Origin: Siniperca chuatsi
Lineage: Eukaryota > Chordata > Actinopteri > Centrarchiformes > Sinipercidae
Length of the DNA: 64,000 nt
Direction: 5' to 3'
Assembly: GCF_020085105.1 (NCBI RefSeq)
Contig: NC_058061.1
Coordinates: 7,597,284-7,661,283 of the forward strand
Position 1 is the stretch's first letter. Each line of letters opens with the position of its first letter. The position numbers and the translations under genes were made by a program. The notes beneath the pieces were generated by a model. That model searched no databases. It was not told where the DNA came from and saw only the letters and a list, made by a program, of their open reading frames with translations. Positions 1 through 64,000 of the stretch are shown piece by piece.

Positions 1-200
1 TTATTCTCTATGCACCACTCTGCAAAAATTTTGATCTCCTCCTGATATGAAGTCTCATCATTGTTTGAAATCCAGCCAATGATGGTGGCGTCATCCGCAA
101 GTTTCACAACAGAGTTGTCTTCATGACAGGGGCTGCAATTATGGGTGTACAGTGTGAATAGGAGCACACAATATGCCAATGTATTTTATACCACTGGGGT
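1..200 (-). mobile_element. LINE reverse-transcriptase fragment at the window edge
   Basis: Read on the minus strand this gives an open RT stretch containing LFTLYTHNC, then VKLADDATIIGW and EEIKIFAEWC. That is the catalytic (Y/F)xDD block (here LADD) and the following region of a jockey/Rex/CR1-type non-LTR reverse transcriptase. The fragment runs off the left edge of the window, so its true length is unknown. No 3' tail is seen in this piece. The exact clade is not certain. Confidence 0.75.
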
Positions 201-1939
201 TCACTGTCTGCCTTGCAGTTTACGGACGAACCAGTCTACCTCCTGAGCCACAGCCACCACAGCCTCTTAGGTGAAGCTGGTCTAAAAGTCGCAGGTCTCC
301 GGATAATTTAATTTAAAATGTAAAACCTGTGTGTTCATTATAACTATAATGAGCAATGGCTTTAGGAAAGCTGGAAAGCGTAATTTAAGTGACTCTCTGG
401 GATTATATTTTACTTGTAGGATTAAATAAAATGTTTTTTGCACATTATTACATTTATTTTGAGATGTGATGTCTTAGTGATGCAGTTACACATAATTTGC
501 TGGTAATTTTACCCAGATCATTTTTATTACCCATCTACAGGGTATCTGTAGGTCTTGAAAAGTCCTGAAAAGCATTGAATTTAGTTTTCTCAAAATATAG
601 ACCTTTGAAGGTATTAAAAAGCTTTTGTATTCAATACTCTTACTGTCACTACGTCTAGCTAGTAGTGACGGTAGCTAGGAAGCTCATTGCCTCATAAGGT
701 TCCAGTGTCAATTTTAGCAATGAATTTAAATAAATCAATTCTTTTTAATTAGTTAATCTATCCATTTTCTGCCCCTTGTCCGTGTCCAGGTCACATTCAT
801 TCAATTTATTATATTGTTAGGAATTGTTGTTATATACTGTTGGGAAGTACTGAAAAAATGTGATACTTTGGTCAGTTTGAAGCAAGCATTAAATTGCATT
901 CTATGTGGCATTAAAAAGTCATAAATTTAACTTGGTCAACCCTGCAGAAACCCTGAAATATTTCACATGCTAGTGCCATGACCCCAGTTTAGTCCACATT
1001 TGAGGTTTTTTAGCTGTTAGTTTCCAATTGTATAGTCAGATAACCTGTCTATTTGTAGAGATGTTTCTGGTTCAGAAACTCTGTTTAGCATATCAGTGTT
1101 CAGCACTAAGTCAGATTCCCAGTCATAGTCATCAAGAAATTCCAGTAACAATTTCGTCATTTTAAGTGACTCTCCTTTGTGCCTTGATGAGACAGTAATA
1201 AGCTTTTCTGTTGACAGACATTTTGGCTCGACATACTAGGAGGAAGTACAAAAAATAAAGGTAGCATGCCAGTGAGTAAGCTGGCCCAAAACTGTTGCAC
1301 TTAAATGGATTATTTATAGCCATTGTTAATGTTATTACGTAATCCTGTGCTTTTCCTACTATGACATGTCAAAATGTCTGCCGTGAGAAAGACCTATTGT
1401 TGAAATCTCACTGGTACTACTTGTCTGTTCTTAATATTAGGGACAAACAACAAACTCTGTGAGAGAGGTTTATGTAAGAGTGAAATATTACTTTTGAGAA
1501 ACACCTCTACTTAATCTGTCTTGAACTATCTGTCACTGCATACTATCATAAAATGAAGATGAAGTTTACAGTAAACAAAGACACTGATGTTACCAAGATG
1601 ATGTGTGTGTGGTTTATGCTTGGCACTGGGCGTTGCTGAGGACGTTCAGCTGGATCTGTTCCAGTTCCACATAGCAATTGTTCTTTTCTCCACTCATGGC
1701 CTCAGATAGACCAGACTCTAAACTGACAATCAGCAATCAGCAGTGCCACCCTTCCTACCATGCAGGTCATTCACATCTTTCTTACAAATCAATCAAAGGC
1801 CCCTTTTGCCCAGCCCAAAAAATGTAACCTCTCCAGTCTAGCAGGCAGTACAGATGACCGTGAGTCAAAACAAATAGCACGATTCTTCCGTCAGGTCTTC
1901 GCACTCACAAACCTGTACCTCAACCTAGATGTCACTTGT
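201..1939. other. Intergenic or intronic stretch with no gene seen
   Basis: AT-rich sequence with no convincing exon, RNA gene or intact repeat. Around 200-300 it may still be decayed LINE sequence joined to the fragment at the window start. I looked here for the sialylmotif-L exon of the sialyltransferase that lies downstream and did not find it. Confidence 0.4.
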
Positions 1940-2070
1940 TTGTGTTTAACAACTCAAGTTCAAATTCTTTATTGTCATATGCACAACAACTACAGTGAAG
2001 CAGTCATTCTTAGTTCTCAGGCTCCCTCCAACAATGCTCAAACAATATGTATAAAAAGAAAATCATGAAA
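1940..2070. repeat. Retroelement tail-like repeat
   Basis: Contains AAATTCTTTATTGTCATATG followed by a stretch typical of the 3' ends of fish LINE/SINE tails. No coding part is attached. The family is not identified. Confidence 0.35.
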
Positions 2071-2301
2071 ACAAAAAGACAGAATCTAAAAATGTATGTG
2101 CAGTTCATTCAACCTTCTTTTAAATCTCGAGGAATCATTGAGGGCATGCCCTCATTTTCAATGATGTCGAGATTACAAAAAACAATAAATACACACAAAA
2201 AATAGGTAACGAGAAAACAAACAGCAACAGAACACAGTTAAAAACAATTACATTCAAATGTGGAGTAGTTTGTAATCATGGTTTTAAATTGACCTAGAGG
2301 T

Positions 2302-2772
2302 TGTCACAGTCTGTCATGTTCTCTCCACCACATCAGTCACTCTGCACTCCCTCACCTGAGTATTAATTCCCAGCACCTGTCACCCATCGCACACCTGCAC
2401 ATAATCAGCCACTCTACTCCCTATATAACCCAGCTCCTCAGCTCAGTCAGGGTCCGGTCATGTTCATATGAAGGACAGAGCATCGCAGTCTTCCTACGAA
2501 TGCTACACGGACTCATCCACTACGCTACGTTGAGTAAACTACCACTTGGAACCCCGAACCCCGGCTCCCGTCTGTCTCCAGTCTCCTGAGTGTGTCACTC
2601 TAACCTCCGGCTCCTGTGTGTCTCCAGGCTCCTGAGTGTGTCGCCCCAGTGCCCACACTCTTCCACCAGCAGTGAGAGAAAGGACAGTATCAATACCATC
2701 CTATATTACCTCTGTGTTGCAATAAACTCTCTCAGTCTCTTACCATTGTCTCCGGTTGTTCTGTCCGTAACA
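2302..2772 (+). mobile_element. Solo LTR of a Ty3/gypsy-like element (fossil)
   Basis: A 471-bp block begins TGTCACAG and ends CCGTAACA (TG...CA). It contains a TATA-like CCCTATATAACC and a poly(A) signal-like GCAATAAACTC in promoter-to-polyadenylation order. Both sides carry the same 5-bp target duplication, GAGGT (2,297-2,301 and 2,773-2,777). No internal genes remain, as expected after recombination between two LTRs. It sits inside the 3' end of the L2-like LINE and is therefore younger than it. The gypsy-like assignment is by general character and is not certain. Confidence 0.75.
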
Positions 2773-3237
2773 GAGGTACAAATGTGTTGAATTGTATTGT
2801 GTGTTGTAAAATGTTCCAAGTGTGTGCAGCACAAAAACCAAATGCAGTTTCCCCAAATGTAGTGGTTGCATGCGGGGCATCAACCAATCACCTGATCGAG
2901 TCAAATCATGACTGTGGGACCAGTTTAATAAGGAAGTGATATATTGTGGCAAGTTGCCATTAAAAGTTTTATAAATAAATAGAAACCAATGCCTGTCCTG
3001 TCTTACTGTTAGAGATGACCACCCAACCTTTTCATACAAGATGCAATGATGGCAACATCACCATAGTCCAAGACAGACAAGAGGACGGCCTCAATTATCT
3101 TCTTCCTGCTGAGCATAGGAAAATTAGCTCAGTTTCTGTACAAATATCCAATTTCTTTGTCATAGCTTACTGACAAGTGTGTCAACATGAAATTTAAACG
3201 TAACTTTTTGATCCAACCAGATATTAAGATATTTGTA

Positions 3238-4320
3238 CTACGACGGTGTAGTCCCTCATTCGTCCAGGAGTGTTCTATCGTAGAAAAGTTTTCAGTCGTA
3301 GTCATCTGGCAAATGTTTTCAGAATCAAGACGTTTCAGCTCCCATTCGGTAGTCATTCTCAATTGTGGAAAAAAAAATGGGACGCCCTCAGGAAGGAATC
3401 TGCCTGAGTATCTGTTAATAGCTAGTTTTACCTGAAACTGACCTAATTGTTTCCAAGATGGCCCAGTAATCAACAAAGTTAAAAGAGCCCAAAAACAGGA
3501 CAAAAGTGTAACAGAACCAAGAAGGAACGGTGTCTCCAACCCTTATGTATCTGGACTGTCTGAAAAACTACAAAGAATCTTTAGACAGCACGATGTTCCT
3601 GTCTTCTTTAAACCAGGCAACACTTTAAGACAGAAACTCGTTCACCCTAAAGACAAGTTGCCCACACAAAAACAGAGCAATGTAGTTTACTCAATTCAGT
3701 GCAGTGAGGGAAAACTGCAAAGAACGGTACATAGGTGAGACCAAACAGCCACTTCACAAAAGACTTTATCAGCACAGACGACACGCTAACTCAGGATTAC
3801 AGAGCGCCGTGCATTTGCACTAAAAGCTACAAACCACACATTTGAAGACAGTGAGGTGAAGATTCTAAATAGAGAGAAGAGTTGGTTTGAAAGAGGTGTC
3901 AAAGAAGCCATTTTTGTGAAAAAAGAGAACCCCTCTTTGAACAGAAATGGTGGTCTGAGATTCAATCTGCCCAACATTTACCACAGTGTATTAACACCTT
4001 GGTCACGCCAATCATATGGTAATCAGGTACTTAACAGTGATGAGGGAGGTGCAGCCAGAAAACAATAGGCCTGATTACTGATTACTGGACCATCTTGGAA
4101 ACAATTAGGTCAGTTCCAGGTGAAACTAGCTATTAACAGATACTCAGGCAGACTCCTTCCTGAGGGCAGGGCTTATATAACACAGAGTAGCTTAAATTTC
4201 TAGTTCCCGTCCCATTTTTTTTCACAATTGAGAGTGACTTCTGGATGGGAGCCAAAACGTCTTGATTCTGAAAACAGTGTCCAGATGACTACGACTGAAA
4301 CCTTTTCTACGATATTTGTA
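3238..4320 (+). mobile_element. Penelope-like retroelement, 3' part with GIY-YIG domain, flanked by inverted terminal repeats
   Basis: Forward-strand pieces read NPYVSGLSEKLQRIFRQHD and KLVHPKDKLP (end of the RT region). YIGETKQPLHKRLYQHRR (GIY-YIG nuclease) follows, then WFERGVKEAIFVKKENPSLN and LRFNLPNIYHSVL, the C-terminus typical of Penelope-like proteins. A roughly 230-bp sequence near 4,083-4,320 occurs inverted at 3,240-3,470 (for example GTTTTCAGAATCAAGACG against its reverse complement). The element lies in the L2-like LINE and is bounded by GATATTTGTACT on both sides, a target duplication of about 12 bp. It is decayed and 5' truncated. Confidence 0.8.
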
Positions 4321-4659
4321 CTCCAAAACCCTCTCAATACTCTGTCCATTCAGAGTGATAATATCCAAACTATTGTCCACAATATCTGTGGCTCTAGAAA
4401 ATAGCATGTATTTAGTCTTGTTTGCATTCAAGACTAATTTCAATTTAAAAGCATCTTACGATTTGTCAAAGGCTTGTTGTAGGATTTCAGTGGCTGAGTG
4501 GGCAGTATTTGCAAAACAATACAGAACTGTATTAAGATGGCCATTACAATTTGTTATAAAGGATGTAATATTGTTAATATAAATTGTGAACCAGACAGGA
4601 CCCAATATTGAACCTTGTGGTAGCCCTAAACATATAGACAAAAAGGAAAACAATTAAAG

Positions 4660-5116
4660 CATTAAGAAAATGTAAAGTACACATAATGTATACATGCATA
4701 ATATGTGTTAAGCATTGCATTTCATATATTCCTATTTCACCTGTCCATGAAATATAAATATATACATATGTGCTCTGATAAAGCTACGTATATATGCTCA
4801 GTCAGTCCTTGTATATATAGTTAACAATACGTAATCTCAGTCAGAGGTTACGTATTGTAGACCTGTATGTGTGTTTCTTGTTCAGCTGTTTCTTTTTTTT
4901 TACCCATTTGCCTTTTGATTAATAGCTGTGTTTAACAATGATAATCTGTTTTGCATGTAAGGAAACTGACAGCTGCTGACAACCTCCTTGTGTGTTTTAC
5001 AATAAACTTGATTCAGATTCTTTGTGGGTATCATATAAACTCTTTTTTTAAACTAATAAAAATTCAACCACATGTTGATTTATGAAGGCCACTCTTACAT
5101 TTCGTTTGTGTGGCAG
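4660..5116. other. AT-rich sequence and intron end before the first visible sialyltransferase exon
   Basis: Contains short TATA-type repeats, and an inverted pair of TACGTA-bearing words near 4,790-4,860. It ends in the acceptor TTTGTGTGGCAG at 5,116. No exon recognised. Confidence 0.4.
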
Positions 5117-7907
5117 GATGAACGGTGCAGCCATCAAAGGTTACGAGGAAGACGTAGGAAACAGAACATCGGTGTACGTTCACACGGCCCACTCCATCAC
5201 TACGTCGCTGTATTTGTTCAAGAAGTACGGATACACATCTGCCCCGCATGATGAGGTACTCAAATTTGATTGACAAGCGTTTAATATTGTAATGGATTGT
5301 ACCACACACATAGACACTCATCTGTCATCCTCTTCCTTTTGGCAGGGTATAAAATACGTGATGATTCCTGAGGGGATGAGGGATTTCAACTGGCTCGAGG
5401 GTCTTCTCAAAGGAGAAAGGGTCTCTGCTGGCCCATATCACAACAAACGGTGAATAACAACTCTATATATATTATTTAGTGGAGGATAACATGCACACAC
5501 AAACACACATACAGTAGATCGAGTGCTGGAACATATTGGATTGGGCCTGGAAACGGGGTAATATCTGATGCAAGTGAACATTTATTTTTAAAGTCATTTT
5601 AGTTATGAGTTACTAAACTAATGTACAAAAGGCAAGCAGGTCTCAGTTAGAACATTTTATGGAGATTAAAAGTCATGTTAAACTTTCACAAGATGCACTG
5701 TACGCTCCTTTGTGGCTCGGCCAGAAAACTCCCTTCAAACATCAGGCGATTTAATTAGGTAATTCCAGAGGCGAAACTCATACAGTGTACTTTGTGAAAC
5801 GTTACAACCCACAGTGTCAGCAATAAAAGTTAATTGTCAAGTGTTTATGATTTCAAGAACAGCTTTGTAACATCTTCCGTGCCCATTCTTTACCTTCTTA
5901 AGAGTAGCATCACTCTGTTATGTTCCTTAGCGTCCTTCGTCAGTTTCTCACAATATGTTACCACTTGTGTTGTATGGAGTCTGGAATGTGCCCCTGCAAT
6001 AATTATAGACTTTTTTGGTGTTAAATAAAAATACATTCAGAAATTGATACATTTTTTAAAAGCTATAATACAATGATCATTTAAGTTTGCATTTTAATGT
6101 TGAAATTTAAAATTCTGGGGTGGGGGAGCAGGAAGCACAATGCAAACAATAACAAATAACATTTTGCTCTCCACTCCACACTTGACTCAATAGAGTGGAT
6201 CATTCACTGACATTTTCAGGTAAACCTGTATTTAAGTGCACTGGCAAGGCCAACATCCCCCCGCAGCAGATTAAGCCCAGAGTCTTGTATTGTACAAACA
6301 TGAACTGACAAAGCACATGTTTCAGCATGTCATAGTTTCGTTATCTCTATTGACTTTTGTTTTTTAACCCTCCAGGCCATGGACGTACTATGGTGGGCAG
6401 TACAATGAGAGCCGCTTCTATGTTCTGCACCAGGATTTCCTCAGATACGTGCGGAACAGGTCAGCCTTATTTCCTTTGTATGCTTTATAATAATAATGAT
6501 AATAACTGTATTTGTATAGTCATGCAGAGATGCAGCCCAAAGTGCTTCACAAAATAGGATTAAAAGCTGAAAACAAAAATGAAAATAAACAATAACAATA
6601 AGTACAAATGTTTGATAACATTACAAACAATAACAATAAAACCAACAGATAAAAATTATACAAACAGCAAAAGTAAAGACTTGACTAGGTATCCCATATA
6701 AAAATTTAAATTCTCAGGTCAAAATAAAGCTTCTTTAACTTTATGGTTACTTTGGAGTCTGTAGTTTGACTTGTCTTATAGATAATATGGTTATAGCCAT
6801 ATACCTGTATACCATATAGGTATATATGGTTTTAATGTACATATCTTCATTTGACATTGTTCTTTGCCTACAGGTTCTTAAAGTCTGCTCATCTGAATAA
6901 TTCATACTGGGCGATAGTCCGACCAACCAATGGGGCATTCGCTCTCTTCCTGGCTCTGCACACCTGTGACACTGTAAGTTAATATTACTTAAACTTGTCC
7001 AAATGCCATCTTTAGGTATCCACGCCTAAATATGAAGTATACAGTATACAATAATGAATACAGACAGTTCATCAATTCTTAAAAGAATAGTTCGACATGC
7101 AGGGAAATATGTTTATTTGCTTTCTTGCTGGGAGTTAGATGAAAAAAACGATACAATTCTCATGGCTGTTCATTAACTATATAGCTAGACCCAGCAGGCG
7201 GTTAGCTCAGCTTAGCAAAATATCTGAAAACAGGGGCAAACAGCTGCCTACCAGCATCTCTAAAGCTCACTAATTAACATCTTGTTTGTTTAATCCGAAT
7301 GTTAACCAAAGTGTAAAAATGACTATTTGTGGTTTTACTGGGGGTTATGTGCGGGACTATTTCTTGGCCGGGTGTAGTGATTTCTTAAAACCACAAATTG
7401 TTGGTTTTACTCTTCACGTTTTCAGAACTACAGACAACATGTTACCTTGTGAGCTTTAGAGGTGCTGGCTGGCGGATCTTGTTACCTTTAGACAGAGCCA
7501 GGCTATGTGTTTACCTATGTTTCCAGTCTTTAAGCTAAGCTAAACTAACCATCTGCTGGCTGTAGCTTCCAATTTTTCAGACAGACATGATTTTGGTATC
7601 GATCTTCTCATCTAACTCTTAGCAAGAAATTTTAACAAATCTTTTCTTGGTGTGAGTTATTCTCAATCGTCCCTGTTCTCTGTTTTGTCATTCTCAGGTG
7701 AGCGCATATGGATTCATGACTGAGGACTACAAGAAATACTCTAACTACTATGTTGAGAAGAATATTAAAACCCATGTCGTTTTCTACGCAAACCACGACT
7801 ATATCCTGGAGATGAATTTGTGGAAAAAATTACACAACAGCAAAATAATGAGGCTATATCAAAGAACAGACTCAGAAACAGGGACAGAAAAACCGAAGCA
7901 ACTCTGA
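5117..7907 (+). CDS. Alpha-N-acetylgalactosaminide alpha-2,6-sialyltransferase (ST6GALNAC1/2-like), last five coding exons
   Basis: Exons: 5117-5255, 5346-5449, 6376-6459, 6874-6973, 7698-7907, all with AG/GT borders and compatible phases. Family role: Golgi type II enzymes that move sialic acid from CMP-sialic acid to the 6-OH of O-linked GalNAc on mucin-type glycans. Seen here: NGAAIKGYEEDVGNRTSVY early; sialylmotif S across exons 4-5 (PTNGAFALFLALHTCDT joined to VSAYGF); motif III in FYANH; and motif VS as HDYILE (H-x4-E). The stop is at 7,905. The C-terminal 40 or so residues match the family order (LYQR near the end). Sialylmotif L, the stem and the membrane anchor are missing from the window, so the 5' end is open; the ATG at 5,118 is internal, not a start. 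ST6GALNAC1 and 2 cannot be told apart with confidence. Confidence 0.9.
6480..6720. repeat. Intronic interspersed repeat fragment
   Basis: Within the third visible intron: AATAATAATGATAATAAC followed by GCAGCCCAAAGTGCTTCACA and A-rich sequence, the form of a widespread teleost repeat. Boundaries and class are unclear. Confidence 0.4.
7078..7642. mobile_element. MITE with long inverted termini ('TTCGACAT...GAGTTAGATGA' family)
   Basis: Begins AGAATAGTTCGACATGCAGG and TTTCTTGCTGGGAGTTAGAT; ends with the inverted match CATCTAACTCTTAGCAAGAA. The inside holds TTAGCTTAGC-type and CTCTAAAGCTCACTAATTAA-type words in both orientations. The same family recurs at 51,582, 52,919 and, as fragments, at 19,115 and 21,180. 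It lies in the last intron of the sialyltransferase. No coding capacity. Confidence 0.65.
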
Positions 7908-8600
7908 TACACTGAGAATGGCAGTAATGGCATCAAGAACTTCATTTTCATTTAAAAAAATTCTTATTCTTATTGTTTACCCTCCTTGGAAAAGATAAGG
8001 AAACTCAAACCCTGCGAGACAATGTGTCACTGTCCAAATTAGGTGTGTGATAAATAGGGGGCTTGATCTGGTTTATACCAGAGGGGTTTTCAGTCCAGGT
8101 CTGACAGGGAGTGGAAAACAATACACCCGTGGTTAACTAATTAAATGAAAAACTGACATAAAGTTGTCTTAGTAAGGTGTTTTTCCACCTGGACAAAGCA
8201 CAACTAACACCCCTCTCACTGTGCAGTTTAACAGCACAACAAACTACAGCCTCCAAAGTGAAAGAAAGTTTAATCAACACCTCTGGTAAAACAGTTTCAG
8301 ACATTATAACCTTAATGAAAGTAGGATTTATAAAAGGCTGTTGTATTACTTCTTTGCATTACTGCATTACTTTTAGCTAATCTTAGCAATTAGCTAGTTT
8401 GCAGGTGCCGAGTCATTCATAGATATCAAAATAGCAATATAAAAGTACCAAATATACAGTATCAAATAATGGATTTGTAATGGAATATCTTTACATTTAA
8501 ATAAAGGATCTTAAGAACTTGTTCCACTGCTGGAAGCTACACAGATAAAAGTATTGGTCATGCATGAAGTCGGCTGCTGGAAATTCTGGAAATACACATG
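7908..8600. other. 3' flank of the sialyltransferase gene
   Basis: Probable 3' UTR followed by intergenic DNA. An AATAAA-containing word is present near 8,500 (TTTAAATAAAGGATC), but that text also belongs to an hAT-like MITE, so the real poly(A) site is undecided. Confidence 0.35.
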
Positions 8601-8616
8601 ATTAATATAATGGAAA

Positions 8617-9698
8617 TATATGGCACTCAGCTTGTGGTGCTCAAAGCGCCAAAAAAATGCATTTGAAAAACTGGCACAAATTTGGGTTTTTTAATCTCAT
8701 GCCACTTTCTGCTTCTACTTCGACAGCTTTCGTTCACTTACTTTACAAATTAAGATTTTTGCACACCAAACATATGAAAATGTACAATTGGTAACTATTT
8801 TAACAATCATGTAGTAATTTTTCACTTCTAAAGTTCAGAATTTTTACAAATCAAACAATCAATCGATTAATCGAGAAAATAATCAGCAGATTAATCCATA
8901 ATGAAAATAATCATTAGTTGCAGTCCTACACAGGGCCCATTTTTCTGCTTTGAGTACTTTTACTTTTAATACATTTTCCTGATTATACTTACATACTTTT
9001 ATTTAAGTAACATTTTTAATTCAGAGCTTTTACTTGTGTATTTTTACAGTGTGGTATTAGTACTTTTACTTAAGTAAAAGATCTGAATACTTCCTCCACC
9101 AGAGGTATTTCCATTTTCTGCAACTTTATACTTCTGCTTCACTACATTTCAGAAGGAAATATTGCACTTTTTGCTTCACTACATTTATTTGACAGATGGC
9201 TACTATACTTTACACATTGTGATTTTACATGCAATCAATACGATGCATTGTTACAGATTAAACTATACAACGGGATATAGAGTAGTTCATATTAACTCAA
9301 CCATATACAACATTTGAATGCTGCTTACATGTCACGTAATAATAATCCAATCATATCTTTATGATAATGTAACACTGACAATCCACAGCATAATGAGTAC
9401 TTTAAGTACTTTTTTCTGACAATACTTCTGTACTTTGACTTGAGTAAAATTTTAAATGCAGGGCTTTAACTTACAAAGGAATATCTTTATATTTAAATAA
9501 AGGATCTGAATACTTGTTCTACCACTGGAAGCTACACAGACAAGTTGGTATATGCACAAGGTCGGTTGCTGGATATTCTGGAAACACACATGATTAAATG
9601 TCCCAAAACGTCAGAGTGATTAATCTGTTTGCTGGCTGTTGAAACCAGTTTTAATGCACCTTTTGTCACATACCAGAAGGCTATATCATACGAGTCAT
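8617..9698. repeat. Long direct repeat 1, copy A
   Basis: From about TTTTTAATCTCATGCC (8,690) to CGAGTCAT (9,698) this is nearly base for base the same as 12,195-13,208 at a constant offset of 3,510. The first 80 bp or so are similar but diverged. The block holds pieces of an hAT-like MITE (AAGTAAAAGATCTGAATACT) and of the CTGCAACTAATGATTATTTTC MITE, so the duplicated unit was already a mosaic of repeats. Confidence 0.85.
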
Positions 9699-10524
9699 GT
9701 GCACAGAAACAGACAGTACACGTATGTGTGATGATGGACAGTCTGATGAAGCTTCAAGTCGTCTGTGATGATATTTGATTGATTTATTGCGTTGGGAGTG
9801 CTTTTTGTGGTTTGTTTTACATTGTTCAGGCGCCACGCTACTAAGATGAAAAAGTTCACAGTTCAAATACTTTCTTTGGTTACTGTTGTTGTGGTTGGAT
9901 GCCACTGCTTACCATCAAAATATACCATACACCAGATATATGCCAGATGTCCTATGTTAGTACAAAAATATTAGGTTTTCTTACTCATAAGAAAATGTGT
10001 CAGTATGGGATTTAATAATTATCAGCTGCAGAGGATCATGAAAAAAGTCCAGGGCTGTGACTAGATCGCTAGTCACAAATAGCAGCAATTCTGAATTGAA
10101 AGGGAGGTTTTTTTTTTATTTTGGGGATATTTAAATTTTTTCACGGGTTACTTTTGTAATTGTCATTCTTCATTTATTTATTTAGTGAGTAAATATGGTA
10201 ATAGAAATATACTATGTGGAAGTTAGGGATAATTTATTGCACTTGGTGTCTGTGTTTATTAGCTTCTATGTACATTGTTGTATTGCACATTCTGGGAATG
10301 ATGCAAACACTTATATAAATGTACTGTATACTGTATGTGTGTGTGTGTTTTAGTATTGTTTTTTCATGTACTTTCATGCCTTTGTATTTTAGAGTTTAAT
10401 ATCTAGATTTAAAATGGGCTAAAAATACTTCCTCCACTTTGTTGTTTGTTGTTCACGTAATATAACACATAATATACTTAATTCATTGCTCAAAACGCCA
10501 AAAAATACAATTGAAAAACTGCCG
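9699..10524. other. Unpaired stretch between duplicated blocks
   Basis: About 830 bp with no match seen at the equivalent place in the second copy (13,209-13,832). AT-rich, with no gene recognised. Confidence 0.4.
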
Positions 10525-10977
10525 CAAATTTGGCGCATCTTGGTTTCTCCATACTGCCTCTTTTTAAAAATGTCCCATTCTCATGCACCATTTTAGATAT
10601 CATACGCAAAACAGAAATTGCAGCCAAGTAGAAGGAAGCAACAGCAGATTATGTTTCTGTTAATATTTCCTTGTTTGCACGTGCATCCTTGTTTTTGATT
10701 TGATGGAACACGGTTGATGTTGATCCGATGTGGGATCAGCTCACTGAAATAATAGTCCTTGTGTAACACAAGTCACTGTAAACATTGAGCAACACCCATA
10801 TTCAACAACTGCAGCATGCTACCGGCGCCAAGATTTCTGACGAAATGAGTAACCAGAAATCTTCATAATCCTCAAGAACAACAGTGAGTCTCATGTTTGA
10901 ATTGTTTTGTTTTTTCAAAATGCCACTCTGAGCTTGACAAAAAATCCTTTGTAATGCCTGTTCTTGGTAACTTCTAA
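10525..10977. repeat. Long direct repeat 2, copy A
   Basis: CATCTTGGTTTCTCCATACT through CCTGTTCTTGGTAACTTCTA repeats at 13,836-14,287 with an offset of about 3,300 and few differences. It includes GTTGATCCGATGTGGGATCA and GCTACCGGCGCCAAGATTTC. Function unknown. Confidence 0.85.
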
Positions 10978-11105
10978 AATACATATGACACATATATAAA
11001 CAAAGCAGCAGACTTTGTGTTTATGCTCCAGCAAACAAAACATTTTGTATCAATTCTATTTCGTCTTTGAAACACAACTTATCATTTTCCTTCCACAGAT
11101 CAGGA

Positions 11106-11222
11106 AGCCCTGCAATGAAGCAGAGCATCAAAAAATTCAGTAAAACTCTTATTGATCCTCTCCACAGAAATCTGTAGTAAAAGGAGAAAGATTTCAACGA
11201 TCTGAAGAGAAATCAGAGTGAT
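11106..11222 (-). pseudogene. U5 snRNA-related copy, probably a pseudogene
   Basis: Read on the minus strand it matches the palindrome U5 genes along its length. Loop 1 is altered: CTCCTTTTACTACAG instead of CGCCTTTTACTAAAG, which changes the conserved GCC and breaks a stem pair. The Sm-like GAATTTTTTGATG is present, and the 3' stem still pairs as GCTCTGC/GCAGGGC. The upstream PSE position reads GTCTGAAGCACGTG, so its 5' half is lost. I see no SPH element near -200. Similarity to the palindrome units continues into the 3' flank (11,000-11,105), so this is a copied genomic unit rather than a retrocopied RNA. Confidence 0.75.
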
Positions 11223-12103
11223 CTACTTTCACAGCGCGCGAGACACCAATCACTTCAGCAGGGACACGTGCTTCAGACATCAAATGATATAACACATAAT
11301 ATACTTAATTCATTGTCTGGTTGGTAGTACTCATGAAAGTATGCAGTAGCTGCCAACAAAGTGTCATTTAACAAAGGCGCTCTTGAAGGGTTTCAACATT
11401 TACTTCCTATGTGTGGTATTGTGACATTGATTGCAGTCGATTTAGAAGGGAGGTGCAGTCAATGTCATGGCGTGATGAAAATGTAAGAGGAAGCCAAGTG
11501 AGGCTGGTCCTCTGATTAAAGAAAAGATGTGTTACATACCATGTCGTTGTCGTTAATCTATCAAAACTGCCCTGCAGCTACACAGTGGTGACTCACAACA
11601 AATTAAAAATGAAACCAAGCACATATCATACCGATACACGCCTTAAATACATCTCATCTGTCGACATTAAAATGGCAATGTACAGTACCTGGATGAACAA
11701 AAAGATCAAATGTGTTTTCCAAATAGAAAACAGCATTACAACATGGAATAGCATTTACATGGGAGGTTAAATGCATTTATTTAGGCTGTAATGTAGGCTA
11801 TATCAAATATAATTTCTGTTAGACAGTCCGTAAAAAAACGCTAACTGCCAATTTTAGCAAAACGTACCAGTGGTGGAAAGTACTTTACTCAACTACTTGT
11901 ACTTTATTTTAGTTTTTACCAGTGGTGGAATGTAACTAAGTAGCCTACATTTACTCAAGTATTGTATTTAAAGCGACAGTTCACCCCAAAATCAAACATA
12001 CATATTTTTCCTCTTACCTGTAGTGCTATTTATCCATCTAGATAGTTTGGGCATGAGTTGCTGAGTTTTGGAGATATCGGCCGTAGAGATGTCTGCATAT
12101 ATA
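11223..12103. other. Repeat-rich spacer without a gene
   Basis: Holds two partial CAGTGGTGGAA hAT-like MITE ends close together (11,868-11,950) and otherwise unassigned sequence. No exon recognised. Confidence 0.4.
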
Positions 12104-13208
12104 TATGGCACTCAGCTTGTGGTGCTCAAAACGCCAAAAAATACATTTGAAAAACTGCTGCAAATTTGAGGTACTCGTACTTTATCTGAGTTTTTTAATC
12201 TCATGCCACTTTCTGCTTTTGCTTCTTATTTGACAGCTTTCGTTCACTTACTTTACAAATTAAGATTTTTGCACACCAAACATATGAAAATGTACAATTG
12301 GTAACTATTTTAACAATCATGTAGTAATTTTTCACTTCTAAAGTTCAGAATTTTTACAAATCAAACAATCAATCGATTAATCGAGAAAATAATCAGCAGA
12401 TTAAGCCATAATGAAAATAATCATTAGTTGCAGTCCTACACAGGGCCCATTTTTCTGCTTTGAGTACTTTTACTTTTAATACATTTTCCTGATTATACTT
12501 ACATACTTTTATTTAAGTAACATTTTTAATTCAGAGCTTTTACTTGTGTATTTTTACAGTGTGGTATTAGTACTTTTACTTAAGTAAAAGATCTGAATAC
12601 TTCCTCCACCAGAGGTATTTCCATTTTCTGCAACTTTATACTTCTGCTTCACTACATTTCAGAAGGAAATATTGCACTTTTTGCTTCACTACATTTATTT
12701 GACAGATGGCTACTATACTTTACACATTGTGATTTTACATGCAATCAATACGATGCATTGTTACAGATTAAACTATACAACGGGATATAGAGTAGTTCAT
12801 ATTAACTCAACCATATACAACATTTGAATGCTGCTTACATGTCACGTAATAATAATCCAATCATATCTTTATGATAATGTAACACTGACAATCCACAGCA
12901 TAATGAGTACTTTAAGTACTTTTTTCTGACAATACTTCTGTACTTTGACTTGAGTAAAATTTTAAATGCAGGGCTTTAACTTACAAAGGAATATCTTTAT
13001 ATTTAAATAAAGGATCTGAATACTTGTTCTACCACTGGAAGCTACACAGACAAGTTGGTATATGCACAAGGTCGGTTGCTGGATATTCTGGAAACACACA
13101 TGATTAAATGTCCCAAAACGTCAGAGTGATTAATCTGTTTGCTGGCTGTTGAAACCAGTTTTAATGCACCTTTTGTCACATACCAGAAGGCTATATCATA
13201 CGAGTCAT
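12104..13208. repeat. Long direct repeat 1, copy B
   Basis: Partner of 8,617-9,698, offset 3,510. Near-identical from 12,195 to the shared end CGAGTCAT at 13,208. The leading edge carries about 25 bp (GAGGTACTCGTACTTTATC) not present in copy A. Confidence 0.85.
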
Positions 13209-13835
13209 CATCCACTAACTGGCGTAGAAGTAATGGGACTAATTCCACTATTTATGACAAATCTATTGGGGGCACCTTTCGAAGAAATCACACTGGGTTG
13301 ACTTACAATATTATGTCTTTACCAACTGAATAAACCATTGGCCAAAACCAGAAAATGGCTAATGTTTGAAAAATAAAAGCAAGTTTAAATCAACAACATT
13401 CTCGTTGTCTTCGATCAATTGCTCATAATCCATAAGATCCAACACTCGTCTAACTGTTTATTATTATGAATAGATTTGTTTTTCAAATAGCCAGCCTGAG
13501 TCTCACAAATAATCTCTAATACCTTGACACAATATACTGCAGTGGTTCCTAACCTGGGGGTGGGGACAAGATGAGTGTCAGGGGTTTAGAGATCATCACT
13601 TGTGTAGAAAATAAGAAAAATCAAAACTGTGCTTTCCTCTTGTGAAATACTGTACAGTTTTAGGTTTTTTTCAAACTAAACAGTCTAATAAGGGGAAGTC
13701 ACAGGTAGTCGTTGCTTCATATTAAGAGTCACAAGCATAAAAAGGTCAGGTTGATCTATTGGGCAATGTGTGTGGAAACATTTTGCAGTCTACATTCAAA
13801 TGCGTGATTGGTCTCGAATTGTCTATTTATCAGTT

Positions 13836-14287
13836 CATCTTGGTTTCTCCATACTGCCCCTTTTTATAAATGTCCCATTCTCACGCACCATTTTAGATAT
13901 CATACGCAAAACAGAAAGTGCAGCCAAGTAGAAGGAAGCAACAGCAGATTATGTTTCTGTTAATATTTCCTTGTTTGCACGTGCATCCTTGTTTTTGATT
14001 TGATGGAACACGGTTGATGTTGATCCGATGTGGGATCAGCTCACTGAAATAATAGTCCTTGTGTAACACAAGTCACTGTAAACATTGAGCAACACCCATA
14101 TTCAACAACTGCAGCATGCTACCGGCGCCAAGATTTCTGACGAAATGAGTAACCAGAAATCTTCAGTCAGTTGCTCATAATCCTCAAGAACAACAGTGAG
14201 TCTCATGTTTGAATTGTTTTGTTTTTTCAAAATGCCACTCTGAGCTTGACAAAAATTCCTTTGTAATGCCTGTTCTTGGCAACTTCT
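13836..14287. repeat. Long direct repeat 2, copy B
   Basis: Partner of 10,525-10,977. It has a small extra block after AGAAATCTTCA (GTCAGTTGCTC) that copy A lacks. Together with direct repeat 1 it suggests a tandem segmental duplication of a region over 2 kb whose middle later diverged or was replaced. Confidence 0.85.
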
Positions 14288-15149
14288 AGTTGATAATGTT
14301 TGTGGAATTAATTTTTTATTTTAATTCAAAAAGTGAAATTTAGGTTGTCCAGATACCATTTATCTTTACCTGGTTTTGAGAGGAGTCAGACCTAACTTTA
14401 AAGAAATGAGACAGTGAGATCTGAAGGGGGGGTATGATATATTTACATCAGAAACTAAACTTAACAGTCTAGATGTAAAAAAATATATATAATTATTGAA
14501 ATTTGACAAGATTTGATGATTTAATGGTGATGTTCTCTCCATTTGATTAAATAATACTAAGATATTCATCATTAAATTGATTATTGCTGTATGTTGATGG
14601 ATATCTTTCGGTGCATTTGCCACCGCCAAATCAAAACCTAAAATTATAAACTCTGAAAATGATAAACTTCTGAAGTGTGAGATCAGCAACAGTGTGAGTG
14701 ATTTAGGAAATAGATTAAGTTTTAAGAGATGTCCCTGAAAGTTATTCAAACAAATAGCACCACCTCCTGACTCATTACAGCTATGACTACTAAGGATTTT
14801 GCCTCTGTAATGATTGATGACACCCAAGTGAGTAAAAACACTTGTTCAGATAGTTATAGCAATGGATAGAAATAAGAAATATGAGAGTATAAAACACATT
14901 TCAACTAAAAGAAAATGGAGAGAAGATAAAACAATTAAAGATGAATGAATTTGCAGCATATATAAATCCACCAGTTGTCAGCACATGCAAACTGTGTAAA
15001 TGATGATCTCTGCTCATTTTGATCTTTTATTTAAAGTCAAGATGAACAGAAGGCAACACGCACACCACTCGCTTTGTCTCTTTTGTGGTGCAGGGAATCA
15101 AATCCCCCAAAGATCCAGTAAATTCCTGCGCACACTTATCACCTCGGCA
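14288..15149. other. Unassigned stretch with one long minus-strand ORF
   Basis: A 153-codon open frame lies on the minus strand at 14,366-14,827. Its translation is rich in L, S and N and contains FFTSRLLSLVSDVNISYPP, and I do not recognise it. Its nearness to Penelope-like pieces makes a retroelement remnant possible. No other gene is seen. Confidence 0.35.
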
Positions 15150-15898
15150 TTGATTTATTTAAAAAAGGTCGACGTTTCGGACACAAGGACCTTTCTCAGG
15201 ACATATCAATCATAAAGTGACACAGTGCTTAAATCTAGCCCATAAGTGCATGATAGTCCACAGTTGTACATACAATATCATTAATCCTTTTTATATTACT
15301 AAAAAGGAAAAACATTGTTTAAAAAATAGTTGTATCTATATATACAAGACATAGCCCAAATCTACAGTGTGCAAATGTCCCATCGGTTCCTATAACTTTA
15401 AATTCATCCAAACCAAAAACACATTTTTGGGAGGACAGGCCCACCCAAAAAAAGAAAACAGAAAACCATGTGTATGTCATCTAGTAGTGTTGTGGGCAGG
15501 GGTTTTAAAGCGCTCAACTCAATCAAAATAATCAAATAGAGAATCATTCAAATAGAAAAGGGGGGCAAGACATAGACCAACTCTTAACAATCACACAAAA
15601 CAACAAGATGTAAAACACTACATACCATGTTAGATAAAAGTTTTTATATAAAACACACAGGTCAGTTATAAAAACATCTATTTTAGGAACTTGAACTCTC
15701 TCAATGCCAGTATACCAATATGAGGTCGGGGGATGTTTCATATGTGGACTGTATTTGTTTACATTTCTAATAGCAGAACGATGTTCTAGTCTTCGAAGAC
15801 CTAGTTGCCGATGTATACTTCACCACAAGCACACTTGATGAGGTATATGACATCAGTGGTTCTACAGGAAGTTGTGCCCAGGATTTTGTGCTCTTTGT
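15150..15898 (-). mobile_element. Penelope-like retroelement fragment, 3' end
   Basis: Minus-strand translation near 15,898-15,800 gives CRTTDVIYLIKCACGEVYIG, the start of a GIY-YIG domain of the Penelope-like type. The block ends on the left in GTCGACGTTTCGGACAC and GGACCTTTCTCAGGACATAT, the wording typical of the terminal repeat of these elements. Much of the interior is decayed sequence. It lies head to head with the next fragment, which contains the same GIY-YIG start on the other strand. Confidence 0.65.
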
Positions 15899-16029
15899 AT
15901 TTTGCTTGAATGTATCATTTATCTCACACTGACATTAGCTAAAATGTCTTGTCTTGATGAAATAAATAGGCTAAGTAAATAAATAAGCATGGCAAACTAA
16001 AAGGTGGCATAACTACTCCCCGAGGAAGA

Positions 16030-16472
16030 AAGAATAAAGGTAGCATTTTCGGAGGTCTGGAACCAGGCTACATGAAAAAAAGGCCTTTGCAATGCAATAT
16101 ATCTTGATTAGGGATTTAAATAAAGACCACAAAGACCTTTCTCAAGACCCCTCCAAGTCTTCTGTAGTGTGTGTCCTTGGATACTCAAACAAGGCACAGC
16201 AAACCAAACATTCAATCACAATACATTGGCATATCCTTACTAGTGACCCACAAGTTGGTGTACTGTACAAAGAATAACCATAAAGACAAACTGGTCCACT
16301 CAGATTGCCTTTTGTCATGCTTACCAGAAGGTAATTTCAAATGTGGTGGATGCGAAACAATGCCAACACACAACTAAGTGCATTTCCCTCTTCCACCCTG
16401 TGACAGGAAAAGAGCACAAAATCTGGGGCACAATATCCTGTAAAACCACTGAGGTCATATACCTCATACATG
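16030..16472 (+). mobile_element. Penelope-like retroelement fragment, cut by a Tc1-like insertion
   Basis: Forward-strand pieces read YTKNNHKDKLVHSDCLLSC and GNFKCGGCET (a Cys-containing block near the end of the RT region), then HKIWGTISCKTTEVIYLI, the start of the GIY-YIG domain. The text stops at the TA where the Tc1-like element begins (16,473). I do not find its continuation after that element. Confidence 0.65.
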
Positions 16473-16474
16473 TA

Positions 16475-17589
16475 CAGTATCTCACAGAAGTGAGTACACC
16501 CCTCACATCTTTGTAAATATTTTTTTATATCTTTTCATGTGACAACAGTGAAGAAATGACACTTTGCTACAATGTAAAGTAGTGAGTGTACAGCTTGTAT
16601 AACAGTGTAAATTTGCGGTCCCCTTAAAATAACACACAGCCATTAATGTTTAAACCGCTGGCCACAAAAGTGCGTACACCCCTAAGTGAAAATGTCCAAA
16701 CTGGGCCCAATCAGCCATTTTCTCTCCCCAGTGTCATGTGACTCATTAGTGTTAAAAGGTCTCAGGTGGAAGGACGTCCTGTGGTCTGATGAGACCAAGA
16801 TGAACTTATTTGGTTTAGATGTTGTCAACCGTGTGTGGCGGCAACCAGGTGAGGAGTACAAAGACAAGTGTGTGTGTCTTGCCTACAGTCAAGCATGGTG
16901 GTGGGAGTGTCATGGTCTGGGGCTGCACGAGTGCTGCCTGCACTACAGTTCATTGAGGGACCCATGAATGCCAACATGTACTGTGAAATACTGAAGCAGA
17001 GCACGATCCCCTCCCTTCGGAGACTGGGCCACAGGGCAGTATTCCAACATGTTAGCGACCCCAAACACACCTCCAAGACGACCACTGCCTTGCTAAAGAA
17101 GCTGAGGGTAAAGGTGATGGACTGGCCAAGCATGTCTCCAGACCTGAACCCTATTGAGCATTTGTGGGGCATCCTCAAACGGAAGATGGAGGAGCGCAAG
17201 GTCTCTAACATCCACCAGCTCCATGATGTCATCATGGAGGAGTGGAAGAGGACTCCAGTGGCAGCCTGTGAAGCGCTGATGAACTCCATGCACAGGAGGG
17301 TAACGGCAGTTCTGGAAAATTATGGTGGCCACACAAAATATTGACACTTTGGGCCCAGTTTGGACATTTTCACTTAGGGGTGTACGCACTTTTGTGGCCA
17401 GCGGTTTAGACATTAATGGCTGTGTGTTGAGTTATTTTAAGGGGACCGCAAATTTACACTGTTATACAAGCTGTACACTCACTACTTTACATTGTAGCAA
17501 AGTGTCATTTCTTCAGTGTTGTCACATGAAAAGATATAATAAAATATCTACAAAAAAGTGAGGGGTGTACTCACTTCTGTGAGATACTG
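16475..17589 (+). mobile_element. Tc1-like DNA transposon, internally deleted
   Basis: Flanked by TA on both sides. Terminal inverted repeats are about 235 bp, starting CAGTATCTCACAGAAGTGAG. Each holds an outer and an inner direct repeat (AAGTGAGTACACCCCT and AAGTGCGTACACCCCT), the IR/DR plan known from Sleeping Beauty-like elements. The transposase begins at VLWSDETKMNLFG (first catalytic Asp), so the N-terminal helix-turn-helix half is missing. A frame change lies near 16,870-16,900. From 16,940 the frame is open through DWPSMSPDLNPIEHLWGIL, which contains the second Asp and the Glu of DD34E, and it ends at 17,341. Not self-mobile. Confidence 0.9.
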
Positions 17590-17649
17590 TATATAGATAT
17601 ATATGTGTGGGTATATAATAAAAACCACGGAAGTTTCATCAGTGAGAAA

Positions 17650-17955
17650 CAACTCTGCTGAAGGTACTCCTTTGTTTGACCAGCCCGTCATGGAGCGGGT
17701 GGGAGACACTGTCCAAGATGGCATGTAGTTTGGCCAGCATCCTCCTCTCTGACACCACCGCCAGAGAGTCCAGCTCCACCCCCACAATGTCACTGGCCTT
17801 ATGGATCAGTTTGTTGAGCCTGTTAGTGTCCGCTACCCTCAGCCTGCTGCCCCAGCATGCAACAGCATATAGGATAGCACTGGCCACCACAGACTCATAG
17901 AACATCTTCAGCATTGTCCGGCAGGTGTTGAAGGACCTCAGCCTCCTCAGGAGTT
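17650..17955 (-). mobile_element. LINE 3'-region fragment (Rex/CR1-like)
   Basis: Minus strand gives LKMFYESVVASAILYAVACW and NRLNKLIHKASDIVGVELDS, the region after the RT core. It is almost the same as 34,145-34,445. It ends right at the outer edge of the left palindrome arm. Confidence 0.8.
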
Positions 17956-18227
17956 GAGGTTAACTAAGGTGAAGTTGTTTTTGTGTTGCAAAGAGTAACA
18001 AGTGGAAGAAACGTGAGTGGAAAACGCTGCGAGGCGGAACATGCAGAAAGAAAGCTCATTTTCTGAAACAAAAACAAATAATGACTGTGTCGCTATAAGA
18101 AGACATGACAGATACATACACAGAAAGAGAGCAGACTCAGTGTTTATCTTCCAGTAAGTTAAACACTTTGTATCAGTTTTGTTTCGTCCCGGAAACACAA
18201 CTTAACTTTTCCTTTAACATGTCAGGA

Positions 18228-18343
18228 AGCTCCGCAATGAAGCAGAGCATCAAAAATTCAATAAGACTCTTATTGATCCTCTCCACGGAAATCTTTAGTA
18301 AAAGGCGAAAGATTTATACGATCTGAAGAGAAATCAGAGTGAT
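18228..18343 (-). ncRNA. RNU5: U5 spliceosomal snRNA, left arm outer copy
   Basis: U5 snRNA of the major spliceosome; loop 1 holds exon ends during both splicing steps. On the minus strand the RNA starts near ATCACTCTGATTTCTCTTCA. It has the invariant loop 1 in CGCCTTTTACTAAAG, an Sm site in GAATTTTTGATG (five T, one fewer than most copies here), and a terminal stem GCTCTGC/GCGGAGC. Length is about 116 nt, as in other vertebrates. A 3'-box-like GTTAAAGGAAAAG follows. Mirror partner: 25,490-25,606. Confidence 0.93.
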
Positions 18344-18388
18344 CTACTTACACCGCGGCGCGAGACAACGATCACTTCAGCGGGGACA

Positions 18389-18562
18389 CGTGCTTCACCA
18401 CTGGTGTAGTTATTGATCTCACTCAATAACACAAACCACTAACTGGATGCTGTGGACAAACATGGCGCAGCTGGTGAATGTAAACTTTGCGCTGCTTAAC
18501 TGAGATATTTTTGAATCGCTTAGTCTGATGTCGAGTGGTGACGCAATGCATGCTGGGAGTTG
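18389..18562 (-). promoter_or_regulatory. U5 promoter: PSE and SPH/ZNF143-type distal element (left outer)
   Basis: On the transcribed strand CACCAGTGGTGAAGCACG lies at about -46 to -64, where an snRNA PSE belongs. CCCAGCATGCATTGCG lies near -200 and matches the SPH/ZNF143 (Staf) motif typical of vertebrate snRNA distal elements. The PSE call rests on position and on conservation with the diverged copy at 26,350. Confidence 0.8.
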
Positions 18563-19114
18563 AGGACGTCACTCTCGTTTGAGTTTCATTTTCTCCGTGT
18601 TTTTCCTTTTGCTTTCCTTTACCGTTTTAAGTTACTTTAAGTCTATTTGAGTGCAACACTTTACACGCAGACCGCAATGGCACCGACGGCGGTTCAGGTA
18701 GTTTGTGTTAAATCTCCAGTGTGACGGCCTTTGACTGCCCAGAGCCCGCAGATCTCATGCAGGACAGCGCCTCCATGTGGGAACAGACCTCACAAAACCG
18801 GTCTATGTCTCCTTTTTGCATTTCCCAAACAGCACTTTTAAAGTGCTTTATCACTGAGTAACACATATTATAGTGTTGCAGGTAGCGGGCATTTATTCCA
18901 AGAATAACAGACAGACTAACATAAACTCAAAAACAGCGTCTGACAAGACGGGATATCAGGCGCTTTTTTGTTGCTGTACAGTTTTAAACCTGTGTTTTCT
19001 GTTTCTGTTATGTATTTTTAAAAGCATTAGGATAACGGAAATAACGCAACACGTGGAGCCATCACGGAATAAGGTTGTTTTTTTTTTGTCCCAGAAACAC
19101 AGCAACAATCCAAT

Positions 19115-19180
19115 TGCATGGCTCTGTCCAAAGGTAACAAAATCCACGTCCCAGCACCTCTAAAGCTCACTAATTAACAT
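19115..19180. repeat. MITE fragment ('TTAGATGA' family)
   Basis: GGCTCTGTCCAAAGGTAACA and CACCTCTAAAGCTCACTAAT match the interior of the MITE at 7,078. It is mirrored at about 24,655-24,725 in the right arm. Confidence 0.6.
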
Positions 19181-19715
19181 GTCAGCGGAAGACTCATCCC
19201 CCCACAATGCACCACAGAGCGCCACAGGAAGTCATTGCTGCCTGTGGCCATCAAACTCTGTAACTCCTCCCTCTAAGTGTCAGTCTGTATGACCCTAAGT
19301 CACTAAACTGGACATTGATCATTACATCTCTGCAATACTTGAAATAATTGTGCAATATTCCGTGTTAATACTGCTGTGCAATAGACTCTTTTCAGTTTTA
19401 AATTCCTATTTATTGATATTTTTACTGCTGCGCAATATTCTCCGTCTCATTATAACCTTAATAAGCTAAATTTAACTTGACAGTTCGTGCACTATTTCTT
19501 TATACCGTATTATCATCATCAACCGGTAAACCCACTTTGTACTTCACACTTATTTTATTTTATACTTATACCCACCTGGTACTTAATTTATCTGACCTGT
19601 ATTATAGTGTATTATATTTTTTTGCTTAGTACTTCTATTCCTGTGTGCACTGACGTGATAGTGAGCTGCTGTGACAGTTTCCCCTCAGGGATCAATAAAG
19701 TATTTCTGATTCCGA
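19181..19715 (+). mobile_element. LINE 3' UTR fragment in the left arm
   Basis: From CAGCGGAAGACTCATCC to the tail GGGATCAATAAAGTATTTCT. It matches the 3' region of the minus-strand LINE at 33,604-35,062 (same family). It sits between the outer and middle U5 genes and is present at the mirror position in the right arm, so it was inserted before the palindrome formed or was copied by conversion. Confidence 0.85.
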
Positions 19716-19862
19716 TGTTAAATCTAAGTCGGACTAACTCTTGGCTGTGCATTGCACATTTTATTAGTGTACGCAGACTTGTGTGTGTGTGTGTGAATAT
19801 GTGTGTGTAATGATAATCGCTGTTAGAAACAGCTGACGCTTTTTTCCTTTAACATGTCAGGA

Positions 19863-19979
19863 AGCTCCGCAATGAAGCAGAGCATCAAAAAATTCAATAA
19901 GACTCTTATTGATCCTCTCCACGGAAATCTTTAGTAAAAGGCGAAAGATTTATACGATCTGAAGAGAAATCAGAGTGAT
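19863..19979 (-). ncRNA. RNU5: U5 spliceosomal snRNA, left arm middle copy
   Basis: Same RNA as the other arm copies: loop 1 CGCCTTTTACTAAAG, Sm site GAATTTTTTGATG (six T), terminal stem GCTCTGC/GCGGAGC, 117 nt. A 3'-box-like GTTAAAGGAAAAAAG lies downstream on the transcribed strand. Mirror partner: 23,859-23,975. With intact loop, Sm site and promoter elements it is a good candidate for an expressed gene. Confidence 0.94.
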
Positions 19980-20023
19980 CTACTTCACCGCGGCGCGAGA
20001 CAACGATCACTTCAGCGGGGACA

Positions 20024-20197
20024 CGTGCTTCACCACTGGTGTAGTTATTGATCTCACTCAATAAAACAAACCACTAACTGGATGCTGTGGACAAACATGG
20101 CGGAGCTGGTGAATGTAAACTTTGCGCTGCTTAACTGAGATATTTTTTGAAACGCTTAGTCTGATGTCGAGTGGTGACGCAATGCATGCTGGGATTA
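20024..20197 (-). promoter_or_regulatory. U5 promoter: PSE and SPH/ZNF143-type distal element (left middle)
   Basis: PSE-like CACCAGTGGTGAAGCACG at about -45 to -63, and CCCAGCATGCATTGCG near -200 to -218 on the transcribed strand. An ETS-like CCGGAAGCG stands just further upstream. Spacing is the same as in the right arm. Confidence 0.8.
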
Positions 20198-20527
20198 CGT
20201 TTTCGCTTCCGGGTTATCTCACATTTAAATTCTACTCAGCTGTCTCGGGTATTTTCGTGAATTTAATATAATAAGTTCAACCCAACAGTCAAAGGCACGA
20301 CAGCACGACACCCGCACCGTTACTCCCGCCATGTTGGTATTCACACTTTTAAATTAATCTTATATATTAACTTTCCGATGCATGAAATCATCATACACAG
20401 TAAACACCACAGGCGCAGATGAAACGCCTTTACTCGTGGAACCTGCACGTGTTTCACCAGGTGAGACATTAAAAGCCGGTCATCGGTGAAAAACGGCTCT
20501 AACTTTTTTTTCTTTAACATGTCAGGA

Positions 20528-20643
20528 AGCTCCGCTATGAAGCAGAGCATCAAAAATTCAATAAGACTCTTATTGATCCTCTCCACGGAAATCTTTAGTA
20601 AAAGGCGAAAGATTTATACGATCTGAAGAGAAATCAGAGTGAT
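20528..20643 (-). ncRNA. RNU5: U5 spliceosomal snRNA, left arm inner copy
   Basis: Loop 1 CGCCTTTTACTAAAG is intact. The Sm site has five T. The loop of the 3' stem reads TTCATA where the other copies have TTCATT, a variant shared with the mirror partner 23,196-23,312. A 3'-box-like GTTAAAGAAAAAAAAGTTAG follows. The PSE is present at 20,689-20,706, but the SPH element near -200 is absent, because similarity to the other units stops near 20,775. Confidence 0.92.
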
Positions 20644-20688
20644 CTACTTCACCGCGGCGCGAGACAACGATCACTTCAGCGGGGACAC

Positions 20689-20706
20689 GTGCTTCACCAC
20701 TGGTGC
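20689..20706 (-). promoter_or_regulatory. U5 PSE (left inner), no SPH element
   Basis: CACCAGTGGTGAAGCACG on the transcribed strand at the right distance. Neither an SPH motif nor an ATTTGCAT octamer is seen in the 100 bp around -200. Confidence 0.7.
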
Positions 20707-21168
20707 AACGTTAAATAAAACAAACCACTAACTGGATGTTGTGGACAAACATGGCGGAGCTGATGAATGTAAACTTTGCTTAATCTTATATATAAACTTT
20801 CGGACAGTCCTGCCACACAGCTCGGGTTTCTGTTGATGAGGAGTAGGAGCGTCCGTGAGGTACTGACGTTCAGATACACCTTCTTTAAGGTGACGTTAAC
20901 TGACGTGAATTTGTTTTTATTTACATGTAGTATATATGGTGAGACCTGGGGTATCCTCACTGTTCACCCAGCATCAAAAGTGTTCCCAGAGTGTTGGCTG
21001 AAAGTGTGTTTGAGAGACCCGAAAACAGATGAGGCAGGGCTGTTGCAGTTCAATTTTATAGCCTATGCATTTCTTTGTTGATGTGTGTCTGTCTGTGGTT
21101 TAAACATCCAAATATCTTACAGTTTTTCTCAATTGATAAAACACAATTTCTGAAACTTTGCTCCATTT

Positions 21169-22396
21169 GCTTAGTAAATATACTAAGCTAAGCTAACCAG
21201 CTGCTGGCTGTAGCTTATCTTAGTATATTTACTATACAGACACAGCAGTGGTATCAATCAGCTTACCCTCAGAAAGAAAGTTAATAAGTGTATTTCCCAA
21301 AATGTTGAACTTTTCATTTAACAAGAGGCTATATAGGCTCTTTGTTGACTTCTGGCTATTTATTGAAGTTAAGGATTGCACACAATTTCTCTTACAGTTT
21401 TTCTCAATTGCTAAAACACTAACACCCATTGGCTGAACAAAGTTCTCAGTTGCCTGGCCCCATTTAGCTAATTGTGCAGTCTGTTGTCGATACCTTAAAC
21501 CATTTCACATAAAGCACAATTTGCAGATCTCACTTAGACGTCTCAGCAAAACTCTAAACACATTCTGCACTCTTAATGCACATGTCGTCCATACTGGTAA
21601 ACACAAGCGGCAACAATCAAATACAAATAGATAACACACGTCATTGATTGAACACAACCACTCAAAATTGATGTAACCTGTTTCAAATGATGTGACACAA
21701 CCCACATAAGCCAGTTCAGAGAGCAAACAGGTTGTGCTCTGGCCTGACCCAGCCCAAAGACAGGAGAAGCACATTGATCACATGTTTACTCCTTTGATTT
21801 TTGGCCCTTTTAGTATTGTATACTGCAGTACAGTGCATTGTAGGCTGTATACTGTACAATGAACAAATCGTATGGCTCTGAACATTGTGCTTTCCATTTG
21901 TCAACAGTACTGACTGCTCAATAGATGTTGACTGGTTGCAGGTTCATTACAGTATCACAGAGACAAAGGGCGAGTTTGTGAGATGCAGGGTACAGTACTG
22001 TAAAAACAGGGGTACAAGGAGGAGGAAGAACAACAAAATCTTGCAAAGAGCAAAGCAGAGTAGTAATTTCTGATCAATTTTGAGCTACTATGATAGAACA
22101 TGTTTTTGCTCATAAGAAGACAGTGACGGAGAAATATTACATTTGTTTATTGATTAAAAATGTACTTCTCCCTGAGAACTATGTTTTGAACAATGTATTT
22201 TCTGTTTTTTGGTGTATTGTTTACTGACTGCTTGATAGTGTATATCATTTTGATCACTTGGTTTATGATTTGAGAGCAGTGCTTGATTTTGAACACAGGT
22301 AAAACTGTTTTGAGGCGAAAGTTTCATTTTGCGAGAGGAGTCAGAGGTTTTGTAAATAGTGCTTGAAGATGAGGTTTTGTGTTTAATGGTTTCAGA
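21169..22396. other. Spacer at the centre of the palindrome
   Basis: About 1.2 kb that is not inverted. It starts with a fragment of the 'TTAGATGA' MITE family (to about 21,310) and then the left and middle part of a mariner-like element. No host gene seen. Confidence 0.8.
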
Positions 22397-22445
22397 AAAT
22401 GGAGCAAAGTTTCAGAAATTGTGTTTTATCAATTGAGAAAAACTG
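21395..22445. mobile_element. Tc1/mariner-like nonautonomous element in the palindrome centre
   Basis: Ends with matching inverted termini CAGTTTTTCTCAATTG(C/A)TAAAACAC, each followed outward by TA (21,393-21,394 and 22,446-22,447). Length is 1,051 bp. The 62-codon ORF at 21,885-22,073 ends in a basic run (GTRRRKNNKILQRAK), perhaps a remnant of a transposase N-terminus, but no DDE domain is seen. Its right 49 bp belong to the right arm and are repeated, inverted, in the left arm at 21,120-21,168. Confidence 0.75.
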
Positions 22446-22633
22446 TAAGATATTTGGATGTTTAAACCACAGACAGACACACATCAACAAAGAAATGCAT
22501 AGGCTATAAAATTGAACTGCAACAGCCCTGCCTCATCTGTTTTCGGGTCTCTCAAACACACTTTCAGCCAACACTCTGGGAACACTTTTGATGCTGGGTG
22601 AACAGTGAGGATACCCCAGGTCTCACCATATAT

Positions 22634-22894
22634 CCATCCATCCATCCATTTTCTACCGCTTGGTCCCCGTTAGGGGGTCGCGGGTGACTGGAGCCTATCC
22701 CAGTGACTTCGGGCCTTAGGCAGGGCACACCCTGGACAGTGGCCAACTCGTCGCAGGGCGAACACAGACACAGACAAGGACAGACAACCATTCACTCACA
22801 CATTCATTCAATACGGGCAATTTAGAGTTATCAATTAACCTACACATGCATGTCTTTGGACGGTGGGAGGAAGCCGGAGAACCCGGAGAGAACC
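22634..22894. mobile_element. Short (ATCC)n-ended retroelement inserted in the right arm only
   Basis: A 261-bp block opening with CCATCCATCCATCCATTTTC and containing GGGCAATTTAGAGTTATCAA and GTGGGAGGAAGCCGGAGAAC, a very common teleost interspersed repeat. It is bounded by 13-bp direct repeats TCTCACCATATAT (22,621-22,633 and 22,895-22,907). The left arm has the single uninterrupted site at 20,932-20,944. The family name is uncertain; it is probably a LINE-mobilised sequence. Confidence 0.9.
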
Positions 22895-23133
22895 TCTCAC
22901 CATATATACTACATGTAAATAAAAACAAATTCACGTCAGTTAACGTCACCTTAAAGAAGGTGTATCTGAACGTCAGTACCTCACGGACGCTCCTACTCCT
23001 CATCAACAGAAACCCGAGCTGTGTGGCAGGACTGTCCGAAAGTTTATATATAAGATTAAGCAAAGTTTACATTCATCAGCTCCGCCATGTTTGTCCACAA
23101 CATCCAGTTAGTGGTTTGTTTTATTTAACGTTG

Positions 23134-23151
23134 CACCAGTGGTGAAGCACG
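23134..23151 (+). promoter_or_regulatory. U5 PSE (right inner), no SPH element
   Basis: CACCAGTGGTGAAGCACG at about -62 to -45 of the U5 start at 23,196. As in its mirror copy, the region near -200 is foreign to the other U5 units and lacks an SPH motif. Confidence 0.7.
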
Positions 23152-23195
23152 TGTCCCCGCTGAAGTGATCGTTGTCTCGCGCCGCGGTGAAGTAG

Positions 23196-23312
23196 ATCAC
23201 TCTGATTTCTCTTCAGATCGTATAAATCTTTCGCCTTTTACTAAAGATTTCCGTGGAGAGGATCAATAAGAGTCTTATTGAATTTTTTGATGCTCTGCTT
23301 CATAGCGGAGCT
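23196..23312 (+). ncRNA. RNU5: U5 spliceosomal snRNA, right arm inner copy
   Basis: Loop 1 CGCCTTTTACTAAAG, Sm site GAATTTTTTGATG, terminal stem GCTCTGC/GCGGAGC with the TTCATA loop variant. 117 nt. Followed by GTTAAAGAAAAAAAGTTAGA, a good match to the snRNA 3' box. The transcript is predicted intact, but the distal promoter element is missing. Confidence 0.93.
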
Positions 23313-23640
23313 TCCTGACATGTTAAAGAAAAAAAGTTAGAGCCGTTTTTCACCGATGACCGGCTTTTAATGTCTCACCTGGTGAAACACGTGCAGGTTC
23401 CACGAGTAAAGGCGTTTCATCTGCGTCTGTGGTGTTTACTGTGTATGATGATTTCATGCATCGGAAAGTTAATATATAAGATTAATTTAAAAGTGTGAAT
23501 ACCAACATGGCGGGAGTAACGGTGCGGGTGTCGTGCTGTCGTGCCTTTGACTGTTGGGTTGAACTTATTATATTAAATTCACGAAAATACCCGAGACAGC
23601 TGAGTAGAATTTAAATGTGAGATAACCCGGAAGCGAAAAC

Positions 23641-23814
23641 GTAATCCCAGCATGCATTGCGTCACCACTCGACATCAGACTAAGCGATTCAAAAATATCT
23701 CAGTTAAGCAGCGCAAAGTTTACATTCACCAGCTGCGCCATGTTTGTCCACAGCATCCAGTTAGTGGTTTGTTTTATTGAGTGAGATCAATAACTACACC
23801 AGTGGTGAAGCACG
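23641..23814 (+). promoter_or_regulatory. U5 promoter: SPH/ZNF143-type distal element and PSE (right middle)
   Basis: AATCCCAGCATGCATTGCG at about -217 to -198 with an ETS-like CCCGGAAGCG just upstream. CACCAGTGGTGAAGCACG lies at about -63 to -45. No TATA box follows the PSE, consistent with a Pol II snRNA promoter. Confidence 0.82.
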
Positions 23815-23858
23815 TGTCCCCGCTGAAGTGATCGTTGTCTCGCGCCGCGGTGAAGTAG

Positions 23859-23975
23859 ATCACTCTGATTTCTCTTCAGATCGTATAAATCTTTCGCCTT
23901 TTACTAAAGATTTCCGTGGAGAGGATCAATAAGAGTCTTATTGAATTTTTTGATGCTCTGCTTCATTGCGGAGCT
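23859..23975 (+). ncRNA. RNU5: U5 spliceosomal snRNA, right arm middle copy
   Basis: Full-length U5: 5' stem sequence ATCACTCTGATTTCTCTTCA, loop 1 CGCCTTTTACTAAAG, Sm site GAATTTTTTGATG, terminal stem GCTCTGC-TTCATT-GCGGAGC. 117 nt. 3'-box-like GTTAAAGGAAAAAAG at about +17 after the RNA end. Both promoter elements are in place. Mirror partner: 19,863-19,979. Confidence 0.95.
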
Positions 23976-24118
23976 TCCTGACATGTTAAAGGAAAAAAGC
24001 GTCAGCTGTTTCTAACAGCGATTATCATTACACACACATATTCACACACACACAAGTCTGCGTACACTAATAAAATGTGCAATGCACAGCCAAGAGTTAG
24101 TCTGACTTAGATTTAACA

Positions 24119-24655
24119 TCGGAATCAGAAATACTTTATTGATCCCTGAGGGGAAACTGTCACAGCAGCTCACTATCACGTCAGTGCACACAGGAATAGA
24201 AGTACTAAGCAAAAAAATATAATACACTATAATACAGGTCAGATAAATTAAGTACCAGGTGGGTATAAGTATAAAATAAAATAAGTGTGAAGTACAAAGT
24301 GGGTTTACCGGTTGATGATGATAATACGGTATAAAGAAATAGTGCACGAACTGTCAAGTTAAATTTAGCTTATTAAGGTTATAATGAGACGGAGAATATT
24401 GCGCAGCAGTAAAAATATCAATAAATAGGGAATTTAAAACTGAAAAGAGTCTATTGCACAGCAGTATTAACACGGAATATTGCACAATTATTTCAAGTAT
24501 TGCAGAGATGTAATGATCAATGTCCAGTTTAGTGACTTAGGGTCATACAGACTGACACTTAGAGGGAGGAGTTACAGAGTTTGATGGCCACAGGCAGCAA
24601 TGACTTCCTGTGGCGCTCTGTGGTGCATTGTGGGGGGATGAGTCTTCCGCTGACA
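24119..24655 (-). mobile_element. LINE 3' UTR fragment in the right arm
   Basis: Mirror of 19,181-19,715: tail AGAAATACTTTATTGATCCC at the left, CTTCCGCTGACATG at the right. Only a few differences from the left-arm copy are seen by eye. Confidence 0.85.
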
Positions 24656-25271
24656 TGTTAATTAGTGAGCTTTAGAGGTGCTGGGACGTGGATTTTGTTA
24701 CCTTTGGACAGAGCCATGCAATTGGATTGTTGCTGTGTTTCTGGGACAAAAAAACAACCTTATTCCGTGATGGCTCCACGTGTTGCGTTATTTCCGTTAT
24801 CCTAATGCTTTTAAAAATACATAACAGAAACAGAAAACACAGGTTTAAAACTGTACAGCAACAAAAAAGCGCCTGATATCCCGTCTTGTCAGACGCTGTT
24901 TTGAGTTTATGTTAGTCTGTCTGTTATTCTCTTGGAATAAATGCCCGCTACCTGCAACACTATAATATGTGTTACTCAGTGATAAAGCACTTTAAAAGTG
25001 CTGTTTGGGAAATGCAAAAAGGAGACATAGACCGGTTTTTTTGAGGTCTGTTCCCACATGGAGGCGCTGTCCTGCATGAGATCTGCGGGCTCTGGGCAGT
25101 CAAAGGCCGTCACACTGGAGATTTAACACAAACTACCTGAACCGCCGTCGGTGCCATTGCGGTCTGCGTGTAAAGTGTTGCACTCAAATAGACTTAAAGT
25201 AACTTAAAACGGTAAAGGAAAGCAAAAGGAAAAACACGGAGAAAATGAAACTCAAACGAGAGTGACGTCCT

Positions 25272-25445
25272 CAACTCCCAGCATGCATTGCGTCACCACT
25301 CGACATCAGACTAAGCGATTCAAAAATATCTCAGTTAAGCAGCGCAAAGTTTACATTCACCAGCTGCGCCATGTTTGTCCACAGCATCCAGTTAGTGGTT
25401 TGTTTTATTGAGTGAGATCAATAACTACACCAGTGGTGAAGCACG
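25272..25445 (+). promoter_or_regulatory. U5 promoter: SPH/ZNF143-type distal element and PSE (right outer)
   Basis: CTCCCAGCATGCATTGCG at about -218 to -198, and CACCAGTGGTGAAGCACG at about -63 to -45. A CRE-like TGACGTCC stands just upstream of the SPH motif. Confidence 0.8.
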
Positions 25446-25489
25446 TGTCCCCGCTGAAGTGATCGTTGTCTCGCGCCGCGGTGAAGTAG

Positions 25490-25606
25490 ATCACTCTGAT
25501 TTCTCTTCAGATCGTATAAATCTTTCGCCTTTTACTAAAGATTTCCGTGGAGAGGATCAATAAGAGTCTTATTGAATTTTTTGATGCTCTGCTTCATTGC
25601 GGAGCT
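25490..25606 (+). ncRNA. RNU5: U5 spliceosomal snRNA, right arm outer copy
   Basis: Loop 1 CGCCTTTTACTAAAG, Sm site GAATTTTTTGATG, terminal stem GCTCTGC/GCGGAGC, 117 nt, then GTTAAAGGAAAAG as a 3'-box candidate. Mirror partner 18,228-18,343 has one T fewer in the Sm run. Confidence 0.94.
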
Positions 25607-26136
25607 TCCTGACATGTTAAAGGAAAAGTTAAGTTGTGTTTCCGGGACGAAACAAAACTGATACAAAGTGTTTAACTTACTGGAAGATAAACACTGAGTC
25701 TGCTCTCTTTCTGTGTATGTATCTGTCATGTCTTCTTATAGCGACACAGTCATTATTTGTTTTTGTTTCAGAAAATGAGCTTTCTTTCTGCATGTTCCGC
25801 CTCGCAGCGTTTTCCACTCACGTTTCTTCCACTTGTTATTCTTTGCAACACAAAAACAACTTCACGTCAGGTAACGTGACCTTAAAGAAGGAGTATCTGA
25901 CCCCCTACTCCTCATCAACAGATACCCGAGCTGTGTGTGTGTGCGCCCGCGAGGGGGCGGGATTTTCGACAATTAATATAAGATCTATTTAAAAGTGGTA
26001 ACATCATTACTAATAACATTACTAATAACATTTGGCAGCGCAGTCGTGCTTTTGAGGTTGAAATTATTATTTTAAACTCGTGAAAATAACGAGACAGGTC
26101 TGCCCATTTTAAATTATAGATAAACCGGAAGCGAGG

Positions 26137-26306
26137 AATCCCATCATGCCTTGCGCCATAGCGTATATTTCTAACTAATGCTATATAAACGTATTTCTTT
26201 TACATTAAAAGTCCACAGTGTTATTTCTCAGTGTTTCACTATATTTGCACATTATGTGGCTTATAGTTTTAGACTAGACTTTTCAGTAAACCAGTACTTA
26301 AAACAC
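26137..26306 (+). promoter_or_regulatory. Promoter of the diverged U5 copy: SPH-type element and PSE
   Basis: AATCCCATCATGCCTTGCG at about -213 to -196 (an even closer match to the ZNF143 core CATGCCTTGCG) with an ETS-like ACCGGAAGCG before it. AACCAGTACTTAAAACAC lies at about -61 to -44. This word keeps ACCAGT..T.AA..CAC of the palindrome PSEs although the surrounding bases have drifted, which supports both as real elements. Confidence 0.7.
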
Positions 26307-26349
26307 TATTGTCGCCGATGTGTTCGGTCACAGTCGCCAAGTGTAGTCA

Positions 26350-26465
26350 GTTCACTCTTGATTCACTTCAAATCGTATAAATCTTTCGCCTTTTACTAAA
26401 GATTTCCGTGGAGCGGATCAATAAGAGTTTTAATTAATTTTTTGCTGCCCTGCTTCATGCGGGGC
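26350..26465 (+). ncRNA. RNU5: Diverged U5 snRNA copy (possible variant gene)
   Basis: Loop 1 and its stem are unchanged (AAATCTTTCGCCTTTTACT then AAAGATTT). The Sm site TAATTTTTTGC is present. The 3' stem has changed on both sides yet still pairs (GCCCTGC/GCGGGGC). The 5' stem differs from the other copies (CACTCTTGATTCACTTCAAA), and part of it can still pair with GATCAATAAGAG. It lies outside the palindrome and in the same direction as the right-arm genes; its upstream flank is a diverged form of theirs. It could be an expressed variant or an ageing copy. A 3' box is less clear. Confidence 0.7.
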
Positions 26466-26794
26466 TTCCTGACTTTGTCAAATATCAAAACTACATCCTC
26501 TTGGTATCATAATTTATTAACATTGTCTCATTATCAAACAACTCTCAATCAACTTTCTTTAAAGAAGTTAAAGGGCGTTTGTTTCTTGTGCAGAGCCGCT
26601 TCTCTCACAGTGTTTTAATATGTAACATATAATCCACCAGGTGGGTCTGGTTAAAGTTAAGATAAGCGTTTATTGATCTCCAGAGGGGAGTTTCAGGTGC
26701 AGAGATAAGCACAGATAAAGAGAGGAAGTAAAAAATAAAATATATAACATAAGAGCAGTGGTGATAAGTAGCAGCAAAGTATAGTATATGTAAA
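26466..26794. other. Spacer with a LINE-tail-like word
   Basis: AAGCGTTTATTGATCTCCAG near 26,665 resembles the tail of the LINE family seen at 33,604, but the rest does not clearly match. No gene recognised. Confidence 0.35.
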
Positions 26795-27480
26795 CAGTGG
26801 TGGTGGAAAAAGTACTCGGATCTTTTACTGAAAAGTAGCAATACCACAATATATAAATACGTTATAGTAAATTATAAGTAAAAGTCCTGCGCTCAAAATA
26901 AATATTGGATAATGTTTATTATTAAATGTAATTATTATTAATGTGGAAATCACTTTAATGTTGCAGCTGGTAAATGTGGGGGTAGAGGTGTGAAGTAGCA
27001 GAAAATGGGAATACTCAAGTAAAGTACCTCAAAATTGTACTTAACAAAGCACACTTACAGAAGTACTGTACTTAGTTATTTCCTGCACTGTACATTTCAG
27101 AAGCAAATACTGTTTTGTTTTTTTTACTCCACTGCATAAATTTAACGGCTACAGTTACTTTGCAGATGAAGATCTTAGATACAAAACATATGATCAGCTC
27201 ATAAAATATGAAGCATTGCTATGATGCCGATAAAGTACACAAAACTATATAAAGCTATAGTGTACAGTAATTAAAGTATAATTCACCTCAGCCACCTTTA
27301 ACATTAAGATGCTTCTGAAACATTAATGCATCATTAGTAAACAATCAATTAATAATATATAATATTCTGGAAGGGAATATTCTGTATAATGAGTACATTT
27401 AGCTGATAATACTTGTGTACTTTTACCTACTTACCTGTAATTAAGTATTTACTTACGTAAAGGATCTGAAAACCACCACT
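26795..27480. mobile_element. hAT-like MITE (CAGTGGTGGAA family)
   Basis: Opens CAGTGGTGGTGGAAAAAGTA and closes AAGGATCTGAAAACCACCACT. The interior has the family's AAGTA/TACTT-rich wording with internal inverted similarity. No ORF. The hAT assignment is from the CAGTGGTGG terminus and general knowledge of this abundant teleost repeat. Confidence 0.6.
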
Positions 27481-27888
27481 TCAAGTATGTAATGTCAAAT
27501 TGTGTGTTTTAAGTGTTTGATATTTCATGTTATTCTGAATTTCTTAAAACTCAAATTTTATCCAAAGACTAATTATTTTTCCTGCTTCTCTGCTGCAAGT
27601 TTTAATGTGGCTTGCAGAATGTACCTTTCGCCTCTGAGGGGATACTACAGGAATATTGCAGTTATATTTTCCTGCGTCGCCAACATGCACAAACACACAC
27701 ACAGATACTCACTTATTGGTTGTCATCGTGCATTTATTGCTTGTTTTGCTCAGTCCCTGCATTTTCAGTACATACATTTATTTGCATTTTATCTGTGATG
27801 TGTGCGTCTGCGCTGACTGTGTCTGTATTTTCATCTCTTCCAGTTTGGTCCCTATAAATTTTAAACATTCAGCAAAAGACTTGATTTA

Positions 27889-28418
27889 CAGCGGTGTGAA
27901 AAAGTGTTTGCCCCCTACCTGATTTCTTTTTTTTTTTGCATGTTTGTCACACTTAAATGTTTCAGATCATCAAACAAATTTAAATATTAGTCAAAGATAA
28001 CACAAGTAAACACAAAATGCAGTTTTTAAATGAAGGTTGTTATTATTAAGGGAAAACCAACATGGCCCTCTGTGAAGAAGTGATTGCCCCCTAGCGTTTG
28101 CGATAACTTGCAATGAGTCTTTTACAGCGCTGTAAAAGACTCATTGCAAGTTATCGCAAACGCTTGATTGCAGTTTTTGCTGCTAAGGGTGGCCCAACCA
28201 GTTATTAGGTTTAGGGGGCAATCACTTTTTCACACAGGGCCATGTAGGTTTGGATTTTGTTTTCCCTTAATAACAACCTTCATTTAAAAACGTCATTTTG
28301 TGTTTACTTGTGTTATCTTTGACTAATATTTAAATTGATGATCTGAAACATTTAAATGTGACAAACATGCAAAAAAAAAAAGAAATCAGGAAGGGGGCAC
28401 ACACTTTTCACACCACTG
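27889..28418. mobile_element. Foldback Tc1/mariner-type MITE
   Basis: 530 bp flanked by TA on each side. Termini CAGCGGTGTGAAAAAGTGTT and the inverted CACTTTTCACACCACTG. Almost the whole element is an inverted repeat (for example AAATGAAGGTTGTTATTATT and its complement), closing in an uninterrupted 72-bp perfect palindrome at 28,093-28,164. No transposase. Confidence 0.88.
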
Positions 28419-28461
28419 TAATTTCAGAGCGCAGATATCGTTCACATTATTGAAGTTCCCG

Positions 28462-29101
28462 CAGTGGTGGAAAGTACAGTTACAGTACAGAGGTACTTGT
28501 ATTTTACTATCTTCATTTTGTGCAGCTTTACACTTCTACTTAATTTTAGAGGGAGCTATTCTGAGCTGAGGATTTTAGAAATACTATAAACTACTTAGAA
28601 TTAAACACTATACAAGTAGTTTAAATTAAATCAACCTCAAGATGCGAAAATATTACAATGCTGCTTATTTATTAATGCATCAGTCCTCATAAATTCAATC
28701 ACCCACCCCATTAAGATACTAAAAACTCACCACCAAAAAAAGTTTGTGAAATGTTCTTAAATTGTTTGACAAAATCTTATATAAGATATGATGCATTATT
28801 ATTGATTCAACTACCCAACAATATATAAATTAGGTCCACTTCAAACAGCTGCAACATTAAAGTTCTGCTTACATGTTAATGCATCGATAATAATAATTCA
28901 AAAATATTATATATATAAACTATGAAAGGGGCCACTCTGTATGAGTACTTTTACTTTTGATATTTTAAGTGCATTTTGCTGATAATACTTCTGTACTTAA
29001 GTACATTTCTGAATTCAGGACTTTTACTTGGAGTGGAGTATTTCCACATTGTGGTATTTAAACTTTTATTTAAATAAAGGATGTGAGTACTTCTTCCACC
29101 A
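28462..29101. mobile_element. hAT-like MITE (CAGTGGTGGAA family)
   Basis: CAGTGGTGGAAAGTACAG at the left, GAGTACTTCTTCCACCAC at the right; interior of the same family as the neighbouring copies. Confidence 0.65.
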
Positions 29102-29452
29102 CGACTTCCCTAAAGTAACAGTTATATTTAAGGAGTTTAAGGGGTTTCCCAGCCAATCCATTATGCACCAGTATCACAATGCAGTAAAACCTTTTTTCAT
29201 TTTGAAACTCACCAGCTGTTTAAACATCATCTGCTGGACAACAGTCCAATTGAATACTTGAATAAATAATAATGTTGCAACCAAGCAACACGTTGACTTC
29301 ATTGTTACAGTCAGTGAATGAATCAACAATGTAAATGAGTCAGTGAGTATTTCATCATGTCGGAATAATGAATCATTTCCTCTGTAGTTAATACACTCTG
29401 TTTTTACGATTTCCCTGTGCATGTTTATGAGGAATTAAAATTAGTCATGAGT
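29102..29452. other. Spacer without a recognised feature
   Basis: AT-rich; I see no exon, RNA gene or known repeat terminus. Confidence 0.35.
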
Positions 29453-30228
29453 ATCAGTGAGTAACTAAATACATTTACTCAAGTAATGTACTTAAGCACA
29501 AATTCAAGGTACTTGTGTATTTCCATTTTATAAAACTCCGCTACATCTCAGAGGCAAATATTGTACTTTTTACCCCGCTACATTTGTCTGACAGCTTTAG
29601 GTACTTTTCAGATTATAAATTTTCATACCCTCCCTGTCCAGTGAAATCCACGTATCTCCAAATTTGGTGATTTTCAATTTTATTGTTTGATAAACTGAAG
29701 GATGAAGTGTTCATTTATGGGTTGAGAAAATTATCCTACTTCTTAAGATAAATGAACTATTACTATAAACCTCTTGGATCAGATGGAAAATGGATCGTCA
29801 CAAAGCTGAAAACAGGGCTGTTTTTCTGAGCTCATGAAAAGCTGACTTTTTAGAGATATGTGACAAACATATGATGATCTTATAGACCATGATGCATTGC
29901 TGTAGATTAAACTAACCAACAGTATATAAAGTAGTTAAAATCAGCTCAACCTTAAACATCTACAGCAGTAAAATGCAACAAACACATTAATGCAGCAGTA
30001 ATATTAATCCAGAAACATCAGATATAATAGGAAAACACTGACAGGGAACATTTTACTGCACAATGAGTGCTTAAACTTTGATACTTTAAGAACATTTTGT
30101 TGATAATACTTATTTACTTTAACTTAAGTAATGTTTTGAATGCAGGACTTTTACTTGTAGTGGAGTATTTTCACAGTGTGTTAGTAGTACTTTTACTTGA
30201 ATACTTCTGAATACTTCTTCCACCACTG
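29453..30228. mobile_element. hAT-like MITE, long subfamily
   Basis: GAGTAACTAAATACATTTAC at the left and GAATACTTCTTCCACCACTG at the right. It carries an internal block (AAAGCTGAAAACAGGGCTG, CATATGATGATCTTATAGAC) that recurs, inverted, in the copy at 37,036-37,772. Confidence 0.65.
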
Positions 30229-30234
30229 CATATG

Positions 30235-31021
30235 CAGTGGTTGAAAGTAACTAAGTACATTTACACAAATACTGAAGTACAATTTTTGATGTGCTTGTGC
30301 TTTACTTAAGTATTTCAATTTTTATGCTACTTTATACTTCTACTCCACCACGTTTCAGAGGGAAATATTGTACTATTGTAATACTTTCACTACATTAATT
30401 TAACAGCTACAGTTATTTTGCAGATGAAGATTTTCCATGCAAAACGTACGATCAGTTTATAAAATATGATTATTAAACTGCTGATTTAACTACCCAACTG
30501 TAAACAGGTATAAAGTTGTTAAAATATAGCTCCACTTCGACCAGCTGTAATATTAAAACGCTTCTTAGACATTACAGCATCAGTAATGATAATCAAATAA
30601 TGTAACACAGTCTGTGTAGGGCAGCAACAAACGATTATTTTCATTGTTGATTAATCTGCTAGTTATTTTCTGGATTAACCAATGCATCATTTATATCATC
30701 TATAAAATGTCTGAAAATAGTGAAAAGTGTCTTCTAATGTCTGGTTTTGTCAACCCAACAATATTCAGTTTACAATAATATAAAACAGAGAAAATCAGCA
30801 AATTCTCACACTGGAGATTTTTTAAGTATTTTTGCTTTAAAAATCACATGTTTTCATGATTATCAAAGCCGATCGACTAATTCTGCTCTAATTCTGCATA
30901 ATACATACTTTTACTTTCAATATTTGATGATTCTTCTGTGCCTTTTTATAAAGGTAAACATGTGAATGCAGGACTTACTTGTAATGGAGTATTTTCATGA
31001 TGTGGTATTGTTCCACCACTG
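30235..31021. mobile_element. hAT-like MITE with a second MITE nested inside
   Basis: CAGTGGTTGAAAGTAACTAA to GGTATTGTTCCACCACTG. It starts only six bases (CATATG) after the end of the previous copy. Between about 30,619 and 30,905 lies a member of the GCAACAAACGATTATTTTCA family. Confidence 0.65.
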
Positions 31022-31364
31022 TGAGTATGAAATGTCATATTTAATGTTATTCAGAATTTCAAAACACATGTTGCGACCATAAAGTGGAATGCACCTTTAG
31101 TCTCTGAGGATATATTACAGGAATATTACAGTTATATTTTTCAGCAACACCAACATGCAGGAACACACACACGCACACAGATATGCAGTGTTGCACCAGA
31201 GGAACATCATGAGCGTCCAGGCCATTAACAAATGCAGTAAGCCTTTTAAGTATGATTTCCTGCCCTTCCTCCCAGGTTCAACCCCCAGCTCCTCCCGGTT
31301 AAAATGTGACACACATCAGTTGTGTGACAGGTCACGTGACCTGACCGCCTTAGCATTGATCCGG

Positions 31365-31440
31365 AAGGAGGGAGGGAGAGGAGGGAGGGATGGAGGGGAT
31401 GGAGGGGAGGGAGGGAGGGAGGGAGGGAGGAGGGGGGAGA
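31365..31440 (+). repeat. Purine-rich (GGGA)n tract
   Basis: A run of GGAGGGAGGGAGGGAGG-type repeats of about 75 bp on the plus strand; a potential G-quadruplex or triplex former. No gene is attached. Confidence 0.85.
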
Positions 31441-31880
31441 CTGATGTTGCGAGAAACTGCACCAGGTCAGCCAGAGACAGCCTGAATCATACAGGATGTT
31501 CGGTGATTCAGCTTCAAAATAAAGCATAGTATTGTAGCTTTCATGCAGTCGTGTTTTTACATGTGTTTTGTTACATGAGTCATTAATAAGTAAAATTTCC
31601 AAAACCCTTCACCTGCATTAACCAATGTTTAACCACTGAATCAAATGACTGTGTGATATACAGTATATATATACTAGAAACACCTCTCAGTATAACGCAA
31701 TACAACCACAGCCTCTAAAATAACCATAAAATTCAATCAACGCATCTCTAAAACAGAAAACATTACGACCTTCGTGAAGGTGGGGTTTATTGCACTATTG
31801 GACTTTGCAGTTGCTATGTCACTTTAATCTTAATGAAACAATGCATTGGTTGGTTTAGCTGAGTCACGTGAAGCCAGTTA

Positions 31881-31885
<5 letters not shown>

Positions 31886-31921
<36 letters not shown>
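31886..31921. repeat. Poly(T) tract
   Basis: A run of some 34 T. On the other strand it follows AATAAATGTAT, so it could be the poly(A) tail of a minus-strand retrocopy ending here. I cannot identify a parent gene in 31,920-32,150. Confidence 0.6.
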
Positions 31922-31923
<2 letters not shown>

Positions 31924-32759
31924 CATTTATTTTGTTTTTCTAATGCATGGGCTTCATCCCAGTCCACAAGCAGGTGATGCAGGTGAAGTGGATGGACTCG
32001 CAGTTATCCGTACGTGTAAGAGGGAGTGATATTTATATGTGATTTGTAGGTAAAACCCTGTGATGAACCGGCACCCTGCAGGTAAAGAAAATGCAGTGGA
32101 GTGAAAGCCCCACAGCTGGAGAGGGTTCATAAAATAACCCATAACCCCCAAGAAATGTTATATAATTACAAAACTGGGATATATATTTGCACATTGAAAA
32201 AATACAACTATTATAAAAGATATGATATGTACACAGATACCTTCACATACATATATACAGACACACTTACACCTACACATACTCATGTTTACATGAGTTA
32301 AAAGTAAACAAGAGACCGTGCTGGAGAGGTAGGAAGCTAAAAGCTCATACATAAAAACTCAAGTTAAGATAAACAGGATTACATTAAATTAAAATAATGA
32401 GTACAAGAGGCCAGCTGTGCCATGTAACCTAATGACTGTTAGTATCCCTCCACGTTGTTTGGTCTATTTATAAAGCTATAAATACTGTGAAGTTCATAGC
32501 TAATGGTTTACTTTGATGTTTGAAAATGTGCATACTGCTCGCCCACGTGCCCTCAATCATCATCTTCTTCTTTTTGAATTTTAACAGCAGTTATCATCCA
32601 GGGTTTTAGGTGCGGACTAGAAATAAAATCCTACCCATTAATGCTGTCAGTCTAATAAAATAAAAGGAAATTCTCCTGCATGAACCGCTTGTCATGGCCT
32701 AATTCCAGCCTCCATAAACTAGTCCTTCCTGATCATATAAAAAACTATTCAAAACAGAC

Positions 32760-33372
32760 TTCTTAACCTGGCATTGTTCACATAAGCCTAGTTGGATGCT
32801 TCCCTGTTACTTTAAGTGTTTTATATACTTTAGAATGATCCAGTCTTATTCTATTAATAACCTCCCTTCTCCAAGAGCAGCACGTCCCAAGCTTTTTTGT
32901 CTGACTTGCCCTATCAGATGGGCTCAAGTACCCTTCATCGTACCCCTTTGATAAATAGGATTACTTCCTACTGCCACACTACTGTACATACACCTACATG
33001 TACTATATATGCTTTCACATACCCATACATATGTATTCTGCTGTCCATATTGTATATATCTCCCCTATACTGTATGTCTACACCATATTCATATCACACC
33101 TCCAGCAGTTTTTTCTGCATATAATGTCTTATTATTGCCCTACTTGCACTTACATCTGCACTATATAATTTGCCTGCTGTAACTGCTGCACATGTTCATG
33201 CTGTTCATACTATATATGTATCTTAGTGTATATTTACCCTCAACTGTTTATTCTATACCTCTATACATATGTACATTACTCTGCACTTACTTTGCTTTTT
33301 GCACTTCTGGTTAGAACTGCATTTCATTGTCTCAGTACTGCAATGACAATAAAGTTTAATTGAATCTAATAA
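32760..33372 (+). mobile_element. LINE 3' UTR-like fragment
   Basis: The long CT/TATA-rich stretch with CTGCACTATATAATTTGCC ends in TGCAATGACAATAAAGTTTA and ATTGAATCTAA, the form of a fish LINE tail. No coding part is visible; the start is approximate. Confidence 0.5.
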
Positions 33373-33603
33373 ATCTGCCTTCATGGAATTGGTGAGAATC
33401 CGCAGTGGATCCGTGGCTGCACATGTAATCGTGGATCACAGGTGCTTGGTGTTTTTTTCAGTAGGTTTGGTTAAGTTCATACTTCTACTACAACCTGGAG
33501 AGGCAAAAGCAGGACGTTTCAACCAATTATCCATTACTTGTAGAAATCTTTTTCCACTTTTCTGCTTGCGTGCTAACTAGTTTTCAAGTACTCTTGATCT
33601 CAG

Positions 33604-35062
33604 AATCAGAATCAGAAATACTTTATTGATCCCCGAGGGGAAACTCTTTTGTTACAGCAGCTCACTATCACGTCAGTGCACACAGGAATAGAAGTACTAA
33701 GCAAAAGATATAATACACTATAATACAGGTCAGATAAATTAAGTACCAAGTGGGTATAAGTATAAAAATAAAATAAGTGTGAAGTACAAAGTGGGTTTAC
33801 CGGTTAATGATAATAATACGGTATAAAGTAATAGTGCATGAACTGCCAAGTTAAATGTAGCTTATTAGGATTATAATGAGACGGAGGATATTGCGCAGCA
33901 GTAAAAATATCAATACCAATAAATAGGGAATTTAAAACTGAAAAGAGTCTATTGCACAGCAGTATTAACACAGAATTAGCACAATTATGTCAAGTATTGC
34001 AGTGATGTTAATGATCCAATGTCCAGTTTAATGACTTAGGGTCATACAGACTAACACTTAGAGGGAGGAGTTAAACAGTTTGATGGCCACAGGCAGGAAT
34101 GACTTCCTGTGGCGCTCTGTGGTGCATTTTGGGGGATGAGTCTTCCGCTGAAGGTGCTCCTTTGTTTGACCAGCCCGTCATGGAGTGGGTGGGAGACATT
34201 GTCCAAGATGGCATGTAGTTTGGCCAGCATCCTCCTTTCTGACACCACCGACAGAGAGTCCAGCTCCACCCCCACAATGTCACTGGCCTTATGGATCAGT
34301 TTGTTGAGCCTGTTAGTGTCCGCTACCCTCAGCCTGCTGCCCCAGCATGCAACAGCATATAGGATAGCACTGGCCACCACAGACTCATAAAACATCTTCA
34401 GCCTTGTCCGGCAGATGTTGAAGGACCTCAGCCTCCTCAGGAAATAGAGGCGGCTCTGGCCCTTCCTGTAAAGAAAAGAGTTTGAGTGTTCTTAGCCCAG
34501 TCCAGTTTATTGTCCATGTGTACTCCCAGGTACTTGTAATCCTCTACCATGTCCACACTGACCCCCTGAATGGAAACCGGGGTCACTGGTGCCTTGGCCC
34601 TTCGTAGGTCTACAACCAGCTCCTTAGACTTTGTCGCATTGAGCTGCAGATGGTTCTGCTCACACCATGAAACAAAGTTCCCCACCACAGAACTGTACTC
34701 AGTCTCATCACCACCGCTGATACATCCCACCACAGCAGAGTCATCAGAAAACTTCTGAAGCTGGCAGGACTCTGTGTGGTAGCTGAAGTCTGTGGTGTAG
34801 ATGGTGAAGAGGAAGGGAGAGAGGACAGTCCCCCGAGGGGCCCCAGTGTTGCTGACCACGCTGTCCGACACACAGTGCTGCAGGCGCACATGCTGTGGTC
34901 TGCCAGTCAGCTAGTCAACAATCCAAGATACAAGGGGGGCGTCCACCTGCATCGCTGCCAGCTTTTCATCCAGCAGGGCTGGCCGGATGGTGAAAGCACT
35001 GGAGAAGTCAAAAAACATGATCCTGCTTGGCGGCTTCTCCAGGTGGGTGTGGATGCGGTTCA
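33604..35062 (-). mobile_element. LINE (Rex/CR1-like), 5' truncated, with RT
   Basis: Minus strand from about 35,062: RT motif A (IMFFDFSSAF), GAPRGTVLSPFLFTIYTTD, the SDDSAVVG catalytic block, then EDYKYLGVHMDNKLDW. After a frame break comes MFYESVVASAILYAVACW. The 3' UTR ends at the left in AGAAATACTTTATTGATCCC. Same family as 17,650-17,955 and the LINE tails in the palindrome. Several frame breaks; inactive. Confidence 0.88.
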
Positions 35063-37035
35063 GCATCACATAAAGGATAAGTCTGAGGATATTCTACATT
35101 TAGACATACATGCATTGTCCAGAAACTATTAAAACACATCAATGAGCCACACTGTTGAACATGTTTCTTCATTGCGATGATCACCCACATACACTTTAAT
35201 GTTGCCGTTAATACTCACACGAGCACCAAATATGTATTAATCTAGCGCTGAAAATAATCTCCAACAAATGCATGATTTACTCTCATTTGAGTAATGTTTG
35301 CTAAAACCTATGGTGCCCAGCTGTTTTAAGACATTTCTGAGCCTTTTTTAAAAATTAAATGATTAAATTGTGCTTCGGTTTTCAACATTTTCAGGAATGA
35401 ATGTGCTCAGGGCTGAAAGACACAGACAGGGCAAGGAAGTCAGAAAGTATTGAGAGACAGAACAACACATTGTTGGTTTTGGTCTTTTTATGGGATTTGT
35501 TCACAATAATAAAAAGCCATATCCGTTAAGACGACTATAGATTTAAAAGCCATTTTCTGCATTTCTATATGCTTTTATCATATTCTGAGCTACTTAAAAG
35601 CAACACATTATGATTAAGATGGCTATCATGCTTAGTTTAATCATTCTGCCAGAAAAGTGGTAAATATACATCAGAAAAAGCTGTTTTTCTCTCTGCATGT
35701 TTAACACAGAGCCCGACTGAACATCATATGCTGTGGTATTCAATTAGGGATATGAGCTATTCTTTGAAGAATAGGACTGGTAGAGCGTCATCTATTGCTG
35801 CATTCACTTGCACTCGGACATCGGAGTTTCGCTCCACAACTTATCATATATACATATTTTTGAATTAGATTTCCAAATCTGGGGTGGCAGCTGCCACCCT
35901 ATGCCACCCCGGTAGATCCGCCCCTGGGTAGCACATTATTTATGGCACTATCAACAGATAATGTTTCATTTGCAACTTCAAACACAACATGTAAGAAATA
36001 TATCAAAATATGAAATATATTTCACACACTGTCAATAATTTTATCAAGATCACTGTAAATTAATGTGTTAGCTTTTGTTTATGTTCAAGTCTCTAGTACT
36101 CTTTAATATGAGGAGTACATTATGATTATACCATCTCACTGTAACTCAAAATACATGCCTTTTTACTCCCTTTTTAAAAAATATAAAAATAAAAAACATT
36201 GTATAGCCACCATCTCATTGTCTTAAATTTAATGGCTTACATAGGAACATAAACCCTCTTACCTTCATGAATCCGTACTTAACTTTTACATGTTAAGATG
36301 GCAAAAGACATCAATTAATCAATGACAGACAGAGATCAATTCATCAAACTTGCTGTTGTTCTATTGCAAAACTCTACCAGTAACGTTACCACTGTTGCCA
36401 CAAACTGTCTGGGACTCACAGCGTGAGAGTGGGTCCACTTGATTACTATCCCGAGCCAGATATTTCCCTCAGGAAATAGTGGAGATTAAACACAGAGCTA
36501 AAAGCAGAGTAAATATTGATCTTATTGACCAAAGACATGTCTCTAAATAAATGGTAATGATCTGCTGGATGTGTAAATAGGCAACTGTTTGCTAACAAGT
36601 TCGCCATATCAACCTAAAAGGTGATAATATGTCAGTGTTGTGTTTACAGTTTGTTTCAGCTGCCCCCCAAAAATTTGTTAACTGAGGTCGGTACAAACAA
36701 ATATTTATATCATAATTTCTATTTTTTCAATTAGCTGATCTACTCTACAATCTTTCCATATAAGCTCTGGCAACTGCAGAAGTACCCCTGTTTGGATAAC
36801 ACTGAGCTATAATCAGAATCAGCTTTATTGGGCAAGTTTGTGTACACATACAAGGAATTTGACTCTGGTTTTAAGTTGCTCTCAATGTACTCACACACAG
36901 AACAATTTACAGGAAGACAGAAATAAACATAGAGCTAAAAACAAGGATAACAACGCTGAACAAAGGTAGGTAAATAACAACATACAATGTCTATATGCAA
37001 ATCAAACTGTTCCTGAAAATTGTAAACAAGAATAC
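35063..37035. other. Intergenic stretch with scattered repeat words
   Basis: No gene seen. Near 35,880-35,940 is the word GGGGTGGCAGCTGCCACCCT, and near 36,812-36,900 another retroelement-tail-like block (AATCAGAATCAGCTTTATTG). The rest is AT-rich and unassigned. Confidence 0.4.
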
Positions 37036-37772
37036 AATAGTAAGAAGTATTCAGATCCTTTATGTGAGTAAAAGTACTACTAGCACACTGTGAAAATACT
37101 CCACTACAAGTAAAAGTCCTGCATTCAAAACCTTACTTAAGTTAAAATATGTAAGTATTATCAACAAAATTTAGTGTTAAAAGTAAAAGCACTCATTGTG
37201 CAGTAAAACGTTCCCTGTCAGTGTTTTCCTATTATATCTGATGTTTCTGGATTAATATTACTGCTGCATTAATGTGTTTGTTGCATTTTACTGCTGTAGA
37301 TGTTTAAGGTTGAGCTGATTTTAACTACTTTATATACTGTTGGTTAGTTTAATCTACAGCAATGCATCATGGTCTATAAGATCGTCATATGTTTGTCACA
37401 TATCTCTAAAAAGTCAGCTTTTCATGAGCTCAGAAAAACAGCCCTGTTTTCAGCTTTGTGACGAAGCAAATCCAAGGAGGGTTTAAAATAGTTCATTTAG
37501 CTTAAGAAGTAGGAGGATTTTCTCAGCCCATAAAGGAACTTAATCCTTCAGTTTATCAGAAACATTCAAATTCAAAATCACCAAATTTGGAGATACATGG
37601 TTTTACCCAAAGTAACTAGCAACTAAAACTGTCAGACAAATGTAGTGTAAAGTAAAAAGTATAATATTTGCCTCTGAGATACAGTGGAGTAGAAGTATAA
37701 AGTTGCATAACATGGAAATACTCATGTAAAGTACCTCACTTCAGTAAATGCACTTGAGTAAATGCCACCACT
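37036..37772. mobile_element. hAT-like MITE, long subfamily, inverted relative to 29,453
   Basis: AGAAGTATTCAGATCCTTTA at the left to AAATGCCACCACTGG at the right. Internal CTTATAGACC-region words match 29,453-30,228 in reverse complement with few differences, so the two form a widely spaced inverted pair. Confidence 0.7.
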
Positions 37773-37889
37773 GGAAAAAACAGTGTGTATTTAAACTATA
37801 AAATATATAGTTTGTAGGTGCAGCGGATTTTTTTTAAAAATGTTAATAAATGATTAATAGGCTTTGTTGTTTACAAATCTTTGACCTCC

Positions 37890-38661
37890 GTTTTATTTTG
37901 AAAAACGTCGCCGGAAGTCGCGTGTTGCACCGGGTTTCTTGACGCTGGTTTGGAGACTAGTCCAGCTCGCCTGCATTCCTCCTCTCTCGGAAGCCTGGCC
38001 GATAGACACAGAGAAAGAAAGGGGGGAGAAAACGCCAATTATTATTCCCAACCGTGTTGGATTTTTATGAGCCACGGAGCCGACTCACACCGGACACACC
38101 GACCAGATAAGACCACGAAAAAATAACCACGTCGAGGCTGCTCCTTTGGACCTACAATAACGACAAAAAAAGGCGTGTTTTTCCTTTTATAAAGACGGGA
38201 CTTTGCGTTAATGTGCCTGTGTAGGTCAGATATCGAAAAGCAGCTTTGGTGAAGCAGCCTTTCCACGGCGGATATCTCCTTTTCTTTTCTTTTTTAAATG
38301 AGGATTTGCAAGATGGCTGGTGACAGCTATCCCTAACAAGGGCAGAAAAGCGACGTCCCCTTTAAGATTAGCAGGGTATATTTCTGTATTTCTATTAGTT
38401 AAACATATAAATATGGCTCATTTTTAAAGATAATGACTATAGATTATTTTAGCAACGACCGTCCTTGTCGGAAAATAGTGCCAATCTTGTGTTTTCATCT
38501 GTACCTGTGCTATGGTAGAAAACGATGAGGTGACGTCTGAGGTAATTTACACGATTTAATCGAGATAAGGAAGTAGAAAAATATGTTGTTGGCTAAAGGC
38601 TGAGGCGACGATAGGTGAATAAGGTGGAGACCAAAGTAAAAAGAGGCCAGAGCTGGATATA

Positions 38662-38694
<33 letters not shown>

Positions 38695-39357
38695 CTTTGG
38701 GTCAGGAGATATTTGATAGAGTGGGGAAACCAAAAGGCTCTGCAACAGCAGCCAACATTCCTGCGGATCCTAAAACCCTTTGTTTTGTGCGCAGGAGCTG
38801 GACTCGACTATTAAAACGATTAACTATGCAGTAAACAGGCTCGAAATGATGGCCCGGGTATGATTTGCTGTTTAATGAGATTATAAGGCCTTTGTTGTCG
38901 ACAGAAAACTGGTAGAAAAGCCGGGGCCTTGTGCACAGATATGCGAGCTGTGCCACATAGCAGGCGTTATTCATCAAATAGAAATGTCGCTTTTATGTCA
39001 AATTGAAAGCCTGGAGGTACCTGTGTTGTTAATTTGACGTGTAAAACAGCTTTTATTGTCTACTGCCAAACCGTCGCTGGTTGTATGTATAATTAAATTG
39101 CAGATGGAGGCTCCTCGGATACTTATTTATGATTCAGCGGACAAAAGCATTGCGCTGCGTTGTGATTATTGAGGGAATCAAGCGCCCTTGAGGTCCAGAT
39201 AAAACAAGATTCAGGTTTTAAAAGCTCTGTGTGTGTGAATAGTAATCAGGGTGTGGGCTGGAGCAGTCCTTTCTCATGGTTTTCATGCTTCGGTTGCTGG
39301 TCTGAATTGGTCCACAGTCAATCATAATCCGACGTTCACGAGAAGGAAGCTCTCAAG
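37890..39357 (+). promoter_or_regulatory. trim8 promoter and probable 5' UTR exon region
   Basis: GC-richer sequence with an ETS motif (GCCGGAAGTCGCG, about 37,910) and several CG pairs, unlike the AT-rich surroundings. A strong donor CTCTCAAG/GTAAGGGC lies at 39,357/39,358. A good acceptor (GATCTTTCAG) lies at 39,806, before the coding exon. These could join a non-coding first exon to the coding one, but the transcription start is not determined. An (AAT)n microsatellite lies at 38,663-38,692. Confidence 0.5.
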
Positions 39358-39950
39358 GTAAGGGCCCGAGCAGGCAGCAGAGAGGGATCAAGTGTCTTTT
39401 CATGTGATATACAGAGATTGATTCACTTCGTGATCATATAAGTAATTGTGTAGATATTTGGTTCTCTGTGCCTTGTTTGCATTTCATGGTTTACCTGTAT
39501 TTGGCAGGCTTTTAGCTTCCTGTAGGCCTATAAACACACACAGAAGCTGTAAAAGCAGGCCCTGTGTGTGTGTGAGTGTGAGTGTGAGAGTGATTTAGAG
39601 GAAAGGAACCGTTTACTGTAATCTGTATAACGTCAGCCCCTGCTGTGTGTGTGTTGAAATCACCAAGGTGTTGTCATCCTTGCCTGAAGCCCTCTCTGGT
39701 CAATTTTCTGGAATTTGCCTTCATGCTGCAGCAATAAGCAATATTCTGTCAGGGAGACGAGTCTAATTTGGTCACAGGGGTTGAAACATACAGACTGATC
39801 TTTCAGGACGGCATCGGGTCTGCTTTTATCTTTTTTCTCAAGACTCATTTTGAGAGTGTCAGGTTTTCTGCGAGAACAGAGAGGCCCGGAGGTCTGGTAG
39901 AAGTGGAAAACAGTTAGTGTATGCCTGCCCGCACCATGATGGCCTCTGAC

Positions 39951-42900
39951 ATGGCTGAGACGTGGAGGAACTGTTTTGAGGAGGAGCTCATCTGCCCCAT
40001 CTGCCTGCACGTGTTCTCAGATCCCATCCAGCTGCCCTGCAAGCACAACTTCTGCCGGGGCTGCATCAGCGAGGCCTGGGCCAAAGACTCTACACTGGCC
40101 CGCTGCCCTGAGTGCAATCATGCTTACAGCCAGAAGCCCAGCCTGGAGAAGAACCACAAACTGTCCAACATAGTTGAGAAGTACAACGCCCTGAGCGTGG
40201 AGAAGGCAACCACGCCGGCGCTGCAGTGCATCCTGTGCCGCCGGGGCCCGCCACTCCCCGCAGTGAAAGTCTGCCTGCGCTGCAACGCCCCGTGCTGCCA
40301 GTCCCACGTCCAGACACACCTGCAGCAGCCGTGCTCAGCCCTCGGGCACCTGTTGGTGGAGGCAGAGGCGGTGAAGGCCTGGACCTGCCTGCAGCATGAC
40401 GAGTACAGGCTGTATCACTGCGAGGCCGAGCAGACAGCGGTGTGTCAGTACTGCTGCTTCGCCCGCTGCCACCCCAGCCACGGCCATGCGGTCACTGACG
40501 TGGAGCTGCGACGCAACGACATCAGAGTAAGGAGACTTTTATATCGTACACATACATTAAACAAATACACACTTGTTTATTCACTTATTTCTGCTCAGGG
40601 CGGTGTCACACTCTGACACTGACAGAAACAAAATTACTGCGAAAGAACAAAGTATTTTGATAATAGGTTAATTGTTCATCTTTTTTTTTTTTAAGCAAAA
40701 ATGGTAAATGTTCGCTAGTTCCAGCTTCTCAAATGTGAATAATATCTTCTTTGACAGTAAACTGAATATCTTTGGGTTTTGGATTGTTGGTCAAACAAAA
40801 CAAGACATTTTAAGACCTCACCTTGGGCTCTGCGAAACTGCGATTTTGCTCTTTGCTGACATTTTATAGACTAAACGATTAATCGAGAAGGAAAAACGTT
40901 AGATTAATCGATAACTACAATAACCGTTCATTGTGGCCCAACTTGCGAAAATGTGTCAGTTCATCAGTGATCAGTAATTGTTGGCTAAGTGCCCACTCAA
41001 GTACCAAAATGTAGCTTTGTGCATTCATAACAGCATCACACAAGCCAGTGAGGTCATTTTTCATCTACTTTGTAGTCGCCATGCAGAACAAAGGACATAT
41101 TTTAAATTCATTTTTTGCCAAATAAAAGACATAAAGTGGAGGCTTTTGGGTACAAAGCTGTCTGTGATATGTTCTCAGTTGTTTATGTATTTAGCAAGTC
41201 ACTTTACTTAGTGGAAAAACAGAATTCCCCATTTTAAGAAACAATTTTGGGTGTTTTTTTTAGCCCCTGTGTGAGAGTCTTGTGCATTTTTCAGTTGTGA
41301 TCCACTCCAACCTCCATTCTCATCTGTTGGAATGACAAACAATGCAGTCGAGGGTGGAACAATGAGGGGCCCTCAGAGGGCCTTATCTCCCCAGCACAGG
41401 TGCATCCTAGCTCAGGGATCGCCATTTGTGAAGGGGGTGGAAGTGGAGGCAAGGGGTAGGGGGATTAAAGTGATTTGTCACTTGATTCTGCGGTGTACTT
41501 GGGGTTTTTTATTAACCTCTTCCTTTCCTGGGGGTTTTGTGCTCGCTGTCGTCGGTTTGAGCAGAGGTCGGATTGGTTTTCCGCCCCCTTTCTTTTTTCC
41601 AGTTTTAAAGGGGTGTGTGACAGGGCAGTTTAGTCAGAGGGAGAACCATGTAGGCTACACTGCTGACTGACTCATGTTGTTCACCCAACACCCTGTTTAG
41701 GTGTCAACTGTGTCATGCTTGGGTGTATTTCCTGTTGGTAATGCTATGACTCAGCTTTATGTATAGTTAATCGGTTGCCTGGGGCACAGGAAGGGCCATC
41801 GGATGGGACCTGGTCTGAATTTAAAAGCTGTATTACCAAAATCCTTCACATTTACAGCTTTTCCTACATTATGTATAATCAGGCTGGGCGATAAGTAGAG
41901 CCCAGTTAATTCTGGTTTTGACCCAGATACAGATATCAATATTTATCTTTAAAAAATATGATGTACTATCAGCTGAGATTACTTTTTTAGCATAAACACA
42001 TAAAAGAAACAAACATTTTTGATAAGGATCCCTTAAATATAGATATAAAAGAATTGTGAGAAAGATATGTGTTAAGTGGGACATTTTACAGTTTATTTAT
42101 TTTACATTATACAAAATAAACTCTGGAGTGCAAACTGTGTAATGGCAACAAGAGCTAGAGGGATAAATCAGCAGGGTCGATATGTCAGCTGATATTAGCT
42201 TATCACAAATATATGTCGGCCGATAAATAACAAGAAGGTGCAGTACATAAATGCCAAATATATGTTTGATGTAATTTAGAAACAGTATCGCCATTACATG
42301 GTCACAATTCTTTCAAAAATAAATCTGAAAAAATAGTTTAAAGCATCCTCTCTACCGGTATATACCGTCAATATACCGTCAACAAAGAGTTTCCCCTCAG
42401 GGATCAATAAATTATTTCTGATTCTGATATCACCTAACCCTACTGTTGTGTAGTGTGTTAGCATGCTAACATATGCTAATTAGAGCTAAAAATGAGCACT
42501 AAACACAATATACAGCTGATGGGAATGTCATAGTCATAAAACAAAGTACAGCTGCAACAGTTATTTTCATTATCGGTTAATCTGATTACTATGTCCTTGA
42601 TTAATCGATCAATCGCTTAGTCTATAAAATGTCAGAAAATTGTATTTAAAAAATTCCCATTACAATTTCCCACAGACCACGGTGACGTCATCAAAAGTCT
42701 TTGTGTTATTTTATATGGTTATTGGGTTTTTAAAAAATTCTCAAATATCTATATCTGTCGTGCTATAATGGCACTGTTTCTAAACGACTCTGTATCTTTG
42801 GCATTTCTCTACTGCGATTTCTTGTTACGTATTGACAGAAATATATGTAGATGCTGATAAATAGCATAGAAATATTGGCAATGCCGACGTATTGGTCGGG

Positions 42901-44464
42901 CTCTAGCGATTATTATCACGTATCAACTTCAACAATATCTTGATGATATGATCATATCATGAAATCACTGTACAAAATTAAAATGTTCAAAATAACTAAT
43001 CTGAGAAAATCGTTTGGGGAAAAACTAACAAAATTAATGATTTTAAGTTTTTGTTTTATGGAAGTGAAGTTATGGGTGTGATGCGAAGGGCTGCAACTAA
43101 TGATTATTTTCATTATTGGTTAATCTGATGATTATTTTCTCACGTAATTGATGAATTGTTTAGTCCAAAAAACCAACAGACCAAAAACTACAAATATTCA
43201 GTTTAATATAGAATAAGAAAAAAAGCAGAAAATCCTCACAATTGAGATCTTGAAAAATGACCTAACTTATTATTCGTTTATCAAAATAGTTGATTATTTT
43301 TCTGGTGATCAACTTATTGATTAAATCAAATCATTTCAGCTCTAGCAGTGGCTAACAGTTAAAGACAGTTCATTGCATTGAGCACGAATTTGATAATTTT
43401 ATGTGATCTTTGCATACATTTGCCACATTGTGAAATACTATATAGGTTTTATTGTCCACTAGAGCTAGACCAATTAATCGGCCGATATTAGCTTATTGTC
43501 GGGCGATAAGTAATTAGTTATATTTGAGCTAATTTAGAAACAGTGTCTCCATTACGTAGTTTGTCCACCAGAGAGGACTGACTAGTTGGATTTTTCAACT
43601 TTAAAATGTCCTGCTTGTACCTCTCAAATCTAAGCGATCCACTTCAAGTTTGTTTTTTATGTTGTGCATTTATATTAAATAAAGTACTATCTGCAGATAT
43701 ATTGATTTAGGATTTTTTTTTTTATTTATCGGCCACGGAAATCCAGTATCGGTCGGGCTGTAACCTCCACTAACATCATTAAGAATAAATATAATTTTAT
43801 TAAATAAAACAGCAGTAAATGCCATATGCTTAATGAGTGTGGCTATTGTTTAGGCCATCTTTCACTAAATAAATTGAACACAAAACAAGACTCTGCTAAA
43901 TGATTTCCTGTGCAGATATCAGATAAATAATCTTATTACATTGTGACATTGATTTTAGCCAGATCAACTCTAATCCATAAAATTCTTTTAGATATTTGTC
44001 CTCATGGTAGTAATTACAAAGACATCCTCTATGTTGAATGCACTCAAGGAATGCAGAGTGGACCCCTTCTCCACACACACACACACACACACACACACAC
44101 CACCCTTCAGGGACCCCCCTCCCCCACTCTTCATGTCCGTCAGCCCCCCACTAAATTCACCTCACTCACACCATCCACCAGCTACTCCAGGCGAGGGCCG
44201 ACCTTCCCTCTGGCCCTGCTCTCCTGCTCTGGTGGCTCTGATGGAGAAGACATTGTGGTGAAATGACAGCTAAAGAGCACCCTCCCATCTTTATACTCCC
44301 CCCTCCCTCTCTCCCTCCCCCAAAGGTATTCCATGCATTTAGTTGCCACCCCCCTCCGGGAAGCTTCGGCTCCTTCGACCCTGTTTTTCCCCTGGCTTCT
44401 GCTCGGAGCCTAACTCAATCAATCAGCACAACCAGGTCACAGTCCTGCATCTAACCATGCCAAC

Positions 44465-44543
<79 letters not shown>

Positions 44544-47500
44544 AAGATATCTAGGGCAGTGGTTCCCAACCATGTGCCACTGAGGCCCAAGAGTATGCAG
44601 GTTTTCATTCCTATCAAGCTCTACAGCAGCTGATGGCACTAATGATAAAATCAGCTGCTGCTTAGTTGGAATGATTGGATAGTGATGATGATGATGACGA
44701 CGATGGTATGTGAACAGACCTTCAGCCTGTGAAAAACAACAGATTATTGACTTGTGTGATTCATGATAGATTAAATTTTTTTAACATCCAGACTGAAATA
44801 TCTCAACAACTGTTGGATGGATTGGCATGAAATTTGTTACACACATTCATGTTTCCCTCAGGATTAATTTTATTAACTTGATGATCCCTTAACTTTTCTT
44901 CTAGATCATCATCAGGTCAACATTTTACTTTGTCCAATACTTTGGTTTAGAGCTGCAGTAATCATTATTAGTCGATCTAAAAACTTAATCTGCAAATATT
45001 TTTTGATAATCTATTAATCATTTTAGGCATTTTTCAAGCAAAAAAATGCCAAACATTTGCTGGTTTCAGCTTCTCAAATGTGAGAATTTGCTGCTTTTGT
45101 TTGTCTTACATGAGTCCCTTTGTGTTAGTACTCTCAAAACAAGCATTTTTAAGACTTCACCTTGGGCTTTTTTCACTACTTTTTGACAGTTTATAGATTA
45201 AAAACTAAAGACTAAAAACTATTCATTTAATTGAGAAATAAGTTGGCAGATTAATCTATAATGAAAATAATCATTAGTTGCAGCACTACTTTGGTTTATG
45301 ACTAAATACCTGCAAAACTAATGACCTTCCCATCAGGTTAACATTATACCTGCTTAGCATAAGCACATTAGCATTGTCACTTTGAGCATGTTAGCATGCT
45401 GATGTTGGCATTCAGCTCAAAACACTGCTCAAAACCCGAAGTAAAGTCTCACAAAGCCACGAGCATGACTGCAGACGCTTAGTGTTGTTTATTTGAATCT
45501 GGATCATATCGGCATTGCCACATTATTTTGCTCTGTACCATCTTATCAGCATGCATCTCATTCATTAAATGTTGACTGTGGATTATTCATATCTCACATT
45601 AAATATTAACAGCATGAAGGATTAGCAAATCTGTGTCAATGACATTCCTGTCAGACTTATACAATGTAGGGAGCGACATAAAGGATTGTTGATCTCATAT
45701 GGAGCCATTGATTTTGTTTTTAATTTATTTTGACCACAAGCTGAGCCGGATGGGCATCTCAGCTTGGCCCGAGCAGGCGTCTGCTGTTGTTCACATGCAA
45801 TCATCATCCTAGAAATAACAAGTGCTGTTGCCACAACATTGCCATTGCTCACAGAGCAGCATCTTTTAAAGAATAAGTACAGAGAGGAGGTTCACTGAGG
45901 GGAGAGTAGAGAGAGGAGAGCTGCTAGAGCTTTTTCTGCCTCTCTATGCCCATTTATTTATCTCTGCTCGCTGCCCCCCAGCTCCCCCAACATTAGTCCT
46001 CACTCACTAATGCAAACACAAAATAGCTGTTGGTTGCTATGACAGCACCCCCTCCTTCCTCCCCCACAGGGATTGTTGGATGGAGACTAAATTAGCCGGC
46101 TCCCAGATTCTGATATCTCAGGCATGGGGAGGGGATGCTAGTGGCTAGCTGAGGTCACAACTTCCCAAAGCTTAAGACTCACTTTTCTTTCTTTTCTGTC
46201 TCTCTTTCTCACCTCACAGCAAACCCTGTTAAGACAGCAGGAGCGTGTGGAGGAACGAGTGCAGGAGATCGAAGAACAGCTCTGCAAACTCGACTCTGAC
46301 AAGTGTGTGGTGGAGGTATGTTTTTACACCCTTCTCCTGTGGGCGTAAACACAACTACACACGTTTTCAGATTCTACACGGTGTTGCGTAATACAAAGAA
46401 AATCTCGAGTGGATTGATGTTTGTGTGTCCATGTTTGTTTCTCTACAGGACAGGGTGTGTGAGCTGAAAGAGGAGGTGCGTCTGCAGTACCAGCGGATGC
46501 ACCAGCTCCTGGAGGAGGATCTCGGTCGGACACTGGAGGCTCTGGACCGCGCTCAGGCTCGGTTCTGCCAGGAGAACGCTGCCCAGGTTTTGGCTCTGGG
46601 AGAGCAGCGCCATGAGGCCCAGAAGCTACTGAGCTCCATCCACACAGCCTTCAGTAAGGCAGAGGAGCTGAGTTTCATGAAAAACACCAAGCCTGTTAAA
46701 ATCCTCACAGACAGGTGATAGAAAAGCTCTTGGATTTTTTAAAATGTTTTGCTTTTCTGCCTGTGGGTCTATGATACGCATGTGATGTTTCCAAGCTGAC
46801 GTCTCATCTTGAATTTTGCATGTCTCTTGGCACTTGTTGTAGGTCTCAGGCATGTGTGGGCAGCAGTCTCCCTCCTTACAAAGTGGGGAATCTAAACTCT
46901 AAACTATTCCTCTCTGAAATCTCAAAGAGAGAGAAGAGCTTGAAGAGAACACTGGAAGGTAGGATCTCAAACACCTTTATCAGGGTTTAATCCAGAACGT
47001 TACTGTCATGAGTGTTTTTATTTGAATTACCACTTATGTCCTCTTATTTCCCATCTTTTCTCTTTTCTCTCAGCTCCCCTCACCCCTCCCTCGACCTTCC
47101 TGCAGTCTGTTCCTGCGTATCCCAGCGGTCAGAGCTCTGGCTCTGGAGCAGAGAAACGGAAACATTCCACTGCTTTCCCAGAGGGAAATGGGAACGTTGG
47201 AAAAAACGCTGCTCCAGGTTTCAAGGACTCCTCCTCCTCTTCCTCCTCATCTTCTTCCTCATCATTAGCCAAACAGCCCTACCTGGGCTCCGGCTCTGCC
47301 TCTGGAGAAGGGCAGTCGACTAATCAGCAGCCTCTCGGCCCCTGCGGCCCGCCTCACATCAGCGAGAGCGGCGGGACAGGAAGTGGGAGCGCCTCTCTGA
47401 CCAACCACCATTCAGGCTCTGTGTTCGGCTCCTCGCACTTTCCTCCTGGAGGCAGCAGCTCCTCACACTCCTCCCAGCAGGCCGTGCTGCCTCAATATGG

Positions 47501-47777
47501 CGGCCGTAAGATCCTGGTGTGTACGATGGATAACTGCTACTGCTCCGGAGTGCCCTCAGTGTCAGGCCACCGCAGCCATCCCCCATACCCGCGCTCTGGC
47601 TCTTTCCCCTGGGTCAGTGCCCAAGACTACCCCCCTCCTCCCGGCCTGGCCTCTGGAGGCCCGTCCATGCAGGGCTTGGCAGTGAGGGACTGGATAGACG
47701 CCTCTCAGACACACAGACATGCAGATTTTTACGGGCTGTATGGGCAGCCCTCTACAAAGCACTATGTCACCAGTTAA
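39951..47777 (+). CDS. trim8: TRIM8 E3 ubiquitin ligase
   Basis: Coding exons: 39951-40526, 46220-46315, 46449-46714, 46843-46958, 47074-47777; 585 residues plus TAA. Family role: RING E3 ligase acting in STAT/SOCS1, NF-kB and p53 signalling. Domains: C3HC4 RING from Cys15 (ELICPICLHVF, then HNFCRGC and CPEC), B-box 1 (CILCRRGPPLP, then CCQSH), B-box 2 (CLQHDEYRLYHCE), coiled coil across exons 2-3 (VEERVQEIEEQLCKLDSDK), and a Ser/Gly-rich tail ending KHYVTS as in human TRIM8. Human TRIM8 is about 551 residues; the extra length lies in the tail, which has a run of 12 or so Ser from TCC repeats (47,226-47,268). The start MAETWRNCFEEEL matches the vertebrate start; an in-frame ATG 30 bp upstream (39,921) would add ten residues. 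All introns are GT-AG. It is convergent with arl3. Confidence 0.96.
40650..40940. mobile_element. MITE in trim8 intron 1 ('CTGCAACTAATGATTATTTTC' family)
   Basis: Has GCTAGTTCCAGCTTCTCAAA, GGATTGTTGGTCAAACAAAA and CTAAACGATTAATCGAGAAG in the family's order. Diverged at the ends. Confidence 0.55.
41220..42160. other. trim8 intron 1, no feature assigned
   Basis: Intron sequence with no repeat or conserved element that I can name; the G-rich part 41,330-41,640 is not coding in any convincing frame. Confidence 0.35.
42160..42910. repeat. Composite of 'GGCCGATA' and other MITE fragments
   Basis: TATGTCGGCCGATAAATAAC and, 600 bp on, GACGTATTGGTCGGGCTCTA look like the two ends of one repeat split by insertions. 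Between them are a LINE-tail word (GGGATCAATAAATTATTTCT, 42,398) and part of the AACAGTTATTTTCATTATCG family (42,545-42,650). Confidence 0.45.
43087..43350. mobile_element. MITE in trim8 intron 1 ('CTGCAACTAATGATTATTTTC' family)
   Basis: GGGCTGCAACTAATGATTAT at the left; inverted sense TGATTATTTTTCTGGTGATC and TCATTTCAGCTCTAG at the right. Confidence 0.65.
43460..43765. repeat. 'GGCCGATA' repeat in trim8 intron 1
   Basis: CTAGACCAATTAATCGGCCG to CGGTATCGGTCGGGCTGTAAC-like end (AGTATCGGTCGGGCTGTAAC). The inverted ends and the same interior as 42,160 indicate one family. Confidence 0.5.
44074..44101. repeat. (CA)n microsatellite
   Basis: About 14 CA units in trim8 intron 1, followed by a C-rich pyrimidine stretch to 44,330. 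Confidence 0.9.
44466..44534. repeat. (GT)n microsatellite
   Basis: About 34 GT units followed by a short GA run; intronic. ORFs read through it are artefacts. Confidence 0.95.
44780..45440. mobile_element. MITE ('AATATCTCAACAACTGTTGG' family) split by another MITE
   Basis: Left part GAAATATCTCAACAACTGTT to 44,949. Right part resumes at TATGACTAAATACCTGCAAA and ends in GCATGTTAGCATGCTGATG. The inserted piece (44,950-45,286) is of the CTGCAACTAATGATTATTTTC family and is flanked by TACTTTGGTTTA on both sides (44,938-44,949 and 45,287-45,298). Confidence 0.7.
45441..46219. other. End of trim8 intron 1
   Basis: No repeat recognised. The last part is pyrimidine-rich and ends in CTCACCTCACAG, the exon 2 acceptor. 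Confidence 0.5.
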
Positions 47778-49350
47778 CAGAGTAGACACACACACACACA
47801 CACACTTGGATAATGAGGCAGGCACCAAAATAGCACACCTTTACCGACTTATTAACCGGAAAAAACACAATGCAGTTATTCTATACACGCATTAAAATAT
47901 TAGACTTTATATCCACACACACACACACACACACAGATGTAGAACATGTATACACATTCGGGGGCAGGGTTGATCTCTTTGTGTTTTTATTTTCTTATTT
48001 TCTTTACTTTCAGTCAGTGTTTCATGTAGTGTATTATACGTAAAATGCATAAACAGCCAACCGCTCACTCTGGCACAACTTAGCTCAGCATTTTACACAT
48101 AAACAAGAAACAAGAGGAGGAGAGTAAGACATGCATTTTTTTTTATTTTATTTATAGAGCAGGAGATGGAGTGATAGAAAATGAACTTTTATTAGAAAAT
48201 CTTCTCATGCCTCTTCATGGCTTCTTGCTGACGCTAAAGGGAAAAGAGATAATGTTGACCTTTCCAGTTTAGCGCCTCATGTTTCTCTGAAATAATCACC
48301 CCTCCAGTTGTACTGAGGTCAATTGCCTTATGTTATTAGCATCATATTTTTCTCTGCCCAGCTCACATTTGATAGATCCTTTAAAGAGGGACTGCGGCCC
48401 CTTTGTGTCTCTTGATTTTGATCGTCATGGCACCTCTTCCTTTCTTTGCTGAGTTCAGGGATGGATCGTACAGCTTGAACACAAAACGCTCTTCCATGGA
48501 ACACCCACAATGCACTTGTGGGATGCCTTGTTATGCCTGGACTACAGATGCTGACCCACAGAGGGACACTAGAGCTGCATCTAAAGAGGGCCAGTTAACC
48601 GTGGCCCTCAAGAGTTTTTGGGAATTTGGCTCTTATTCCTAGCACTCCCTTCTGCTACCAGGCTTCCCACAGGACAGAAAATCTTCTGACAAAGACTGTT
48701 TCCATTTAGTAATTACTATGACTTTGTGTTATTTGGTACATCTGTAGGTTTCATGCTTGTCTAGAGAGACTCTGATTTCAGAGAAAAAGGCAAGAATGGA
48801 CAAACCAAACCAATCAAGCATCTGGAGGATCTGATGATGCTGTAATTGTACTTCCTGCAGGGCAAAGATGTCACTTCCTCTCAATAAGCACACAAGCTCT
48901 TGGCTTCCTGTTTGCAGTTGAAAGCATGCGAGGAAGAGTTTTTTAAAGCACTCAAAAGAAGAACAATGGGGGGGGGGAAATGTATGCAGTTTTAAAACGA
49001 GTGTATGAAAGAAAAGAAGGGTGGAAGGAATTTTTTTCATGAACTTTTTCTAAAAGAACAAGACTGGACTGCGAGATGTAAGCAATTGTCATCATCCTAA
49101 AAAGGAGCTGTTAAAACAGTCAACATAAAGAGGAAAAAAAACGACATAAAAGTATCTTTTTTTGTAAATATTTTGTGAAATGGAAAAATTACAGACGTGA
49201 TTTGGAGGAGGGTTCCAAATAAACGAACAAATTTAAACCGGCCTCTGCTGTCAGCTCTGTATGTGCCAATCCCATTTTCTCATGTTCGTTTAAAGTATAA
49301 GGCTGGTGATATTCTATATTTTTGTTATTGTCAATAAATCCCATGAAAAG
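47778..49350 (+). other. trim8 3' UTR (probable)
   Basis: Follows the stop codon. It has two (CA)n runs (47,790-47,810 and 47,916-47,934). Poly(A)-signal candidates AATAAA occur near 49,218 (CCAAATAAACGAAC) and 49,333 (TCAATAAATCCC). The end is an estimate. Confidence 0.6.
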
Positions 49351-49682
49351 ACCAAAACCACCAGTGCATTAGTACTTTAATACTTTCAAACATCCCTACC
49401 CTGTCTGTGGCCCCAAGCCCATTGGTTGCTACTGTAAATCCTCAAAAAATGGTATATATACATATATATAAAATTAGTGTCATTTTAAGGGAAAAAAGGC
49501 TCAGTGATTCCTTAAAACAACTGGGCACTATACCTGGAGTAAAAGTGCATTCATGGTGGCCTATTTTCATCAGCGGATTGACACAGTTTCTGTTCAGTTT
49601 GTTAGGATTGATTCAAAATCTACAGTGTTTGTGTTCATGGGAGTGAAGGAACATGTCACCCAGTGCAACAGTGTGGCTCATT

Positions 49683-49822
49683 ACGGTGTAGTCCCTCATT
49701 CGTCCAGGAGTGTCCAGGAGAGAACTCAGAAATTTAAGAGTAGCTTTCCGGTCCATTTTTTTCACAATTGAGAATGACTTCCGGATGGGAGCCGAAACTA
49801 CGACTGAAACCTTTTCTACAGT
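49683..49822. mobile_element. Penelope-like terminal repeat remnant, foldback form
   Basis: ACGGTGTAGTCCCTCATTCG to GGGAGCCGAAACTACGACTG. It matches the inverted termini of the element at 3,238-4,320. No coding part remains. Confidence 0.65.
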
Positions 49823-49849
49823 GTGGCTCATTGATATGTTTTAGCTATG

Positions 49850-50130
49850 CTAGCCACAGACTGAAATATCTCAACAACTATTGGATGGATTGCCATAAAA
49901 TTTTGTTTAGATATTAATTCCCCCCTCAGGTTGAATTGTAATAATATTGCTGATCCTTTAGCTTTAAATGTGTCCAACACAGTGTGAACTTTGGTTCATG
50001 ACGAAATACCTGCAAAACTAATGACATCCCCCATCAGCCTCAGCAAATGTTAGCATGCTAACACCCTAACCATGGTAAACATTATACCTGCTAAACATCA
50101 GCATGTTAGCTGATGATAGCATTTAGCTAG
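49850..50130. mobile_element. MITE ('AATATCTCAACAACTATTGG' family)
   Basis: AAATATCTCAACAACTATTG at the left, CCTGCAAAACTAATGACATC in the middle and AGCATGTTAGCTGATGATAG at the right; same family as 44,780 and 54,780. Confidence 0.6.
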
Positions 50131-51581
50131 TACGTCACATCACTTTTCTGTCCTACGAATATTTGCTCTGTCTCCCATTCACTTCAATTAATTCGAGTGT
50201 GCGTTTCCTGTTTCGCTGCTGATTCGCAGGTCAGAGTTCACCTTTGTCCAACTTTAACCGTGCAGGTGTGCTCGGTCGGCCAATAGAAACACTGATGCAC
50301 TGTGTTTGGGAATGTATAAGTTATTATTCTAGCTAGTTAACGTGTTATTTTTAATACATTATCACACTATCAGACTACAAACTGTCGCGTCGCTCTTACA
50401 CACTGTTTTCATTTTGATTTCTCTGATCAATATTCATTACCTGCATCAGAAACGTGACATCACGTCCTTTTTCGGGGCGTAATTTCGTAGGAAGGAAATC
50501 TTTCGTTACCGTACATTAATGCTGCGTTCATGTTATTGTATTAACAAGTTTCCGACTTGTAAATAGCGTTCATGTCAACAACAAACTCGTAATTACAACG
50601 GGGAAACTCTGTTAAAACTCTGTTACATCTGACATGGAAACAAAACTAACATGGATGCCTCATGTCAACCAAAGTCTGTTTGATGTAAATAAGCTTAAAT
50701 TGATATAGTGTCATATTATCAATACATTAATTAATACAGCCTCACAGAAACTCTTGTTGACAGTAGAAATATGGAATATATCATGTAACTTTAATCCCTG
50801 ACTATTCTATACTATATACTATTTAAGAATTTATTTAAAACAATAATATTAATATATACAGCCAACATTTACACCTGTATTTGGCAGGTGACAGGTGCCA
50901 ATTTCATTCCCTGTCTATGGTACAGAGGAATAAGTTCATTAATTGTTGGTTTTGGTCTTTTCATGGGATTTGTTTAAAATGAGAAAAATACAAAATATTA
51001 CCATTATTTATCACATTTGTACAAACAAAATCTCAGCATTTGTTTCGTGCTCAGTGTCCCGTCCCCCCAGTTCATACAGTCATCCGTACACAGTCATCTG
51101 CTACTCTTCATATGACTTAACAAAAACGACATCCTCCCACCCTAACATTGCACAATATCTGCTGTTCCTTCTTGAACATGACAAATAATCTGCCTGGCTG
51201 CCTTTTTTTTTCTGTTTGACAGTTCATCTATTAGCGTATTCATTTATCTTAAAAGACGCATTAACAGAAGGACAAAGCCATTTAAACAAAACGTTAAACA
51301 ACACTGTGTTCGCCCAGTACAAACAGGGCTCATGAGCATGTGTGGGTGGAGGCCTGCAGAGAGAAAACAGGATGGAGAGATGGAGTCTTGAGATGAGTAG
51401 TCAGTCAGTGTGCGTTTGTTTGTTCCCCTCAGCCTGATTAAGCTGTTGCATTACTGCTTTACCCTACACAGCACTTTGAGCCTCAGCCCCATTTAGACAG
51501 CAGGGATTGATCCACTTTTGTGTTTGTGTTTGAGTGAGTGAACAGGGAATGGAAATTTAAAAAAGCTCCAGAACAGCTACT
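50131..51581. other. Intergenic DNA between trim8 and arl3
   Basis: 50,140-50,510 may be a further repeat (CCTACGAATATTTGCTC at the left, GCGTAATTTCGTAGGAAG at the right, weak inverted match). The remainder shows no gene. Confidence 0.4.
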
Positions 51582-52070
51582 TAAAGGAATAGGTTGACAA
51601 TTTCAGAAATACGCGTATTCGCTTTCTTGCTGAGAGTTAGATGAGAAGATTGATACCACTCTTGTGCCCGTATGATAAGCTTAGTATAAAGACTGGAAAC
51701 AAGGTAATAAAAATCTGCCTACCAGCATCACACCTTTAGACAGAGCCAGGCTAGCTGTTTCCCCCTGCTTCCAGTCTTTATGTTAAGCTAAGCTAACTGG
51801 CTGCTAGCTTAACATAAAGAGCTTAAAAAGCTATACAAATTAACATGTTATCTATATCTTTTTTTGTTTAATCCGTACAAAAACCGGACTGTAAAATGTC
51901 ACATTATGGGTAGGCAGATTTTGTTTCCATGCAAGAAGTTTTCCCCTGCTTCCAGTCTTTATGCTAAGCTAAGTTAGTTGGCTGTAGATTCATATTTACC
52001 GCACAGACATAGGAGTGGTATCAATCTTCTCTAACTCTCAGCAAGAAAGTGAATTAACAAACTATTCCTG
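51582..52070. mobile_element. MITE with long inverted termini ('TTAGATGA' family)
   Basis: CTTTCTTGCTGAGAGTTAGA and GAAGATTGATACCACTCTTG at the left; AGTGGTATCAATCTTCTC and CTCTCAGCAAGAAAGTGAAT at the right. It holds doubled internal TTAGCTTAAC-type words. Confidence 0.7.
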
Positions 52071-52691
52071 ATTGTTTTTGTTTTTTTTAATTATTGTTTC
52101 CAAGGTCAGTAATTAGCTTTCAGTCTCAACCTTAAAGCTAACATGGATGCAAAGTCATGTAAGTGCTCAAATAAATGGAAATTTCAACATCTACTATTCC
52201 ATCTAAGTCAAGAATGAACTTTCAATCTCAAATGTTTTCATGGTTTTTGTAAGACAAACATGACAGTCTGAGTTTCTGAACACCAATCAGTGGTTAATGT
52301 ACACGTAAAAACAATCATTTTAATCATACAGCTTCTTCTTGCTCTACCCTCGTCTTCATCCCACCACTTTCCCGTGTTGAGCTGGTGGAAGCTGATGTTC
52401 TGCCTTTTTTCCCCCTCAACCTCAGCAGAGACTCAGGCAGCCAAGAACTGTGGGGTCAGAGGTGCAGCATAAATTACAGTGCTGCTTTTCTATCTTTCAC
52501 TCTGTGACACACACACCCCTTAACAACACCCCCCCCCCAACACACATTTTCTCACACTTCCGCACACAGCTGCTGCACAGCTGTCTGATCCATGAGGAGA
52601 GAAAGGCAGTAATTCGGTCGCCTACGTCTCTGATACGTATCTCTGACACACACACACACACAGACACACTGTCTGGCTCCTTTAAATAACC

Positions 52692-52696
<5 letters not shown>

Positions 52697-52726
<30 letters not shown>
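52697..52726. repeat. (CA)n microsatellite
   Basis: About 15 CA units; shorter CA tracts lie nearby at 52,505-52,515 and 52,645-52,662, next to a C9 run at 52,530. Confidence 0.9.
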
Positions 52727-52728
<2 letters not shown>

Positions 52729-52918
52729 AGGGTAAAAAGCTTTTATTCAATGATAAAACAACCACAGAACTTTTTGTTTGTTCGCTCATTTAGAGGTTTT
52801 AAAAAACCCAAGTAGATAAAACACCAAAAGACTACTAAAAAAGAAAATTGACACACTTGATTTTTTTTAGTGTACATACTTAGTGAAAAAATGTCATTAT
52901 CCTCAAAGCTCTAATCCA

Positions 52919-53902
52919 TTACAGGAACAGTTCAGCTTTTTGGAAAATAAACGTATTTGCATTCTGACGAAGAGTTAGATAAGAAGATTGATACCACTCT
53001 TGAGTCTGTATGGTAAATATAAGGCTACAGCAGCTGGTTAGCATAAAGACTGGAAACAGGGGGAAACAGCTAGCATGGCAACATCTGCTTACCAGCACCT
53101 CTTAAGATCACTAATTAACACGTTATAGCTTGTTAATCCATACAAAAAACAAAGTTTAAAAACGACAATTAGCCATTTTATGTGCTGGACTGGTTCTTGG
53201 GTGAGACTCCAGGAAGTCACTGGTCTCAGCCAAGAAATGAGCTGGTACATAACCCTTGTAAAATTGTCAGTTTTAAAATTTCGTTTTTTGTAGGGATTGA
53301 ACAAACAAGCTATAATATGTCAATTAGTGAACTTTAGAGGAGCGGGTTGGAGTTGGATGAGAAGATTGATACCACTCTCATGTTTGAACAGTAAATATGA
53401 AGCTACCGCGAGCAGCCAGTTAGCTTAGCTTAGCATAAAGACTGGAAATAGGGGCAACAGCTAGCCTGGCTCTGTCCAAAGCAAAACAAAAAAAAATCAG
53501 CCTACATACCAGCAAATGTAAAGATCACTAATTTACACGTTTTATCTTATTTGTTTAATCCATAACAGTAGTATCCTTGGACCAGTAACTTAAATGTTCA
53601 CTGGTTGACTGGCAACTGGTTCAAGCCAAGAACCAGTCCAGCACATAACCCCCCATAAAATGGCGAATTGTGGTTGTTAAACTTTGGTTTTGTTTGGATT
53701 AACAAGCTATAATGTGTTAATTAGTAAGCTTTAGAGGTGCTGGTAGCTTTGAACAGAGTCTTTATGCTAGGCTAAGCTAACTAGCTGCTAACTGTAGCTT
53801 CATATTTGGTGTACAGACATGAGGCATTTATCATGTCATCGAACTCTCCGCCAGAAAGCAAATAAGTATTTTTCCCAGATGTTCTAACTATTTCTTTAAA
53901 TG
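52919..53902. mobile_element. Tandem or merged copies of the 'TTAGATGA' MITE
   Basis: Two left ends (AAGAAGATTGATACCACTCT near 52,980 and GAGAAGATTGATACCACTCT near 53,357) and one right end (CGAACTCTCCGCCAGAAAGC, 53,838). The interior repeats the AGCATAAAGACTGGAAA wording twice, as expected for one copy inserted into, or joined with, another. Confidence 0.65.
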
Positions 53903-54779
53903 CCTTTATGTTTCTAAATGTTACTCCCAGAATGTGTCATGTTGTGTTTCTCATAGTGCTTTGTGAGAATTTAACATATTAGGGAGTTAAAAGGCAGAAA
54001 TGATGAACAATACTAGTACATTATGTCTGTTTGAGGGGAGTGGAAGACAGGACAATGAGAATCTTTGTGAGAGAAGAAGAAGAGGATGTTTGCTGTTAGT
54101 CTCCGAGGCCCTCTGAATCAGTCACGTACAATGTTACGCAAAGTAAAACACACAGCATACTGTTCCTACAGCAGGAACACAGTGTTAGACATGTAACACC
54201 TCCAAATGTCTTCTTCTAGGCAATTATTTATGACCTGAATGTAGTTTGGAGTTCAGTAATAAGCCTGTAGGTGACAAAGACAACTTCTTCAAACACATGC
54301 TGTCTCTAGAAGCTTTACAATTAATTTTTCAGCTGTAACACAAACAAATACAGGACACAGGGTGGAAAGTAAGTAATTACAAGTCGTCTCAGCGCTGTTA
54401 TTAAATACGTTTTTTAAAGGTTTTTGTGTACAATCTAAAATTAGTAATTCTGGCTTCACCCAAGGAGATTTTTAATCAAGTAGTGTACTCAACTACACTT
54501 AGAAATGCATGTTTTACAAAGTATCTTAAATTTAAAGTAAAAGGCTAGCGTTATTTTGTCATTTTCAATATTCAATATCAAAACCCATTAAAAGACCAGA
54601 GCCAACAATTAATTTATTCAACCAACAAGTATTGACTGTGTATTAACAAAGCCATGCTACCTGCTCTGTGAGGCTGTACTTTGTACAAACAAAGACAATG
54701 TGATAGTTAATGAAGTAAAAGCTGCTGGAAAGAAATAACTGAGAATCTACAGCATGTTAGCAACTCTGTGAGGATGTAC
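53903..54779. other. Intergenic stretch, no feature assigned
   Basis: No exon, RNA gene or repeat terminus recognised. Confidence 0.35.
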
Positions 54780-55170
54780 TTAGGCACAGCAGTGCTTTGA
54801 GCTAAATGCTAACATCAACATGCTAACATGCTCACAGTGACACTACTAACATGCTGATGTTTAGCATGTTAGTAGCATGTTCATCTAGCATGTGCTAGAT
54901 GAAAAAGGATCACCAAAGTTATTATAGTTCATCATTAGGGGAACATGAATGCGTGAACCAAATTTAATTTCAATCCATCCAACAGTTGTTGAGACATTTG
55001 ACTCAAATCTACAAATGTCAACCTCATGGTGACGGTTGAGGAAAAGTCAGCTGATCACCAAAGTCAGTAGGATTCAGCCTCTGGGTACCATGAATGTCAA
55101 TACCAAATTTCCTGACAATACATCTAATAATTGTTGAGATATTTAAGTCTGGATCAAAGTGGTGGACCGA
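54780..55170. mobile_element. MITE ('AACAGTTGTTGAGAC' orientation of the 49,850 family)
   Basis: AACATGCTAACATGCTCACA at the left, CATCCAACAGTTGTTGAGAC in the middle and ATAATTGTTGAGATATTTAA at the right. Reverse orientation of the copies at 44,780 and 49,850. Confidence 0.6.
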
Positions 55171-56021
55171 CATTACCATTGCTTAGCCGCTCGTATGGCT
55201 AAAAACCATTAAAACCACATGAAAGAGCCATACAGTTGCATTCAGGGGACATATTCCTCCATTACAATGAACATGGCTGCTAGATTGTTGTAAAAGAAAT
55301 CCATCATCTGAATCAGTTTCCTGAATGTATACTGTAGTGTTATTCACAGTCTCCAAGAACATTATAGCGTGTATATGGTAATTTAGTTTTTCTGAACTCA
55401 ACTGCAAATATTTTTCTTTATAAGAACATGTACTCGCACCTTTAAAGTGATTGCAGAAGGATAATAATCATATGAATTAGCCTGATTTCATGGCTGTTCA
55501 TGCTCAGAAAAAATAGCACAAAGCTCCTGTTCAGCACCATTCAGGTAGCTTAGATACAAAGAAGTACAGGTAATCAAGTTGATCATCAGGTTATGCAACT
55601 ACAGTTGTATGTCTGCTTCAGCACACTAGCACAGATCAATGCACTCACTGTTTGATCAGGTTGGAGCTCAGCTCCCATTGAACTCAGTATTTCTCTTTTG
55701 TTCTTGCGTCGCCTTCTAACAGACTTTAGTATTGTGAATACCAGAGGCAACCAATAGGGATATGAAGTACTCCCAGCTTTGCTCGAATAAGCAATAAATG
55801 GATCCAAGCCAGCTCCTGACTGGGCAGGAAGGTGATCACACCACTGCTCACAAGGGACTCTCACTGTCCAACCACACAGACCTGTACTACAAAATCAAAA
55901 GCAGCACAGATCTGAATCCAGTCTGAACTGGATGGTGCCTCCACAGGAGCTGCACTAAGCACCGAATTAGCCACAGAATTGGACATCAGATTTCTGAGAA
56001 ATGACTGCACAAAGGTGGAGG
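55171..56021. other. Intergenic stretch, no feature assigned
   Basis: Open frames here are short and unlike any family I know; no splice-bounded exon is convincing. Confidence 0.35.
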
Positions 56022-56560
56022 CAGTTGTGGAAGTATTCAGATCTTTTTCTTTCTAGCAATACCACAGTGTTAAAGTAATGGTGCAAGTAAAAGTCCTGGG
56101 TTAAAAATTCAACTTTCGTGAATGTACATCAGTAGGTCCAAGGTCCTGGAAGATGGTGCAGAAGAGATCGTGTTAGTTTTGTTGCAGGACAGTTACAACT
56201 TATTGGTGAGTTCATGTAAATCCCAGCATAACTCCAACCTGAGGAGGCCTAATCAGCTACTTAAGATAAAATTGAACTTTATTTATCTTAATATAACAAC
56301 ACCTGTGTCGGTATGCAGAGCCTTTAATCTATAATAATGCATCACATTTTATAAGTTGATCATATTTTTTCAGTGTAAAATCAAAGTAACTAAAGATGTC
56401 AAATAAAATGTAGTGGAGTAAAAAGTAAAATATTTCCCTTTGAAACATGATGGAGTAGAAGTATAAAGTAACATAAATTGGAAATACTCGAGTAGAGTAC
56501 CTAAAAATTTAACTTAAGTACAGTACTTGAGTAAATGTACTTAGTTACATTCCCCCGCTG
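56022..56560. mobile_element. hAT-like MITE, diverged
   Basis: CAGTTGTGGAAGTATTCAGA at the left; CTTGAGTAAATGTACTTAGT and CCGCTG at the right. The interior is partly replaced by unrelated sequence. Confidence 0.5.
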
Positions 56561-57950
56561 GGCGGTGTTGTCAGACATCACACCCCTCTAACATGCAGGC
56601 AGCACAGGTATGCAGCTGGTCTCATGTGTACCTGCAGCCCTCTCTGCCCTGGAGGTGGATTAGGTTTCTGCATTCCACATAGTCAGTCAGTTCGGCTGGG
56701 GGGAGAAGATCCAAGCTGCACAGCTCCTCCTGCTCAGCCTCAAGCCATGAGGCACTTACCCAACCAGGTGGATACCGCACCACCAGCCTGAAACTCCTGC
56801 CTGTTAGAACAAAACCAATATGATTTCATATTTAGTATATTGCAGCCCTTATTCTGTTAAGACCCACACAAAAAGTTATTTAGGTACAATCCATGACTCA
56901 AAGGGAAACATAAGGAACACGCTGTCACTCCCAAACTGACTGAGTCTTTAAAAACACAGAATAACTAGACAACAACTAAATCTGAGGTATTCATCTTTTC
57001 TAAAGGCTGTTACATGTTTGATTGCATCCGTAAAGGACCATTTAATATGAAGCAATGTCTACCTGTGTCCTCCTGTCACAGGCAATCAAAGAGTGATGTT
57101 TCCTTTTTCAGATTGTTTAATTGGAATAATTTTAGGTGCCCGAAGAGGGAAAACTGTACAGTATATTAAGCTTGAAGGTTCATTTTTTTACCTCAGAAAT
57201 AGTAAAATTCTTAGCACGAGGTCTGTTTATAGTATATCACTAGAAAAAAAGGCAAAGATTAGAGAAACGGCAGAAAAATAAACAAAATGTGGGTAGCAAA
57301 TTTTTGTTTTGTCTAATATGCTACCCTGGAAATCATCTCACGACCCCTTAGATTCATTCTCTCTGGGGGTTGGAAACTACTAGAATAAGTGAATTTACCT
57401 CTAATTTGTATGGGGAAAAGTGATGGTCCTTTAAGTTTGCTTTTTACTTTTTCTGTTATAAATGGGGTTTTCACTTAAGACAGATCAGATTTGGAGACAA
57501 ATGAGTTGGTAGGATGTATTTGAATTATTGTGTTGAAATATTTAGTCTGGATGCCATATTGGTCTTTTCACTTTGACCACATGGAATTACATAACTGTTC
57601 CTCAGAGATCTCTTCAAAAGAGCTGATTAAAATTTTACATGCAGTTTTTACAAATAATCTTATTTTTATATACAATACTTCTAGATGAGTAGAATATCGT
57701 AGTGCTATATCCATCCCAGTACATTTTAATACTGAATTCAATGCTCTGTCTAACTCAATAGAGCTGCTGTCTCCCACAGAGGCCTCTCCACACAGGCTCA
57801 AATGCTGTCATGAACAGCTGACTCCACCTGTTATGGGTGTGACCACTAGAGCCTGATTTACAAAAAAAAAAAAACAATGTCCCTGCATGAACTGAGTGAA
57901 CGAAAGTCTGTTAGTGCAGGAAGCAACTTAATTCAATAATAATAATTCAA
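56561..57950. other. Intergenic stretch downstream of arl3
   Basis: No gene recognised. A 62-codon frame at 57,093-57,281 is not supported by homology or splice sites. Confidence 0.35.
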
Positions 57951-57954
57951 TAAC

Positions 57955-58964
57955 TTGTGATTTTTCTTATCTTTTTTATTCACATACAGTACCTTCAATT
58001 CTGGACAGATTACATTCAAGAATATCAAAAGGAAACGTCAAAAGAGTGAATTCCCTCACTAACCCAAAGAGCACAAAGAAATGCATTGGGACGTACAGTA
58101 CTATACCTCTGTTAAAAATCTACCGGCATATATTAGATATGCAAACATTATAGACTACAAAGTACAGCAGGGTAACTTATACTCTATCACATGTGCATAA
58201 CGTAACATATGAACACAGGGCCGAGCTATTTACATTTGATCCAAAAATGTAGTGCCTCTTAACCATTAAATTTGTATCTTTTTTTATACATATTAACATG
58301 TACAGTATTATTCTTTAGTGGGAAGAGTCGGACCGTTTCTCCAACACCCTTGAAATCACACACACCACACCAGTTGTTGTTCGAAAGCACTCTACACTCT
58401 ACTTCACCATAAATAAAACAATTACAAAAATATACCTCACTTCAAACAGAGCCATAGCAGGAAAAGCGCTTACAGCCATTGTGGAATGAAAAAAAAAAAA
58501 AAAAAAAAAAAATCAACCTGTAAGAATAAGATGGAGAAAAAGATGTGTGAAAAGTGTATTAAAGAGTTTAAAGAATATGCTGAAATTCCAAAGAAAGACA
58601 GCAGTTTAATGGGAATGTTTGACGTTGTGACAGGCTGTGGATGGTGGCTGGGATTGGCTGGGACAGTGACGGTGACATGGGTAATCTGGGTGGAGGAGGT
58701 TGATTTCCTGGCATGGGTTCCCTTTGAAGTCAAAACCCTGCTTCTCTTTGTAGAGGCCAACGTAGGAAGATGTGTTGAGATTAGTAAACATCAGTGATAC
58801 AGGAATGTATAGAATGCAGGGGGTTAAAAACTCCAAGTCCATGTTGGATTAGTAGTGTGTTTACATTCACAGGTATATCCCATCGTACTAAGGCTCAGGA
58901 GGGTGCAATGTGTGTCAGTGTGTGTGTGCTGCTGTTCCTCCTGAGTAGAAGACTAGAAGCAAAA
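57955..58964 (-). other. arl3 3' UTR (probable)
   Basis: Region after the arl3 stop on the minus strand. A TTTATT at about 57,975 is an AATAAA signal on the gene strand. A poly(A) run of about 23 bases on the plus strand (58,489-58,511) is a T run in the transcript. The end is an estimate. Confidence 0.5.
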
Positions 58965-61260
<2,296 letters not shown>

Positions 61261-61330
61261 CTTGTTGCCTTCTCTCCTGGAGACGCCGCCGAGGGTTACT
61301 AAGGGGGCTGACGTCAGACGCACAGCTACG
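61261..61330 (-). promoter_or_regulatory. arl3 promoter region with a CRE motif
   Basis: Directly before the ATG: GGAGACGCCGCCGAGGG-type GC-rich sequence, and a full palindromic CRE, TGACGTCA, at about 61,309-61,316. Probably TATA-less. A divergent transcript to the right is possible, but no coding exon is seen there. Confidence 0.6.
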
Positions 61331-62244
61331 CACGAAACTCGAGTGCAACCGCAAGTATGGAGGACGAGTTAAGCTAGCTGCCTGCTAGCTAAATGCTTCA
61401 AATGTAGGCCAAGAGTTCCACATGTTTCATTTTGTGGACGGTTCTTGCGCACATCCGTTACAATATGTTACTGCACGCACATTTGTTTCATTTCTACACG
61501 AGACGCAGAACAAACCCGTCACATTGTCAGAGGTAATTAGCTAGCTAGCAAGTAAGCATAACAGGTTAAGTTACGCAGTAGCTGTAAACTCAAGCGTAAG
61601 TCAATTTCAGCCAACAACTTGACCGTGTCTCGTATGTGTTTTCATTTTAGTTATTAAGAAAAATAAAGCGTCAGATTTGGTTCTCACGTAGGGAGCTGCC
61701 CCAGCCCATGATTGGAGGACGGCATGCCACGTGCACATGTCTTTACTATGCCACACGAGCACATTTGATTACCTGACAGGTTGCTCTGTAGGGCGGTTGA
61801 GGACTCCCACAAAGGTATGTATTCTGTTTTTGTCACTATAGATTGCAGCCTATGTGTCGATGCTTTGGCTCGATTTTTATTCCCTTTTTCTCGCTTTTTG
61901 CAGAAGTCAGACTCAGCTGGTAACTCGAGTAATGTTGCATCACTCTGTGCTCCGACTGACATGTCTTCACTCTTTTTGGTCTGCAGACTGAAATACAAGA
62001 CCACACTCTGTATGCACACAAAGTTTATGTCTTTGTTAGAGGAACTGTACATATAATTGCACGCACAAGCTTAAAACTGCTTAGATTCCTGTGTTAACGG
62101 ATTAGGTGGTAGTTGTGCAGATGTATTCAGATGCTGGCTGTGTTGTGGCCTGCAGATCCAGTTTGTCAAGCCTCTGGGGAAGTTTCTGCTAGCAACTCCA
62201 CTTTGTGTCAATTTAACCATTCTCATGCAGCATGCACTTAGCCC
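61331..62244. other. Upstream flank of arl3, no gene assigned
   Basis: In mammals SFXN2 lies head to head with ARL3. I searched for its N-terminal coding exon here and did not find it; a non-coding first exon could still be present. Confidence 0.4.
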
Positions 62245-62550
62245 CACTGGTGGAATGTAATTCAGTACATTTACTCAAGTACTGTATAAATCCGAGGTAC
62301 TTGTACTTGAGTATTTTTATGCTACTTTACACTTCTACTCCACTACATCTCAGAGGCAAATATTGTACTTTTTACTTCACTACATTTGTCTGATAGCTTT
62401 AGTTACTTTTCAGACTACACGTTTTCATACCCATCCTGTCCAGTGAAATCCCTGTATCTCCACATTTGAATGTTTGTGATAACTGAAGGGTTTAGTGTTC
62501 ATTTATGGGTTGAGAAAGTTCTCCTACTTCTTAAGCTAAATAACATGTCT
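62245..62550. mobile_element. hAT-like MITE, one end only
   Basis: CACTGGTGGAATGTAATTCA then CTTTTTACTTCACTACATTT and AGTGTTCATTTATGGGTTGA, i.e. the long subfamily of 29,453, truncated before its other end. Confidence 0.6.
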
Positions 62551-62663
62551 CAAATTAATTAATAACAACTGTCCAATGCAATTTCCCGAAGCCTACATTG
62601 ACTTGTTCAAATTGCTTGTTTTGTCCAACCAACTGTCCAAAACCCAAATATTCAGTTATTATA

Positions 62664-62962
62664 AGGGTTGCAACTAAAGATTATTTTCATTATCTATTAG
62701 TTTCTCGATTAATAGTTTAGTCTGTGAAATGTTAAACAGTTTTGTAGAGCTCACGTTGGTGTCTTCAATTTGCTTGTTTTGTCTGACCAACAATCCAGAA
62801 CGTAAACATATTAAATCGACTGTCGAAGAAAAACTGAAAATCCTCACAATTTAAGATGCTGGAACCAGAGACGGTTTGGCAATTTTGCTTGAAAAATGAC
62901 TGAATCGATTATCAAAATAGTTGCAGATTAATTTTCTGTTGATCTGTAATTATTATTCATTC
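62664..62962. mobile_element. MITE ('GCAACTAAAGATTATTTTC' family)
   Basis: GGGTTGCAACTAAAGATTAT at the left, TGTTTTGTCTGACCAACAAT in the middle and TGATTATCAAAATAGTTGCA-like words at the right. Confidence 0.6.
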
Positions 62963-63061
62963 AGATTAATACATCAGTTTGTTGATACAGTTTAAGTTGC
63001 AGATCTGTGAACAACAAAGCATCTGCAAAATCGTCAAATATATCAGTGAAGATACAGATGG

Positions 63062-63470
63062 GTAACACATTAAAGGAAAAACCAACATGAAGTGTCTTAG
63101 TATGGAGTCAGGCCACCACGAGCATCCAAGTCTGTGGAACTCTATTGGAGGGATGAACACCTTTCCTCCTCAAGATATTCCCTCATTTATACAGTATAGC
63201 ATCAGAGACAATCACAGACATTTGAAGATTAAAGTTTATATTTGGTCTTATGGAGATGGGGGCGGAGAGCATTGTCTTACAGGTTGGTCCAAAATCTTCT
63301 ATAGGTGTGAAACTGGGTTGAGATCTGGCCATAGCATTTTATTCACATCATTTTCATCCTCACCAAATCATTCAGTGAGCCCTGGTGCACAGAAGCATCT
63401 GCATTTGATGTCTCTCTGCTCTATTATTCAAGTTTTTCCTTTTAATTTGTCCCCCGTCTGTACTTAGTTT
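63062..63470. mobile_element. DNA transposon-like repeat fragment
   Basis: ACCAACATGAAGTGTCTTAG, GGAACTCTATTGGAGGGATG and GGGTTGAGATCTGGCCATAG belong to a widespread teleost repeat that I know only by its wording. The 126-codon frame through it is not a host gene. Confidence 0.45.
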
Positions 63471-63503
63471 GTTCATTTAGTTATATTTTACTAGATATAT
63501 TCT

Positions 63504-63700
63504 AGTGCTGAACCAATTAGTCGACAGACAGAAGATTATTCTTCTTTGAAGTAATTTATCAATCAGATGTTAACTGGTTTCAGCTTCTCAAATATGAGGA
63601 TTTTCTGTTTTTGTAAACTTAATACCTTTTGATTTTGGACTGTTGGACTGACCATTTTGCAGCTGCAATCTTGGGCTCTGGGAGATTATTAATCATTATG
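63504..63700. mobile_element. MITE fragment ('CTGCAACTAATGATTATTTTC' family)
   Basis: GTGCTGAACCAATTAGTCGA, then GTTTCAGCTTCTCAAATATG and GGACTGTTGGACTGACC. The ends are diverged. Confidence 0.45.
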
Positions 63701-64000
63701 ATGATTTTTACATATCTTTTATGTTCTCTGTTGCATTCTCTGTTTTATTACATACAGATAGATTATCCTTACATTACTGCCTGAAGACCTAGTTTCCCCC
63801 ACAGTGAACAACACATCCTTTCATTCTATGAAGCCATCAGTTCCAGTATTTGTTTATATATTCGTATTGTTATATCATGGTATAACGTTGACTTCTGGCT
63901 CATGCTCAGTGTTCCCCACAAGGTTCAGCAGGCCTTTACCCTACTTTATAAACAAACAGCTCCAGAAACAATCCAGTTCCAGCCAGGCTGAGCCTTCAAA

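Follow-up and report, generated by a model that had tools for sequence, protein, structure and literature searches.

The window (the whole stretch of DNA analysed, 64 kb long) contains eight copies of the U5 snRNA gene as called with the Rfam RF00020 model, 8/8 of them above its gathering score of 40 bits, with four on the minus strand and four on the plus strand. Six of the eight lie in the arms of a large palindrome, the parts of which are as follows:

17,959-21,171, plus strand: left arm of the palindrome (BLAST, and MAFFT against the reverse complement of the right arm)
21,172-22,393, unstranded: spacer of 1,222 nt between the arms (BLAST arm limits)
22,394-25,875, minus strand: right arm of the palindrome, its private insertion included (BLAST and MAFFT)
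20,528-20,642, minus strand: U5 copy a, left (RF00020, 94.0 bits)
19,863-19,978, minus strand: U5 copy b, left (RF00020, 98.8 bits)
18,228-18,342, minus strand: U5 copy c, left (RF00020, 94.1 bits)
23,197-23,312, plus strand: U5 copy a, right (RF00020, 98.7 bits)
23,860-23,975, plus strand: U5 copy b, right (RF00020, 98.8 bits)
25,491-25,606, plus strand: U5 copy c, right (RF00020, 98.8 bits)
26,352-26,466, plus strand: U5 copy d, older, just beyond the right arm (RF00020, 97.5 bits)
11,106-11,221, minus strand: U5 copy e, a degenerate outlier at the left (RF00020, 74.3 bits)

The original prediction had described six U5 genes pointing outward, and all six arm copies do so with scores (94.0-98.8 bits) well over the gathering score, so that the sub-threshold scores named as its refutation did not appear, although the window total is eight. 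It had also ascribed loop 1 and an Sm site to these copies, which was upheld: loop 1 is intact in all six and in 7/8 of the window copies, and the T run of the Sm site has six T in 6/8 copies and five in left a and left c (starting at 20,528 and 18,228, with the T-run differences at 20,552 and 18,252). Copy a is marked by a T/A difference in the 3' stem. Outside the arms, copy d differs from right b at 34.9% of 307 aligned cassette positions, while copy e is probably a pseudogene, as alignments judged by eye reveal a changed base in loop 1 and the loss of an ACC block. A Rfam model search for U2 at the gathering score returned none within the 64-kb window.

Comparing the arms, which lie to the left of the TRIM8-like and ARL3 genes, revealed that they pair as reverse complements over ~3.2 kb: BLAST gives 99.1% identity across 2,992 columns, and a further block of 240 nt has 1 mismatch. 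Alignment with MAFFT (left span 17,969-21,168) placed 7 substitutions among 3,189 aligned bases, or 0.22% (95% interval 0.09-0.45), alongside 12 indels, with the small indels (11) outnumbering the substitutions, such that the arms in inverted orientation are >99% identical both by substitutions (99.8%) and with indels counted (99.1%). These differences are spaced evenly along the arms (KS p 0.80). The predicted near-perfect inverted arms of ~3.2 kb around a 1.2-kb spacer were thus borne out, and the spacer itself opens with a 63-nt self-complementary stretch (21,172-21,234). The arms are unequal in length, however, because 261 inserted nucleotides and a 13-nt target-site duplication are present on the right and absent from the left. 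When the arm was used as a query against the assembly, the long non-LINE matches were the two arms only, among 45 matches listed (40 of 6,206 candidates scored); the remaining listed matches were to the embedded LINE family, with three short ones beside copy d and one of 65 nt on contig C16.

Both young and old LINE sequences lie in the arms:

22,634-22,894, minus strand: young LINE-type 3' tail of 261 nt, right arm only (arm alignment)
19,182-19,716, plus strand: old LINE 3' part, left arm (92.4% identical to 33,605-34,151, BLAST)
24,118-24,653: old LINE 3' part, right arm (BLAST)

The right-arm tail is bordered by a perfect 13-nt direct repeat, ATATATGGTGAGA, which is its target-site duplication, and the corresponding empty site is found in the left arm at ~20,932. 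At least 40 other places in the genome are 100% identical to it, and because this holds for all 40 scored matches elsewhere the insertion must be very young and therefore says nothing about a possible older age of the arms, so that dating the palindrome by it was rejected. The old LINE 3' part, predicted as the same tail in both arms and found there, is 88-92% identical to other scored genome copies. As a side observation, a single twin-primed LINE insertion might flank U5 copy c with its two halves; no target-site duplication around these putative halves was seen by eye.

The same comparison bears on whether the second arm is an assembly artefact, either a fold-back or misjoined haplotypes, which we consider very improbable. 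Such an origin would fit arm differences that are rich in indels, and it would also fit the seven differences that fall inside the U5 cassettes, as six of them (18,252, 18,350, 18,430, 20,143, 20,152 and 20,552) are odd on the left and have the sister-copy state on the right, a pattern that hints at residual left-arm consensus errors as well as at right-arm conversion. Against it stand the private insertion, present with an intact target-site duplication in the right arm only, the 1.2-kb spacer, outer flanks that differ between the two arms, and a window with 0 N. Because a fold cannot yield an insertion in one arm with an empty site in the other, a fold of one molecule is an unlikely source of the arms, and a haplotype misjoin would need one allele to be inverted.

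We evaluated the U5 copies further for promoter and 3'-box elements, and for the cassette that copies b and c have in common:

23,644-23,661, plus strand: ZNF143/SBS-like distal element, right b (16/18 positions of the consensus)
Starts at 25,275 (plus), 26,138 (plus), 20,195 (minus) and 18,559 (minus): the other four ZNF143/SBS-like distal elements (16/18 positions each)
23,645-23,996, plus strand: cassette b right, spanning position -215 to 21 nt beyond the RNA (100% identical to 25,276-25,627, BLAST)
25,276-25,627, plus strand: cassette c right (100% identical to cassette b right)
19,842-20,194, minus strand: cassette b left (99.15% identical to cassette c right, BLAST)
18,207-18,558, minus strand: cassette c left (99.15% identical to cassette b right, BLAST)

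Scanning for the ZNF143/SBS consensus revealed five matches at 16/18 positions in the window, against a mean of 0.0 in 200 mononucleotide shuffles, and all five start 214-217 nt upstream of b and c (both arms) and d. The element is thus present in 5/8 copies, with the 18-position scan finding none in a (both arms) or e. At a looser threshold of 14/18 there were 11 sites against 5.0 in shuffles, and for this reason the weaker matches are mostly chance. Visual inspection suggests an ACC block near -63, together with a GTTAAAG-like, 3'-box-like stretch ~10 nt downstream, in a, b and c, and weaker forms of both in d. These would be candidates for the proximal element (expected near -60) and the 3' box of a vertebrate Pol II snRNA gene. 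On these sequence features the U5 genes look functional, with b, c and d carrying the ZNF143-like distal element near -216 and, by eye, the ACC block and the 3'-box-like stretch.

The 352-bp tract common to b and c starts within one base of the distal element and ends just past the 3'-box-like stretch, and the flanks of the two cassettes are unrelated, scoring like shuffles. The left b cassette has three differences from right b, and at one of them, position 20,103, its base is the one that copy a carries on either side, the right b base being that of copy c; the left c cassette likewise has three differences from right c. The local clustering of the left-b differences is compatible with chance (p 0.43 for any 3 of 19 falling within 50 bp), and they could represent private changes or consensus errors. 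The tract suggests gene conversion of the U5 cassette between b and c, which would be confined to the stretch from distal element to 3' box because the b and c flanks no longer match. A rather unlikely alternative is that the cassette was recently pasted as a new copy into a second place by a short duplication, with no conversion involved. Complete b/c identity in the right arm and unrelated flanks would be expected under this alternative too, but both tract ends coincide with functional limits (the distal element and the 3' box), where a random breakpoint would presumably rarely fall.

Bringing these observations together, we favour as probable a joint reading in which a block of ~3.2 kb with three U5 genes (a, b and c) would recently have been copied in inverted orientation beside itself, with a 1.2-kb spacer, after which a LINE-type tail would have inserted into the right arm; gene conversion would have made b and c alike, its reach confined to the cassette that runs from the distal element to the 3' box. 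The resulting array of six near-identical, outward-facing, RNA-polymerase-II-type U5 genes, plus the older d and the degenerate e, would provide dosage of one U5 sequence type out of the two in this genome. Both the transcription of the U5 copies and this order of events we infer from the DNA. The original prediction held instead that gene conversion keeps the arms alike, a claim not established for the arms, as an evenly spread divergence of 0.22% is what a recent inverted duplication would be expected to leave. Better, though still indirect, signs of conversion come from the smaller scale of U5 cassettes b and c. Arm likeness taken alone may be explained equally by either process. An old palindrome with ongoing arm-to-arm conversion, like those of sex chromosomes, seems unlikely to us: its arms are >99% identical despite old content (the LINE tail being 8-12% from its relatives) and conversion is suggested between cassettes, but no fact demands an arm age beyond what 0.22% implies, the insertion confined to one arm is very young too, and the arm differences are without mosaic pattern. 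Mosaic conversion tracts between the arms were rejected, as the differences are evenly spread and the left-b cluster is not significant.

Known systems place the locus in context. Sex-chromosome palindromes, in the portions of the sources available (PMC3723533, PMC8981503), likewise have inverted arms >99% alike, but there conversion is backed by population or species data, whereas the U5 palindrome was studied in one assembly. Human RNU1/RNU2 loci are also multicopy snRNA genes, although RNU2 differs in being a large tandem array, and the word "inverted" is absent from the main text as available to us (PMC13083260). Among the literature matches listed, no title named a U5 palindrome, nor did any name zebrafish maternal- and somatic-type snRNA. 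One paper is said to treat these snRNA types in zebrafish, and concerted evolution of RNU2 is reportedly the topic of another, by its title in the reference list of PMC3464664. As a small natural experiment, the U5 palindrome allows one to ask how multicopy RNA genes with essential roles remain similar when inverted, not tandem; its cassette edges indicate the conserved portion, and both the insertion private to one arm and the left/right differences can serve directly as markers in long-read and population studies.

Searching the whole genome revealed 37 scored U5 matches, with 22/37 on the end of C12 and the small contigs C27, C29, C41 and C46. There they accompany U2 in U2-U5 tandem arrays and represent another U5 sequence type scoring at most 81.2 bits. 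One genome thus has two U5 sequence types, differently organised, and because 22 of 37 matches lie with U2 elsewhere, the original prediction overstated how much weight the palindrome has as a system serving a major spliceosomal RNA. Teleost arrays with a ~1-kb U2-U5 repeat unit are described from Plectorhinchus mediterraneus and others, and in the part of that source available they resemble the palindrome in having U5 genes in multiple copies, with a PSE and a 3' box whose counterparts in the palindrome are putative, but differ in that the palindrome has U5 alone, inverted, at unequal spacings and with 94-99 bits (PMC3464664). A 43-base U5 pattern had no match in a bacterial and archaeal contig collection. 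The U1 and U4 loci of this genome also have copies on both strands, and the U5 palindrome is of an ordinary kind of locus, the repeated, inverted clusters of splicing-RNA genes. A broader reading is that non-array snRNA genes repeatedly form inverted clusters (U5 on C20, U1 on C7) and that conversion at U5 evens out nothing beyond the promoter-to-3'-box cassette, a mode of concerted evolution distinct from the tandem arrays of the second snRNA type; we hold this to be distinctly doubtful, having marked it down from a slightly higher standing because U1 units share more than a cassette. The U1 cluster on C7, with four minus copies at 28.03-29.06 Mb and five plus copies at 29.11-29.12 Mb, is like the palindrome in having repeated units in both orientations, but it is larger, with units tens of kilobases and more apart, and less alike, its inverted pairs being 89-98% identical and the best reaching 98.3% over 1,159 columns.

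The locus is best described as a recent inverted duplication within an ordinary multicopy U5 cluster. The window spans C20:7,597,284-7,661,283 of a 718.8-Mb, 65-contig assembly, and the Rfam model recognised eight U5 genes in it: a left-hand group of four on the minus strand and a right-hand group of four on the plus strand. The original prediction of a giant palindrome with six U5 genes stands as to the palindrome and the six genes that it contains, while the total for the window is eight.

Palindrome arms and U5 genes in the window (lower coordinate of each gene given)
17,959-21,171, left arm, three U5 genes: copies a (20,528), b (19,863) and c (18,228), minus strand
22,394-25,875, right arm, three U5 genes: copies a (23,197), b (23,860) and c (25,491), plus strand
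26,352, plus strand, U5 copy d, outside the right arm
11,106, minus strand, U5 copy e, far left

Separated by a 1,222-nt spacer, the arms show seven substitutions among the 3,189 bases aligned over 17,969-21,168 (0.22%; the Poisson 95% interval is 0.09-0.45). There are also 12 indels: 11 are 1-4 nt long, a number of them falling in short runs, and the remaining one is 274 nt. It had been proposed that gene conversion keeps the arms alike; the differences are evenly spread (KS p 0.80 over the full set of 19, 0.75 with the seven substitutions alone), which is consistent with one recent duplication, and the present analysis found no evidence forcing an arm age beyond the arm divergence. A 63-nt self-complementary stretch (21172-21234) abuts the left arm on its inner side and is possibly a relic of a palindrome-making fold-back, or else a small mobile element.

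The 274-nt indel consists of 261 nt inserted into the right arm plus one copy of a 13-nt direct repeat, ATATATGGTGAGA, which flanks the insertion there and is single and uninterrupted in the left arm. Judged from this arrangement and from the repeated ATGG at the insertion's end, the right arm is the filled site and the left arm the empty site of a retroposed tail, presumably from a LINE of L2 type. The insertion recurs at no fewer than 40 other genome places among the matches listed, every one 100% identical, and we therefore consider it young. That the second arm is an assembly fold is a reading the sequence speaks against, because the insertion with its intact direct repeat is confined to the right arm, the outer flanks of the two arms are unlike each other and the window contains 0 N. 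Querying the assembly with the arm gave 45 matches (best 40 of 6,206 candidates scored), which were the arms themselves, further members of the LINE embedded in them, three short hits next to copy d and a 65-nt hit on contig C16, with no third arm among these. The inverted duplication is very probably real. Some arm differences may nevertheless be consensus errors: the list is rich in indels, and of the seven differences within U5 cassettes, six are odd on the left (18,252, 18,350, 18,430, 20,143, 20,152 and 20,552), the right arm agreeing with the sister copies.

Upstream of the genes, an 18-nt ZNF143/SBS-like match (16/18 positions to what we take to be the consensus) begins 214-217 nt before the RNA at b and c of both arms and at d. 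These five are the only such matches in the window, against a mean of 0.0 in 200 mononucleotide shuffles; relaxing the scan to 14/18 gave 11 sites versus a mean of 5.0 in five shuffles, so the six weaker sites are no evidence. By eye, we also saw an ACC block near -63, present too at U5 genes of other chromosomes, and a GTTAAAG-like stretch ~10 nt downstream of the RNA. In copy a the proximal part is present, as is the 3' stretch, with no distal element found; in copy e one loop base is altered and the ACC block is gone.

Within each arm, a tract of 352-353 bp is common to b and c (BLAST), identical at 352/352 positions on the right and 98.3% alike on the left, with no likeness detected by BLAST beyond it in either arm. 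It starts one base inside the distal-element match, and its other end falls 21 nt beyond the RNA, inside the 3'-box-like stretch. Right-arm flanks of b and c showed no excess similarity, either 5' (alignment score 20; shuffle mean 18.0, maximum 30) or 3' (14; mean 14.4, maximum 21). This confinement is suggestive of cassette-level homogenisation, in which b and c would be two old copies with decayed flanks and conversion would homogenise the part held by selection; alternatively, the cassette may have been pasted recently into a second place, and the b/c likeness would follow from that. At position 20,103, left b carries the base of a (both arms) and e, d carries another base, and the right b counterpart has the base of c, a pattern consistent with c having converted right b. 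Two more left b differences lie within 50 bp, a cluster not significant alone (p 0.43).

Genome-wide, there were at least 37 U5 matches, all above the cut-off; 37 entered the alignment, and surroundings were taken for the 29 outside the window. The 37 fell into two sequence types. The window type also occurs on C20 at 5.87 Mb and on C10 at 11.9 Mb, and the second comprises 22 copies accompanying U2 at the end of C12 and on small contigs C27, C29, C41 and C46 (repeat unit ~1 kb where regular), besides which it has two members on C22, single ones on C3 and C17, and a weak match on C10. In at least 4 of the 22, one or two bases are missing in or at the loop-1 CGCCTTTTAC stretch. One study (PMC3464664) gives U2-U5 linkage as the common situation among the fishes studied. 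Through the odd left-side differences in the cassettes, two left-arm copies have AATTTTTG as Sm site in place of AATTTTTTG, and the array type likewise mostly has five T.

Surrounding the cluster are several other features.

Neighbouring features
16473-17591, degraded transposon (inverted ends, DDE_3 domain), presumably Tc1-like
39918-40616, RING-type exon (Pfam RING), right of the cluster, which we take to be TRIM8-like
58915-60760, ARL3 exons (best PDB matches ARL3; Pfam Arf), right of the cluster

At the left arm, two LINE pieces (17654-17952 and 19182-19716) are complementary in extent when compared with 33605-34910, the inverted 5' piece ending at the equivalent of 34,144 and the 3' piece in the arm beginning at 34,151, with 1.23 kb holding copy c between them. 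Their mismatch rates showed no difference (Fisher p 0.36), and together they resemble a single insertion, twin-primed or inverted, but by eye the pair showed no target-site duplication. Beside copy e is a direct local duplication of 96-97% (8616-9698 / 12101-13208 and 10536-10976 / 13836-14288), whose second copy is without U5.

Other snRNA genes offer comparisons. Of the 42 scored U4 matches, three are on C4, all on the same strand, and the other 39 make up an array at the end of C15, resembling the two-way split of U5 in the same genome. That array (C15:921-85043) switches strand midway, with 15 scored plus-strand copies at 0.9-39 kb and then 24 minus-strand copies at 52-85 kb; this may be a real inversion or may reflect scaffold orientation. 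On C22 the U1 genes form an array confined to one strand, and on C7 a cluster of nine (28035385-29120800; four minus, then five plus) with inverted pairs 89-98% alike (seven of nine copies compared). Unlike U5 b and c, these C7 units have more than a promoter-to-3'-box cassette in common. Since the U1 and U4 loci also include copies on both strands, inverted snRNA gene arrangement is not peculiar to the U5 palindrome.
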